A DNA stretch of 64,000 nt from Platanthera guangdongensis (Eukaryota; Streptophyta; Magnoliopsida; Asparagales; Orchidaceae). How positions within the stretch are numbered: position 1 is the first letter of the stretch; each line of letters begins with the position of its first letter. Position numbers and translations under genes: made by a program. The notes below the pieces were generated by a model that saw nothing but the letters and a program-made list of their open reading frames with translations, did no database searches and was not told the origin of the DNA. The stretch is from assembly GCA_039583875.1 (NCBI GenBank), contig CM077150.1, forward strand, positions 178,874,375 through 178,938,374. The letters are read 5' to 3'. Shown here one piece after another: positions 1 to 64,000 of the stretch.

Positions 1-20
1 GATCGCTCAGCGTCGCTCTC

Positions 21-1421
21 CTAGCCCTCCTCAACGGTGGCAGTGACCTCCTCAGTAATCTCCACATCACCCTCTAAATCGGGCTCCTCATCCTCAATCA
101 ACAGACTACGTGTGGGGCAGTGGGCCGCCACGTGTCCTCTACCTCCGCACCTAAAACACTGTATACCCCCAGGCCTCTGGCCCTCGGCAGCGACAGCCTT
201 CCCCTTCAAGTCAGGAGTGACTCGGGGGGATGAGGTGGCTGCAGCAGCCTGGGCGGGAGCGGGCTTCCTAAACATTGAAGAATCCGTCCGGGAAGGAAAC
301 TGCTTCGTACTAGAGGCACGAAGGTACTGCTCATACTCTAGAGCGAGCTGGAATATCTGATCTACAGTCTCCAAGCGATGGGGAATCAGCTCTCTCCGGA
401 GATCCGAGCGGAGGCCAGCCTTGAATCGAGAGGCGGTGGCAATAGGCTCCTCCGAAATATCGCTCCTAACAACTAGCTCGTCAAATCGAGCCATATACTC
501 AGCTACGGAAAGCGACCCCTGACGTAAGCTCTGCAGCTGATCAAGTAGCTGGTCACGGTAGGAGGCAGGGAGGTATTTATCCCTAAGCCTCTCTTTCATG
601 TCATCCCATATGGTGATGGGGTAGTAACCGTCACGCTCTAGGGCTCGCTCAACACTAATCCAATACACCTTAGCCTGTCCGACTAATTTCATCTTGGCGA
701 ACCGGACACAACGATCATCACTCATATCGTACCAATCAAAATAATGATCCATGTCCAGGAGCCAATCACTAAAGGCCTTTGGATCCAGGCGACCATCGAA
801 TGTCGAGGCATCGAGGCGAATCCTACGGGTGATGTCAAAACCGCGATCACCTCTCCGCGGGTCAGGATACTCATCAGGATCGTCGTCCCGATCATAGTCG
901 TGCCGAGCGTGCGGGGGCCCGCGCTCACGTCGACCCGGCGGGTAATACTCGTCTCGACGATGGTCACGGCGACCGTGTGGAGGGACATGGTCCCTCAGGC
1001 CAGGATGACGTGGCATGCGGTAATCTTCCCGCGGGGGCGGGGGTCGGCCACGTGCTGGCTCAGGATTCCGCCGTGCAGGCGGGGTGGGGACTCTCACGGG
1101 GACCTCACGGTGGTAGCGGTCTGCCGGTGGCGGATCATCTCTGACCCGCTGCCCGCGACGGGGAGACTCTCCCGGGTCACCCGCGATCTCATCGTCATGA
1201 AGGGAGGGAGTATCTCTAGCGTGCTCTATCAGATCTAGACGACGAGTCACCGCGGCGATATCGTGACGCACATTCTCGAACTGGGTACCCATTGCGTCAA
1301 AACGTTCTAGAATAAGACGCTGGAAGTCGGTGGTAGCGGTGCTCGAATTCGAGCCCGCTGCCCGGTCATTGGTGACTGGAGGATCTACCATGCTTCTAAA
1401 TGCCCTACCACTACGGAGCAT
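21..1421 (-). CDS. gag: Gypsy gag protein with CCHC zinc knuckle
   Basis: An open frame of 466 residues from the first ATG after the primer binding site (1421) to a TAG at 21-23. The frame is open further upstream through the primer site into the LTR, but that part is not expected to be translated. The N-terminal third is Arg/Pro/Asp rich. A retrotransposon gag domain follows (ITRRIRLDASTFDG through the LRQGSLSVAEYMARFDELV region), then a single zinc knuckle CFRCGGRGHVAAHC near the C-terminus and an acidic tail. Gag forms the particle and binds RNA through the knuckle. The frame has no internal stop, so this copy may be fairly young. Pol would start beyond position 21 and is not visible. It resembles the gag of element E at 55927-60771. 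Confidence 0.88.
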   Translation of the reverse strand: MLRSGRAFRSMVDPPVTNDRAAGSNSSTATTDFQRLILERFDAMGTQFENVRHDIAAVTRRLDLIEHARDTPSLHDDEIAGDPGESPRRGQRVRDDPPPADRYHREVPVRVPTPPARRNPEPARGRPPPPREDYRMPRHPGLRDHVPPHGRRDHRRDEYYPPGRRERGPPHARHDYDRDDDPDEYPDPRRGDRGFDITRRIRLDASTFDGRLDPKAFSDWLLDMDHYFDWYDMSDDRCVRFAKMKLVGQAKVYWISVERALERDGYYPITIWDDMKERLRDKYLPASYRDQLLDQLQSLRQGSLSVAEYMARFDELVVRSDISEEPIATASRFKAGLRSDLRRELIPHRLETVDQIFQLALEYEQYLRASSTKQFPSRTDSSMFRKPAPAQAAAATSSPRVTPDLKGKAVAAEGQRPGGIQCFRCGGRGHVAAHCPTRSLLIEDEEPDLEGDVEITEEVTATVEEG

Positions 1422-1440
1422 GCACAATGGCCCAACCTCC

Positions 1441-1452
1441 CTCTGATACCAA
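1441..1452 (-). promoter_or_regulatory. Primer binding site, tRNA-Met type (element 1)
   Basis: The minus strand reads TTGGTATCAGAG directly inside the LTR end, matching the usual plant initiator tRNA-Met primer site. It fixes the LTR boundary at 1454. Confidence 0.8.
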
Positions 1453-1453
1453 C

Positions 1454-2642
1454 TGATGTAGGGTAGGCTGTGGGGTGAGCTCCTAAGACACCTGCTAGTG
1501 ACGTGAGAGGGTGGACTCACCCTAACCAATGACTATATGCGAGATGATATTAATCAGGCGTTAAATTAATTTAAGCAACAAGAAAAAATATAAAACATTA
1601 CATTCATTCTAAACAAGAGAAACGATTTCTATTCAACAATTTAGGCAATAGCGTTCCTCCGCACGGAGGGCTAATTTAAGCGCGCGGCGAATTAAGCGTC
1701 CTGCAAAGCAAGAGATTCACAGGCAAATACAACGTGCTATAATTCCGTCAATCACAAGATCCACTACGTGCACAATATTTTATACCAACAACAATAAAAT
1801 CCACATAAAAACAAGTACGAAATTCTGAATTAAAATTCGGACTGCAGGAAATATGTAAAGATCTGAAGCTTCGGGGTTAAGAGGGGCTTCCGGGTGGTGG
1901 CGAGACTGGATCGGGCAAGGGGGGGGGGGGGGGGGGGGGGGTTGGATCCACGTGGGGAAATGAAGGGGGCTGCTGGTCGAAGGGAGAAAGGGGGGGTTTT
2001 AGGGTCGGCTGGGCTGGATCCAGTGGGATCAGCCCAGATCTGGGCGGCAGGGTGCTGGCGGGCTGATGGTGGGGGGAAATGAAGGGCGGCGGTAGGTGGT
2101 TGTGGGCCGGCGGCGTGGGGATTGCAAGGGGGAAAGAGGGAGGAGCGGCGGGCTGTATGGAGGAGTTTAAGTGTGGCCGGCGGTGGGGATTGATGGGGGA
2201 AAGGGGCTGGCGGTCAGATCTGGCAAGGAAGGGGGCGGGGCTGCTTGGTAGGGGAAAAGGACACAAGAAAAGATAGGAATCTTACCCAAGGAGTCGGCAC
2301 CAAGGGGATCCACGGCGTCGGCACCGCGGAATGATCACCGGAAGCGAGGAAGATGATCTTCTCCTAACTTCAGCAATAAAATTCCTGCAGCCCTCCTATT
2401 CTATTTATAAGAAAGCCAAGCTAGGGCAACCGAAATCGACGGCTATGATTGGCCGGCGGTTCCGTCCCCAAAACTATATAAAATAATATCCGAAATACAA
2501 AGTGCTATATATGAAAATGAATCTAAACGACGAGCCGGACGCATCCACGGTAACGGATCGCCGGTTCGATCAAGTCCGTTGGCGCGAATATACGAAGGTG
2601 GGATCCGCCTTGCGCCGAAGTGCGCCCGATGGTCCCCCATCA
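1454..2642 (-). repeat. 5' LTR of Gypsy element 1
   Basis: About 1189 bp, starting TGATGGGGGACC and ending CCTACATCA on the minus strand. A TATAAATA box lies on the minus strand at 2402-2409. The stretch 1900-2270 is very G-rich on the plus strand and includes a run of more than 20 G at about 1919-1940; Pro-rich frames there are compositional artefacts. Only one LTR is in the window, so the upper boundary rests on the terminal inverted repeat and the break with Copia sequence. Confidence 0.7.
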
Positions 2643-3064
2643 CTATATCTGTCAAAAACTTATATTGAACAGAAATTCTTTTTCAATAACTTATTGGGGT
2701 TTCCTTCAGAGTGACCCATTAAACTCAGCATATTCTCATATTCAGCATTGTCTAATTCAATATCATCTTCTCCAGTAGTCAAATCAAAAATCTCAGACAA
2801 AGTTTCACGAGTTAGAGAGACCTGATTGCCGCCGATAGTGGCGATCATAGTATTTGCGTCAGGAGCTGTTGAAGTAAAAACTCATTCTCTGATTTCATTT
2901 CCTGCTATCTTGATCCTTGTTGTCATGAACTTCTTCAAATGCTGGTCTTCACGCAGCTTGAGAATGTCTATGAATATTTGATCAGTGTGAGAGAAGGAAT
3001 TAAAATCGATGTCGAAGCCAGTGTCGAACTTCATGCTTGAGAGGGAGAGCGCCGAAATTGCCAT
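2643..3064 (-). pseudogene. Third ORF downstream of pol in SIRE-like element, truncated
   Basis: Two minus-strand frames (3064-2882 and 2848-2660) join by one frame change near 2880 to give a start-proximal protein segment: MAISALSLSSMKF at the N-terminus and GGNQVSLTRETLSEIFDLTT further on. The second part resembles the plant transposon-associated domain often found in extra ORFs of plant LTR elements; that is a resemblance by eye only. It lies in the position where SIRE elements carry an env-like or extra ORF. It is broken by the insertion of Gypsy element 1. Function unknown. Confidence 0.5.
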
Positions 3065-3189
3065 AGGTTTTCCTGCAAAAGCAAAAGAGAGAGCAAGAGC
3101 AAGAGAACAGAAAGAGCGGGATAGAGCACGACGAAAATCTAGTTATAAGGCTTTCAGAAGATGAAGCGTCGGGCTCTGTCCTGTGAAAA

Positions 3190-3430
3190 ATAAACAATTT
3201 TCGTTCTCAGGTCGACGAAAAATTTCATGAAAAAATAATATCGTCGAGCTCAGTCAGAAGAGGGAAAAACTTTTCGTCGTTCTCAGGCCGACGAAAATTT
3301 TTCTGAAGCAAAACCGTCGATCTCCGCTTGACGAAAATAACTTCACGCAGAGAGTTCGTCAATCTCAGGTCAACATAAAATCTCAAGAACAGTTCTCAGA
3401 TCGTCGATCTCCGTTCGACGAAATGTGATC
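3190..3430. repeat. Cluster of TTCGTCGA/TCGACGAA palindromic motifs (downstream of pol)
   Basis: At least six degenerate copies of a roughly 25-bp motif of the form (T)TCGTCGA-TCTC-G-TCGACGAA, spaced about 40 bp apart, between RNase H and the third ORF. Each can form a short hairpin. The same motif recurs in gag (6820-7075) and in the LTR (9600-9775). Confidence 0.7.
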
Positions 3431-3615
3431 AATTTTTCGACCTTAGACCAAAATCAAATTAAACTTCTCCATTAATCATATCTAGATGATTCAGAAAGAA
3501 CAGATGTTTCTTTTCATCTAAAGGTTTGGTGAAAATATCTGTTTTTTACAAATCCGTAGAGATAAAGACAAGATTAATTTTCTTTTTATCCACACAATCT
3601 CTAATGAAATGATGT

Positions 3616-5389
3616 TTAATATTTATGTTTGGTCCTACTATGATGCACTGGATTTTGTGCAATAGATATTACACTTGTACTATCACAAAATATAGTTGAA
3701 TTATTTAAGTTGATAGCATAATCCAGCAATTGATTTTGTATCCACAAAATCTGTGAACAGCAGCTGTCTGCAGCTATGTATTCAGGTTCAGCAGTTGATG
3801 TGGACACAGAGGTTTGCTTCTTACAAAACCAGGACACAAGTCTATCACCAAGAAACTGCCAAGTTCCTGATGTGCTCTTTCTGTCCACCCTACATCCAAC
3901 ATAGTCAGCATCAGAAAATCCAGTTAAATCAAATTCTGACTCTGATGGATATATGAGTCCTAAATTTGGACAATCCTGTATATATCTCAAAATCCTTTTT
4001 AATAAAATATAGTGAAATTCTTTAGGTTTCACTTGAAACCTAGTACAAATACATGTGTGGCATACTTGCAGTGAGATATAATAGAGATCCAACAATAGCC
4101 TTATAAATTTTCTGATCAACAGGCTTGTCATGTTCATCAGAATCAATCACAGCATTAGCAGTCATAGGTGTTTTCATTGTTGAGGCATCACACATCCCAA
4201 ATCTTTTAATAAGCTCCTTAGCATACTTGGATTGGGAGATGAGGATACCATCAGGAGATTGCTTCACTTGGAGAGCAAAGAAGTATGAAAGTTTACACAT
4301 GTTACTCATCTCAAACTTTGAATGCATTAGATCAGAAAATCTTTTGCATTGTTTGGGATCGGTAGAGCCAAAAATAATATCATCTACATATATTTGAACT
4401 AACAAGATTTTATTTTTAAGATGTCTAATAAAAAGAGTCTTATCTATTATGCCCCTAGAAAACTTATGCTCTAAGAGAAAGCTAGCTAAGGTCTCATACC
4501 AAGCTCTTGAAGCTTGCTTTAAATCATAGAGAGTTTTATGCAATTTAAAGACATAAGAAGGATGAGTTGGAGAGATAAAACCTGATGGTTGTTTCACATC
4601 CACTTCCTCTTTTAATTCTTCATTTAGGAAAACACTCTTTACATCCATCTGATAGACTTTGAATCTTTTATAGGCTGCAAAGGCTAAGAAAATCCTTATA
4701 GCCTTAAGCCTTGTCACTGGAGCAAAAGTCTGATCATAGTTTATTCCTTCCTTCTGTGAATAGCCTTGAGCTACTAGCATTGCTTTGTTCCTTATAATAT
4801 TTCCTTCAGCATCCAGTTTGTTTCTGAAGACTCATTTAGTTCCAATGACTGGATAGTGTTTGGGTATAGGAACCAAATCGCAAACTCTGCACCTCTCAAA
4901 TTGATTGAGCTCCTCTTGCATTGCAATGATCCATTGGGGATCTTGTTCTGCATCTTTGATGGAGTGGGGCTCAAGTTGAGAAATGAAACAAACATGAATC
5001 ACATCATTGTTGAGTTGATGTCTTGTTTGAACCACAACTGAAATGTCTCCAATCACTTGAGATATAGGGTGATCTCTAAGTGTGACAAGATCAGTGGGAG
5101 GAGTTGGTTGAGCAACAGCTTGTGGAATTAATTCCTCTTGTGGAATTATATTAGCTGTTGGAGGAAGTTCAGTCACTTCCAAACTTTTTTTTTCACGTTC
5201 TTCTTCAACTTGTGGAGAAGGATGTGATGAAACCCCTTGGGTGAGGTTTAGATCATCCAATCTCTCACACAAGTGAGGTACCTGCAAAATGTTATTGGTA
5301 TAAACTTCTTTCTTCTTATAAAACATGTTAGCCTCATCAAATATAACATGAACAGAATCCTCAATTTTTAAAGTGGATTTATTAAACAT
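3616..5389 (-). pseudogene. pol: Copia reverse transcriptase and RNase H (SIRE-like)
   Basis: Minus-strand frames at 5389-4832, 4780-4040 and 4146-3616 give a nearly complete RT and RNase H. The RT begins near the EPHSIKDAEQDPQWIIAMQ region and contains [14 protein letters not shown] [19 protein letters not shown], the [12 protein letters not shown] segment and the catalytic YVDD box ([15 protein letters not shown]). RNase H contains DADYVGCRVDRKSTSGTW, the STAEPEYIAA segment and the terminal HSRTKH. At least two frame changes separate the three frames, so the polyprotein is broken. The normal activity would be reverse transcription of the element RNA and removal of the RNA strand inside the particle. 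Confidence 0.88.
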
Positions 5390-6613
5390 CCTATAAACTT
5401 TGCTGACTTTGGAATATCCTAGAAAAATTTTCTCTACATCTTTTATTTCAAATTTTCTAGTGTATTTCTTGTCATTATTGTGAATATAACATAGTCATCC
5501 AAATACTTTAAAATAGGTAATTTTAGGTTTCTTCCCTTTAAGTAACTCATAAGAAGTCTTATTCTTAAGTTTGTGTATCAGACTTCTGTTCAGTACATAG
5601 TTTGATGTGCTCACAGCCTCTGCCCAAAAAGATAGGGGCATGTAAGCATCTGCAAGTAATGTGCCTGCAGATTCAATTAGGGTTCTATTTTTCCTTTCAG
5701 CAACCTCATTTTGTTGATGAGTTTTAGGAGCTGAGAAGCAGTGTCTGATACCTTCCTTCTCACAGAACTCTTACATAAAAAGAGACTCAAACTCAATACC
5801 ATGATCACTTCTGATCAATGCAACTGGAGTAGAGTACTCAATCCGTATGTTCTTGAGAAAATCTGTAAGAACCTTGAAGTTATGTGACTTATATCTCAGA
5901 AAGAATACTCAAGTGAATTTTGAGAAATCATCTACAATCACTAAAGTATAGTATTTTCCTACTAGACTTTGTACAGCAATAGGGCCAAAAAGGTCCATAT
6001 GTAGCAAGTACAATATTCTAGGTGGGTCACTTTTATTTACAGATTTAAAGTTATTTTTAGTTTGTTTGCCTAACTGACAAGTCTTGCAGAGGCCTTCCTT
6101 CTTGTAGGGGTCGGAAGACAATCCTCTAACAAAATTGTCCCTAGATAACTTAGCAATATTTTTAAGATTTACATGTTCTAATCTCTTATGTCAAAATTCA
6201 TTCTGATTGTTATCCTGATTAAATAGACAAAATTCTGAACTAGCTGACTGAAAATTTACAACATATATGTTGCCTTGTCTAAATCCAGTTAAAACAGGTT
6301 TGTTTTCTTTACAAGAAATAATACAGGAAGATGAGTTAAATGATATCTGATAACCTTCATCACATAATTGACTTATGGATATTAGGTTATGCTTTAAGCC
6401 ACTCACATAAGCAACTTTACTGAAGGTGACTGCTCCAACTTTAACATCTTCATAGCCTTTAGTTTGGCCACAGTTGGAGTCACCAAAAATCACCTTTGGA
6501 TCTAGCTTGAACTTGTAGTTTGTTAGATTGTCCTTACAGCCAGTCATATGCTTGGAGCATCCACTGTCCAGATACCATTGTTGATTAAAGACTGGACAGT
6601 CCTTCACCTGCAT
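5390..6613 (-). pseudogene. pol: Copia protease, GAG-pre-integrase and integrase (SIRE-like)
   Basis: The frame at 6613-6191 holds the aspartic protease, with WYLDSGCSKHMTG as the catalytic D-S-G motif. The frame at 6121-5909 holds the pre-integrase zinc region (CKTCQLGKQTKNNF) and the first integrase aspartate segment (LLHMDLFGPI...VDDFSKFT). The rest of the integrase core, about 5900-5400, is split by several stops and frame changes; recognisable pieces include the segments for Asn-Gly-Val-Ala-Glu-Arg and the final Glu region. The integrase is therefore inactive as it stands. Confidence 0.8.
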
Positions 6614-8670
6614 AGAAAGAAATTAGGAGTTCTTGACCCAGGTTACCTTGGGTGCTTTTTTTTTATAAGAGAAACTGGAAATAACAGAAAATTCTGGTTA
6701 ATTTTTATACCCTAAGGGATGATATCTTCTAGGTGGTATTTCCCATTGAGTAAAAGGATTAGTAAATTCTCTGAATTGATTAAAGTTTCTAACAGAGTTA
6801 TAGTTTTTATTAAAGCTGACTGTGTTCGACGAATTATTATAAGTTCGTTGATCTGCGTTCGACGAATAGGGATGAGTTCGTCGAACTCTGCTCAGAGAAT
6901 GAATATAGTAATTTTTTGTGGCCCAATTTCGTCGATCGCTGCTCGAAGAACCATATACAGTTCGTCGATCGCGGTAAGACGAATTATTATAGTTGTAATT
7001 GGCGTTCATAGATCGTCGATCTTGGTTCGACGAACTATACACATTTCGTTGATCTGAGTTCGACGAAATCTGTTAAACATAGTTTTTATTCATATTCTTT
7101 TTATTTTTCTTCTTACTTACAGATTTCTGAGAGACATTTGGTTGAGTAGTTTCTCCCATTTTCTCTTTGCCTTTTTCAGAGATAAATTTAATTGGTGTTG
7201 AAAGAATATTTTTTTTTAATATGGGGGATAAGCTTGATGAAGCACCTAAGCCCAGCGTACCATTTAATTTGGTATTGACTGTGCTTGTGATGTCCATCAG
7301 CTTAAGGCTTCTCCCATTGAGAGATTTCTCAAGTTTCTTTGTCTCACATAATTCAGTTTTTAGTGAAATGATTTGTTCATTAGCTATGTCTAAATTATTT
7401 TTCAGTTTGATATTTTCAGCAAATAGGTTATCAAATTCAAACAGTCTATCTCTAAGAATTTTTATTTCTTTTTCTGACTTGATTAAATCATTGCACAAGG
7501 ATTTAAATTCGATTTTAAAATCTTCTGAATTAAAATCAAATGAAAAGATTACCTGATCTTTTTCAAATTCAGATTGTTCTTCTGATTCTTCATCTTGTTC
7601 CTCAGCATCAGATTTTCTGCTGGAGGCATTAATAGCCATAAGGCAAACTTCTCTTGCCTTTGCCTCCTCTTCATCTTCACTAGAGCTGGAAGATGATGAT
7701 TCTTCATCTGTGTCACTTCAGGTCTCAGCAATGAAACCTTTCTCCTTTCTCTTGTGTTTGCTGGAGAAGTGCTTGTTATAGTGCTTGCTTGATTGCCTTT
7801 TATTTTCCTTTTCTTTTATTTTGTCTTTATTTTGTGCCTCTGGACATTCAGGTAGAATGTGTCCAGGTTTTCTGCATCCAAAACAAACAATCTCCTTGGT
7901 AGGAGTCTTGTCATATCTTGGCTTGACATCATTCTTGGATGACCTTCTAAAGTTTTTTTTGGTCATTTTATAAAATCTTTTAGCCAACAATCTGAGTAGT
8001 TCTTCATTAGCTGAAAGAGATTCTAATTCTTCTGTTGCTTTGAAAGGAATGTTGTGCTCCTTCCTTAAAGATGTGGAAGCGTTCTGTTCAGCAGCCTCCC
8101 TTGTCTTGATCAACTGCTCATAAGACTTGAGCTTGCTAAGGAAAGATTGTGTAGAAATCTCATTTAGACTTCTGGCCTCCTTAATTGACATATACTGGAA
8201 TCTCAAGTGCTGGGGAAGCACATTAGGATTTAGTCATTTATCTCAATTAATGAGATGTCTTTGTCCAGGGTTCTCAATTCATTTATGATGATACTGAGTC
8301 TATTATACATCTCAGCAACAGCCTCTGATTCCTCCTTCCTGAAATTCTCATACTGTGATATGAGGAGGGATCTCATGTCTTTTCTTTCATCTGATGAGCC
8401 AGCAACTATTTGGTTCAGTGAGTCCCAAATATCCTTTGCAAAGGTGCACTCAGTCACCTTCTGAAAGATGTCATTTGACATTGTCTGTGCCAAAATATTC
8501 ATTATTTTAGCATCAGTCATCTTGGCTTTCTTTTGTGCATCAGTCCACTCAGGTGGTGGAACTGCTGAAGTACTTGTTGAAGTTGATGTAGAGGGAGTAG
8601 GGGGATCTGTCAAGATAAAGTTGAAAATGTCCTCATCAATAGAGTTTGATTCTTGCCTTACAGAGTGCAA
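6614..8670 (-). pseudogene. gag: Copia gag (UBN2 type) with CCHC knuckle, frameshifted
   Basis: Minus-strand frames 8670-8230, 8221-7718, 7731-7549, 7639-7073 and 7042-6698 together make a long SIRE-type gag. The first has the UBN2-like segment (ILAQTMSNDIFQKVTECTFAKDIWDSL). The second has LPQHLRFQYMSIKEARSL and the zinc knuckle CFGCRKPGHILPEC. The 7639-7073 frame is acidic then coiled-coil-like (KSEKEIKILRDRLFEFDNLFAENIK, split here only for description). The last frame is rich in Asn, Ser, Tyr, Asp-Arg-Arg because it is built of the palindromic repeat. Frame changes occur near 8225, 7725 and 7050. Confidence 0.82.
6820..7075. repeat. Palindromic TTCGTCGA motifs inside the gag reading frame
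   Basis: Seven or so degenerate copies of the same hairpin motif as at 3190-3430, here within the gag frame, where they are translated as repeats of the Ser-Ser-x-x-Asp-Arg-Arg type (for example SSNQDRRS). Spacing is about 35-40 bp. Confidence 0.7.
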
Positions 8671-8810
8671 ATTTATTCAAGTTGCACACAGGAGGTCTGG
8701 TGCTAGAATATTCTTTATTTTGTGTCATGCTGTAAACAAGAGGCTAGAGAGAAAAAGATCTATCAAAGGATCTTGGTTCAGATGTAAGTCTATGAAACCA
8801 AAGCAACCTC

Positions 8811-8824
8811 CCTCTGATATCAAT
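8811..8824 (-). promoter_or_regulatory. Primer binding site, degenerate (SIRE-like)
   Basis: The minus strand reads TTGATATCAGAGGG just inside the LTR end, one change from the canonical TGGTATCAGAG. Confidence 0.65.
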
Positions 8825-9964
8825 TGAAGGATGGTGAAAGCTTTACCACCTGAGGGGATAGATCTATTTAACTCCAGAGGGGGGTGAATAGAGTATTTTA
8901 AAAACTTAATTGGTTTTTATAGCGGAATTAAAAATATTGATAAATATATCTCAAGAGAGTGGAGGAAAGAAAAACTAACACAGCACACAGCAATAAGAAA
9001 ACAGGAAGCAATCCAGACGACACAAGAAATTTATAGTGGTTCCCCTAAACTTGGGTACATCCACTCTTTTACCGCCCTGGTAGGAATTCACTACAGGTTT
9101 TTGATCAGGTGTCTTGTCATCAATAGGTTTTTGCTCAGGTGTCATGTCACCACAAGATCTATTTGAAGGAAGATCTCACAACCCTTTAGGCTTTTGATCA
9201 GGTGCCCAAAAACCAAGCTAAGTCTTTTGTTAAGGAGACTTAAGAACCAGGTGGCTAACTTTTGAAGGAAGTTAAAACTCTGTGTACAGTGGGGTGAAAA
9301 GTATGATATTGTCTTCTATTTCTCAAAACAACTGAGAAGATTTTAGTAGATTGCTTGATGTTGTCAAAGCTCCCACTGAGATGATTATTGTTCAGGAATT
9401 TGCTAGAAGCTTCGCAGGGTGTAGGTCTTCTTTGATGAACTCCAGAAGCTTTTAGACTGATTGCGTTTTTTTGATGTCTCTTGAAAGCTTGGTGAAGAGT
9501 TGCAGATGATGAAGACTGTGTGACTATGCAGGCTGAATGAATTACTTCTCTGTCTGTCTATCTCCCTTAGTGAATTACTTCTCTGTCTGCCAAAGATGGG
9601 CTCCAAGTTCGTCGACCAGAGATTGAAGTTCGTCGAGCTGAGAACTTGAGAGAAGAGGGAATATCGTCGACCTGAGCTCTAAGTTCGTCGAGCTCAACTC
9701 AGAGTAGGGACTCTGAGTTCGTCGATCTGCGATCGACGATCATCGAGCTGAGTTCGAAGAACTTCGAACTGATTCTCTGAACTCTTAATGACTGACATTC
9801 TTCTAAGTCTGGATCTCTGATTTCTTCTGAGGACTGGATCAAAGATTGGCTAACCTAGTCAGACTGACCTACACCTTAGAACTAACAAAATGACCCTAGG
9901 CTATACATTAAGGGTCAACAACCTAATAGTGAACCTAGCCCAAATCCAAACTTGGGATCCAACA
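8825..9964 (-). repeat. 5' LTR of SIRE-like Copia element
   Basis: About 1140 bp, beginning TGTTGGATCCCAAG and ending CATCCTTCA on the minus strand. The plus-strand segment near 9033-9068 (GGTTCCCCTAAACTTGGG) is the kind of conserved LTR/leader sequence seen in SIRE-like elements. Several small frames inside it are not genes. The partner LTR is not in the window, so the ends are inferred from TG/CA and the primer site. Confidence 0.65.
9600..9775. repeat. Palindromic TTCGTCGA motifs in the SIRE-like LTR
   Basis: At least six copies of the TTCGTCGA-CTGAG/ATCGACGA motif in 175 bp of the LTR, the third cluster of the same motif in this element. Confidence 0.7.
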
Positions 9965-10980
9965 TATTCCTACCCCCCCAACTCATTGATTCTCACCAGT
10001 TGCCCTCCCATGCACTCACCTTCTGACGCAACCATGACAGAGGCTCCACCTAGCGCCTTGTCTCTCACATGTGGCCGCATGTTTTTTCTGCTCCTCATCA
10101 TTTCTTGGAGACCACTTCCCACCGGTCACCTCTCTTATCTCTGAACTCCTCGCTTCCAACATCTTTCGAGCTCACAATTATCCAACCCTCACATCTGGTC
10201 ACTCTCTCACTTCAACAAGACTTCCCACCAAGTTTCCAACCCACGCATCACTACCCACACATCGACCTAATCTCCGGTCCCATGATCATCGTTCAGGATC
10301 GGGATGGGCCTCTGTTGTCCGTCTTCATAGCATCCAACCTCCGACCGAGGTCCTGGATCAACTGGCGTGCACCTCGCTCGACCTTGAAGATGAGATATTT
10401 TCCTGGCATGACATTGATTCTCCTCTTGTGCAGTTCCATGTCAGATCTGTAGAATCACACCATCACAACGCCTGTCAGCTTCTGATGTTTTATCAAAATC
10501 TCCCACCTGAGTCGCCCGAGTCTCCACGTCGCGCTCTTTGGGGAGAAATTTTTCGGAGGACTCAGCCTTCAGGTACTTGGCAAGAGTTTGCCTCTCGATT
10601 GTATCTTTTGTGTTTAAGCATGTCATTTCTATTCCTGATATCATGAGTCTATCAAATACAATAATTTACCTAACTTTCGCAATCACAACCATTTTAGATT
10701 ATATCTTATTATATAAAACAATATAGGTATTTGGAGGCACACGATAGATCAAATAAGAGCCATTGAATTATGAGAGAGAGCATGAGATGGGGGGAGAGAG
10801 TTGGGAAGAGAGAGGAGGGAGAGAGAGAAAGGGGAGGAGAGAGAGGGAGAGAGAAAGGGAGAGAGATGACGGAATAAAAAGATTGCGTGAAATTAATGTT
10901 TTTATGATAAAACGTAACTTTTTATAAAATAAAAATTGTAATATTTATTTATATTTTTTACGGTCATTTTGAGTACTCAT
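9965..10980. other. Unclassified sequence
   Basis: A 10071-10646 frame of 191 codons (GTG-initiated) and an overlapping frame at 10069-10452 show no family I recognise. Composition changes from moderately GC-rich (10000-10600) to a purine-rich tract (10771-10868) and then AT-rich sequence. It may be a decayed gene or transposon, but I cannot support either. Confidence 0.4.
10771..10868 (+). repeat. GA-rich low-complexity tract
   Basis: Nearly 100 bp of GAGAGA/GGGAGA simple sequence on the plus strand. Confidence 0.85.
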
Positions 10981-10989
10981 ATGTATATA

Positions 10990-11179
10990 TTGCGGGCACT
11001 GTCCGTCTTGATGTGGGTGCAACCCGCTTTGATGCGGGCGCATTCGCTTTGATGCGGGCGCAGCCCGCAACGACGGATTCAGCATGAGAAAAGCTCATTC
11101 GGAGGCGGGCGAAGCCCGCCTGGATGCGGCCGAAGGCCGCCCGAGAGCATCGAGCATGGGCGTAGCCCGTGCGAAGATG

Positions 11180-11180
<1 letters not shown>
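10990..11180. repeat. GC-rich palindrome array, block I
   Basis: Consecutive short hairpins such as GCGGGCGCAGCCCGC, GCGGGCGAAGCCCGC, GCGGCCGAAGGCCGC and CATGGGCGTAGCCCGTG, followed by CGAAGATG. The block ends in the same hairpin-plus-CGAAGATG arrangement as block II. Confidence 0.7.

Positions 11181-11212
<32 letters not shown>
11181..11212. repeat. TA dinucleotide microsatellite
   Basis: About 16 TA units directly after palindrome block I. Confidence 0.9.
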
Positions 11213-11214
<2 letters not shown>

Positions 11215-11414
11215 TTATTATATAATACAATATATACATTTGGATCACACCTTGAAACTCATATGGACCGTCCGATCATCATGAAATCTCATCTAGCCAT
11301 TGGATTCATAAATATATACCTGCAATTAAAATAAACTCACCGAATTTTACTGTTCATCCCAGACGATTTCCCGATAGTTGCCCCGTCCGCATGCCCGTCC
11401 AGCGTCCCTCCTCT

Positions 11415-11590
11415 GTCGCCGGCGGCCTGCCCGGCGCCCCCCAGCGGACCCACCGGGGGTTGTCCGGTGGCGAGCGGGCAGGGCCACCCCCGGCGGTGGC
11501 CCTGCCCTCTCGCCGCCGGACAATCCCCGGCGGGTTTGCCGGAGGCCGGCGAACCCGCCGGGGGGCGCCGGGCAGGCCGCCGGCGGCGAC
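11415..11590. repeat. Long GC-rich foldback, arms about 80 bp
   Basis: The left arm starts GTCGCCGGCGGCCTGCCC and the right arm ends with its complement (GGGCAGGCCGCCGGCGGCGAC region). The inner parts also pair (TTGTCCGGTGGCGAGCGGG against the complement of the 11500-11530 segment). The centre is near 11500, in otherwise AT-rich DNA. The long Pro/Gly/Arg frames here are by-products of composition. Confidence 0.7.
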
Positions 11591-11754
11591 AGACGAGGCC
11601 GGCCTGCGTGAGCAGGCCGAAGCCGTGGGGGAGGGGGGGGGGTATTTTTGGTTTTTTTTTTCGTTTTTTTTTTAAATAATAAATAATTATATAATTATTT
11701 ATTAAATTATAATTTGATTTAAAAATAATAATTAATTTGTTTATATAATTTTGC

Positions 11755-12144
11755 CGGGGGCGGGCGAAGCCCGCCGGGGGGGGAGGCGAAGCCCGCGTGA
11801 ATGCCAAACGGGCGAACGCCCGCTTGATTGTGGGCGAAGCGCGCAGCGACGCATCGACAACGGGCGAAGCCCGCCGGGGGGGGGCGAAGCCCGTTGGGGG
11901 GCGGGCGAAGCCCGCCGGGGGGGCAGGCGAAGCCCGCGTGAATGTCAAGCGGGCGAAGCTCGCAGCGACGCATCGAGAACGGGCGAAGCCCGCCGGGGGG
12001 GGGGGGCGAAACCCGTCGGGGTGGGGGGGGGGCGGGCGAAGCCCGTCGGGGTGGGGGGGGGCGGGCGAAGCCCGCGTGAATGTCAAGCGGGCGAAGCCCG
12101 CAGCGACGCATCGAGAACGGGCGGAGCCCGTTCGAAGATGCTAG
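11755..12144 (+). mobile_element. Palindrome array block II with Helitron-like 3' terminus
   Basis: About a dozen copies of GGGCGAAGCCCGC-type hairpins separated by short variable spacers and G runs. The end has a 17-bp hairpin (12116-12132, AACGGGCGGAGCCCGTT), eight further bases and CTAG (12141-12144), then T. A hairpin about 10 bp before CTRR, followed by T, is the classical Helitron 3' end. No 5' TC end and no Rep/helicase gene were found, so the left boundary is unknown and the class assignment is tentative. Confidence 0.45.
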
Positions 12145-13588
12145 TTTAAATATAAAAAAATATCAAATTTGTTCAAAGTAATTACTTTAATATATCATTA
12201 AATTTGTTAGCCGTTTGTTAGTTATTTGTTATTTCTTCCATCAATAAATATGACAGCTATGAGTCATGTAAAAAATTAATGGAATAATAAAATTCTAATT
12301 GTGGAAGTGCAGATCCTTCTATTGAAGTTTTGCTCCTGATCATGAGTGAGATCTGAAACCATTACAGAAGAGATCTCCTTGTTCATGAGTGAGGTATAAC
12401 AGTCATGCAACGAAATGGTAGCAAAACCAAGCTTGCATGTTTATTGTATACAAGCAGTCATTCGTGGGATCCACCTTATGAGTAATGTTCAAGAGCGACA
12501 GTGCCCATTCGTCACTTGTCCCACGTATTGTTTTCAACAAAACAAATTTTTGTATAGAAGATGGCGAGGGACACAGGTGCTCTGATTTCATCTGTGCACA
12601 GGTGACGTCCCATGTAAACAAATATTGTTGTTGCCACACAGTGGACAGGTGACCCCTTGCATTGTTGTGTATATGTGTGTGTTGTGTGTTGAAATTATGT
12701 TGCACGGGGGCGAGAACAAGATACAATACATATGGATCAATGAAACATAATTTTTAAAAAAAAAATAGATATGAGATACGTTTTTTATTTAAAAGTACAA
12801 ATTAATGTGAAGGCATGTTCGACATTCACGTCTTTTTTTGTTTTTCATCATTATATCTCACATATAATATACTAAATGAAGATAAAGTTTGTGTCACAAA
12901 AACATATCATATCCTAAATAGGAGTCATGAATAAGTATGTAATCAATAATCTCACCGCTTATCATTCTATATATTCTCTTCCATGTGTCTTTCTCCACAT
13001 CAACATCACAAAACACATATTTTTTTTACATTGTTAAGTATACGCAGACGTATCGTGTAATATTTGAAAGTATCCATGAGTATACTGACTCCAAAATATT
13101 TTAAAGTACCGGGAAAAATTTTATCAAAAATTAAAAGAAAATTTTTTTAGAGTTCCGAGAAAAGGTTTCCTAGAGTTTCCTGACCCCAAAATATTTTGGA
13201 TACAATACATAAAGCCATTGTACGAATTATTGATTTTCCAATCAAATGCTCTGACTTTAATAGAGAAAAATGATTGTGAATAGACAGATAGACAAACAGC
13301 AAGGTTAAACTGGTAATTTCATCTGTGGTCCACATCAAGAAATATTCATCTTACAACTCTTCTTTAATATTGTATAAATAATAGATATATGACAGCCACT
13401 TCAACGGTAACTTCCATAAAGGCTTTGAATACTTCATCAAAGACCCCCCATATTTCACCCGGTTCAAAAGAGTATATTACTCTCTCTCTCACACAGACAC
13501 ACAAAAGCTGGGAATGCCCAACAGAGAAAATGGAAAAGGAAGAAAAAAAGTAAAACCACAGCAACTGTGAATCTCTTAAAAGGCAGCC
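12145..13588. other. AT-rich sequence, nothing recognised
   Basis: No ORF with a recognisable family, no repeat end and no RNA gene seen. Only short frames of biased composition. Confidence 0.5.
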
Positions 13589-13644
13589 TGATGCAATCCG
13601 GTACCGGAGGACGTCATTAGCTAGCTCTCTACTCGAGACGATTC

Positions 13645-13962
13645 TGTTGCGTGCCGGTTCGGTGTGGCTGGGTGGACCGGGTCTGTTAGGAGGTTTATGT
13701 TAAGTAAAATTAGTATGTATTACTCTTAGCTGTGGGATATAAATAGCTAAGAGGTAAGGTTTGTTTTTGTATGCTATCTTGTGGAATCTTGTGGGGAAGC
13801 TGCCGGCTGTACCGGACTTCTTGGTGTTTCACTGTTCGGAGCTTGCTCTTAGGTGATCTGTGTATCTGTGTTTGTGGTGTTTAATCGATTATCCAGCAGG
13901 TATTCTCCTCTATTCTCCAGTTCGCATATCCTTACTTCATCTCCAGAAAACGGACCGCATCA
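13645..13962 (+). repeat. 5' LTR of Gypsy A
   Basis: Starts TGTTGCGTGCCGG and ends GGACCGCATCA. A TATAAATA box sits at 13738-13745, about 90 bp in. Confidence 0.93.
13738..13745 (+). promoter_or_regulatory. TATA box of Gypsy A 5' LTR
   Basis: TATAAATA; the same box is at 18624-18631 in the 3' LTR. Confidence 0.7.
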
Positions 13963-13963
13963 C

Positions 13964-13976
13964 TGGTATCAGAGCC
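13964..13976 (+). promoter_or_regulatory. Primer binding site of Gypsy A
   Basis: TGGTATCAGAGCC, two bases inside the 5' LTR, complementary to initiator tRNA-Met. Confidence 0.9.
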
Positions 13977-13993
13977 AGACACCAGCTCCTTTC

Positions 13994-15308
13994 ATGGCGC
14001 CGTCCAAGGACCTGGTGCACGACGTGGAGGCGCTGAAGGCGACGCAGGAGGCGATGGCCCGTACCCAGGACACCATGGTGCAGTCCATCCACGCCCTAAC
14101 AGAGCAGATCCGCCTCTTCTGCGAGACGACGCAGGTCGGGCGACCTGGGGGCGGCGAGAGTCCAAATTCGGCGGCGACATATCCTCCGCCAACTCCGCAA
14201 CAGGGCCACGTAGCTACTTGTTTTTCACGGTTGGATTTTCCGCGGTTCACCGGGGAAGCGGTCATGGAGTAGATCTACCGCTGTGAGCAATTTTTTGATA
14301 TAGATGCTACACCGGAGGATCAAAAGGTGAAGGTGGTGTCGGCCAACATCGAGGGAAAGGCACTGTATTGGCATCAAGCGTATATGAAGGCACGCATCAC
14401 CCGCCAATGGCCGCAGTGGGAAGAGTACGGGAAAGCCATCGCGGGAAGATTTGGGTCCCCCTTGTTCAATGACCCGATGAGTGATTTGAAGAACCTAAGA
14501 CAGAAGGGATCGGTACAAACATACGTGGATGAGTTCGATGTCCTGCTACACCGGGTCGACATCTCTGAGGAGTATGCTATCAGTTTTTTCTTGGCCGGGC
14601 TCAAAGATGAGATCGAGTTTGCGGTGCGGATGTTTCAACCAAAGACGCTACGGGAGGTGTGTTCGTTGGCTCGGCTACAGGAACACCAAATCACCGCCAC
14701 ACAATGGAAGGGCGGGAGTGGCATGTTTCCGGGTGGACACGGGAAGGAGAGGCAGCCGCCTCCTATTAAATGGCAATCCAACAACTTCGGGCAAGGCACT
14801 TCTTCCGGGCACATCCCGAGCCGGCGAAGTCACCCTCGCTTGACGCCACGGGAGATGGACGAGAAGCGAAGCAAGGGCCTGTGTTTTTGGTGTGATAACA
14901 AGTTCACCCCGGGCCATCAATGCATGGACAAACAACAATCATATAACTTGAAGCTGGTACCGGAGGAGGAGGACGGGGAGGCCGTCGACGAAGGGGAGGT
15001 GGACGGGGAACCGGAGGATGGGGAGGAGATCATTATTGCGGAGGAGGGGCACACCGAGGGAACGGTGCCGCAGGTATCCTTCCACGCCTTAACCGGTTTA
15101 ACGCACTTCCACACCATGAGGGTGATAGCATCATATCAAGGGAAACCCATCAGCATACTCATCGATTCCGGGAGTACTCACAACTTCATTGATGTCAACG
15201 CCGCATCACGGTTGCAATGTAAGCTCACTCCAATCCCTATGTTAATGTCGCGATCGCTAACGGCGGGACAATCGCAAGCGCACACAAGGTGGAGTTCCAA
15301 TGGCGCAT
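13994..15308 (+). pseudogene. gag: Gypsy A gag and start of protease
   Basis: Starts at ATG 13994 (MAPSKDLVHDVEALKATQ). A first in-frame TAG lies at about 14269, where related proteins have Trp (VME-stop-IYRCEQFF). The frame then continues through the gag domain (QAYMKARITRQWPQWEEYG, SVQTYVDEFDVLLHRVDISE), the conserved RSKGLCFWCDNKFTPGHQC cysteine/histidine segment and the protease motif ILIDSGSTHNFID. A single-base frame change near 15240 follows. This copy cannot make a full polyprotein without readthrough and frameshifting. Confidence 0.88.
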
Positions 15309-18300
15309 GAAAGGCGTAGGGTTCACATCGGAAATGCTCGTCCTTCCATTGGGAGGATGTGAAGTCGTGTTGGGCGTACAATAGCTCATCACATTGGGTG
15401 TGCTACATTGGGACTTTAAGAATCTTCAGATGGAGTTCATTAGCCAGGGCCGTAAAATTTCACTAAGGGGCTCGCAAAGCACCACCGGAACGTGGACCAA
15501 ACAACAACGTATGCAAAAACTGATTACCAAAGGAGGGGGACAGTGCAGCATGATGGCGGTGTGCAGCATTGAAGAGCAACCGACCGGTGGGGAGGAAGTA
15601 CACGGACCGGACAGGAAACCGTCATGGATGGAAGCACAGTTGGGGGAAATTCGGGAAGGGCAGTTAGCCTCGGTGTTACACAAATTCCGGGATGTCTTCG
15701 AGGAACCGAGAGAGCTACCACCCCGACGGTGGCATGAACATCAAATACATCTTAAGGACGAAAAGACGGAGATCAACCTACGGCCCTATCGGTACTCACC
15801 ATTACAGAAGACGGAGATTGAAGGGTTAGTCAAAGAGATGTTGGAAGTCGGTACCGTTCGGCCGAGCGGCAGTCCATATGCGTCACTCGTGGTGTTGGTA
15901 AAGAAAACGTACGGTAGTTGGAGGCTAAGTGTGGACTACCGGAAGCTCAACCAAAATACGATCAAGGATCACTTTCCGATACCAATTATTGAGGAGCTAA
16001 TTGATGAACTACATGGAGCGGTTTTTTTCTCTAAGCTCGATTTGCGGGCCGGGTATCACCAAGTTCGGATGGCGGAAGAAGATGTGTACAAGACGGCGTT
16101 CAGAACGCACCATGGACACTTCGAGTTTCTAGTCATGCCCTTTGGGTTGACAAACGCACCCTCGACCTTCCAAAGTTTGATGAACACATTATTTCAATCA
16201 CAGCTAAGGAAGTCCATTCTCGTGTTCTTCGATGATATCTTAGTATTTAGCCCATCTTGGGAAACTCATTTGGAACACCTAGACACTACATTGGAGGTGA
16301 TGCGAACACAGCGGCAGTTTTTGAAGAGGAATAAATGCAGTTTTGGTCTACGGGAGGTGCATTACTTGGGACACATCATTTCGGACAAGGGCATTGCGAC
16401 CGATCCCACTAAAATACGCGCCATGTTGGACTGGCCCTCCCCATCATCATTGAAGAAGCTGAGAAGATTTTTGGGGTTGACGGGGTACTACCGCCGTTTC
16501 ATCAAAGAGTACGGAACCATAGCAAAGCCACTCACCAAACTCTTGAAGGAAGTGCATTTTTCATGGGATGATGAAGCCGGTCGTGCGTTTGAAAATCTGA
16601 AGAAAGCCGTTTCCGAACCACCGTTATTGGCATTACCGAACTTCGAGAAGCAGTTCACGGTAGAGACGGATGCGTCGTACAGTGGCGTTGGGGCTGTTCT
16701 CACCCAAGAAAATCGGCCCTTGGCATACTTTAGCAAGGCATTGGGACAAAAAAACAAGTTACTACCGGCTTATGAGAAAGAAATGTTGGCTATCGTGTTG
16801 GCAGTACAACATTGGAGGCACTATTTAGTGGGAGTAAAGTTCGTTATCAAAACGGATCACCAAACCCTTCGCTTTTTGAACGATCAAAAACTCGTGACAC
16901 CGGCACAACAAAAGTATCTGTACAAGCTAATGGGATATGACTATGTCATGCACTACCGCCAAGGGAAGGAAAACGTATGCGCTGATGCATTGTCCCGCCA
17001 ATTTGAAGGGGTAGCCGGGGAACTAGAGGAGCGGCCGGGTGAGCTGTGTGGTCTGTACATCGTCTCCTCGGATCTTATTCAGCGGGTTAAGTTGTCGTGG
17101 CAAGAGGATGCTCGGGTTCAGAAGATAATTGAGCTGAAGGAGCGGGATGAGACCGCACAACCGGACTATACATGGCAGCACGGCATCCTCAAAAGGAAGG
17201 GGAAGCTGCTTGTAGGAGACGACACTGCCCTCAAACAGCAACTTCTACACATCTACGATGACGGGGCGGTAGGAGGCCATTCCGGAGTGACCGCCACACA
17301 CCATCGGCTTAAGAAGATGTTCTATTGGAAGAGGATGAAACCGGATGTATATAGATATATCCAACACTGCACGGTGTGCCAAAAATGCAAATCGGACAAC
17401 CAACGACCGGCAGGATTGTTGCAGCCCCTCCCCATACCGGAACGCGTATGTCAAGATATATCATTGTACTTCATTGACGGGCTACCCAAGAGCAAGGGGA
17501 AATCCACCATTTTTGTGTTAGTGGATAGGTTGAGCAAAAATGCGCACTTCATCGCCATGTCTCATCCGCACACGGCCGAGGGGGTGGCACAAGTATTCAT
17601 GGATGCAGTCTTCCGCCTACATGGGTTACCGGCATCGATAGTAAGTGATCGGGGTGCAGTGTTCGTAAGCACATTTTGGCAAGAGATGTTCAAGATTTTG
17701 AAGGTTCAGTTGAAGCTATCGTCGTCCTACCATCCGCAAACCGACGGACAAACGGAAGTTGTCAACAGATGCATTGAGGGGTACTTACAGTGCATGTGCT
17801 TTGAGCGACCACGGGGGTGGTCCGAATGGTTGTCGTTGGTGGAATGGTAGTACAACACCACATTCCACAGCGCCATTCGAATGACGCCGTATGAGGTTGT
17901 CTACGGCCAAGAACCAGTGTTACACATGCCATATTTGGAGGGAACCACGCGGGTGGGCGAGATGGATCGTTCTCTCGTGGCACGAGAACGAGTGATAAAC
18001 ATCCTAAAACACAATTTGGCACAGGCTCAAAATCGGATGAAGGTGCTAGCGGACAAGCAAAGGCGGGAACGCCACTTAGAAGTGGGCACATGGGCCTATG
18101 TGCACCTACAACTATATAGGCAAACCAGCCTAAGGAGTCATGGGGCCCAGAAACTTGCTCAAAAGTATTTCGGACCCTTCCGGGTCGTGGAACAAATCAG
18201 ATCGGTGGCTTACAAACTACAACTTCCGGAGGACGCCAAAATTCATCCAACCTTCCACATTTCGCAACTCAAGGAACACAAAGGGGCACCACCTCTCACA

Positions 18301-18501
18301 GTGGTTACTCTACCAAAGACAGTCAATGAGGAGGGCAATCTCCTAGTGGAGCCCACGACGGTGTTAGCTCGTAGAATCATTCCGAAGAATGGGAAGGTGG
18401 CCACGCAACTGTTGATTCACTGGACAAATGGCAGCAGGGATGACGCCGCGTGGGAGGACCTCGAAGGGCTGCGGGGCAGGTTTCCAAACTTCGTTCTGTG
18501 A
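15242..18501 (+). pseudogene. pol: Gypsy A pol: protease end, RT, RNase H, integrase, chromodomain
   Basis: After the frame change, the protease tail (VEFQWRMKGVGFTSEM) runs to a TAG at about 15382 where Trp is expected. The frame is then open to a third TAG at 17848 (SLVEW-stop-YNTTFHSAI, again Trp expected), and open to 18501. RT has KLDLRAGYHQVRM and the catalytic FFDD box; RNase H has ETDASYSGVGAVL and KTDHQTLRFL. The integrase has the HHCC region near 17270-17400, YFIDGLPKSKG, IVSDRGAVFVS and YHPQTDGQTEVVNR. The C-terminus is a chromodomain (LLIHWTNGSRDDAAWEDLE). Chromodomains of this type direct integration to heterochromatin. Confidence 0.92.
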
Positions 18502-18530
18502 GGACACAAAACTTCTGATGGAGGGAGTAT

Positions 18531-18844
18531 TGTTGCGTGCCAGTTCGGTGTGGCTGGGTGGATCGGGTCTGTTAGGAGGTTTATGTTAAGTAAAATTAGT
18601 ATGTATTACTCTTAGCTGTGGGATATAAATAGCTAAGAAGTAGGGTTTGTTTTGGTATGCTATCTTGTGGAATCTTGTGGGGAAGCTGCCGGTTGTACCG
18701 AACTTCTTGGTGTTTCACTGTTCAGAGCTTGCTCTTAGGTGATCCTTGTATCTATGTTTGTGGTGCTTAATCGATTATCCAGCAGGTATTCTCCTCTATT
18801 CTCCAGTTCGCATATCCTTCATCTCCAGAAAACGGACCGCCTCA
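18531..18844 (+). repeat. 3' LTR of Gypsy A
   Basis: Preceded by the purine-rich stretch GATGGAGGGAGTAT (18517-18530), which serves as the polypurine tract. Ends GGACCGCCTCA and is followed by the GATTC duplication. Confidence 0.93.
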
Positions 18845-20078
18845 GATTCGACTCGATTATTCTAGCGTTGACACCAAGCACGTGTTTTAATCATTCCGCA
18901 AACGTACAGCACAACAAGCGGCAAAGTTAACGATTTTTTTGGAGGGAAATAACAGTAGTAGAAGAGGAAAGAAATGCAAGCGCTAACTATACGACCATTT
19001 AACTTAATTGCATGAGTAAATGTTAACAGCAGGGGAGTAGAGGGGTATACATACGGGTGATTTCCCAGTGCAGCGGAGATTCCACGGGATTTTGGGGGTC
19101 GGCTGGAAGAGTTGGTGGCTAAGGTTTATTTTTTTTAGGAGGTGGCTGGTTCGGGTAGGTAAAACAGGGGAAGGAGGGAACAGAGGAGGTGGCTGGTGCT
19201 GGAAAAGTTTAGGGTAGATAAAACAGGGGATGGGGAAATAAAAAGAAATGGCTCGGAGAACTTGAGGAGGAGGGTGAGAGGTGCCGGAAGCTCGCGATCA
19301 GTCGGCCGGAAACTAGAATCGGTGGACGAGGTGGTGGTCGGAGCAGAGGCACTGCGGCTTCGCTAGTACAGGCGGGGAAAACAGAGGTCGGGATAGTTGC
19401 GATCGGCGACTCCGGCTCGAACGCAGTCGACAAAGGCCGGTTGTGGTTGGGCTGCCACCGGAAGGCTCACCGGAGGCTATTCTTCACCGGAAGGCTCGCC
19501 GGAGAGGCGCGAGGAAGGGGACAGGCGGAACGGGCGGAAAAGGGTTCGCTGGATAGGGGAAATCGGCGCTGACAGGAGGTCACGCCGGTTTTCCCTTTTT
19601 TCCAGTCTACCGTCTCGCCCGGTGAATGAGCAATTTAATAGGAGGAAAATTTTGGTTTCAATCAACTGGGCAATTGATAATATGATAAATGGGTGGGGGG
19701 GGGGTTCAATGCCATGAATAAGGAAGGGGGTTTTGGAAATCCAAGAGGTTTTAAATTTTAACTCTCGAATCAATTCTGATTTAATGATATAACATTAAAT
19801 CAGGAATTGAAACTTTTCTCATGCAATTAAATTAGTGTCGCATAAAATATTGTCGCGCCTGCATCCTAACACCTTAGACTACCAGACCTCTTTTATTAAT
19901 GGTCATGTTGGCCGGTCAAACAAACAAGCCTTAACATTAAAATTGAAAGTGTCATACAATGACAACAACACATGTACGAATACAACACCCATAATGATAA
20001 CAAAAGTATTTTAAATAAAATAAAACACACACACACAAGATGAGCATAGCTCATCCGGATGCGACCATGGATGCGTCA

Positions 20079-20093
20079 ATTCCCCCGCGGTTG
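20079..20093 (-). promoter_or_regulatory. Polypurine tract of Gypsy B
   Basis: The minus strand reads CGCGGGGGAAT immediately before the 3' LTR start TGACGCATCC. This confirms the minus orientation of element B. Confidence 0.65.
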
Positions 20094-20249
20094 AAAGGAC
20101 TCGACCCCGTCAAGAATTGACAACAACCTGTAATAGTAAGATCAGGACGGAGTCGTCGAAGCTCGGTGGCGCTTATCCATGAATTGTCCGATATATTTTG
20201 GCCCTTCCATGAAACGAGATAACGTTGATAAGTACCGGTGCGCGTCTAA

Positions 20250-23200
20250 AACTCACGAACATCCTCCTTCATTCAAGGCCAAAAAACTTTTGTTGTCAAG
20301 ACACTTTTTAACCTGAAATGGGCCAAAACGCCTTTGTTGTAGCTTGTGATACATGTCCACGGGAAATCTCTCTTTCCTGAAAAAAGCAAGAACCCAATCT
20401 CCTTCTGAAAAATACAACTTGCGGCGATATTTATCCGCTGTATCCTTGTATTTCTCAAAAGATGCTCGCAGACTGTTAGCAATCAACTTATGCAAAGATT
20501 TTAAATGATCGATAAATGTTAGCGCATCAAAAGAGGTTCGTTCAAAAGAAGAAAGAGAGTGATGATCGAGTAATAATGGGACGGGGTAGCCATAGACTAC
20601 CTCAAAAGGATATTTAGTAGTTGAACGATTATTTGAGCTTTTATAAGCAAATTCTGCTTGCGGAATAACTAAATCTCATTGCTTTGGATGCTCTCCGGCT
20701 AGACATCTAAGAAAATCGGCCAAGCTTCGATTCACTACCTCAGACTGCCCATCCACCTGCGGGTGATAGGCGCTACTAAATTTGAGCTTTGTCCCAAGTT
20801 CTTCGCATAAAGTTTTCCAAAAATAACTCAAAAATCGAGTGTCACGGTCGGAAGTGAAAGAGCGGGGAATCCGTGTAAACGTACAACCTCCCAAAAAAAG
20901 GTCGGTGACTTGTGTGGCATCAGACGTTTTTTACAAGGAATAAAATGAGTCAACTTTGAAGAACGATCAACCACAACAAATATCGAATCCACTCTTCGTT
21001 TGGTTCGGGGTAATCCTACGACAAAATTCATAGAGACTTCATCCCAAGGCCGCTAAGGAACGGAGAGGGGTGTAAAGGTCGGTATTTTGGGCGTGCCCTT
21101 TAAACAATTGACAGGTTGTGCAAGTCTTAACGAAATTGGCAACATCATCCTTCATTCTAGCCCAATAAAATCGGGAGTTAGCGAGATCCAGAAGTTTATT
21201 TTTCCCAACATGACCTCCTAACCCAGACGAATGAAACTCTTTTAATATGGTGTAACTAAGTGGCCCCTCACAAATACAAAGGCGAGTCCCTTTTAATAAA
21301 AAACTCTCACTTAAAATATATTCTGTGGTGGGATTGGTAGCAGTAAATTGACAAGCGTCCCAAATCTTACCGAAATATGGATCGGAGGAATAGAGGTCCT
21401 TTTGCTTATCCAAGTCGAGGATATGCGGCTGAAGGGTGAATAATATATGCGACCTACGGCTAAGTGTGTCTGTTACTCTATTCGAAACGTCTGGTTTATG
21501 CTTCAAGTGGAAGTTATACTCCTGAAGGAAGGCTGCCCATTTGGCATGCCTGCGCATCTCCTTCTAGGAGTTCAAGTGCCGAAGGGCATCATGATCGGTG
21601 TTAAGGATGAACTCGCGTTGAATTAAATAGTGATGCCAGTGACGAAGGAGTTCGACGATGGCATAGAATTCTAGATCAAAGGTGGAATAACGAGTCTTAG
21701 CCTCATTTAGCTTCTCACTGAAAAACACGACGAGTCTTCCCTCTTGACTTAAGACAGCTCCTATTTCAATAATCGAAGTGTTGCAATCTACCTCAAAGAT
21801 TTTCTCGAAGTCAGAAAGTGCTAGCACGGGAGCACTCGTCAACTTTTCCTTGATAAGAGTAAAGGCACGTTCTGCTTCAGTCGTCCAAATAAAATGACCC
21901 TTTTGAAGACAATCGGTCACAGGTGAAATGAGAGTACTGAAATTTCTAATAAACTAATGATAAAACGAGGCTAATCCATGGAAATTGTGGGCTTCAGTGA
22001 TATTCTTTGGACTCGGCCACGCTCTAACTACTTGGATCTTTTCTGGATCAACCTTAATCCCATCGGCCAAGGTTGTCCGGATCGAGATCCTAGATGAGAT
22101 CATTTTGAGGTAGGATCGGATTGGATAGTAGGTTCGGATCGAGGATCGTTTTACAAAATCAGGATCGATTTACAACATCTGGATCGTTGGATCGTAAGAT
22201 GCTATGATTCGGATCGTGATCCTGACAACCTTGCTGTCGGCCGACACAATATACCCTAAGAAGGTCAAACTATCGGTCAAAAATACGCACTTCTTAAGGT
22301 TCACGTAAAGCTTATTTTTCAAAAGGATCTGAAAGACCTGACGCAAGTGCACAAGATTTTGTTTGGGATCGTTGCTATAAATTAAGATGTCGTCGAAATA
22401 AACAACCACACATACTCACATCAAAGGGCAGAGGACTTGATGTATAAGTCGCATAAAGGTATTATGGGCATTGGAGAGGCCGAAAGGCATCACAAGCCAC
22501 CCGTAAAGTCCCTCCTCGGTCTTGAAAGCAGTCTTTCATTTATCCCGGGGTCAGATCCGGATTTGATAGTAGCCGCTTTTGAGATCGATCTTGGAAAAAA
22601 TCTTGGACCCACTGAGCATGTCGAGCATATTGTCCAATCGAGGGATCGAAAAACGATACTTGATGGTAATTTTGTTGATGGCTCGACTATCCACACACAT
22701 ACGCCAAGTTCCATCTTTCTTAGGGACGAGAAGTGCAGGAACTGCGCAGGGACTCATACTCTCTCTAACATGACCCTTTTTGATTAGATCGGTGACTTGA
22801 CGGTGGAGCTCCTCGTGCTCTTTAGGACTCATACAATAATGTGGTAAGTGAGGTAAGCAAGTACCTGGTATAAGATCGATACAATTTTATATATCTCGCA
22901 TGGGAGGAAGATGATCTGATAGCTCATCGGGCATAATAGAAGAAAACATGTGGGCTAAAATATAGACAACTTCACTCACCTTCATCTACTCCTGGAATTG
23001 GGGACCAGAAGGTAACATGGGGGCTGAAGGAAAGGAAATTGCTGCAATAGGAGAAGTCGTGCTGCCACTAGGCGGGGAACGATCCAAGGGCTTAGGCAAT
23101 GGCCCATTCTTCTGGGAAGGACGATCTTGCGCCCACCGCGTTCAAAAGTGTATGAGTTCCTTGCGTCGTCATGAACTACGTGCTTATCAAACTGTCATGG

Positions 23201-23479
23201 TCGCATTAACAAGACGTGACAAACCTCAATGGTCGCAATGTGACACCAAACAGAATCCTAGTAGGATGCCCCTATGGAAAACACTATTAAACATCGATGT
23301 GTGACTGGAATAGTCACGGAGCTAGTGACTCAAGACAAACTGTAGGGTTTTCCTAGAGGTTCGGTTCTAAGTTTAAGCTTCCCGACCATGCGCTGCGACA
23401 CAATTTTTCATGCTCCCGCTATCAATAATGATGGAGCAAAATTGCCCCTGTATGCGCGCGGTCGTACGAAAAATGTTAT
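20250..23479 (-). pseudogene. pol: Gypsy B pol (protease remnant, RT, RNase H, integrase)
   Basis: Read on the minus strand from 23479. A weak protease remnant (IIIDSGS) is followed by RT ([37 protein letters not shown], catalytic YFDD in MVVYFDDILIYSND). RNase H follows ([20 protein letters not shown]) and then the zinc-binding region (VKTCTTCQLFKG). The integrase core comes last ([36 protein letters not shown]), with a C-terminal segment near 20253-20495. Stops and frame changes occur at about 22800, 22400, 21950, 21560, 21035, 20900 and 20680. The sequence most resembles the CRM/Galadriel group of chromoviruses, as does element E. A short DNA transposon interrupts it at 22068-22233. Confidence 0.85.
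22068..22233. mobile_element. MITE, about 166 bp, hAT-like
   Basis: Inverted terminal repeats CAAGGTTGTCCGGATC and (complement of the right end) CAAGGTTGTCAGGATC interrupt the Gypsy B RT frame just after its YIVSAD motif. The flanking 8-bp segments CCATCGGC (22060-22067) and CTGTCGGC (22234-22241) match at 6 of 8 positions, as expected for an old hAT target duplication. The interior is full of GGATCG repeats. A 9-bp Mutator-type duplication is an alternative reading. Confidence 0.6.
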
Positions 23480-23943
23480 GTCTCAACCTAAGTTATCAAG
23501 GCGCGCGCCTAGGCGCGCTTGAGGTGCAGGGCGCGCAGCACAGCGCCTGGCCACGGGCGAGGCATCTTGCAGCCATTCAGGCGCAGGTTAGGAGCGCCTG
23601 GACGTTCTCCGGTCTAGGCGCAGCCGGTTTAGTTTAATTAGGGTTTTGGTTTTTTTTCTCATCATAATAAGAAGTGTGGGCTCGGGATTTTCGATCCACG
23701 ACGAATTGGTTTAGGGTTGAAAGCTCGCCGCTCCTGTTCTTCGTTCGCCGCTCCTGTGCTTCGTTCGCTGCTCCTCTTCTGTTCGCCGCTCCTCTTCCGC
23801 TAGCCGGCCGCCACTAATTATTTTGGTAACTTCTTCTCACTGCATTACTTCTTCTAGCATAATGGCTACCGGCTGCTATTTTTGTTCGCCGCTCCTCTTC
23901 GGCTCACCTTTCGCCACCCTGTTCTAGCATAATGGAAGCCGCA

Positions 23944-24095
23944 GTTCACTATAACAGTGAACTGGGCTTCCAGTTCATTGTAAAACAGTGAACTGAGCTC
24001 CAGTTCATTGTAAAACAGTGAACTGAGCTCCAGTTCATTGTAAAACAGTGAACTGGAAGCTCAGTTCACTGTAAAACAGTGAACTGGACGATACA
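23944..24095. repeat. 30-bp tandem hairpin repeats near hAT left end
   Basis: Five copies of a unit of the form CAGTTCATTGTAAAACAGTG followed by AACTG; each unit is itself a palindrome (CAGTTCA...TGAACTG). Confidence 0.85.
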
Positions 24096-25351
24096 GTTTC
24101 ACTAATTACCCTGTTCTATGTAATGATTTTTTTGTAAAATGTGTTAATAGCTGGAAATGGACGTGAGTGGATCTGGTTCATCCAGTGTCCAATCTAGGAT
24201 TGATCCAGGTTGGAAGTATGTGTGTCAGACATTTGTCACTAATAAAAATGATTTAATTTACATTTTATGTGAGAAAGTCATAAATGATGGAATTTATCGT
24301 TCGAAACATCTAGTGGGAGGATTTAGAAATACCAAAGTTTGTCTCAAATGTCCACAGCACGTAAGGACAGAAATTCAAGATTATATGGAAAAGAAAATGG
24401 CTGTAAACAATACAGAAAAAACAAGCATTCCCGGACTTTGCAGATATGGATACCTTTGAAAGCGATGAGTATATGGATAACATCAGTGCAAAGATTCATG
24501 GATGCGGTCCAAGCGGTGCGCCTAAAAAGTCTAGGACCGATAGATGTTTTTTTTGCATCTAATATTGAGAAGAAAATGAAACAAAAGGTCAACATAAGCA
24601 AATGAAGCAAACTTCAATCAATGAGACGTGTAAGAAGAAACTTAGAGGGAGGGCTTGCAAGCATATAGCTCAAGGGATGTATGATGCAGCTATTCCTTTT
24701 AATGTGGTTACATACCCTAGTTTTGCAGTGATGATAGAATCTGTTGGACAGTTTGGGGTTGTACTGAAACCACCTAGTTACAATGAAGTTCGCGTACCTT
24801 TGTTGAATAATGAAGTAAGTGAAGTCTGGAAGATGATGAACTATGAGAATGAGTGGAGGTTGTTTGAATGTTCTATCATGACAGACAGATGGACAGATAA
24901 GAAATAGAGAACTATTATAAAATTTTGGTAAATTCACCGAAAGTTACATTTTTCCTGAAATTTGTTGATGCATCTGATTACGCGAAGACTGCAGAGAGGA
25001 TGTTTGAATTGCTTGATAGAGTAGTGGAACGTGTTGGAGAGGCCAATGTTGTTCAAGTTGCTACTGATAGTGCAAGCAATAATGTACTAGCAGGTAAATA
25101 TATCGTTAATCATCTTCTTTTAATATTTATTTAATTTTAATGGCATATATTGACTATGAATGTGTTTATTATGAAATAGGAAAATTATTGGAAGCAAAAC
25201 GGCCAAATTTATATTGGACATCGTGTGTCTCTCATTGCATCGACTTAATATTGGAGGATATTGGAAAGATGTCTAGCATTAGTAGAACAATTAAAAGAAC
25301 AATGAGCGTCAATAGTTATATTTATGTTTGGCTTGAACTAGTCAACATGCT

Positions 25352-26014
25352 TGTTGATGCACGAAAACGGACAGGGAGTCGGTCACCACCAGCTAACGGT
25401 TCGAACACCGGGGAATAGGGAAGGAAAGGAGGAGACTGTCGACTAATCGGTTACTAGCGGTCGCGGCTAAAGGGCAGAAAAGAGGAGGGGGCCGCTGGCA
25501 GCGGCAACAGCAGAGTTCGCCCGCCGCGGCTTGAATGCCACTCTTGCGGCGGGCTTTCCTTTACTTCAAAATGAGACAGGTACAACAAGTAAAAGAAGAA
25601 GCCGGCCGGGCTACAAGCCGCAATACACTAGACTTGAGACCGCAGCTCTTAACAGGCGAGCTCCTGGATCCCAGTCACGGTGTCTTGGGGAGTGCACCCT
25701 CCCCCTATTTATAGGCTCGGGGGCCTGCCCAAACGGGCAGGGCTAAAATTACCGGCTGCCCGGGGTACAGGAGAACCGGGCAGAGGTGAGGGGAAGCAAA
25801 AGAGAAAGAAACAAGAAAGGAGGGAAGCCGCGCGGCCTGGCGGATTCCTCCTGGCGAGCTGACGGCTGGGGCCTTGGGCCTCGTCGCTGAGCAGGGTCGG
25901 CACTGGCAGCGGCCTGACATGGAGACCGCCCGGCTTGGAGGCTTGGCGGCTTGAGTAAGCAGGCCGCCCGGTCTGGAAAACTGCGCGGGCAGGTCGCGGA
26001 TTCCGGGCTTATCA
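25352..26014 (-). repeat. 3' LTR of element T
   Basis: Plus-strand ends TGTTGATGCACG and GGGCTTATCA. Contains a minus-strand TATAAATA box at 25706-25713. Rich in CCGCCCGG/CCGCGCGG motifs. The small frames in both LTRs are identical and not genes. Confidence 0.95.
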
Positions 26015-26030
26015 TAATCCCCGCACATTT
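26015..26030 (-). promoter_or_regulatory. Putative polypurine tract of element T
   Basis: The minus strand reads GTGCGGGGATTA directly before the LTR start TGATAAGCC. Modest in length but in the right position. Confidence 0.45.
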
Positions 26031-26096
26031 TTAAGTTTGCAGAAAACTTCGAAAATGTTGAACTAAGCCGGAGACCGCGACTGCTTCATCGTCGTC

Positions 26097-26104
26097 TATA
26101 AAAT
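26097..26104 (+). promoter_or_regulatory. TATA box of antisense gene 1
   Basis: TATAAAAT on the plus strand, 99 bp before the ATG at 26203 and just inside the LTR. It gives the antisense coiled-coil gene a promoter of its own. Confidence 0.55.
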
Positions 26105-26202
26105 CCCCTGACTCTTGACATTCTTCAGGATTCCTGCCAAGCACGGGTCGCTACTCGCCACTTGCGGTTAGGATTTTGCAAGCCGACGCGATTTCTTTAG
26201 CG

Positions 26203-28209
26203 ATGGATGTGATGTCGTCGATGCTAGCCCGCAACAAGAAACCGACAGAAACGAAGCAGAGCCGGAGCGAGAATTCGAATGATTCTGCCCGGCAGACCGC
26301 CAAGAAGAACGAGAAGCCGGAGACAACAGCGGCTTCTGGACCTGAAAAGAGGCCGACAGAGATGGTCGGCGGACCATCGCAGGCCGCAGCCGACCCCAAA
26401 GCGGTTTCGAAAGCTGCTCCACTGCAAACCGGAGATGCCAAATCCTTTGACGTGACTTTCTCCCCATCAGGAGAACCACTACTAAAGATCGCTGGGACGG
26501 AGGAGAAGAGTGTTGATTCTGGGAAACCGACCGAACTGCCGAGCAAGGTCGACTTAATCGTCGTGGACGACAACGAGCCGGAGAAGGCGCTGGAAGCCGA
26601 GCGGACTGAAAAGGTGTCCGGCTCCCTGAAACGGCGGAAGGAAAGGAGCGAAAACCTTGAAGAAAGGATGAAGAAGAAAATGAGGAAGCTGCACGCCAGA
26701 AACCGGAATATCTCTGAGAAGACCGGCGCGGACAGTCTTCAGCACAGGCCGCACGAGAAGGAGGTGCCCGAGAACCCGCTCACACCGGAGTGCAAGCCGA
26801 GCGAACTGGAGGGTACACCTGCGCCTAGCGATTCGCTGAGCGAGCTCCTGAAGGGCATGGAGGCTCTCCAGCGGCAAGACGCGCTATTGTCGACACCAGC
26901 GGCGTCTGAGGAGGTTGACCGCCCCGACATCAAGGTTATTGGGGAGAAGCCTGGCGAACCGGCTTCCGCGGCTTCTGAAGGAGCCGAGAAACTGAAGCTC
27001 CGCGAGAAGATGGAGGAGATGAAGAAACTAATCGCCAATAAGCCGGTGGAGACCGCACATCCATTACTGCAAGGTAAACACCGGGACGTTAGGCGAATTG
27101 TTAAATTCTACAAGTCGCGGTCAAGGAAGAAGGGGGCGAATATAATATTAAATCCGCCAGCCAGCTTTTTCCTGACCACGGCTCAACTGAAAAGCCGAAA
27201 GGAAACCGAGCGGCTATGGAAAGATAAGCTGAAGAGGATAGATCCTGAGCGGCTCAGGCGGCCAGTGATTAAAATTCATACCGCGGCCTCTGGAGGAGAT
27301 AAACATCAAACCGGCGGTCTTATCCTACCGATTTCCTTACAAGAAGGTCGCAACAATCCGGCTGAACCTGACTGCGGTTTGTCTTCTGCAGGTGCACCGG
27401 AGACCGCGATGAAACCGGGCGACTTGACCGCGTTTATATCTACGCTGCCTCCGCCAAGTGTTCGTCAGAAGGAGATGGCCGACTTCCAGAAGGAGGTCGG
27501 CTCGCTGCAGGCGGCTTTGACTGCGGCCACCGAAACTTTGCGGATTAAGGACGAAGAGAAGCGGGTTGCCCAGGAGGCTGCGGAAGCAAGGATCCAAGAG
27601 TTGCAAACCACCCTGGAACAAGAGACCGCCAGGTGGCAAACTGCGCTTGAACAGGAAACCGCGAGGTTGAAGACGGCAATGGAACAAGAGACCGTCAGGC
27701 TCCAGGCCGCGATGAAGGAAGAGACCGCGAGGCTCCAGACCGCAATGGAAACCGCTGAGGCGAAGATTGCCGAGATGCAGGTCACCTTGGAACAGGAAAG
27801 GGCGGAGAAGTACTTGCTGATGGCCGCGCGGCTGGAAGGAGACAAAGAGCAGATCCCGGATGCTGAAGGCGGCGAAAAACAAGACCGGCCGGCGGAGACC
27901 GGCGGGGAACAGCGGCCTGCACCGCCAACTCTTGGAGAGTTGCCGGTAACTAGCCGCCCGGCCTCTGGCGAGACTTCGCATCCGCCGGGGGCCGCGGCGC
28001 CTAACCAGGTCGCTGCTCCAAGCGGTCTGGGGGCCCAGGCGGTCCACATGATACCGTTTGCGAGAGTTGAGCGCGACGCTGCGCGAATTCATCGGTCTCT
28101 GCATGCGCTTCATAATCTGATTAGCCAGGTGTACGTTGCGATTGTGCAGACCGGTGAACAGGTCGCGCACATGGGACGAGACAGGCCGGAAGACGACAAA
28201 CGATCCTGA
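26203..28209 (+). CDS. Antisense gene 1 of element T: 668-aa coiled-coil protein
   Basis: An uninterrupted frame from ATG 26203 (MDVMSSMLARNKK) to TGA 28207-28209, antisense to gag. The first 230 residues are charged and low in complexity. A basic segment (SLKRRKERSENLEERMKKK) lies near residue 150, possibly a nuclear signal, and a second basic segment near residue 310 (KFYKSRSRKKGANI). Residues about 430-540 are a coiled coil with an 11-residue repeat of the type TALEQETARLK, five to six copies. The C-terminus is Pro/Gly rich then basic. No catalytic family recognised. A GT at 27074 and AG at 27391 could define a 318-nt in-frame optional intron. Extra and antisense ORFs are known in Tat-lineage elements; this protein's function is unknown. 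Confidence 0.7.
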   Translation: MDVMSSMLARNKKPTETKQSRSENSNDSARQTAKKNEKPETTAASGPEKRPTEMVGGPSQAAADPKAVSKAAPLQTGDAKSFDVTFSPSGEPLLKIAGTEEKSVDSGKPTELPSKVDLIVVDDNEPEKALEAERTEKVSGSLKRRKERSENLEERMKKKMRKLHARNRNISEKTGADSLQHRPHEKEVPENPLTPECKPSELEGTPAPSDSLSELLKGMEALQRQDALLSTPAASEEVDRPDIKVIGEKPGEPASAASEGAEKLKLREKMEEMKKLIANKPVETAHPLLQGKHRDVRRIVKFYKSRSRKKGANIILNPPASFFLTTAQLKSRKETERLWKDKLKRIDPERLRRPVIKIHTAASGGDKHQTGGLILPISLQEGRNNPAEPDCGLSSAGAPETAMKPGDLTAFISTLPPPSVRQKEMADFQKEVGSLQAALTAATETLRIKDEEKRVAQEAAEARIQELQTTLEQETARWQTALEQETARLKTAMEQETVRLQAAMKEETARLQTAMETAEAKIAEMQVTLEQERAEKYLLMAARLEGDKEQIPDAEGGEKQDRPAETGGEQRPAPPTLGELPVTSRPASGETSHPPGAAAPNQVAAPSGLGAQAVHMIPFARVERDAARIHRSLHALHNLISQVYVAIVQTGEQVAHMGRDRPEDDKRS

Positions 28210-28664
28210 GCGACTTGAGAGACCTAAGCCGCGCGGACATTCGCATATATTGTGTTGTAATATATATTTTTTCTCTGGATGTTGGACAATTTGATTGCTG
28301 TAAACTGTTGTATTCTATTATGCTGCGAACTGAATGCGGCTTATGCGGCTTGAATAATCCACATGTTTGCTGCTTTGTTCTGAGAAATTTTAAGTTTAGT
28401 ATAGTAGCCGCGCGGTCTGGCGAACAGAGCGCCGGCTTGAATAATTGATATCCACATGATTCGCCATAGAATTTTCTAAGTGCAGGGAAGTAGCCGCTCG
28501 GACTGACGGACTAAAAGGCGGCTTGATCACTAAGCTGATCTGCACTTCCAGGGGCTTAGGCCGCGCGGCGTGACGACTAGCCGCGATTTGACATGGGCAC
28601 TGTAGCATCACGGGTTTTCTATAAATAGCGCAGACCCCGTTGGATTCTTCACAAATCAAGAAGG
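28210..28664 (+). other. Spacer between the two antisense genes
   Basis: Non-coding, with several CCGCGCGG-type motifs (for example near 28407 and 28560) and the promoter of antisense gene 2 at its right end. Confidence 0.6.
28620..28627 (+). promoter_or_regulatory. TATA box of antisense gene 2
   Basis: TATAAATA 38 bp before the ATG at 28665, so the predicted 5' leader is very short. Confidence 0.6.
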
Positions 28665-30460
28665 ATGCGGGCTAAGTCCAAATCGTCGCGGTCTGACAAG
28701 GCCACAGCCGTCAGGACAGACGCGGCCTCCGCCTTCTACTCAGCTGACCACAAGGAATGCCGGCTTACAAAAGCCGAGCTGGATTCCTTTGTCGAGAAAC
28801 ACATGCAAGGAAGCCCGCTGACCGCGCGGCTTCCTAGGCAGGATGAGCGGATCAACTCTTCCAATGCTAACCAGATCGCGGTCCCCATTGACCATTTCGA
28901 CTGCGGGTTCAGCTTCCCGGTCTTGCTAGAGGCCGTAGCGGTCTTTGACCACTATGGAGTTGTGCCCGGACAACTCCCCCCCAACTCGATAGCCGCGATA
29001 TACGGCTTCATTTCTTATCTGCGGTCAGAAAGAGTCCGATTCTCCATGAGGCTCTTCCGAGAGTGCTTCTCGGTGCGGTCTATCCCGGATTCCGGGACAA
29101 AGATCTTCCGGGGGCACCTCTACTTCGGCTGCCGAGGGCTGAAGGTAGTCAACCTGGCCAACAAGATCGCGAACTGGCCGGAGCGGTTTCTGATCTTCGA
29201 GGGCAACTTGGGGTTGCTGCCGACCGACCCCCAAATCCGCGAAGAAGCCGCCTTCGGCAGCAGCGGCTTGGACGGCAAGGAGAAGGAGATCTTCGACTTC
29301 TTCAGGGGCGAGCGGCTTGACGTGAACTACTACATCCCGCTGCTGCCGTCCCTTGTTGGAATTGAGGCGGAAGAGAGTAAGCTACAAACTGGCCGAACTG
29401 CATTGCTAGCCGCGCGGCCTGATATCTAACATTGCTTCTATCTTTGCAGCTGCTTTGGCGGTCCCGCTGAACAAGCCGCAGACGCCGGGCGGCTTGACCC
29501 TCACACAAAGAGAAAAGAGGGCGAAGCGGGTCAAGCCGGCGCGGGCTGTGGAGGAGGAGTCGGACTCCTCTGGGGAGTTCATGCTGCAAGGAACCGGCAG
29601 CAGCCTGAAGGACGTCCATGGCGAACCGGCCTTGCGGTGGAGTCCGGATGGCAAGTCGGTGACGATCTCCACCGCCCTCCCCTACTGGGGAGCTGAAGAA
29701 GTAAGCCGCCATGCAAGCGCGGTTGGCGGCGCGCTGTACGGCAAGCGCAACTTGAGGGCTATGCGACGAGTTCCTCCAGACGACCTGCCGCGGCTAGCCG
29801 CGCAAGTCGGCGCGAGGAGCTTCGTGGCAAGTCACTTCATGGGGCTTGCCTACAAGGAGCTGATGAAAGAGAACAGCGGCCTGAAAACACGGTTAGGCGA
29901 ACAGCAAGAAGAGAACAAGCGATTTAAAGAGAAGGAGGCGGTAAGTAATTACCAATACCCGCGCGGTTAGAATTATGTAACCGCGCGACCTTACCTTCAC
30001 CTTTGCTTTGCAGGAAATGTACAACCCCGCCAACCCGATCTTCCAAGACCAGGTCTTCCCCCAACTCGTCCAAGGGATCGACGGAGCGCTTAACCGCCTC
30101 CGGGACATTGGCGGCTTGGCCACCGGCTTCACCGACTTCACATGCGCCGACATCTACCCTTCCCTGAAGGAGCAGGTGGCCGACGTCTACAAGTCGATCA
30201 AGGGCAAGGCCAAAGTCGCGGAAGAAGTCGGCGAGGTGGCGGGAGAAGCCGTGGAAGAGGTCGGTCAGGGAAGCCGGAGCCCGCACACGTCTCCAGAGTC
30301 CGGCGGCCAAGAGTCGGAGACCGCGCGGCCTGACTCGACATCTTCTGATGGTTCAGCGAGCTCCGCGACTAGCAGTGGGTATTCCTTATCATCTGTCGAT
30401 GTTGGCGATGACAGTGATTTGGATGCTCCTGCGACTAAGAAGCTCAAACCGGACGATTAG
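28665..30460 (+). CDS. Antisense gene 2 of element T: three exons, 549-aa protein with plant transposon-type domain
   Basis: Exons 28665-29376, 29450-29940 and 30014-30460. Both introns (73 nt each) have GT...AG borders (GTAAGC...TTTGCAG and GTAAGT...TTTGCAG), and the exons join in frame (712, 491 and 447 nt; 549 codons plus stop). Exon 1 has a globular region (IDHFDCGFSFPVLLEAVAVF, HYGVVPGQLPPNSIAAIYGF) that by eye resembles the putative gypsy-type transposon domain (PF04195 style) of plant LTR elements. Exon 2 is basic and ends in a short coiled coil (KENSGLKTRLGEQQEENKRF). Exon 3 ends in a Ser/Asp-rich acidic tail with KKLKPDD. Function unknown; a DNA- or chromatin-associated role is only a guess. 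No frame damage is visible. Confidence 0.72.
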
Positions 30461-31922
30461 AAAATTTTATAACTTGGTTTTGTATTTTGAACTTTTTTGA
30501 AATCGGCGGCATTTTTTGTAACCGCGCGATTAAAGTTTTTGTAACACTTATTGACATAGTAATGAAGGCATTTTTACCTTACTCTTTGTTGCATCTTACT
30601 TTTCTTACTTGAATAAGTCCGCGCGGTCTCAGTTTAGCTTCCGATTTAAAATATATAAGTATGTAAACCGGCTGAGTTTGCGCTGCGACTTCATCAAAGC
30701 TATCCGCAAGAGAGAGACATTTCCCTGCGGTTTATACCGGAGTGCACGTCGACGAAAAGCCGAGCGGCTAATAATGTAAACCGCAATTTTTCCTTGATGA
30801 ATTATTCAACATTATCTGCTGGAAGAGCTTGATTGCCGCGGCTTGCTCATATATAAGCCGTGACCGCTAAGCCGCGCGGTCTCTTGTCGCAGTCGGCAAA
30901 CATCCATAACATTGAAATAATAGATTGCGGCTAGGGCAAACTCTGAAGCGAATTACCCGTTTGATTAAAGGAACAAGAATTGAGAAACAAGCTTCGGCAG
31001 ATCAATATTCAGGAATTAAGTGCCAGAAGACAGGTCGGGCGACCTCTTTTTCATATGAATAACAAACCGGCAATTGATATACATAAGCCGAATAAGATAC
31101 TGAATAGCGGATAGGTGAATAAAGTCGGCCGAGTTCCCAAATATATTAATGATGATCCGGCAGGCAGGAACAGGAAAGTTAAAAAATTTAAGCCGGAATA
31201 TCAAACCGGGCGGCTTGTGTAAATAATTATAAAACCTGCACAGGCCCCTAAATAAAACCGCAAGGCAGCGGATAGGCACGTGTTGTCCTGCAAAAATAGG
31301 TGAAGACAGGCACTTATGTGTCGATGTGGGCAGGTGCGTGTAGCATTGCTTTCCTCACAAAGAACACATAAGCGAGATCGAAATTCTTAAAATCCATGAC
31401 CAATGTCAAGCAGAACAAGTACGCAACGTCTCCGACTGAGGTCAAGCAGGACAAGTACGCAATGTCTGCGACCGAGGTCAAGCGGGACAAGTACGTAAAG
31501 CCTGTCTGTGACTGAAGTCATGCGGAAAACCCACTACACATCTGCTACTGAAGTCAAGCAGGACAAGTACGTAAAGCCTATCTGTGACTGAAGTCAAGCG
31601 GGACAAGTACGTAATGCCTATCTGTGACTGAAGTCAAGCAGGATGTGGAGGGCTTAAGAATTCGAAAGGGGCTCTTGCCCCTACATGCATGCACATAGGC
31701 ATAAAGAGGTAAAGCTAAAAATAAGCTTTAAATGAAAATGTAACATTTGCATGATGTTAAGGAAGTGATAAAGGATATATATCTGCAATTTTATCATGCC
31801 TTATAGAAAGAGAGAGATATGTTATGTATTACTCTGAACATAAGCACTTTTTACTATAGAAAGAGAGAGGAATAACTGCTTGATCCATTGAGCAAGAAAT
31901 GAAAGATTGCCTTTGAGAGTCA
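30461..31922. other. Non-coding interior of element T where pol would be
   Basis: AT-rich segments with scattered CCGCGCGG motifs (30605, 30870) and a tandem repeat at 31405-31640. No RT, protease or integrase remnant found in any frame. Confidence 0.6.
31405..31640. repeat. Tandem repeat, about 36-40 bp unit, six copies
   Basis: Units begin GTCAAGCRGGACAAGTACG and end CTGTGACTGA or similar; the fourth unit is more diverged. Confidence 0.85.
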
Positions 31923-33032
31923 CTAAATGAAATATTCCTGCAGCTTTCCAGCTCTTACAAGTTGATTAGCCAATTCCTTGAGAGCTCTGCAATCTTCTGT
32001 TAGATGGCCAATATCCTTATGATATTTGCAAAAAAGCTGCTCGTGCCGATACTTGATTTTGGATTTCATGCGCCGAGGCTTCTTGAACTCAGGCATTCCC
32101 TGAATGATTATCAAAAGATCTTCCATGGGAATTTTGAACTTAACATACTTACCTGAATATTTTTCATACTTTGGAGTTTTATCCCGGAGAATATAAGGAG
32201 ACTTGCAATATTCAACTTGCAAAACATCTTGTGAGGAAATAGATTGTTGTTGACTAGAAGTCCCTTGGGATTGCTTAGCCATTTGTTTCAGAAATGAAAC
32301 ATAACCCTTATTTGCTTCTTCGCCTATTATGAATGTATTAACTATATCAATAAGATCTCCGAAGCTTTTGGGATATTTTGTGGTGAGCTTGAATTTTAAT
32401 GGGCCTTCCTGAAGGGCATTTATGAAAGCATGCAAGTAATAGTCTTGATGGACGTTACAAATATCCAAAACCTCCTTTTGAAACCGATCAAGAAAATCTG
32501 AATTAGACTCGTGAATTCCTTGCTTGATTCGGAAGAGAGCTCCAACGTCTCTTTTCCGCTTCCTGTAAATAGCGAATCTGGAAATAAATTGACTTCGAAG
32601 ATCCTTAAAGCTGGTTACTGATCGAGGTGGGAGGCTATAAAACCATTCTCTTGCAATATTGCCAAAGGATATAACAAAGAGCTTGCATTTTACTCCATTT
32701 GACACTTTTCTTAGTGAAATAGCTGATTCAAAAGCTTGCAAATGAGAAAACGGATCATCACATGCAGAATACTCCGGGAGACATGGTTCTCTGAAATCAT
32801 CGGAAACAGTATCCCACCGAATTCGATTAGTGAAAGGAGAAGGGGTTTCTTCTTCGTCCTCATAAAGAGGTTCATTTGCAACAGATTCTATTCCACGCTC
32901 AACACTATTTGCAAAAATTTCCTTACGAGGGTCAACAACTTCACTATCCAAATACGAGCAATCCTGCACTTCTGAGAGATTCGTAATAACTGAGATGCGG
33001 CTCGATGTACCATGACTCTTTGCAGGATTCAT
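31923..33032 (-). CDS. gag: Gag of Tat-like element T
   Basis: 369 residues from ATG 33032 (MNPAKSHGTSS) to TAG 31923-31925, with no internal stop. Residues about 80-240 form a retrotransposon gag domain (DDPFSHLQAFESAISL, AREWFYSLPPRSVTSFKDL, LDRFQKEVLDICNVHQ). The C-terminus has the Cys/His motif CKYHKDIGHLTEDC followed by LKELANQLVRAGKLQEY. This arrangement is characteristic of the Tat lineage (Tat, Ogre, Retand type), where it follows gag and precedes protease. Here the frame stops and no pol follows. The protein could package the element RNA, with enzymes from a full-length relative. Confidence 0.88.
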   Translation of the reverse strand: MNPAKSHGTSSRISVITNLSEVQDCSYLDSEVVDPRKEIFANSVERGIESVANEPLYEDEEETPSPFTNRIRWDTVSDDFREPCLPEYSACDDPFSHLQAFESAISLRKVSNGVKCKLFVISFGNIAREWFYSLPPRSVTSFKDLRSQFISRFAIYRKRKRDVGALFRIKQGIHESNSDFLDRFQKEVLDICNVHQDYYLHAFINALQEGPLKFKLTTKYPKSFGDLIDIVNTFIIGEEANKGYVSFLKQMAKQSQGTSSQQQSISSQDVLQVEYCKSPYILRDKTPKYEKYSGKYVKFKIPMEDLLIIIQGMPEFKKPRRMKSKIKYRHEQLFCKYHKDIGHLTEDCRALKELANQLVRAGKLQEYFI

Positions 33033-33308
33033 CCTGAAAAGAGAGAAATAGCCGAACTTTTACAAGAAACCGCAGAAGAGCGGCGGCTTAACGAGGCGGC
33101 TAGACGATTCTGCAAACCGATAAGAAAACCGGCTGAAAAGAGAGCGGATAGAATGCCAGGTTCTACCGTGCGGGAGGCGGGCTGAAAGCCGTAGCCGGCG
33201 GAATCGCGGCTTGCTAGACAGGTCGCCGAACCCTAGAAGTTAGAGCGGTCTGGATCCCTAGACCGCTGATTTCATCGATTAGTCGAGATCTGAAGGTCGC
33301 GTGTTAAC

Positions 33309-33971
33309 TGTTGATGCACGAAAACGGACAGGGAGTCGGTCACCACCAGCTAACGGTTCGAACACCGGGGAATAGGGAAGGAAAGGAGGAGACTGTCGAC
33401 TAATCGGTTACTAGCGGTCGCGGCTAAAGGGCAGAAAAGAGGAGGGGGCCGCTGGCAGCGGCAACAGCAGAGTTCGCCCGCCGCGGCTTGAATGCCACTC
33501 TTGCGGCGGGCTTTCCTTTACTTCAAAATGAGACAGGTACAACAAGTAAAAGAAGAAGCCGGCCGGGCTACAAGCCGCAATACACTAGACTTGAGACCGC
33601 AGCTCTTAACAGGCGAGCTCCTGGATCCCAGTCACGGTGTCTTGGGGAGTGCACCCTCCCCCTATTTATAGGCTCGGGGGCCTGCCCAAACGGGCAGGGC
33701 TAAAATTACCGGCTGCCCGGGGTACAGGAGAACCGGGCAGAGGTGAGGGGAAGCAAAAGAGAAAGAAACAAGAAAGGAGGGAAGCCGCGCGGCCTGGCGG
33801 ATTCCTCCTGGCGAGCTGACGGCTGGGGCCTTGGGCCTCGTCGCTGAGCAGGGTCGGCACTGGCAGCGGCCTGACATGGAGACCGCCCGGCTTGGAGGCT
33901 TGGCGGCTTGAGTAAGCAGGCCGCCCGGTCTGGAAAACTGCGCGGGCAGGTCGCGGATTCCGGGCTTATCA
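33309..33971 (-). repeat. 5' LTR of element T
   Basis: Same sequence as 25352-26014 over all 663 bp as far as I can read. Minus-strand TATAAATA at 33663-33670. Confidence 0.95.
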
Positions 33972-36328
33972 ATGCTAAGGAGCTTCACAGGACAAGTGGA
34001 GCTTGTTAGACCTGCTGTTACTAAGTTTGCGACTTCATTTCTTGTTCTTCAGCGCATTCATAAGCAGAGGACAAATCTAAGGAATATGTTCACTTCACCT
34101 GAGTGGACATCAAGCAAGTGAGCAAAGAAAACAGGAGGTCAGCGAGTACAGAGCATTATATACATGGTCTCTTTCTGGAGTACTATTGTGTACATTTTGA
34201 AGATTTTTGGACCTTTACTTCGGGTACTAAGATTGGTAGATAGATGGGGAGAAAAGACCGGCTATGGGTTATATCTATGAGCTTATGGATAGAGCAAAAG
34301 AGACAATCATGAACTCTTTCAATGGGAAAGAGGAAAAATCTAAAGAAGTTTTGCGATTGTCGACAGGAGATGGGAAAATCAGATTCATCGACCATTGCAT
34401 GTGGCGGCTCATTATTTAAATCCGGAATTCTTTATTCAAACCCTGAAATTGCATTAGATGGAGAAGTCATGAGAGGTTTATATCAAACAATGCAAAAGCT
34501 CATTCCAAGTCCTGAAATTCAAAATAAAATTATGCACCAACTAAGTTTATATAGAAATGCTAAGGATTATTTGGAATGCAATTTGCAGTTCGGCATAGAA
34601 AAACATCCTCAGGTTAGTTAATTAAATATTATTCCAAATTTCAAATAAACAATTTATTTACTAAGAATGATTAATTAATTTCTTGATATTCATTTTTTAG
34701 GGCAGCTGAATGGTAGCAATCATATGGAGCTGATACTCCCGATCTGACTAAATTTGTTGTAAAGGTTTTAAGTCTCACTTGCAGTTCATCCGGATGTGAG
34801 CGCAACTGGAGTTTTTTTGAACATGTATGAATTTTTTTGAACAAATATATAAATATTAATTATATCATTACATGATTAATTATTTATTTGTTATGTTGCA
34901 GGTCCATAGCAAAAAAAGAAATCAACTAGCACAGCAACGCCTAAATGATTTAGTATTTATAAAATACAATCGTGTCATGCGTTGGTGATATGATTCACGT
35001 GATCGTATTGATCCGATCTCGCTGAAAGATATTAACGATAGCAATGAATGGTTGATGGGAAGAGTGGAGGAATATGAGGAGGTTGAGCGGGATGACGATA
35101 TAGTTTTTGATGACGAATTATTGACCTGAGGTGCAGTAGCAAGGGCCAGTGGAGTAGAAGAAGACATCTACTCCACGCGCTTATCCAAAGGGAAGATGAT
35201 AGCTGACAAGCGGAGCACATCTAAGAAGAAGGCACCTATTCCAACAATACGTGAAGATGATGTTGCGGATGAAGAAGAAGCTGAGTACAATGAAGAAGAA
35301 GATTTTATTGAAGAAGACGAAACCTTAATTGATTCAGACGATGAGTAATTAATACTTAATGATTATGAGATCACGACCGAGGAAAAATTGAAAACCATGT
35401 GATGACGTGATGTTATGTTATTTTCTTGCACATCAGTTTAGAGTTTATGATTGCTGACTTAGTAGCTTATGTTTGTTTTTGGTGCGAAAAATTACAATGT
35501 TGACTTGGCAGATTATGATTGTTGACTTGGTTAATTTATTTATGTTGTTATTTTTATTATGTTGCCTTCAAAAACTGATCTCATTTTATTATGCTTGAAT
35601 GTTTGATTTTAATACGTCTTTTGTGTTTTATGGAGGGATTTGGTCATTCATTGGCTGAGTGTAAGCCATGTTATATTGTTAATTCAAGAGGGGTTTATCA
35701 TTGATATTAAAAAGGTACAAAGATTTTTACCTTAAATTTGCATATCTCTGTCTAATGTTTTATATTACATGTTGTAGTTTTTATTTGATTTCTAGTTATA
35801 CTTTGTATGAATCAATTATGACTATCATGTATTTATACCATTTCTCACGTGTTTAGATAGAATATTGGAAAATATGAGCTTGAATGTGTAGAGTGAATCC
35901 ATTAGTTTATTTTCTTTGTATGTATACAAATTTTCGTTCATGTTTTTGTTATTTCAAATTGTTTATCTTTTATAATCTGAGTGAAAAGTCCACTATAAAT
36001 TGTTTATCAATTGAATGTGTACTTCTATTCAAAATGATTTGAAGTTGTACTATAAGCTTAACTATAGATGAATGAAAAGAACCTAAAAGTTTCTTTCTAA
36101 TAGTATTAGTGAATTGGAATGAGCAACTGACTTGCGTAAATAAAATTTAATATAGTACAACGGATTTAATCAACTTGAAAACTATACAAAATGAGAACAG
36201 AGCTAGTTGTGTATGTTTGCTTTCACATGTCCCTATAAAAAAGTCATAAGATGGGTGTTTTCCTTGTGCGTGCTTCCTCAACAAACCAAAATTCAAAAAG
36301 GCTCTTGTGCGTGCTTCCTCAATTTCAG

Positions 36329-36420
36329 CGAATTGGTCGCCCAATTCGCTCAAGTTCAGCGAATTGGCCGCCCAATTCGCTCAATTTCAGCGAATTGGCC
36401 GCCCAATTCGCTCAATTTCC
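36329..36420. repeat. 33-bp tandem hairpin repeats near hAT right end
   Basis: Three copies of a unit containing TTCAGCGAATTGG and CCAATTCGCT, each self-complementary (AGCGAATTGG/CCAATTCGCT). Confidence 0.85.
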
Positions 36421-36571
36421 TTTTTTTCACAATTTTTGCGCCTCAGGCGCGCGCTTGCTCCTTGCGCCTAGGCTCCAGGGCCACTTTGCACCTCGGTGCG
36501 CCTTGCGTCTAGGCTTCAGGGTCACTTTGCGCCTCGGTGTGCCTTGCGCCTTTAATAACATAGGTCTCAAC

Positions 36572-37740
36572 CACTCATCCTCTGTGGAAATTTTGGGGGT
36601 GAGGAGACTATGTTGCATGACACAGACTAGGTGCTCTGCATGCTCTCCTACTATGGCTTTGTTTACGGCGCTCGCATCCGGGTGGGAGTCCGTAAGGAAG
36701 ACCTCGTACTCAGGCTCCTGATCTTCCTCGGATTCAACTACAACTAAAAACTGCCTACGAGGGCACTCTAAAGACTTGTGTCCCGATTCCATGCACTTAA
36801 AATACCGAAAAGTTCTCGGGTTGGGTCGCGAACCCATAACCTCTTTCCCTTTAGTATAGGCAGGGGGCGGAGTAGGGGCACTAGTGGACCCGAGAGGGTG
36901 ACTCTGGCTGAGAGGTTTGGGTGAGTTTATGTTAGGAAATCTCTCAGAAATTCGAGGGCCGAAAGCTATTTTTTGTAGTGATGCTTCTACATGACGGGCC
37001 CTGCTGGAGATCTCCCCTAGGTCTCGAAAGTCATGAAGCTCTACTTGCTCTCGGATGGCATAACACAGATCGTTTAGATAGCGAGACACAGTCATATCGT
37101 CCTCCTCTCGGATGTCTAACCTGGACTAGAGGATAAGGAAGTCGTTGGTATAGTCGTTCAACGAGAGTTTATCTTGAATAAGGTTGTGGAATTTGCGATA
37201 TAAGTTTTGAAGATAATCCGGGGGGACATATCGCTTCCGCAACTAGATTTTAAACTCGACCTAGGTTGTGATCGGGGCCAAACCTAAGGTGAAACGGGTA
37301 CGCTCTAATTGGACCCGCCAGACTAATACGGGGCCCTTAAGCCGAAGGGTGGCATACTCGACTTGGCGATTCAACGACATCTGTTTCTAAGCCATGAATC
37401 GCTCCATACGCTCACACAAATCTAGACATTCTTCGGGTTCTACTCGACCCTCAAAATCTCCTACATCCAACTTGATGTTTGTATCCCATCGTGGTTGGTT
37501 TTGGGGATCAAGTGGTGGCGGCAAATGTTCATCCTCCCTAGGGTTGGTGGAAGTTCCTGATTAAGTCGTAGGTGTCAAGCGGCTTTAAGTTTATTGACGG
37601 AAGTCCGTAACTCATTCATGACTTGCGTAACTTCACCCACATGGAGGGTGAGTGTTTCCATCATTTACAAGAGGTTGCCCATGTCTTGATTTAAGTCATC
37701 CACGCTCGCCTCGAGTTTGTCCGCTCTACCCTCCAGTTTT
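36572..37740 (-). pseudogene. gag: Gypsy B gag with CCHC-like knuckle
   Basis: The best frame, 37095 down to the hAT junction, has MTVSRYLNDLCYAIREQVEL and a diverged zinc knuckle (FKCMESGHKSLEC, first Cys altered to Phe-x-x-Cys context). The stretch 37100-37740 upstream is gag-like but broken by several stops. Reading resumes in pol at 23479 on the far side of the hAT. Gag of this type belongs with the CRM/Galadriel-like element B. Confidence 0.75.
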
Positions 37741-37917
37741 AAAAAAAAATGAGTAGTTTTTTTTTTATATTAATGATTTTTTTTTTTGCATTAGAAAAAG
37801 TATTTCGCTGTTTTTTTAGTAAAAGATATGATTTTTAAAAAAAACAATTTTTTTTAAAAAAGAAAACAATTTATGAAAAAACACTGGATCATTCGATTCA
37901 CAATGAGTGAATCGAAC

Positions 37918-37932
37918 CTCCTCTAATACTAA
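37918..37932 (-). promoter_or_regulatory. Degenerate primer binding site of Gypsy B
   Basis: The minus strand reads TTAGTATTAGAGGAGG next to the LTR end CACCA; compare TTGGTATCAGAG. Confidence 0.5.
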
Positions 37933-37934
37933 TT

Positions 37935-39207
37935 TGGTGCAGCCCGGTACCGGGGGATGTCGTTAGCTAGCTCTCTACTATAGACGATTCGACTCGCTTA
38001 TTCTAGCGTTGGCAACAAGCACGTGTTTTAATTATGCCGCAAACGGACAGCACAACAAGCGGCAAATTCAAGAATTTTTTGGAGGGAAATAACAGTAGTA
38101 GAAGATGAAAGAAATGCAAGCGCTAACTATACGACCATTTAACTTAACTGCATGAGTAAATGTTAACAGCAGGGGAGCAGAGGGGTATACATGCAGGGGA
38201 TTTCCCAGGGAAGCGGAGATTCCACGGAATTTTGGGGGTTGGCTGGAAGAGTTGATGGCTAAGGTTTATTTTTTTAGGAGGTGGTTGGTTTGGGTAGGTA
38301 AAACAGGGGAAGGAGGGAACAGAGGAGGTGGCTGGTGGTGGAAAAGTTTAGGGTAGATAAAACAGAGGATGGGGAAATAAAAAGAAATGGCTAGGAGAAC
38401 TTGCGAATGGGGGTGAGAGGTGCCAGAATCTCACGATCAGTCGGCCGGAAACTGGAATCGGTGGAGGAGGTTGGTGGTCGGAGCGGAGGCATTGCGGCTT
38501 CGCTGGTACAGGCGCGGAAAAATGAGGTCGGGATAGTTGCGGTCGGCGACTCCGACTCGATCGCAGTCGACAAAGGCCGATCGTGGCTGGGCTGCCTCCG
38601 GAAGGCTCACCGGAGGTTATTCTTCACTGGAAGGCTCATCGGAGAGGCGCGAGGAAGGCGTCGGGCGGAAAAGGGTTCGCTGGATAGGGGAAATCGGCGT
38701 TGACAGGAGGTCGCGCCGGTTTTCCCTTTTTTTCCAGTCTACCGTCTGGATTGGTGGATGAGCAGTTTAATAGGAGAAAAATTTCGGTTTCAATCAATTG
38801 GGCAATTGATAATATGATAAACGGGGGGGTTCAATGCAATGAAAAGAAAGGGAGTTTTGGAAATCCAAGAGGTTTTAAATTTTAACTCCCAAATCAATTC
38901 TGATTTAATTATATAATATTAAATCATGAATTGAAACTTTTCTCATGCAATTAAATTAGTGTCGCGTAAAATATTGTCGCGCCTGCATCCTAACATCTTA
39001 CACTACCAGACCTCTTTTATTAATGGTCATGTTGGTCGGTCAAACCAATGAGCCTTAACATTAAAATTGAAAATGTGATACAATGACAACAACACACGTA
39101 CGATAACACACGTACGAATACAACACCCATAATGAAAACAAAAGTATTTTAAAGAAAATAAAACACACACACACACAAGATGAGCATAGCTCATCCGGAT
39201 GCGACCA
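37935..39207 (-). repeat. 5' LTR of Gypsy B
   Basis: About 1.27 kb and homologous to the split LTR at 13589-20078. Starts TGGTGCAGCCC and ends GATGCGACCA on the plus strand; homology may reach 39215. Confidence 0.8.
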
Positions 39208-39215
39208 CGAATGCA

Positions 39216-39850
39216 CGGACATCACTTGTCTTAGTCATTCAAGGACGAACAGTGCGACAGATCCTCATCCAGTGGAAGGACCAACCGGCCAATGAGGCTA
39301 CGTGGAACCTGGAAGAGGAGATCAAATCCCAGTTCCCGTAGTTCAACTTCGAGGACAAGGTCGTTGTGGAACCCCGGGGTGTTGATACAGGTACAGAAAA
39401 CTCCATCCTTGGCAAGCGCTACGCAAGGGTTTACACGAGAAGCGTGCGGGATCAAGGCGCGGCTTTAAAATGCACCTAATTGGATCTGGGATCATTATTT
39501 CTGTTATCTTATAATTCCATATATCGCATATTTCCTTTTTTTTCATATATTTCCTTTTATTAGGTATTTTCTTTTTATCATGTAAGTGCCTCTGTATATA
39601 TACAGGGAAGGAGAAGCAATGTATTTAGGCAATTTCTATCTTGAATAAGAATTTTGATGAGGGAATACGACCCAGCGTAACCCGCCCTCGCGTTATCTAT
39701 GAGAATATCTTCACTTTTAATTACCAACTTCAATATTTTACAAGATGGGTCAGCTAAATAACAGGTATTGCATAATGAATGAATGCTACTTAGAATTTTC
39801 TTATGATATATTGAAAAGTTAAAATCAAATATTAATCCAAATTTGTTCAA
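39216..39850 (+). pseudogene. Gypsy chromodomain fragment and possible LTR start
   Basis: Plus-strand reading gives a chromodomain remnant (ILIQWKDQPANEATWNLEEE, then FNFEDKVVVEPRG) typical of the C-terminus of chromovirus integrase. Downstream is AT-rich sequence with a TATATATA-like box near 39595-39603, possibly LTR. The rest of pol is absent; Gypsy B abuts it at 39207-39216. It is a truncated third Gypsy element. Confidence 0.65.
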
Positions 39851-39926
39851 AATGATGATAATCTTATTACTTCATGAGTTAAGATCAAATTAAGCTTAAG
39901 AAAATATTTGACTCCCAAAACTTTTA

Positions 39927-41045
39927 GGGTTCGTTCAGCGCGCAGCAATTGGCTTTCTGGAATTGACTTTGAGTTCCAGAAAGCCAATTTCGTTGTTTGG
40001 CGCGTAAGAATTGAGCAGGTTTTGGTTTTCAATCCAGTAAGCATGGGTTTTGAGTTTAGGGTAAAACGTGAAGGCCCAATTCTTATATCTTGAGACAGTT
40101 TTTCTCCAGTTTTCTGTGGTTTTCTACCTCCCGACTATCGCGACTCAGAAATCGCCTGCAACGCCGACTGCTCCCTCCTGATCTTCCTCTTTCAGGTATC
40201 GTCTTCTTCCTCAGCTCATTTTTGCTGGTTTTCACTAATTTTCGCCTCCCACATCAGATATCACGATCGAAGCCCGTGACCGATAGCGCCGAACTTCTTC
40301 CTGACCGTGCAAGGTTTCCTCTTCCTTACCAATTGCTTCGTTGATGCCTCTTTTCTTCCCGACTGCATGAGACTTGCGCTGCTGCGAGGGAAGCCGGAGA
40401 CAAAGGATCTTGCTCCACTGTAAGACCTTACGCAGCTGATTTGTCTAATTCGGTGAAAATTTTCCTAATTCTGTGATGATTTTGCTTGTTTTAGTTATTT
40501 TTATCAATTTTACAAAAACTTTGAGTCTAGTTTTGCATTGTTCTCAATTAGAACAGATGTATCAAAAGCCTGGTTTTGCATTGTTCTCCTTCCCCACTAT
40601 CATTTCTTTCGTTGGTTGGTATTCTGGAGTCTTCATAAATTGTATTCACTTGTGTCGTAATTTAGAAAATGCTGAAATATTTTATATTGTTGGTTGGTAT
40701 ATCTGAGTTTGTATGTATTTGTTTAATTTGTTGGTTACTTTATGTTACATGTTTTAGTCATCATACTATGTTTGTATCCACAATTAGTAGCAATTCATAT
40801 GCACACATTTCTATTTTTATGTTCAATTTTAAGGATCATGAATTTTTAAAATTTCAATTCCAGAAAACAAATTCTATCGTGCAGCCGAACAACTTATAGA
40901 CATCAATTCAAATTATGTTTACTGAATTCTATCGTGCAGCGAAACAGCAGAATTGATTTTCTGCACAAAACCAATTTTTGCAGATATTGGTGTTTTTGAC
41001 CAAAACTAATTCTAGAAAGTCAATATCTGCGTGTCGAGCTGACCC
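39927..41045. mobile_element. PIF/Harbinger-like non-autonomous DNA transposon
   Basis: Imperfect inverted ends of about 44 bp: the left starts GGGTTCGTTCAGCGCGCAG and the complement of the right starts GGGTCAGCTCGACACGCAG. Both continue with ATTG-CTTTCT-GAATT. Flanked by TTA on both sides (39924-39926 and 41046-41048), the Harbinger target duplication. A small hairpin (CTTTCTGGAATT...) lies near the left end. No transposase found. Confidence 0.55.
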
Positions 41046-41048
41046 TTA

Positions 41049-41393
41049 GATTATTAGTTGAAGACCTTCCAAATCTCAGACTAAAAGTGTGAGACAGTCC
41101 TTTAATAGGTTAGAGAATCATTGTCAAGATAAAGCTCTTGTTTACCCTAGATCTCATAAACAACACGCAAACCCAACCATAGCATTTATCATTCAAATAC
41201 TCACTCGTATATGTTACAATCAACTTCAAGAAAATCAATTCCCACTAGTAATCCTAACTACTAACCCCCACCATCCAAATCCACAACCGCGTGACTAATG
41301 ACTCCCACAATGCCCTCCACAACCACCACTATTGGCTATTAATCAATCATCTACTCCGCGCCCACCACATAACCACGCCCACGACAAAACAAC
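41049..41393. other. Short spacer, nothing recognised
   Basis: About 345 bp between two DNA elements without ORF or repeat that I can name. Confidence 0.5.
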
Positions 41394-41449
41394 GTCGCAT
41401 TCTACGAAGCACGGATACTTAAAAATGGTCTACGTATCGACTCGAACGC

Positions 41450-41912
41450 GAGACGCGCGTTGGAAATGCGCGTTGGAAACGCGCGTCGGAAACGCAAACG
41501 CGCGTCGGAAACGCGCGTCGGAAACGCAAACGCGCGTCGGAAACGCGCGTCGGAAACGCAAACGCGCGTCGGAAACGCAAACGCGCGTCGGAAACGCAAA
41601 CGCGCGTCGGAAACGCAAACGCGCGTCGGAAACGCGCGTCGGAAACGCGCGTCGGAAACGCGCGTCGGAAACGCGCGTCGGAAACGCGCGTCGGAAACGC
41701 GCGTCGGAAACGCGCGTCGGAAACGCGCGTCGGAAACGCGCGTCGGAAACGCGCGTCGGAAACGCGCGTCGGAAACGCGCGTCGGAAACGCGCGTCGGAA
41801 ACGCGCGTCGGAAACGCGCGTCGGAAACGCGCGTCGGAAACGCGCGTCGGAAACGCGCGTCGGAAACGCGCGTCGGAAACGCGCGTCGGAAACGCGCATC
41901 GGAAACGCCAGG
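41450..41912. repeat. Tandem array of 13-bp unit GCGCGTCGGAAAC
   Basis: About 20 uninterrupted copies from 41630 to 41905, preceded by a mixed section with 13- and 19-bp units (extra GCAAAC). Because 3 x 13 is 39, all six frames stay open and give periodic Arg/Ala-rich peptides that are not genes. Confidence 0.95.
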
Positions 41913-42104
41913 AAACGCATTTTTTAAAGAAATATATATTTTATTTTTCAGAATCGCGTATCCCGCAAGGGGAAATACACGATTCTGCAATTCCGTGAGA
42001 TATATATTTTTTGTTCCGCTCGCGTATTTCATTTTTGTTGTTCCGCTCCCAATCCCTCCTGATCCCTCTCGATCCCGCAGGCGTTCCGCTCCCGATTCCC
42101 GCTG

Positions 42105-42606
42105 GTACTTCTTTTTCTCTTCTTTTTCTTCTTCTTTTTCTTCTTTTAGGGTTTAGTTTGGTCCGCTCCCGATTCCCGCAGGTACTTCTTCTGGTACTTC
42201 TTCTTCTTCTCATTCTTCTTCTTCTTCTGGTACTTCTTCTTCTTCTTCTGGTACTTCTTCTTCTTGTAATTTTTCTTCTTCTTCTTCTGGTACTTCTTCT
42301 TCTTCTGGTACTTCTTCTTCTTCTGATACTTCTTCTTCTGGTACTTCTTCTTCTTCTGATACTTCTTCTTCTTCTGGTACTTCTTCTGGTACTTCTGGTT
42401 CTTCTTCTTCTGGTACTTCTTCTGGTACTTATTCTTCTTCTTCTTCTGGTACTTATTCTACTTCTTCTTCTGGTACTTCTTCTTCTTCTTCTGGTACTTC
42501 TTCTTCTGTTACTTATTCTTCTGGTACTTCTTCTTCTGGTACTTCTTCTTTTTCTGATACTTCTTCTTCTTCTGGAACTTCTTCTTCTGGTACTTCTTCT
42601 TCTAAA
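42105..42606. repeat. CTT/CTTCTGGTA microsatellite-like array
   Basis: About 500 bp of TTCTTCTTCTGGTACTTC-type simple sequence. The long Leu/Val-rich frame through it is an artefact. Confidence 0.93.
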
Positions 42607-43749
42607 GCTTTTTGATATAACTTGTGCGCTTTTTGATATAACTTGTGCTCATTATCTTTCATATTTTGTACTGCTCCTGCTTAGTCTGATTTAATGTATT
42701 AGATGAAGAATCAATGTATGAACAAATTTTTATGTCTAACAGGCCACATAGTAGGGAGGATATTCTTTTGTCTGACAAGCCACATAGCCACTAGCTACTA
42801 CTTAGGCGATTGATCAGTTGTAGTTGTACACTCCAAAAACAATTTTCATTAAAAAATTTCATCTTACCTCGATGTCTTCATTTAAACAAAACTCAAATCA
42901 TCTTTAATTCCAAATTTCCAATACATCTCACTTGAAGATAAAAAGGGTAAGGAATTTCCACTCAACAGTTAATCTATTGTTGTACACAAAAATGTGGGTA
43001 GCTAGGAATTTCTCACATTATCCAATTTTATTGGAGAGAATGTTTTATTTTTATACTTGATATTTTGCATGTGAATGTAACAAAACAATGCTCTCAATTG
43101 ATGTAATGATGTATTAATGTGGACATGTGATAGATTGTTCATTATGGTGTTTGTTTACTTGAATGTTATTTATAGCATTATATGAAATGTCAATGATATA
43201 TAATATAGTCTTATTAATTTTTTTCGTTACAATTTAAGATATGTACAAATAGTTTGTTAGTTGTCTTATTCTTATATTAATTAATATTTATATTAAAATA
43301 ATTAAAAACGTTTCCCGTATCCTAATTTTTTAAAAAATTACATTTCTCGTATCCGCTTCGTATCGTATCTCGTATCCCGTTTCCGTCCCCGTGCAACATA
43401 GGCCGCATTAACTCCAACACACCTCCACGACGGCAACATGATGGGTTGTGTCTTTTGAAGTAGGATTTATTATTTACGATCGGTAAGTAGTTCGAAGTCT
43501 ATTTACTGTTGCAACAAAAATTCTTTCTTTGATCTCAGCAAAGCCCTTTGCACCTCCTCAACTTACTGAAATTTTGCTCTCTTCATACATCAGGTAATTT
43601 ATATCATGATGAAATTGAAGTTTTTATAATGCCCTCGTAAGAGATTGTTAATACATGGAAACTCCTCAACTTGCCACCTAAGTTAGTGCTAAGCACTCCC
43701 GAATTACTTGAACTTTTTTCAACCACCTGAATGTTAATTACACCACAAT

Positions 43750-44240
43750 TAATCTAAGAAACAAAAATTTGGTTGTCATGAGATAGCACTTCTTTAGGTA
43801 TACGAATAATTGGTTCTGCTTCAACACTTCTAGCAACTTTCATAGGTATTGTAAATGTACCTTCTAACTTTTGATGTAAATAAGAATGTCATCAAAATAA
43901 AAAAGAATAATGCAATCACCAGCGAAGTGTCACATGCGTTAGTTCAGCCGCATAAAGGTACTCAACGTATTTGAGAGGTCAAATGAGATGACTAGTTATT
44001 CGAACAACCCATCCAGAGACATTAATGTCATTTTCCATTTGACACCAAAATATATGCATATTTGGTGGCATCTGCTCCACAAATCAATATGCGAGAAAAA
44101 CTTGGCATGTAACAATTGGCCCAGCATATCAAATAGGCAGGAATTGTGATTTGTGGCCAATGGTAATCTTATTAATCGCCTGAATGTTAACGCATATCAT
44201 CCAACTCTCATCTTTCATCGCCGTTAGTAGTGTCGGGATT
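43750..44240 (-). pseudogene. Fossil Gypsy reverse transcriptase fragment
   Basis: Minus-strand reading gives INKITIGHKSQF-like and FYFDDILIYIKS-like segments separated by stops, corresponding to the RT region from the CVNxxAINKITI motif to the FDDIL box. Too decayed to assign to a lineage. Confidence 0.55.
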
Positions 44241-44409
44241 GAAGAAGGGAATTCTTGAAAATTGGAGAAACAAATTGATGGCTTGCTCGATACAGAAAAG
44301 TGCAGGCCAATACTCTTGCTAGAATATTACCACAACACTATTGGAACCGCTGTTTCATATTCCCTATGTTTGAAAATATCAAATCTCAGCTGTATTTGAT
44401 CACGTCTTG

Positions 44410-45846
44410 TGTTGATAGAGTGTGCAGGTTGACAGGTTCAAGCAAAGAAAAAAAGTCATCTATGGATACTAACGCCGAGCGATAAGAGTTACCGTCGGGC
44501 GGTAGCCGTGAATTAATTGGACAGAGCTCTCGGGAACCTATCGCGCCGCGCTAGTACTAACGCCCGCGTTAACGCAAGGAATTATTTTGGTCAGCCTCTC
44601 GGGAAACTACCGCCAAGCGGTAGTGTTTACCGCGCCGCGCTAGTCTCTCGATGAGAAGAATTCCTCGAGCAACCGATCTACCGCCAGGCGATAGTTGTTA
44701 CCGCGCCGCGCAAGCCTCTCAACGAATGTCGAGAAGGATTCCTCGAGTAACCGACCTACCGCCGGGCGACAGTGGTTTCCGCGCCGCGCTAGCCGTTTCA
44801 CGAGAAGGATTCGTTGAATTACTGACCTACCGCGTGGCGCTACCTTCTACCGGGGCGCTAGGTCTATGAAAAGGAAAAACATTCATTTTGAAATGCTATT
44901 TCAAATTTGGATGACAGCTGACACAGCAAGCGCGTGAACTTACTGTCAGACGCTAGTAATATCGTCGGCGGTAGCCTATTTTCATGAAGACGTATATAAG
45001 ACCGCCGACGAGAGTTCATGCATTCAAGGATTCGGCCGCTCTTTGTTGCGCTCCGTTCCAAAAGTCTCCGTCAAAGAAGAAGAAAGTCGTTTCCCTCTGG
45101 TTCGTGAATGAAGAACTCCAGCGATCCAAAATCTACATTGAATACGAAGAGCCGATCGGTTGCTAGCAAAAGAAGATCTCAAGCACCGGCCGCGGATCGC
45201 TCAACGGGGAAGTCGCCAAGAGGGAGAACTTCATCCTTTGAATTCTCTACATCCTTATTTCTGTAATCTTTTCTTTTCCTGAATCTTGTGGTGAGGAAAA
45301 TTGACCGGTGAGGGTCGTCGGCATCCGAGTAGGATTCCGTGGAAAATCGTCCTGGGGATAGGGACGTCTAGATCGGTGGATCTAGCGGGGTTCTAAGATC
45401 CTTCCTTGCGTGGAGGTGAAGAGTCGTCTTGAGGACTTTTCTTGGAGGGAAAGGGATATAGTCAACCGGTCCGTGGAGCGAGTCGGTATAAAAAACACAA
45501 GAGCTTTTATTTCCCATCGCCTCCGATCTCCGGCGTCACGGAGATCACAATTTTGTAATTGTCTAAAACAAGTGTTGTTAAAATTCCTGAAATGAAATTC
45601 TTTTTCTCTTGTATCATTTCTGTGATTGTGTTGTAATTGTTAAGCGATATTATTATTGTGGGGCGTGCAAACGAATCTGCTAAGGAAAACGAGTTCACAG
45701 ACTTACCGCCGTGCGTTAGCTACCTAACGCCCCGCGGTAGCTTCCAGAACTCGATTTTCTGGGGTAAAATACTTCAAATTGCAATAAACGCGAAAAATCT
45801 TATTCACCCCCCCCCCCCTCCTCTAAGGTTGGTCACAGATCCAACA
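44410..45846 (+). repeat. 5' LTR of the reduced Copia element, with CTACCGC/GCGGTAG motifs
   Basis: TGTTGATAG start and GATCCAACA end. TATA-like GTATATAAG at 44992-45000. The first 500 bp contain ten or more palindromic motifs such as CTACCGCCAAGCGGTAG and TTACCGCGCCGCGCTAG. Confidence 0.75.
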
Positions 45847-45848
45847 AG

Positions 45849-45860
45849 TGGTATCAGAGG
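45849..45860 (+). promoter_or_regulatory. Primer binding site of the reduced Copia element
   Basis: TGGTATCAGAGG two bases after the LTR end. Confidence 0.85.
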
Positions 45861-45896
45861 AGGTTACTTCAAAAAGGCATAAAAATCTGAAGTAAG

Positions 45897-46496
45897 ATGG
45901 CCAACTCCGTTCGCGCATTCAATGAGGGACAAGGTGTGAGTAGACCTGCACTGTTTATGGGGAGTGACTATAGTCACTGGAGGACTCGGATGAAAATCTT
46001 TCTACTGACTCACAGCATGAACGAATGGGTCACGATAGAGACAAAGTACACTGCACCCACTGTCACGGTTGGGGATACCGTCGTAGAAAAATCATGTGAT
46101 AAGTGAGATGACGCAGACAAGCTTAGATGTACGAATAATGTCAATGCTATGAACTCGTTATTATGCGCCTTGGACAAAACTGAATTCAATAGAATATGTA
46201 ACTGCGAGACTGCTTATGATATATGACGTCTTCTTGAACTCACTCACGAAGGTATCTCGCAGGTGAAGGAGTCGAAGCTGTTCCGACTCGAATCTGAATA
46301 TGAACAGTTCCGGATGGAGATCGACGAGGATGTGGATAGCATGTACACGCGTTTTACCAAGATCGTCAATGCCTCAAGATCTCTCGGGAAGAGCATTTCA
46401 AATGGTGACCTGGTGAGGAAGATCCTGCGATCCTTGCCTCCCGCTTCAACCCGAAGGTGACTGTGATCGCTGAATCTCTTGGATCGCCGAATCTCA
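45897..46496 (+). pseudogene. gag: Copia gag, N-terminal part (UBN2 type)
   Basis: ATG 45897 (MANSVRAFNEGQGVSRP) with the motif FMGSDYSHWRTRMKIFLLTH, then a stop after ~69 codons. Reading continues in-register to LLCALDKTEFNRI, and 46263-46460 gives SKLFRLESEYEQFRMEIDED and VRKILRSLP, the UBN2-type gag domain. It is cut by the deletion junction near 46497, before any zinc knuckle. Confidence 0.8.
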
Positions 46497-47540
46497 TGAT
46501 ACCTTCTACCGCGGGGCACTAGCTCTACGAAAAGGAAAAACATTCATTTTGAAATGTTATTCCAAATTTGGATGACAGCTAGCACAGCAAGCGCGCGAAC
46601 CTACCGCCGGGCGTTAGTATTACCGCCGTCAGTAGCCTATTTTCATGAAAACGTATATAAGGTCGCCTCGGTTTTTGTGCCTTGGAAATCGGAGAAAAGA
46701 AAAAGACGAGAGTTCGTGCATTCTAGGGTTCGGCCGCTCTTTCTTGCGCTCCGTTCCAAAAGTCTCTGTCGAAGAAGAAGAAAGTCGTCTCACTCTCGTT
46801 CGTTAACGAAGAACTCCGGCGATCCAAGATCTACATCGAATACGAAGAGCCGGCCGGTTGCTAGCAAACGAAGATATCAAGCACCGGCCGCGGATCGCTC
46901 AACGGACAAGTCGTCAAGAGGGAGAACTTTATCCTTTGAATTCTCCACATCCTTATTTCTGTAATCTTTTCTTTTTCTGAATCTTGTGGTAAGGAAAATC
47001 GACTGGTGAGGGTCGTCGGAATCCAAGGAGCATTTCGTGAAAAATCATCCTGGGATAGGGATGTCTAAATCGGTGGATCTAGCGGGGCTCTAAGACCCTT
47101 CCTTGCGTGGAGGTGAAGAGTCGGCTTGAGGACTTTTTTTGGAGGGCAAGGGAAAGAGCCAACCGGTTCGTGGAGCGGGTCGGTATAGAGAACAGAAGAG
47201 CTTTTATTTCTCATCGTCTCCGATCTCTGGCGTCACGGAGATCACAATTTTGTAATTGTCTAAAACAAGTGTTGTTAAAATTCTTGAAATGAAATTCTTT
47301 TTATCCTGTATCATTTCTGTGATTGTGTTGTAATTGTTAAGCGATATTCTTGCTGTGGGGCGTGCAAATGAATATGCTCAGGAAAACAAGTTCACAGACT
47401 TACCGCCACGCGTTAGATAGCTATCGCCTCGCGGTAGCTTCCAGAACTCGATTTTCTGGGGCAAAATACTTTAAATTGCAATAAACGCTAAAAACCTTAT
47501 TCACCCCCCCTCCCTCTAAGGTTGGCCACTAGATCCAACA
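46497..47540 (+). repeat. 3' LTR of the reduced Copia element, 5'-truncated
   Basis: Matches 44838-45846 with several percent divergence and lacks the first ~430 bp of the LTR. Confidence 0.82.
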
Positions 47541-47609
47541 AACACTACACAAGTCAAAACCCAATTTCTTTTTTAATATTAATAAAGAAAACATCCACAT
47601 AACTTATTT

Positions 47610-48910
47610 ACCCCTAACGAGGATTAAACAAAACATAGTCCCACTTGTCTTGAATTGTACTACTTTTAACACCAGCACAAGCTAATTTTATAGATATCAG
47701 TGAGGTCCAATTTGGTACCATTTTCCAGTAGACTATAGAATTTTCCAAGTTTTTAGAAAATGTGTTGATTTCCAGAGGTAACAAATGAAGTAGATATGAT
47801 TTTAATATGCAATTTGCTATCAAGAAATGACAATCATCTCAATGTATTTGATTGGATTGGAGGCAATATGAACAACTGATTGATTGTTACAATGTAAAGG
47901 CATAGCTCCGTGGATCCCATACCCAAGTTCATTAGTAATAACTTAAAGCCACTTTATTTCATGTGCAATTGTCACAACCCTATATTCAGCTTTAGCTGAT
48001 GATTGTGTTGCCATGGGTTTATTTCCTACTTATCCATGAAATTAGGTTGACACTCAAAAACATGTAGTATCTGCTTGCAAATCTTCTATTAGTTGAGGAT
48101 ACGACCCAATCAACATCACAATAACCAAAGATATATAGGTGCCCTTGATTAGTATACACAATTCATTCTATAGAAATCCTTCCAGATATCTCACAATCCT
48201 GAGAACTACCTCATAATGATGAACCCTTAGTACAAATAAATTAGCTTACTAAGGGCAGCCCGGTGCATAAAAGCATCCCCGCGCAGTGAGGATCTGGGAA
48301 AGGGCTCACCACAAGGATTAAATGTAGGCAAATCTTACCATGCATTTTTGCAAGAGCCTGCTTCCAGTACTCAAACTCATGACCTCAAGGTCACAGGGCA
48401 ACACCTCAACTAGTGCGTCAAGGCTCCCCTTCAAGTGAATTAGGTTACTACCTTTTGAAATTTCAATTTCTACTTACGAATTCAAGATTCTTGTTTGTGT
48501 ATATCATAGATCAAATTAATGGACACTCTAGAGGTTTGGATCATGAATATCCAATTTTTTCAAGAAGGTTTAGGACATAATTTCTTTGAGAAATAAAAAT
48601 CCTCCACACAGTCCTAGTCACTTCAATTCCCAAGAAATAATGAAGAATGCCAAGAAATGTAATATCAAATATAAAACAAAACACCATCTTTCATCAAAAG
48701 TTTGATGGGCACTGGAACTAATGAGAAGACTATCTAAACCATTAAGACGGTTTCATGTGTACATTTCTTCTAAATCAAAATAAAGTGATCATACACACTC
48801 TTAGAACAACCAATCCGAAGCCCCTTGCCGAAAAGTTTCTCAAACTAGGCACCAAAGTTCTCGGACTCCATACTCCTTTTGAAAACCAATAAATACACCT
48901 TGAATGCCAA
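47610..48910 (-). pseudogene. Fossil Copia RT/RNase H, interrupted by a SINE
   Basis: Minus-strand pieces include FEKLFGKGLRIGCSKSVYDH (RT), FLGIEVTR-like, YIFGYCDVDWVVSSTNRR and NLISWISRK (RNase H core), and CNNQSVVHIASNPI near the end. Stops are frequent. The order along the minus strand is as in an intact Copia pol, with the SINE at 48252-48437 inserted between RT and RNase H. Confidence 0.7.
48252..48437 (-). mobile_element. Au-like tRNA-derived SINE
   Basis: The minus strand starts near GAGCCTTGACGCACTAGTT (A box region, compare GGCGCAACGGT), then GACCTTGAGGTCATGAGTTT (B box region, compare GGTTCGAGTC). It continues with CTCTTGCAAAAATGCA and ends GCACCGGGCTGCCCTT, the plan of the plant Au SINE. 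Flanking direct repeats ATTAGCTTACTA (48240-48251) and ATTAGGTTACTA (48439-48450) differ at one base. Confidence 0.85.
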
Positions 48911-48941
48911 CTTGATTTCAAATTCAGCTCATTTTGATGAT

Positions 48942-49002
48942 TCCATAACCGAGATGATGAATTGATGATATACATAACCGAGATGATGAATTGATGATAT
49001 AT
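48942..49002. repeat. 31-bp tandem duplication
   Basis: Two copies of a unit containing CATAACCGAGATGATGAATT. Confidence 0.8.
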
Positions 49003-49009
49003 TCTTGTC

Positions 49010-49650
49010 GTGTGAGTGCTGAGCGGGGATGTCCCTTTTGGATGGGTGAGTGTGAATTTTACCCCTTCCTTATCCACTCAATGTATTGTTAAGGTCACCC
49101 CACAACATGTTGGAGAAGTCAAGATTATCAATAATGTAACTATGGATCTCTTCATCATAGATATTGTGGAGAATGAGAACTATTATTCACTCACAAACCA
49201 AAATAATACACTAAAATTCAAAAGAGATTTATCCCTGGTTTTTATTGTTTTCCACTGTTTACATCACATGAACGCTCTCCTCAATAGGCGCGTTAGTATT
49301 TACGTTGAATAACTAAAATAACAATTAACCAGTACAATATAATGGTGAATAATGGCTACGATTGCAAGATTGGAACCCATCTCGAGTTATTTGCTGAGCG
49401 CAGAAAGAAAAGGTAATTCGAAGAGAATAGCTCGATAGCAAGAGCTCGGACGAATAACTATGTAGGTCAGTTTCAAGCGACCACGTAGCTTTTTAGTATC
49501 CTATATCACATTTATAGGTCACACGAATCTATTGTTTAAATAATAAAAACTTTATGCTATATAGGATATTCAATTATTCAAATAATATTGAAGCAAACCA
49601 TTGCTATCTGAATAACATCCTTAAGGTAACAGTATAATCTAACAAAGGAA
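49010..49650. other. Unclassified AT-rich stretch
   Basis: A plus frame of 98 codons (49016-49312) has no relation I recognise. Otherwise nothing visible; the part next to 49753 could be remnant intron of the COP10-like fragment. Confidence 0.4.
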
Positions 49651-49753
49651 CCAAAGAGGGCATGACAGAAATGCGTACTAGGACAAGATTGCGGATACAG
49701 AATCATAAACATCAAAAAGGACAAGAACTGCCTTCAAGGAGATATATAGGTAC

Positions 49754-49961
49754 CTGGAGGGCCGATGATTGTCGAGACCCAGTGGTAGAGATTGTCACCT
49801 TTAGGGCCGGCGGAGCAATCGGAGGGCGGATCGGCGTTGAGCTCCATCATTTCCTTTTGAATCCTCCTCCCCGACGACGACACGGACGTGGTCGACTGCC
49901 ATGGGCGGACTCCACTTCCGCCGACGGCGCTGCCGGAGAATGGGAAATTTGTGGAGGACAT
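49754..49961 (-). pseudogene. COP10-like (E2 variant) first exon, isolated
   Basis: Minus strand, ATG 49961 ([17 protein letters not shown]), then [36 protein letters not shown], ending at a GT donor (CCTCCAG/GTACC). This is the N-terminal third of a ubiquitin-conjugating enzyme fold and is closest to plant COP10, the E2 variant of the CDD complex that acts in repression of photomorphogenesis. The frame is intact, but the following exons (PYEGG onwards) are not present in the window on this strand. It is either the first exon of a disrupted host gene or a fragment captured by the neighbouring MULE. UBE2D/E-type E2s are the alternative identity. Confidence 0.72.
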
Positions 49962-50039
49962 GGATCAAGCTCTAGGACGGTTGTTGAGACGGACGGCCAT
50001 AATCTGCATGCTCCAATATTGGTCGCAGTTGTTTGAAAA

Positions 50040-50340
50040 AAATCAGTGAATTGTTAAAGTAAATCAGTGAATTGTTAAAGTCAAATTCAATATGAATATA
50101 CACAAATCATGGTTAATGATAAATTATATTTTATGAAAAATACTATGTGCAAACTAAATTGTTAAGTACAAACCAATATTGTTAACAACAAATCAATACT
50201 CCAACTTACATAATCTAATGTTTTAGATAAAAAACAATTCATGAGAAGTCTAGTTCAACCATTCAACAAAATAATACATTTATAACATAAAAACAACAAA
50301 TATATGATATTTAATAGCTGATAACTCTCATGTTCCACCG
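50040..50340. other. AT-rich spacer between gene fragments
   Basis: Contains a 21-bp direct duplication (AAATCAGTGAATTGTTAAAGT, near 50040-50085; shown to 20 bases or fewer elsewhere). Nothing else seen. Confidence 0.5.
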
Positions 50341-50349
50341 TAGAATTGG

Positions 50350-50471
50350 TGTGATATCAGTAAAATGGATGCCCCTCTGATAAGTAAAGCCTTAGCAACA
50401 TGCTTCATAGTGGAGGTTTTGCCCGTTCAAGGCATATCCAAAACAAGAGTGTAATCCTTCGCAGATAGTAT
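50350..50471 (-). pseudogene. DNA2-type helicase exon fragment (Walker A region)
   Basis: After a good splice acceptor (TTTTCAG) the minus strand reads ILSAKDYTLVLDMP, stop, TGKTSTMKHVAKALLIRG, ASILL. Plant DNA2 (JHS1-type replication helicase/nuclease) has GMPGTGKTST at this place. Here the first Gly is Asp and the Gly codon GGA has become TGA, so the ATP-binding loop is destroyed. Only this exon-sized piece is seen. Confidence 0.65.
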
Positions 50472-50639
50472 CTGAAAACAGAGGATCAAATATATCATAG
50501 GGAAAACAATAAAGTCTAAGATGAAATTAGAAAATCATAAAAGATAAATAGACAGCATCACAAATAAAACCACTAGAACAAATAAAAGCAACAAAAATCT
50601 TGCCTTACTGATAGCTTTACCCATATCTAAGGCATGACT

Positions 50640-51680
50640 CACAACTCGAAAACCGCATCATATAAAGGAATATAATTTTGAAATTCAAGATAGAGAGTTC
50701 TCCTCACTTGTAACCAATCATCACTCATATCTAAGGCGTGACTCACAACTCGAAAACTACAATGTCCATCGCCAAGCACATCTTTTACATCTAAGACATT
50801 CTCAGATAGGTAACTTGATAATTGCTCACGGAATTGATTAAGCAAATGATCATTTTTAGAATGGTTTCTTAGATAAACTTAAGTACTCTTCCGTGCAGTC
50901 AACTTTTCTGTCATTCTTGGCATCTTAAATTCCTTGTTAACTTCCTCCTTCAACACATGTTCAAAGTGTGATAGGTCACGTTTTGTGGACTTCCACTCAT
51001 CCTTAAACTTCTTCAAGCTACCTTTTGGCCTATCTTTTATCCGTGTTAACTTTCCTTGTGGATCAATTGTTTGAGTACTTGATGGATCTACAAACTCTTG
51101 AAGTTTGCATTTGATTTCCTTTTTTTTGATATTCATTTGAATTGACAAATCTTTGTGCAATAGCTTCCAATTCATTACTAATATCAATTGAAGATTCTTC
51201 ATCTTTAGCATTTGTTGTCTGCAATGAAAGCCGCTTTCAATGTCTATGTAATAACCATAATGGACAAAGCTTTGAATGAGATATAAAAAATAAAAGTTCA
51301 TGGGCACAAGGTAAACTCATCGTCAACCTTTTTTATGTGTGCATTCATTAACATTTTTAATTTGCTTACCCATTTTCACCAAATCCTCTTCCTCCTTAAT
51401 ACATTATAGGGCCTTAAGAAATACTTGACCCAAAAGATCAGAACATAAAGAACCTGAGTAATCTTGATTCACCTGCATAAAACTTTGCCCAAATGACCTC
51501 TCAATATCAGTGAGTTGTAGTTTGATCATTTGGTCAAAACTCATCCATATTGTTCCAAAATTTCCAATGGACACTTCAAGAAATTTTTTCAATTGACTAT
51601 GAGCACTCTCTACTCGATTTATAGTAGAACTTCTCAGATGTAGATACTTATCAACCCAAGCACATACGAAATATTCCATG
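50640..51680 (-). pseudogene. MULE-type transposase C-terminus with OTU-like domain
   Basis: Minus-strand frames 51679-51404, 51307-50879 and 50845-50639. The first (YFVCAWVDKYLHLRSSTINR, VESAHSQLKKFLEVSIGNF) is the C-terminal part of a MULE/FAR1-family transposase. The second has the STKRDLSHFEHV linker. The third has an OTU cysteine protease-like core (DVLGDGHCSFRVVSHALDM, with D-G-H-C in the catalytic place). Transposase-OTU fusions occur in plant MULE-related proteins. The N-terminal transposase core and DDE residues lie beyond 51680, where the LTR-like sequence F interrupts. Confidence 0.7.
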
Positions 51681-51714
51681 TACGATGTAAGACCCCCTTT
51701 TTTCTCTTCAAACT

Positions 51715-52085
51715 TGTTAAAAGTAGCGAAAAGAAAAGAACAAGCGGATAGACTTTTGAATAATTGAAATTTTATTATCCAAAAAAGGTATCTATTACAA
51801 AGGTATGCCCTCCTTTATATAGAATGGAGGAGAGATGAGAGAATACAAATAAGAGATGTGGGACTATAATTTACAGGACTAAGCGGACTATACAAAACAA
51901 ACCGCACAAGCCGCGCGGTTAGACAGCAGGGCAAACCGCACGGCTACCACCAGAGAGGAAGAGAGACTGCCAGGGTAGACCGCCAGACCGCCCGGTCTCC
52001 AAGCCGGCTGAGACAAACCGCCAGACCGCGCGGTCTTCAACCCGCCAAGACAAACCGCCAGACCGCCCGGTCACCAACTTCAACA
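51715..52085 (-). repeat. 3' LTR of Copia D
   Basis: TGTTAAAAG and CTTCAACA ends on the plus strand. Minus-strand TATATAAA near 51813-51820. Contains AGACCGCCCGGTCT and AGACCGCGCGGTCT palindromes. Confidence 0.95.
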
Positions 52086-52099
52086 CTCCCCCTCAAGCT
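52086..52099 (-). promoter_or_regulatory. Polypurine tract of Copia D
   Basis: The minus strand reads AGCTTGAGGGGGAG directly before the 3' LTR. Confidence 0.8.
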
Positions 52100-54872
52100 G
52101 GAGCATATATATCGATCATGCCCAGCTTGTCGCAGATGTGGAAAAAGGAAGCGGACACCGGCTTGGTGAAGACATCTGCCAACTCGTTGTCGGAAGTAAC
52201 AAATGGAGTGCAAATCTGTTTCTTCAATATTTCTTCCCGAATAAAATGACAGTCGACTTCTATGTGTTTTGTTCTCTTATGAAAGACCGGATTTTTGGAA
52301 ATGTGTATCGCGGCCTTATTGTCACAGAACATAGGAAGAGGATAGTTGTAAACCTCTCCTAAGTCAAGCATGAGAGCCCACAACCACTTCAACTCACATG
52401 TAGTCGATGTCATGCAGCGATATTCCGCCTCTGCACTAGACCTGGAAACGATAGATTGTTTCTTGCTCTTCCAACTCACAAGATTGCCTCCAACAAATGT
52501 GCAGAAACCTGAAGTCGATTTGCGGTCCCCTTTGTCATCCGCATAGCTTGAATCAGAGTACGCTTCAACCCTAAGGTGACCATTTTTCTGAAATAGGAGT
52601 CCTTTCCCTGGAGCAGCTTTAATATACTCTAATATCCTCAGAGCAGATTGTAGATGACACTCCCTCGGAGCTTGCATGAACTGGCTCACCTTGCCAACAG
52701 CATAAGAGATGTCGGGTCTGGTTATCGTGAGATATATGAGCTTGCCCACCAGATGCCGGTATCTCGTAAGATCGGAGAGAAGAGGTGAGTCATCTGTCCA
52801 AGTTTTGTCTTCTCCAACAGCCATAGGACAACGTGCAGGTTTAGCACCAGTCAGTCCTGCCTCCTTTAAAAGATCAAGAGCATACTTCCGTTGTGAAAGG
52901 ACCATGGAGTTGGGCTTTCTAGAGATTTCAATCCCCAGAAAGTATTTCAGGGAGCCCATATCCTTTGTGACCAGATGTTGACGAATGTGTTTCTTGGTCA
53001 TCAATACCTCATCCTGGTCATCGCCAGTAAGAAGAATGTCATCAACATAAACCGCAAGAACAACAAGACCAGAGGCGGTTTTCCGAACAAACAAGGAGTG
53101 ATCTGCTGAGCTTCTTGTAAAACCAATGGCCGCAACAATGCTACTGAACTTGTCAAACAAGGCACGAGGACTCTGCTTGAGGCCATAGATAGCCTTCTTT
53201 AGCCGGCATACCCGTGTCTCCCCCTGAGCAACATACCCAGGAGGTTGCTCCATGTAAACATCCTCCTGCAGATCACCATAGAGGAAGGCATTCTTAACAT
53301 CTAGCTACGAGATGGGCCAATCCCTGTTGACAGCCACAGAGAGAAGAACTCGAATAGTGCTGAGACGAGCCACGGGAGAGAAAGTGTCAAAGTAATCAAT
53401 CCCATAAGTTTGGGTAAAACCCTTGGCAACCAGGCGAGCCTTATAACGATCCACACTGCCATCCGGGAGAAACTTCACCACGAAGACCCAGCGACAGCCA
53501 ACAACATCTGTGCCGAAAGGAGGAGGAACAAGGGTCCAGGTACCCCATTCAGTGAGAGTAGCAATCTCCTCATCCATGACAACTTTCCAATGAGGAATAG
53601 TAAGGGCCTCCTGGTAGGAACGGGGGGTGGCAGTGGCCGAGATAGCCAGGGCAAAAGCTCTGCGAGCAGGGGTAAGACGATCATAGGAAACAACTACAGC
53701 AAGCGGGTGTTGGGTACAGACCCGAACCCCTTTGCGAAGAGCAATCGGGAGGTCCAGGTCAGCAGGTGCCTCAGTATCCGGAGTATCCGTGGTGGAGAGA
53801 GCTGGCCCGGGAGTAGAGAGAGATGGCAGCGGAGTGGAGGGAGAAAATGGAGTAGAGGGTGGAGAGGGCGGAACAGCAGTGGGAGCAGAGGGAATGGATG
53901 GGTTGGTATGAGAAGTAGGATCAGGAGGAGTAGAAGAGGAAGCGGGGGAGAAGTAAGAGGCATTGGCAAAGAAGGTGACATCCGCAGAGACAAATTGCTT
54001 GCGGGTAACAGGGTCAAAGCAGCAATATCCTTTCTGAGTGGGAGAGTAGCCCAGAAAGACACATTTGGTGGCACGTGGTGAGAGTTTATCACGGGTGGCA
54101 GCGGGAGAGTGCACAAAAGCGGTGCACCCAAAGATGTGTAGAGGAAGAGGAAATGGATCCTTGTCTGGATAAAGAATGGAGAAGGGGGTTGCACCGTGGA
54201 GAACTGTGGAGGGAAGGCGATTGATAAGATAGCAGGAGAGGAGGACAGCATATCCCCAATAGGAGCGAGGAACATGCATTTGAGTCATCATAGTGCGAGC
54301 GACATCAAGGAGGTGACGGTTTTTGCGTTCCGCCACCCCATTTTGTTGGGAGGTGTAGACACAACTTGTTTGACGAATAACACCATGGTGAATACAAAAG
54401 GAGGAGAAGTCGTGGCTAAGATACTCCTTAGCATTGTCAGAACGAAGGAGTTTAATAGACGTATCAAACTGAGTCTTAACCATAGAATAAAAGGAGGTCC
54501 AAACAGAGAATAGCTCGGAGCGATCTTTGAGAAGATAAACCCACGTACATCGAGAGAAATCATCAATGAAGGTGACAAAATAGGAACTACCCCGACCGAT
54601 GGTGAGGTTAGGAGCGGGACCCCATATGTCAGAGTGAACGAGGTCGAACGGACGGGAAGAGCCCCGACTTTGCGTTGGGGGGAAGGATGAGCGGTGATGT
54701 TTGCCAAGTTGACATGCATCACAGTTTAGAGGAGGATGATGAGGAGGGAGGTGCGGCAGGAGCTGGCGGAGAATTCGGGGAGGAGCATGTCCAAGGCGAA
54801 GATGCCATTGGAGAAGATCTGTAGAGGAGGAGGAGAAGGCGGATAGAGCAGAAACGTTGTCGAGGAAGTAAA
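52093..54872 (-). pseudogene. pol: Copia D pol: pre-integrase, integrase, RT, RNase H (one stop)
   Basis: From the Gypsy E junction at 54872 one frame runs leftward with [26 protein letters not shown] and [14 protein letters not shown] (zinc region), [12 protein letters not shown] and [14 protein letters not shown] (integrase), then [16 protein letters not shown]. It ends at a TAG at 53305-53307, exactly where related proteins have Gln (WPIS-stop-LDVKNAF). After it the frame is open to 52093 with GYVAQGETRVCRLKKAIYGL, the AVYVDDILLTG catalytic box, RSSAEAEYRCMTSTTCELKW and KNPVFHKRTKHIEVDC. A single CAG-to-TAG change is the only coding defect here apart from Gypsy E. Confidence 0.93.
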
Positions 54873-56038
54873 TGGTGTAGGGATGTTTGTGAGATGGACG
54901 TGCTTACGCTAACGGCGGATTACCCATCACAGAACATAGAAAAATAAGAGAGTGCTCCGACCAAAAGCGAACAAAAAGGGGTCGGTTGGCTCTCAAAAAT
55001 ACGGGACTCGATACAACGTCCTTAGGACCTACTCTCCAACAAGCACACAACTCACGCCTAGCCGGACTCGATACCACGACCTTAGGACCTACCTCTCCAA
55101 CAAGCACACGTCTCACCGCACCTACACAAGCATCTATTCTTTTCACAATAAGCCGTCAATCGCAGCAAAAATACATTTAGGAGCGGCGGTAAACGATAAG
55201 GAGGGATCAAGAACAAGTTGAGATTAACTCCCTTGTTAGCACCAAAGTGTGCCCCAACTTGGAGAACAAGTCAAGGCTAGGCCTAGTTTGTACTCCAGCG
55301 GATCTTCCAATCCGAAAAACAAGAGGGTCAATAACAACGTTCGATTCAGATTTGCAAGCGAAAACACTTTAAAAATCGCGGAAAAGACGGTTGAATAACC
55401 TCCACAAAAATCTCACAGCAAGAAGCACAAAGATAGGGAAGAGATTACCCAACCAAGAAGAAGATCACACAATATTTGTGGGAGAATCACTCTCTCCACG
55501 GTTCCACCGGTTTCACACCGAAGGGGCTGCTTCCTTCTTCCACGGAGTCGCACCGAGAGAAGCCACGCCGGAGTCGCACCGAACGGGGATGGAGGAGGCA
55601 AGGCTAGGCTTCACACCCAAAGGGGAGGGGGGGGGCGGCTAGTGGAATCTCTCCATGGCCGAAATTCTCTAGGGGAGAGTTTAGGTTTTCTTCTTCCAAT
55701 GCATAACTCATCATAATATCCTCCTTTAAATAGGAGTTACAAAAGAGATCCAACCATCCAAGATGAAGATGAAATCTCATCCATCCGGGCGGTTACTTAC
55801 ACACCAAGGGTTTAATAGCACACCAACATAAAAATAAAAATAATACAAGCCAAATGTTTTAAGCAATTAAAATAAAACTAAGTAAAAGTATTAAGCAAGC
55901 TTTGCGCGCCGCGGACGGAGGTTGTATCACAGCTTTCCGTTAGCGTCCGTGGCGTTTTCATGACGCCGCAAATCTTTAACTTGTTGCGCCGCAGCAACCG
56001 GGTCATCATCAGGAAGTGTTGGAGGGGCCGCGCCATCA
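54873..56038 (-). repeat. 3' LTR of Gypsy E
   Basis: TGGTGTAGGG to GCGCCATCA on the plus strand. The polyprotein stop lies inside it at 55927. A minus-strand TATTTAAA is near 55720-55730. Confidence 0.93.
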
Positions 56039-59000
56039 ATCCTCCCCCACTCAAAATCACGCATCTCCGATGCGTGGGCTGATAGAAAGCGGCGGAGAAG
56101 CTCGACATCCAAACGTTGAAGCTCTGTCGCGAGTACCCATGAGTCGTCCGACGGTGGGCGGTCACGCCAACGGATGAGGAAGCGGTAGGTAGCACCGTCA
56201 GGAGTAGTAAGTGGCTCAGCAGCGAGTATCATATCTGGATGGAGAAACGTCTTGGGAAACCTGGGAAACATGTCAGCAGTAGGAATAAAAGAAGGCAACG
56301 TACCATCCGATGTTATACCTGCGGGGACCGGAGGAGAGAGATCATCCAAACTACCACTCCCCAACCCATTAGAAATTTCAGTGGAGGGAGAAGACGACAA
56401 AGAAACCAACTCTTGTGGATGCGCAACAAACAGCGTCAAATCCGAGACATTAAAAATAGGGGAGATACCCCATTCAGCAGGCAAATCCAATACGAAAGCG
56501 TTGTCACCTAGCTTCTTTATAATCCGAAAAGGACCGGCGCGTTTTGGAGCTAACTTTTTAACGGTGCCAGTTGGCATTCGTTCGGGAACTAACCGTACTA
56601 AAACCAGATCGCCGACCTTAAAGTGTGACACCTTCCTATGTAGATTAGCGTGCGCTTGATAAGACTCATATTGAGCAGTCAAGGTAGCTCGTATACGTGC
56701 ATGTAAGTCGTGAATATGTTGGGCGAAGGATTGTGCAAACTGACTTGTTTTGTATGTGGGAGGTAAGGGGACCAAGTCAAGTGGCACAGGGGCCTTATAC
56801 CCGTGAACAATTTCATTCGGAGACATACCCGTGGACCGATTTTTAGAATTATTGTAAGCCAGTTGTGCATGTGGAAGCAGTAAATCCCAAGTGCCTTTAT
56901 GGTCGCTCACGAGACATCGAAGAAGATTTCCTAGGCTCCGATTGACTACTTCCGTCTGGCCATCAGTTTGTGGGTGATAAGCCGCGGAGAATAATAATTT
57001 TGTGCCCATAAGAACCCACAAGGTTTTCCAAAAGTAGCTAGTGAACTTGACGTCCCTATCTGAGACAATAGTCTTCGGAACGCCACGGTGACTAACGACG
57101 TCTTTAAAATACAGTTTCGCAATGTGAGAGGCGTCGTTGGTCTTACTACAGGGGAGGAAGTACGCCATCTTGGAGAACCTATCCACAACAACGAGTATAG
57201 AATCATGACGTCGCAGGGTGGGGGGAAGGCCTAATACAAAGTCCATGCTCACGTCTTCCCACGGGACGGACGGAATAGGTAGCGGAGTGTATAAACCTAC
57301 ATTGGACTTAGTACCTTTAGAAACTTGGCACGTACGGCAACTGCTCACAACTTTCCCAACCATCGCCTTTAGTTTAGGCCAAAAGAATTTCTCCTCTACG
57401 AGCGTTATCGTTTTGTCTCTGCCAAAGTGGCCACTCAAGCCACCACTATGTAACTCCCAAATGATGTGGAGTCGCAAAGAGGAGTGGGGGATACACAATT
57501 TTCCGTGTTTGAATAAGTATCCGTCTCTAAGTGAATAGACCGTGATGGTCGCGGGAGAGCTATCCTGGGCAGATAAGTATGGCTCCTGAAAATCAGGGCA
57601 TGTGGCGTATTCATCCTTTATGCGCTCGAACCCTACCACGTGGACTTGCATGGAGGAAAGTAAGAGGGTGAGGCGACTGAGTGCATCGGCAACTCGATTG
57701 TCGGTCCCCTTAAGGTGCTTGAGAGTAAATGTGTATTCTTGCAAGAAGGATACCCATTTAGCGTGGCGCGGGCTGATTTTGTGCTGACCATTGATGAATC
57801 GCAACGCTTCATGATCAGAGAGGATCACGAACTCCTTATGAAGGAGGTAGTGCCTCCAATGATGCAAACATCTAATGACCGCATAAAACTCCCTATCGTA
57901 ATTGGAATAATTTAATTTAGCACCCGCTAACTTCTCACTAAAATAACTAACCGGGTGACCCTCTTGACTCAAGACACCTCCAATCCCTACGCCAGATGCA
58001 TCACAAGTAAGCTCGAAGACCTTGGTGAAGTCTGGGAGACGTAACACCGGTGCTTCGGTCATAAGCTCCTTAATACGATGGAATGCAAACGTGGCGGATT
58101 TGGACCATGTGAATTCTCCTTTCTTCATGCAGTCCGTAATGGGTGCCATAATGCTACTAAAATCACGTATGAAACGACGATAAAAGGTAGCTAACCCGTG
58201 GAAACTACGCACCTCACGAAGGCTAGTGGGCTCGGGCAAGTCTCTAATCACCTGAACCTTTCCTGGGTCAACACGAATTCCTTCAGAGCCAACTATATAA
58301 CCTAAGAATTCAACCTCCGAAACATAAAACGTGCATTTCTTAAGATTTAGATATAAGGTTTCAGTCCTTAAGGTGGAGAGGACTACTTTGATGTGAGAGA
58401 GGTGTTCGGCGGGGGAGGTACTAAACACTAGGATGTCATCAAAATACACTACAACAAACTTCCCCATATATGGCCTAAAGATGTGCGTCATCATCCGGGA
58501 GAAGGTGCTGGGGGCATTGGATAGCCCAAAGGGCATCACAAGCCATTCATACAACCCGTCCTTAGACTTGAACGCCGTCTTCCACTCATCCCCCTCTCGG
58601 ATCCTGATTTGGTGGTAACCACTCCGTAAGTCCAGTTTTGAGAAGATAGTGGCACCCGATAGGACATCCAAGAGATCATCTAGTCGCGGAATTAGAAACC
58701 TATATTTTATAGTAATTTTGTTGAGAGCTCGGCTATCAACACACATGCGCCAGGTGCCATCCTTCTTAGGGGCAAGAAGAGCGGGGACAGCACATGGTCT
58801 CATACTAGTCCTAATAAATCCCTTATTTAACAACTCCTCTATCTGGGTTTGTAACTCTATGTGGGCAGTTGGATTAAGCCTATAGTGTGGTTGGTTGGGT
58901 AAGGACGATCCGGGGATAAGGTCTATTGCGTGTTGTATATCTCTAAGCGGTGGTAACGACGAAGGCAACTCCTCCGGGTATACATCCCTAAACTCATCCA

Positions 59001-60771
59001 ACAATACCCGTAGCTCTCGGGGTAAATCTTCCAACACGCCACCATCAGTTTTTTCACTCAGAAGTACAAGAGCGTACATTATTCCCCCAATGAAGGGATC
59101 CTTCACAAATTCCTTCCTACCAACTAAACTCAAGGCTTTCCTCTCAACTGGGATGGTGGTATCCTTAGCCAACACTACCGGCTCTTTTGGCACAGTCGGT
59201 CTCAAGGTGACGATCTTGCCATTGAATTTAAACTCATAAGTGTTGGCACGACCATAGTGCGTCACATCACGGTCGTATAGCCAAGGGCGGCCTAATAACA
59301 CATGACAAACGTCCATTGGTAGGACGTCGCACCAAACCTCATCTGTGTAGGATTTGAAAGACAGGGGGACTAGGCATCGTTGGGTAACCTTAATAGTAAC
59401 CTTACTAATCCAAGCGACCTGGTAGGGGGTCGGGTGCGGCTCGACAGTCAAGGACATACGCTTAACGACATTCTCAGAAACGGCGTTTACGCAACTACCA
59501 CCATCAATAACTAATTTGCAAAGTTTTTCTCCACTCTTAAAGATCAGGGAAAAGATGCTCGTCCTCTTCCAGTCGTCTACAGGACGAGGAGTGGTCAAAA
59601 TGCAACGCATCACCATAAGGCGGTGATCGTCCTCCAAGTCACTAGGGACTCCGTCAGGGTCGCTCTCCTCTTCGGCCTCATGGACATAGTCGTCAGGGTC
59701 GGTAGTGGACTCTAGTAAGGCTATGGCCTTCGTCTTGGTGGGGCATTCGTAGGCATAGTGGCCTTGAACACCGCATGAGTAACAAGTGGTGTTAGCCTTG
59801 CTAACCTTTCCAACGGGGATACGCTCACTAGCGGGGTTCTTGGTATTTCTCGCGGTAATCACAACGGATTTCGACTCGGAGGATCTAAATTTTCCTTTAT
59901 CAGGAAAAGTGGAAGAAGATGCCCCCGCGGTGGACTTATTCTTCGCATTAGAATAACGGGAGTGAGCTTTATATGCTAGGTTCTTTTCAATGTCCAAGGC
60001 GGCATTGAAAGTCGTATTCAAGTCCGTGTGACCATAACGCAAGAGTTTTCGCTGAATGTCGGGGTGAAGTCCCTTTCGAAATCTAGATAAAGTTACTTCG
60101 GGGATCTCTCGAAGGTCACATCGTACCATACGGTCCTTAAGTTCTCCCATATATTCAGCAACAGACATTGAGCCTTGCCGAAGGGTGGCAAGCTCATCGA
60201 ACATTTGCGTCCGATGGTACGCAGGAACGTACTGATCGGTTAGCAGGTTCTTCATAACAGCCCATCCAATGAGTGGGACCCCGTGCCCAGCTCCTAACCT
60301 ACGTTCTTCATTCAGCCAATAGGTTTTGGCACGTCCCATTAATTTCATCCTGGCAACTTGAACCTTTTGGGGGTCCGTGAGGTTGTGCCATTCGAAATAG
60401 CACTCCATGTCTATAGCCCAATGGAGGAAGATCTGGGGATCTCCCATGCCATCATAGGTGGGGGCATTTATCTTGATAGCCCTCGTGATATCAAAGCCTC
60501 GCTCGGGGCGGGGTTCTCGAGGGGGCATACGGGGAGAGTTTCCCTCAGAATCCGAATCAAAGTTCGGTTGGTGCCGGTTGGGCTGCCCAGCATTAACGGG
60601 AGGTGGGGGTGGCCTTGCTTGATTTTGTAGGATCTGGGCTAAGGCGTTCCTAAGCTCTGTCATTTCGGCACGAAGACCTGCTATAGCCTCGGTGTTGGGA
60701 TCACCATGCTCGTTCGCAGCCATCCTAGACGTAGACGGGGTTGCGTACTCCGTTCCTAGCCTAGTGCGCAT
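55927..60771 (-). CDS. gag-pol: Gag-pol polyprotein of Gypsy E, 1614 aa, intact
   Basis: ATG 60771 (MRTRLGTEYATPSTSRMA) to stop at 55927. In order: gag (residues about 90-290; RAIKINAPTYDGMGDPQIF), CCHC knuckle CYSCGVQGHYAYEC (about 330), protease with VIDGGSC (about 425; Asp-Gly-Gly is usual in this lineage) and RT with VVYFDDILVF (about 775). RNase H follows (LTCDASGVGIGGVL, about 920), then the zinc region (HSGGLSGHFGRDKT...CRTC, about 1130) and the integrase catalytic core (SMDFVLGLPPT, IVSDRDVKFTS, YHPQTDGQTEVVNR; about 1175-1280). A chromodomain-like segment (YRFLIRWRDRPPSDDSWV) is near 1530. The last 37 codons are encoded by the 3' LTR. Most like CRM/Galadriel chromoviruses by motif. 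All catalytic residues I can check are present. Confidence 0.95.
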   Translation of the reverse strand: MRTRLGTEYATPSTSRMAANEHGDPNTEAIAGLRAEMTELRNALAQILQNQARPPPPPVNAGQPNRHQPNFDSDSEGNSPRMPPREPRPERGFDITRAIKINAPTYDGMGDPQIFLHWAIDMECYFEWHNLTDPQKVQVARMKLMGRAKTYWLNEERRLGAGHGVPLIGWAVMKNLLTDQYVPAYHRTQMFDELATLRQGSMSVAEYMGELKDRMVRCDLREIPEVTLSRFRKGLHPDIQRKLLRYGHTDLNTTFNAALDIEKNLAYKAHSRYSNAKNKSTAGASSSTFPDKGKFRSSESKSVVITARNTKNPASERIPVGKVSKANTTCYSCGVQGHYAYECPTKTKAIALLESTTDPDDYVHEAEEESDPDGVPSDLEDDHRLMVMRCILTTPRPVDDWKRTSIFSLIFKSGEKLCKLVIDGGSCVNAVSENVVKRMSLTVEPHPTPYQVAWISKVTIKVTQRCLVPLSFKSYTDEVWCDVLPMDVCHVLLGRPWLYDRDVTHYGRANTYEFKFNGKIVTLRPTVPKEPVVLAKDTTIPVERKALSLVGRKEFVKDPFIGGIMYALVLLSEKTDGGVLEDLPRELRVLLDEFRDVYPEELPSSLPPLRDIQHAIDLIPGSSLPNQPHYRLNPTAHIELQTQIEELLNKGFIRTSMRPCAVPALLAPKKDGTWRMCVDSRALNKITIKYRFLIPRLDDLLDVLSGATIFSKLDLRSGYHQIRIREGDEWKTAFKSKDGLYEWLVMPFGLSNAPSTFSRMMTHIFRPYMGKFVVVYFDDILVFSTSPAEHLSHIKVVLSTLRTETLYLNLKKCTFYVSEVEFLGYIVGSEGIRVDPGKVQVIRDLPEPTSLREVRSFHGLATFYRRFIRDFSSIMAPITDCMKKGEFTWSKSATFAFHRIKELMTEAPVLRLPDFTKVFELTCDASGVGIGGVLSQEGHPVSYFSEKLAGAKLNYSNYDREFYAVIRCLHHWRHYLLHKEFVILSDHEALRFINGQHKISPRHAKWVSFLQEYTFTLKHLKGTDNRVADALSRLTLLLSSMQVHVVGFERIKDEYATCPDFQEPYLSAQDSSPATITVYSLRDGYLFKHGKLCIPHSSLRLHIIWELHSGGLSGHFGRDKTITLVEEKFFWPKLKAMVGKVVSSCRTCQVSKGTKSNVGLYTPLPIPSVPWEDVSMDFVLGLPPTLRRHDSILVVVDRFSKMAYFLPCSKTNDASHIAKLYFKDVVSHRGVPKTIVSDRDVKFTSYFWKTLWVLMGTKLLFSAAYHPQTDGQTEVVNRSLGNLLRCLVSDHKGTWDLLLPHAQLAYNNSKNRSTGMSPNEIVHGYKAPVPLDLVPLPPTYKTSQFAQSFAQHIHDLHARIRATLTAQYESYQAHANLHRKVSHFKVGDLVLVRLVPERMPTGTVKKLAPKRAGPFRIIKKLGDNAFVLDLPAEWGISPIFNVSDLTLFVAHPQELVSLSSSPSTEISNGLGSGSLDDLSPPVPAGITSDGTLPSFIPTADMFPRFPKTFLHPDMILAAEPLTTPDGATYRFLIRWRDRPPSDDSWVLATELQRLDVELLRRFLSAHASEMRDFEWGRIDGAAPPTLPDDDPVAAAQQVKDLRRHENATDANGKL
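56039..56053 (-). promoter_or_regulatory. Polypurine tract of Gypsy E (inside the coding frame)
   Basis: The minus strand reads AGTGGGGGAGGAT immediately before the LTR start TGATGG. It overlaps the polyprotein frame. Confidence 0.75.
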
Positions 60772-61026
60772 TCAGGTTTGGGAGGCCCCGGGCAAGATGA
60801 ATTTTCCTAGGACTGAAGCTATATTGAAAATAAGATATTTTTATATACTCCCGATGTGAATAACACGTAGATCGTTAAAAAAAATTTTCTTTGAAATTTT
60901 GCTGAAAAATAAAGATTTCAGCCCGCTATTTGCAGACCACAGAAAATAATTTTTTTGAGTTCGAACGATCGGATCTCTAACAAGGAACGTAGAGAGGATG
61001 TTTGCAACGTGAAAGTTGAAACGACC

Positions 61027-61040
61027 GCCTCTGATACCAA
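61027..61040 (-). promoter_or_regulatory. Primer binding site of Gypsy E
   Basis: The minus strand reads TTTGGTATCAGAGG a few bases after the LTR end CTACACCA. Confidence 0.85.
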
Positions 61041-61042
61041 AT

Positions 61043-62209
61043 TGGTGTAGGGATGTTTGTGAGATGGACGTGCTTACGCTAACGGCGGATTACCCATCAC
61101 AGAACATAGAAAAATAAGAGAGTGCTCCGACCAAAAGCGAACAAAAAGGGGTCGGTTGGCTCTCAAAAATACGGGACTCGATACAACGTCCTTAGGACCT
61201 ACTCTCCAACAAGCACACAACTTGCGCCTAGCCGGACTCGATACCACGACCTTAGGACCTACCTCTCCAACAAGCACACGTCTCACCGCACCTACACAAG
61301 CATCTATTCTTTTCACAATAAGCCGTCAATCGCAGCAAAAATACATTTAGGAGCGGCGGTAAACGATAAGGAGGGATCAAGAACAAGTTGAGATTAACTC
61401 CCTTGTTAGCACCAAAGTGTGCCCCAACTTGGAGAACAAGTCAAGGCTAGGCCTAGTTTGTACTCCAGCGGATCTTCCAATCCGAAAAACAAGAGGGTCA
61501 ATAACAACGTTCGATTCAGATTTGCAAGCGAAAACACTTTAAAAATCGCGGAAAAGACGGTTGAATAACCTCCACAAAAATCTCACAGCAAGAAGCACAA
61601 AGATAGGGAAGAGATTACCCAACCAAGAAGAAGATCACACAATATTTGTGGGAGAATCACTCTCTCCACGGTTCCACCGGTTTCACACCGAAGGGGCTGC
61701 TTCCTTCTTCCACGGAGTCGCACCGAGAGAAGCCACGCCGGAGTCGCACCGAACGGGGATGGAGGAGGCAAGGCTAGGCTTCACACCCAAAGGGGGGGGG
61801 GGGGGGCGGCTAGTGGAATCTCTCCATGGCCGAAATTCTCTAGGGGAGAGTTTAGGTTTTCTTCTTCCAATGTATAACTCATCATAATATCCTCCTTTAA
61901 ATAGGAGTTACAAAAGAGATCCAACCATCCAAGATGGAGATGAAATCTCATCCATCCGGGCGGTTACTTACACACCAAGGGTTTAATAGCACACCAACAT
62001 AAAAATAAAAATAATACAAGCCAAATGTTTTAAGCAATTAAAATAAAACTAAGTAAAAGTATTAAGCAAGCTTTGCGCGCCGCGGACGGAGGTTGTATCG
62101 CAGCTTTCCGTTAGCGTCCGTGGCGTTTTCATGACGCCGCAAATCTTTAACTTGTTGCGCCGCCGCAACCGGGTCATCATCAGGAAGTGTTGGAGGGGCC
62201 GCGCCATCA
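61043..62209 (-). repeat. 5' LTR of Gypsy E
   Basis: Nearly identical to 54873-56038; differs for example at the G run near 61795-61806. Confidence 0.93.
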
Positions 62210-62214
62210 GTAGA

Positions 62215-62857
62215 GGTCATCACTCTCAGTCCCGGTAGCAATCGTCCGTTGGGAGTCCGGATCCTGAAAAGTACAAGAGCTAGGGGTGAATATGACAGAA
62301 CACCATAGTTGCTTGCATAAAGAAGTAACCGATAATAAATTGCACGGAAACGTGGGCACATAGAGGGTATCAGCCAGGCAGAGAGATGGAGTGACTTGAA
62401 CCGTGCCCATCCCATGGACCGGGGAGGGAGATCCATCAGCAACAATGACCGGGGGCAACTGAGCATGTGTGTCAAGAAGAGAGAAACATTGAGGATTGCC
62501 TGTCATATGATTGGTTGCACCAGAGTCGATGAGCCATCTTCCGCGAGTAACAACATGAGCACTACCAGAAGAGGTGACCACGGAGGCGGACAGGCTGGAG
62601 GAGGGGAAAGCCATGGAAGCAAGAGAGGAGCAAGCCGCGACGATAAGAACAAGCCACGAGAAGAGAAAAGAGCACCAAGCCGGGCGAACAGAAACAGGTC
62701 GGGCGGCTAGGAAGGCCGCTACCAAGAAGCAGAGCAAAGCAGAGGGAAAGAAGTCGCACGGCTTGAAAAAGTCGGGCGAACAGAGGAGAACAGGTCGCAC
62801 GGAAAAAGATGAGGCCGGCGCGACTAGCAAGCAGGAGCGGGTAGAAGGCAACAACAA
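62215..62857 (-). pseudogene. pol: Copia D N-terminal pol segment with protease
   Basis: A minus-strand frame with possible ATG at 62857. The first ~85 codons are hydrophobic and unlike gag. Then come GRWLIDSGATNHMTGNPQ (aspartic protease D-S-G), VIVADGSPSPVHGMG, LYVPTFPCNLLSVTSLCKQL and TIATGTESDDLY, which runs into Gypsy E. The domain continues at 54872 on the other side. An upstream protein that replaces gag is not evident. Confidence 0.8.
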
Positions 62858-63357
62858 GTAGAGCGCGAACAGTAGCGGCTAGCAAGAGGTCAAAGGCACA
62901 GCAGGGAAGAGGTCGCGCGGACTGAAAAGGCCGAGCGAACAGAAGAGAGGAGAAGAGCATGTGACCGCGACCAAGATGCGGGTGAGAAAGGAACAACCCG
63001 CACGGTCAGGCAGATCACAGCAGCAAACCGCGAGTATAGGGGCAAGCGGATATGGGGAAAGCAGAAGCGAACAGGGAGAAGAAGTTCGCAGCGGGTAGAC
63101 ACGCCGCAAAGACTAGGAAGTCGGAGAGGCAAGAAAGAACAAGGAGCGCGGCGACAAGGAAACAGGTCGCTGCGATGAATAGCAGTAGGAGAAGAGAACC
63201 AAGAAGCAAGCCGCGCGAACAGGGCAGCGGACAGAAACAAGCCGCTCGAACAGGGCGGCGGACAGAAGAGAAGGCAAGCCGCGAGAGAGGTCGCGGATAG
63301 CGGAAAACAAGCCGCTAGAAGCAGAGAGCGCACAGAATCAGGAGGAAATGACCATGT
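62580..63357 (-). other. Leader of Copia D in place of gag, rich in GCGGCTTG motifs
   Basis: GC-rich, with many repeats of CGCGCGGCTTG/GAGCGGCTTG and CCGCGCGA-type motifs. Frames such as 62890-63333 are Leu/Ser/Cys-rich and match no gag domain; no UBN2 region and no CCHC knuckle found. Confidence 0.65.
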
Positions 63358-63369
63358 CCTCTGATACCA
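63358..63369 (-). promoter_or_regulatory. Primer binding site of Copia D
   Basis: The minus strand reads TGGTATCAGAGG directly after the 5' LTR end. Confidence 0.9.
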
Positions 63370-63740
63370 TGTTAAAAGTAGCGAAAAGAAAAGAACAAGC
63401 GGATAGACTTTTGAATAATTGAAATTTTATTATCCAAAAAAAGTATCTATTACAAAGGTATGCCCTCCTTTATATAGAATGGAGGAGAGATGAGAGAATA
63501 CAAATAAGAGATGTGTGACTATAATTTACAGGACTAAGCGGACTATACAAAACAAACCGCACAAGCCGCGCGGTTAGACAGCAGGGCAAACCGCACGGCT
63601 ACCACCAGAGAGGAAGAGAGACTGCCAGGGTAGACCGCCAGACCGCCCGGTCTCCAAGCCGGCTGAGACAAACCGCCAGACCGCGCGGTCTTCAACCCGC
63701 CAAGACAAACCGCCAGACCGCCCGGTCACCAACTTCAACA
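63370..63740 (-). repeat. 5' LTR of Copia D
   Basis: Differs from 51715-52085 at about two positions (near 63440 and 63515). Confidence 0.95.
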
Positions 63741-63745
63741 AAACT

Positions 63746-64000
63746 CTGGGGTCTTATGCCCAGAACCGCCGCTTTGCGGTGACACCTTCGCGCCCGGGAA
63801 GATCGTCACTACAAAACGCCGATTCTGATGGCCTTATTGATCACAAAAGTAGCAGTACAAGAGAATAGACATGTAAGTGTACAGAAAATCACATATCATA
63901 TAAATAATCTCCACAAAGGGAGTGTCCACAAAATAATATATCAGAGTACTAAAATACGGGCTTGTGCCCGGAACATCATGTCCTCACTACAAATCACTCA
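63746..64000. other. Right part of LTR-like sequence F, to window end
   Basis: Non-coding; begins CTGGGGTCTTATGCCC. See the entry for F. Confidence 0.4.

Follow-up and report, generated by a model that had tools for sequence, protein, structure and literature searches.

Why would an LTR retrotransposon that has no pol keep two genes on its antisense strand? The question is raised by the young element at positions 25352-33971 of the window (the whole 64,000-nucleotide stretch of Platanthera guangdongensis DNA analysed here), with gag on the minus strand and two genes, A and B, on the plus strand. Its two 663-bp LTRs, described earlier as without visible difference, proved 100% identical (3′ LTR, 25352-26014; 5′ LTR, 33309-33971; both minus strand), and the perfect ATGCT duplication reported with them is indeed present on both flanks (25347-25351 and 33972-33976). 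The internal region between the LTRs measures 7,294 bp. Joining the two flanks gave an open frame of 128 codons, of which 118 residues were tested and matched DUF659 (PF04937, E 1.2e-13), a domain associated with hAT transposases.

The gag gene is one open frame of 369 codons (31923-33032, minus strand) that matches PF03732 (E 4.8e-10); its C-terminal end has what we take to be a Tat-like appearance, and no solved structure was matched for it. Between the 5′ LTR and gag lies a leader (33033-33308, minus strand). The bases directly after the 5′ LTR do not begin with TGG, and no primer-binding site was identified there. As in the preliminary description, no pol was found in the element: neither pol nor remnants of it were detected in the interval between B and gag (30461-31922), where 10 of the 35 open frames of at least 30 codons were scanned and none carried a retroelement domain. 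This interval contains tandem repeats with units of about 36 and 40 bp (31398-31643).

Gene A (26203-28209, plus strand) is a single frame of 668 codons, whose product has basic stretches and a series of 11-residue repeats; 33-nt repeats are found in its DNA. Order-2 simulations of this stretch (1000 runs, all six frames considered) produced no open frame longer than 509 codons. We take the basic stretches to be NLS-like and further stretches to be coiled-coil-like. A Pfam scan of A returned no family above cut-off and no homologue was found at E 0.01 among 7,997 scored candidates, while diverged counterparts of A (A′) exist in the same genome. Gene B, also on the plus strand, consists of exon 1 (28665-29376), exon 2 (29450-29940) and exon 3 (30014-30460), separated by two predicted GT-AG introns of 73 nt each (29377-29449 and 29941-30013). 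Both genes had been described as undamaged, with 668 and 549 codons. This holds for A as it stands and for B only when the two predicted introns are removed; unspliced, B is three raw ATG frames of 254, 129 and 147 codons. The two genes were also said to lie each behind a TATA box, and TATA-like boxes are predicted on the plus strand at 26097-26103 and 28620-28626, in agreement with the 5′ ends noted earlier at about 26130 and 28650; the promoters ascribed to A and B on the strength of these boxes are putative. Exon 1 of B holds TRP28 (PF04195, E 1.7e-9), antisense to gag and the sole family that a Pfam scan detected in B. DNA binding has been predicted for TRP28 (PMC11963269), and for B it leans on this published prediction, since structure prediction of the TRP28 region failed (mean pLDDT 39).

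These features place the element, likely, in the Retand lineage of the Ty3/gypsy Tat group. A TRP28 antisense ORF lies before the 3′ LTR, the duplication is of 5 bp, and the LTR length of 663 bp compares with a survey range for Retand of 315-1,194 bp (PMC11963269). The internal region is just under the range of 7,380-12,869 bp given in the same survey, as expected for an element without pol. An antisense TRP28 gene between the position of pol and the 3′ LTR is likewise known from Retand, from Grande (gene23) and from RIRE2 (PMC11963269, PMC7264820), and the second antisense ORF and the tandem repeats are shared with Retand elements as well. The presence of antisense genes is therefore not strange in itself: antisense TRP28 genes were missing from only two of the 63 clusters analysed among Retand elements with recent activity (PMC11963269), and an older survey gave 23% of Retand elements (PMC6317226). 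What is supported of the preliminary interpretation is that A and B are retained and selected in copies without pol. Unlike the Retand elements described, the window family combines gag with the absence of any pol, and the two introns of its B are conserved. Because the published survey used reverse transcriptase as its anchor, it could not find a family of this kind (PMC11963269). Antisense regulatory genes near the 3′ LTR are also known from retroviruses, such as HBZ of HTLV-1 (mentioned in PMC11963269). The likeness is one of position, with no homology claimed; unlike HBZ, the window element has two antisense genes, one of them with introns, together with a motif array (see below).

Is the loss of pol peculiar to this copy? 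Further copies were chosen by LTR similarity (41 matches out of 3,160 candidates), for which reason LTR conservation is not comparable with that of the rest of the element. The gene order was the same, with no space for pol, in all 16 further copies read, and the distance from B to gag was 1.3-1.6 kb in these and in the window copy. The family thus has no pol, which must come from elsewhere, likely in trans. One of these copies (L017) has an LTR in common with a tandem neighbour, and neither its flanks nor those of L016 match as duplications.

Twelve further copies (11 whole, one in two pieces) were compared with the window copy in selection tests, the other four being used for layout only. 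Pooled pN/pS over these 13 copies, a measure that ignores the tree and takes in a frame-shifted B of one copy (L011), was 0.335 for A, 0.186 for B and 0.268 for gag; by pair, B ranged from 0.08 to 1.08, again with the L011 frame included. All three genes are under purifying selection, A and B comparably to gag. The splice sites of both B introns are intact in 13/13 copies, A is open in 9/13, and all length differences of A are multiples of three. The preliminary description had proposed this comparison and would have given way to copies lacking the two frames or showing them in neutral decay; the outcome favours it, the order of genes being unchanged in all 16 copies and the ratios, rounded, standing at 0.34 (A), 0.19 (B) and 0.27 (gag). 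Amplification of broken copies was considered as proof of trans action and rejected: seven of ten premature stops differ by a single C-to-T change from the codon seen in the other copies, and the sole stop position found more than once is shared by two copies that are not each other's nearest relatives. Regulation by antisense RNA has been proposed for such genes (PMC7264820), and the transcripts of A and B could act as RNA, through dsRNA or siRNA self-limitation, with the proteins incidental. Purifying selection on the protein sequence and the in-frame length changes of A make this a very improbable account, as does the occurrence on both strands of the motif to which we now turn.

The new observation of this analysis is a motif array. 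The half-site WRRCCG packs the LTRs, the leader and the A/B half of the element, but not gag, and is often paired as WRRCCGNNCGGYYW. Its sites are dispersed, lie on both strands and extend into coding sequence. Against synonymous shuffles that held amino acids, codon counts and junction dinucleotides constant, A has 28 sites where 11.8 are expected and spliced B has 23 where 6.2 are expected (0/2000 shuffles in each case), and gag has none, being free of GCGGYYW. The tandem repeats at 31398-31643 are also without motif sites. In the window, 12 paired sites fall in the element, five in the LTR of an unrelated Ty1/copia element and none in the other 54.6 kb. A reading of the paired site as an RNA hairpin or cruciform was rejected, matching arms being found in only 2/17. 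Could the excess be functionless, a mere outcome of base composition, of tandem duplication or of codon bias? The A/B half has a high GC content, A contains its 33-nt repeats, order-5 Markov simulations yield 3.0 paired sites (maximum 9) against the 12 of the element, and two copia control frames show a slight excess (4 vs 1.2; 3 vs 0.7). The excess survives both the synonymous shuffles and the removal of the repeats from A (22 vs 7.1), five of the seven other frames show none, and the sites are conserved between copies, all of which makes a functionless excess very improbable.

This conservation was assessed in the window copy and 11 whole copies, with sites defined on the window copy. The paired sites in A are kept in 12/12 (27203-27216) and 10/12 copies (27951-27964), and that in the A-B interval in 10/12 (28405-28418). 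Within B, one site occurs in the window copy only (28819-28832, 1/12), while those in intron 1 (29407-29420) and exon 3 (30318-30331) are kept in 8/12 and 11/12; intron 2 contains an imperfect paired site. Behind B, three sites are kept in 11/12 (30757-30770), 12/12 (30869-30882) and 12/12 copies (31203-31216). Overall, the dyads vary less than controls from the same features (P 0.0013) and less than CpG-matched controls (P 0.011). The seven non-coding dyads gave P 0.047 against CpG-matched controls, and the four coding dyads alone P 0.08-0.09. Four-fold sites within half-sites also vary less (A, P 0.002; B, P 0.011), and half-site retention is above the random mean in 11/11 copies. The motif is therefore conserved at the DNA level. 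The preliminary description had left the mechanism open; the array points to action on DNA or chromatin rather than RNA.

Such action might concern a later step of retrotransposition (nuclear import, the pre-integration complex or segregation), with the motif marking cDNA or integrated copies. The NLS-like and coiled-coil-like appearance that we presume for parts of A would suit this role, as would the spread of sites over both LTRs, the leader and the antisense half. Matches to Smc and to further domains connected with chromosomes have been reported for the antisense proteins of other members of the Retand lineage (PMC11963269). We nevertheless judge it improbable: gag, which is also part of the cDNA, has no sites, and the high density of sites within U3 and the short introns better fits control of a promoter or of chromatin. 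The 3′ LTR has three paired sites in its distal U3 (25825, 25923 and 25961), about 135-270 bp upstream of the TATA-like box before A. Those of the 5′ LTR (33782, 33880 and 33918) lie upstream of a sense TATA-like box at 33664.

The copia LTR with five paired sites (51715-52085, minus strand; the other LTR at 63370-63740) allows a further explanation, in which the motif is recognised by a transcription or chromatin factor of the host, both elements exploit this factor, and A and B do something else. Two unrelated LTR families share the paired site, which in each of them lies some 95-260 bp upstream of the TATA box in the LTR, and the cores of the sites have what we presume to be a GCC-box-like look. 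Against it, sites fill A and B, in coding sequence as well as introns, and are missing from gag. A common factor would not predict the shift of motif from one family to another with different A and B, and no paired site occurs in the 54.6 kb of the window outside both elements. We therefore regard a host factor as unlikely, though the least so of these alternatives. In a comparison of 22 LTRs, the copia dyads showed no higher conservation than the remainder of the LTR (P 0.72).

The shift of motif was seen in a pol-bearing relative (L027). A pol-bearing partner with the same LTR had been suggested; a relative was found, and its LTR is related, not the same. It has matches to reverse transcriptase, RNase H and integrase, with an RVT_3 match between RT-RNase H and integrase, and carries diverged A′ and B′. 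The promoter-proximal part of its LTR is conserved with the window family and the distal U3 is unalignable; the polypurine-tract side adjoining the 3′ LTR (26015-26054 of the window, minus strand) shares 36/40 bases. Its motif is RTCCGC, which differs from the WRRCCG of the window family and is unpaired. No paired sites were found in this relative, so that a reading of the motif by a dimer is not transferable to it. Its tandem repeats inflate its raw motif count, and its second A′ piece has no clear excess (3 vs 1.4; 133/1000). The co-divergence of motif and protein rests on one well-read pair of families. A decayed relative (L026) shows a tentative third motif, GCGAGA/GAGACG, with a weak coding test (GAGACG, 3 vs 1.0, 43/1000, in a frame with one stop; TCTCGC, 0 vs 0.7).

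The explanation that we favour, and consider reasonably probable, is that this likely Retand family without pol keeps gag, A and B, and that the A and B proteins bind the family-specific motif and keep their own LTR promoters active. The motif would be recognised by A, B or both, perhaps with a dimer on the paired sites, and binding would oppose silencing or activate U3 in the way that VANC proteins act for VANDAL transposons. Reverse transcriptase and integrase would be supplied in trans by relatives that have the LTR ends and the polypurine-tract side in common with this family. Loss of pol would be possible since relatives can lend it, whereas regulators that match the family motif could not be borrowed from relatives with another motif. 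The introns of B would withstand retrotransposition, since the genomic RNA carries their complement and is not spliced there, and production of B would then depend entirely on an antisense mRNA that is transcribed separately and spliced. In Grande, the antisense protein is nuclear and its gene has its own promoter (PMC11963269, PMC7264820).

In Arabidopsis, VANC/VANDAL likewise couples an accessory gene with many copies of a short family-specific motif (PMC5735166), and such a motif is found here at high density. VANDALs are Mu-like DNA transposons, whereas the window element is an LTR element. Their motifs lie mainly in non-coding DNA, where they often form tandem repeats and share one orientation, whereas those described here are dispersed, on both strands and also in coding sequence. 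Binding and demethylation by VANC were shown by experiment (PMC5735166), whereas the function proposed here is inferred from sequence. Related VANDAL families have other motifs, and the VANC6 motif is found outside VANDAL too, in the unrelated transposon AT9TSD1 (PMC5735166). TR-GAGs are also LTR elements with gag and without pol, presumably mobilised by an autonomous relative; they have a single ORF (PMC8704663), whereas the window family adds two antisense genes under selection. The accounts of Retand in PMC11963269 and PMC7264820 describe, as far as they go, no motif array. A wider form of the explanation, possible rather than probable in our estimate, is that Retand families tell self from other: A and B would read a DNA code private to the family (in LTRs, spacers, introns and A/B codons) and license their own LTRs against silencing, protein and code would change together as families diverge, pol would be droppable where the readers of the code are not, and the copia family would have picked up the code and ride along.

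The role of antisense TRP28 genes in Retand is an acknowledged open question (PMC11963269, PMC7264820). A family without pol in which these genes are under selection means that they matter apart from pol, and the conserved family-specific motif is a concrete candidate ligand for the antisense proteins. If the explanation is true, LTR retrotransposons have evolved their own equivalent of VANC anti-silencing, one whose target sites lie within coding sequence, and motif recognition would partly determine how many transposable element families in a genome are under independent control.

The LTR retrotransposon at 25352-33971, likely of the Retand lineage (Tat), has its sense strand on the minus strand and spans 8,620 bp, with two identical 663-bp LTRs. 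By sequence comparison ATGCT flanks it on both sides, and an open frame matching DUF659 appears when the two flanks are rejoined. The gag gene (PF03732, 369 aa) is on the minus strand, adjoining the 5′ LTR. A scan of 10 of the 35 open frames between B and gag revealed no pol domain. Two antisense genes lie on the plus strand: A (668 aa), downstream of a TATA-like box at 26097, and B, downstream of one at 28620. B has a TRP28/Transposase_28 domain and measures 549 aa once two predicted 73-nt GT-AG introns are taken out. P0008, a database protein of P. zijinensis with 46% identity to B over 71% of the query, is continuous over both predicted junctions and lacks the intron sequence in a by-eye comparison, which makes the intron positions probably old. 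All database protein relatives of B were from Platanthera orchids (7/7 in one search, 2/2 in another). Elsewhere in the window we observed direct repeats of ~1.2 kb (18845-20074 and 37986-39214; 90% identical, 19 kb apart), as well as adjoining low-complexity tandem arrays at 41453-41908 (13-bp units) and 42185-42603 (15-24-bp units), which open long frames in several phases.

An LTR search of the P. guangdongensis genome (4.25 Gb) gave 41 listed matches from 3,160 candidates. Sixteen further copies (12, plus 4 more) are arranged LTR-A-B-gag-LTR over the parts that were read, and the B-to-gag distance is 1.3-1.6 kb in all 16, too short to leave a place for pol. Fourteen of them are whole; in L020/L021 a nested insert separates A from B, and in L026 an interruption falls within A. 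The LTR pairs of 12 whole copies, including that of the window, are 0-5 substitutions apart (L014 additionally shows two indels), so the family has spread recently in its pol-less form. Loci L022-L025, read in part, are two older, damaged copies hosting inserted family members, one in B exon 2 and one in gag. At L017 a second leader comes after the LTR, as if two tandem copies had an LTR in common, and at L016 an extra partial LTR follows the copy.

Selection was assessed on 13 copies including that of the window. The frames are open to the end in 9/13 copies for A, 8/13 for spliced B and 11/13 for gag, and the length of A is a multiple of three in all 13. A, B and gag had pooled pN/pS values of 0.335 (codon bootstrap 0.26-0.43), 0.186 (0.14-0.24) and 0.268 (0.20-0.37), and median pairwise dN/dS values of 0.31, 0.14 and 0.24, respectively, for pairs with dS > 0.03. 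Both predicted B introns keep GTAA...CAG in 13/13 copies, and read-through into intron 1, the most variable stretch (0.130 vs 0.018-0.066 in other features), meets a stop in every copy. A single C-to-T change accounts for each of 7 of the 10 premature stops; these are scattered, as expected if copies decay after insertion. From the pN/pS values, the kept splice sites and the decay-type stops, the A and B proteins are maintained along the transposing lineage.

In word counts, the LTRs and the A/B half proved rich in AAGCCGC, AGACCGC and similar words. The half-site reads WRRCCG, frequently with a C after it; the paired form, WRRCCGNNCGGYYW, consists of two facing half-sites with a 2-base spacer. 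Counting one LTR, the element has 12 paired sites and at most 4 with any other spacer (0 to 20), and Markov models of the element of order 2, 3, 4 and 5 gave 0.1, 0.2, 0.6 and 3.0 (maxima 2, 2, 4 and 9; 300 runs each). Five more fall in the 371-bp Ty1/copia LTR at 51715-52085; the other 54,638 bases of the window have none, despite holding 144 half-sites. In the LTRs of the element and the copia alike, paired sites lie upstream of the sense TATA-like box, at a distance of ~95-260 bp. In the window copy, each B intron contains CCGCGCGG. A third TATA-like box was seen on the element's plus strand at 30850-30882, accompanied by paired sites (30757 and 30869) and with no long frame behind it; this region may hold a remnant gene or give a non-coding transcript. 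A hairpin reading of the paired site was rejected, the arms being able to pair in only 2/17 sites. Since half-sites also occur on both strands (88 and 66), the symmetry suggests reading by two protein subunits.

When amino acids and codon counts were held constant, 11.8 occurrences of the word GCGGYYW, searched on either strand, were expected in A and 6.2 in B; the observed numbers are 28 and 23, reached in 0/2000 shuffles each. With junction dinucleotides also fixed, the expectations were 13.7 and 7.3 (0/300 each). The excess in A persists without its repeats (22 vs 7.1), and gag has no GCGGYYW on either strand. Five of seven control frames elsewhere in the window showed no excess, and two copia frames showed a small one (4 vs 1.2, 18/1000; 3 vs 0.7, 13/1000). 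Neither coding nor composition accounts for the motif excess in A and B.

The motif is also conserved at the DNA level. Across 12 aligned whole copies, dyad positions were less variable than their flanks (0.022 vs 0.072), and 11/12 dyads were kept in at least 8/12 copies, the one at 28819 being found in the window copy only. Compared with randomly chosen places of the same feature, P was 0.0013 for the 12 dyads (CpG-matched 0.011, 11 dyads), 0.004 for non-coding dyads alone (CpG-matched 0.047) and 0.09 for the four coding dyads alone (CpG-matched 0.08). Four-fold degenerate sites were less variable inside half-sites than elsewhere in both A (0.032 vs 0.095, P 0.002) and B (0.041 vs 0.094, P 0.011). 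Half-site positions were less variable in 7/7 non-coding features, or 6/7 with G and C only (intron 2 reversed). When each copy's own substitutions were placed at random, window half-sites were retained above the random-placement mean in 11/11 copies and above all 100 randomisations in 6/11; totals per copy were 145-160 (154 in the window).

In a pol-bearing relative (L027/L030, contig C12) the minus strand matches integrase, RNase H and RT, spread over several frames, with a weak protease match below cut-off. The relative has antisense counterparts of both genes: B′, with tblastn identity of 55%, 38% and 29% in successive parts, and A′, with two matched stretches at 35% and 37.5%. Its 751-bp LTR shares its first 17 bases with the window LTR; the promoter-proximal part is 77% identical and 36/40 bases agree on the polypurine-tract side, and distal U3 likeness is no better than shuffled (47% vs 45%, maximum 51%). 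RTCCGC/RRCCGC counts are 13/2 in its LTR vs 2/12 in the window LTR, and 50/11 in its antisense half, some of them from tandem repeats, vs 14/92 in the internal region of the window element; its pol has 2/1. RTCCGC is in synonymous-level excess in B′ exon 1 (7 vs 2.3, 0/1000), the first A′ piece (7 vs 2.1, 3/1000) and a neighbouring element's B (8 vs 2.8, 5/1000). RRCCGC is not in excess in these three, the reverse of the window family. In the second A′ piece neither word is clearly in excess (RTCCGC 3 vs 1.4; RRCCGC 7 vs 4.3), and CCGNNCGG is absent from the relative's antisense half. The relative's motif thus differs from that of the window family, as judged from one family pair. Part of another pol-bearing relative, with the RTCCGC motif in its B gene, lies in opposite orientation at L030:1-5625. 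At L026:8501-9103 a third, decayed element has a B-like exon (28% identity) enriched in GCGAGA/GAGACG words, perhaps a further family motif.

The copia LTRs that carry the paired motif (51715-52085 and 63370-63740) are 99.5% identical. The leader/gag side of this copia (62210-63369) is likewise motif-rich, and a Ty3 element is nested within the copia (LTRs 54870-56038 and 61040-62209, 99.2% identical). The copia LTR family, 98-100% alike at 40 places scored of 259 candidates, is young. Its five dyads are each kept in 18-22 of 22 LTRs; no selection on them was seen, because they are no less variable than the rest of the LTR (0.0189 vs 0.0149, P 0.72).

The proposed reading of the motif by A and B would parallel the VANC anti-silencing proteins of Arabidopsis VANDAL transposons. 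These are reported to bind a short motif that occurs densely within their own family; VANC6 has a different one, which is shared in one case by the unrelated transposon AT9TSD1 (PMC5735166). Here too the motif is dense in its own family, a relative has another, and an unrelated element shares it. Antisense TRP28 genes (PF04195) and tandem repeats are described as usual in Retand (PMC11963269), and movement of a TR-GAG element as observed (PMC8704663). No description of pol-less Retand families, TRP28-gene introns or motif arrays was found in the literature searched. The anatomy, the family, selection, the motif, its conservation and the motif difference in one family pair are established; for the motif, A and B, a recognition system would be the shortest account. 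The antisense proteins would read the family's motif on DNA, keeping its LTRs and the adjacent A and B promoters active or unsilenced. The antisense introns would persist because, by established splicing rules, the genomic RNA is their complement. Enzymes compatible with the LTR ends may be available from relatives, the presumed source of pol, and regulators for the family's motif would not be; pol may therefore have been dispensable and lost, while A and B stayed.
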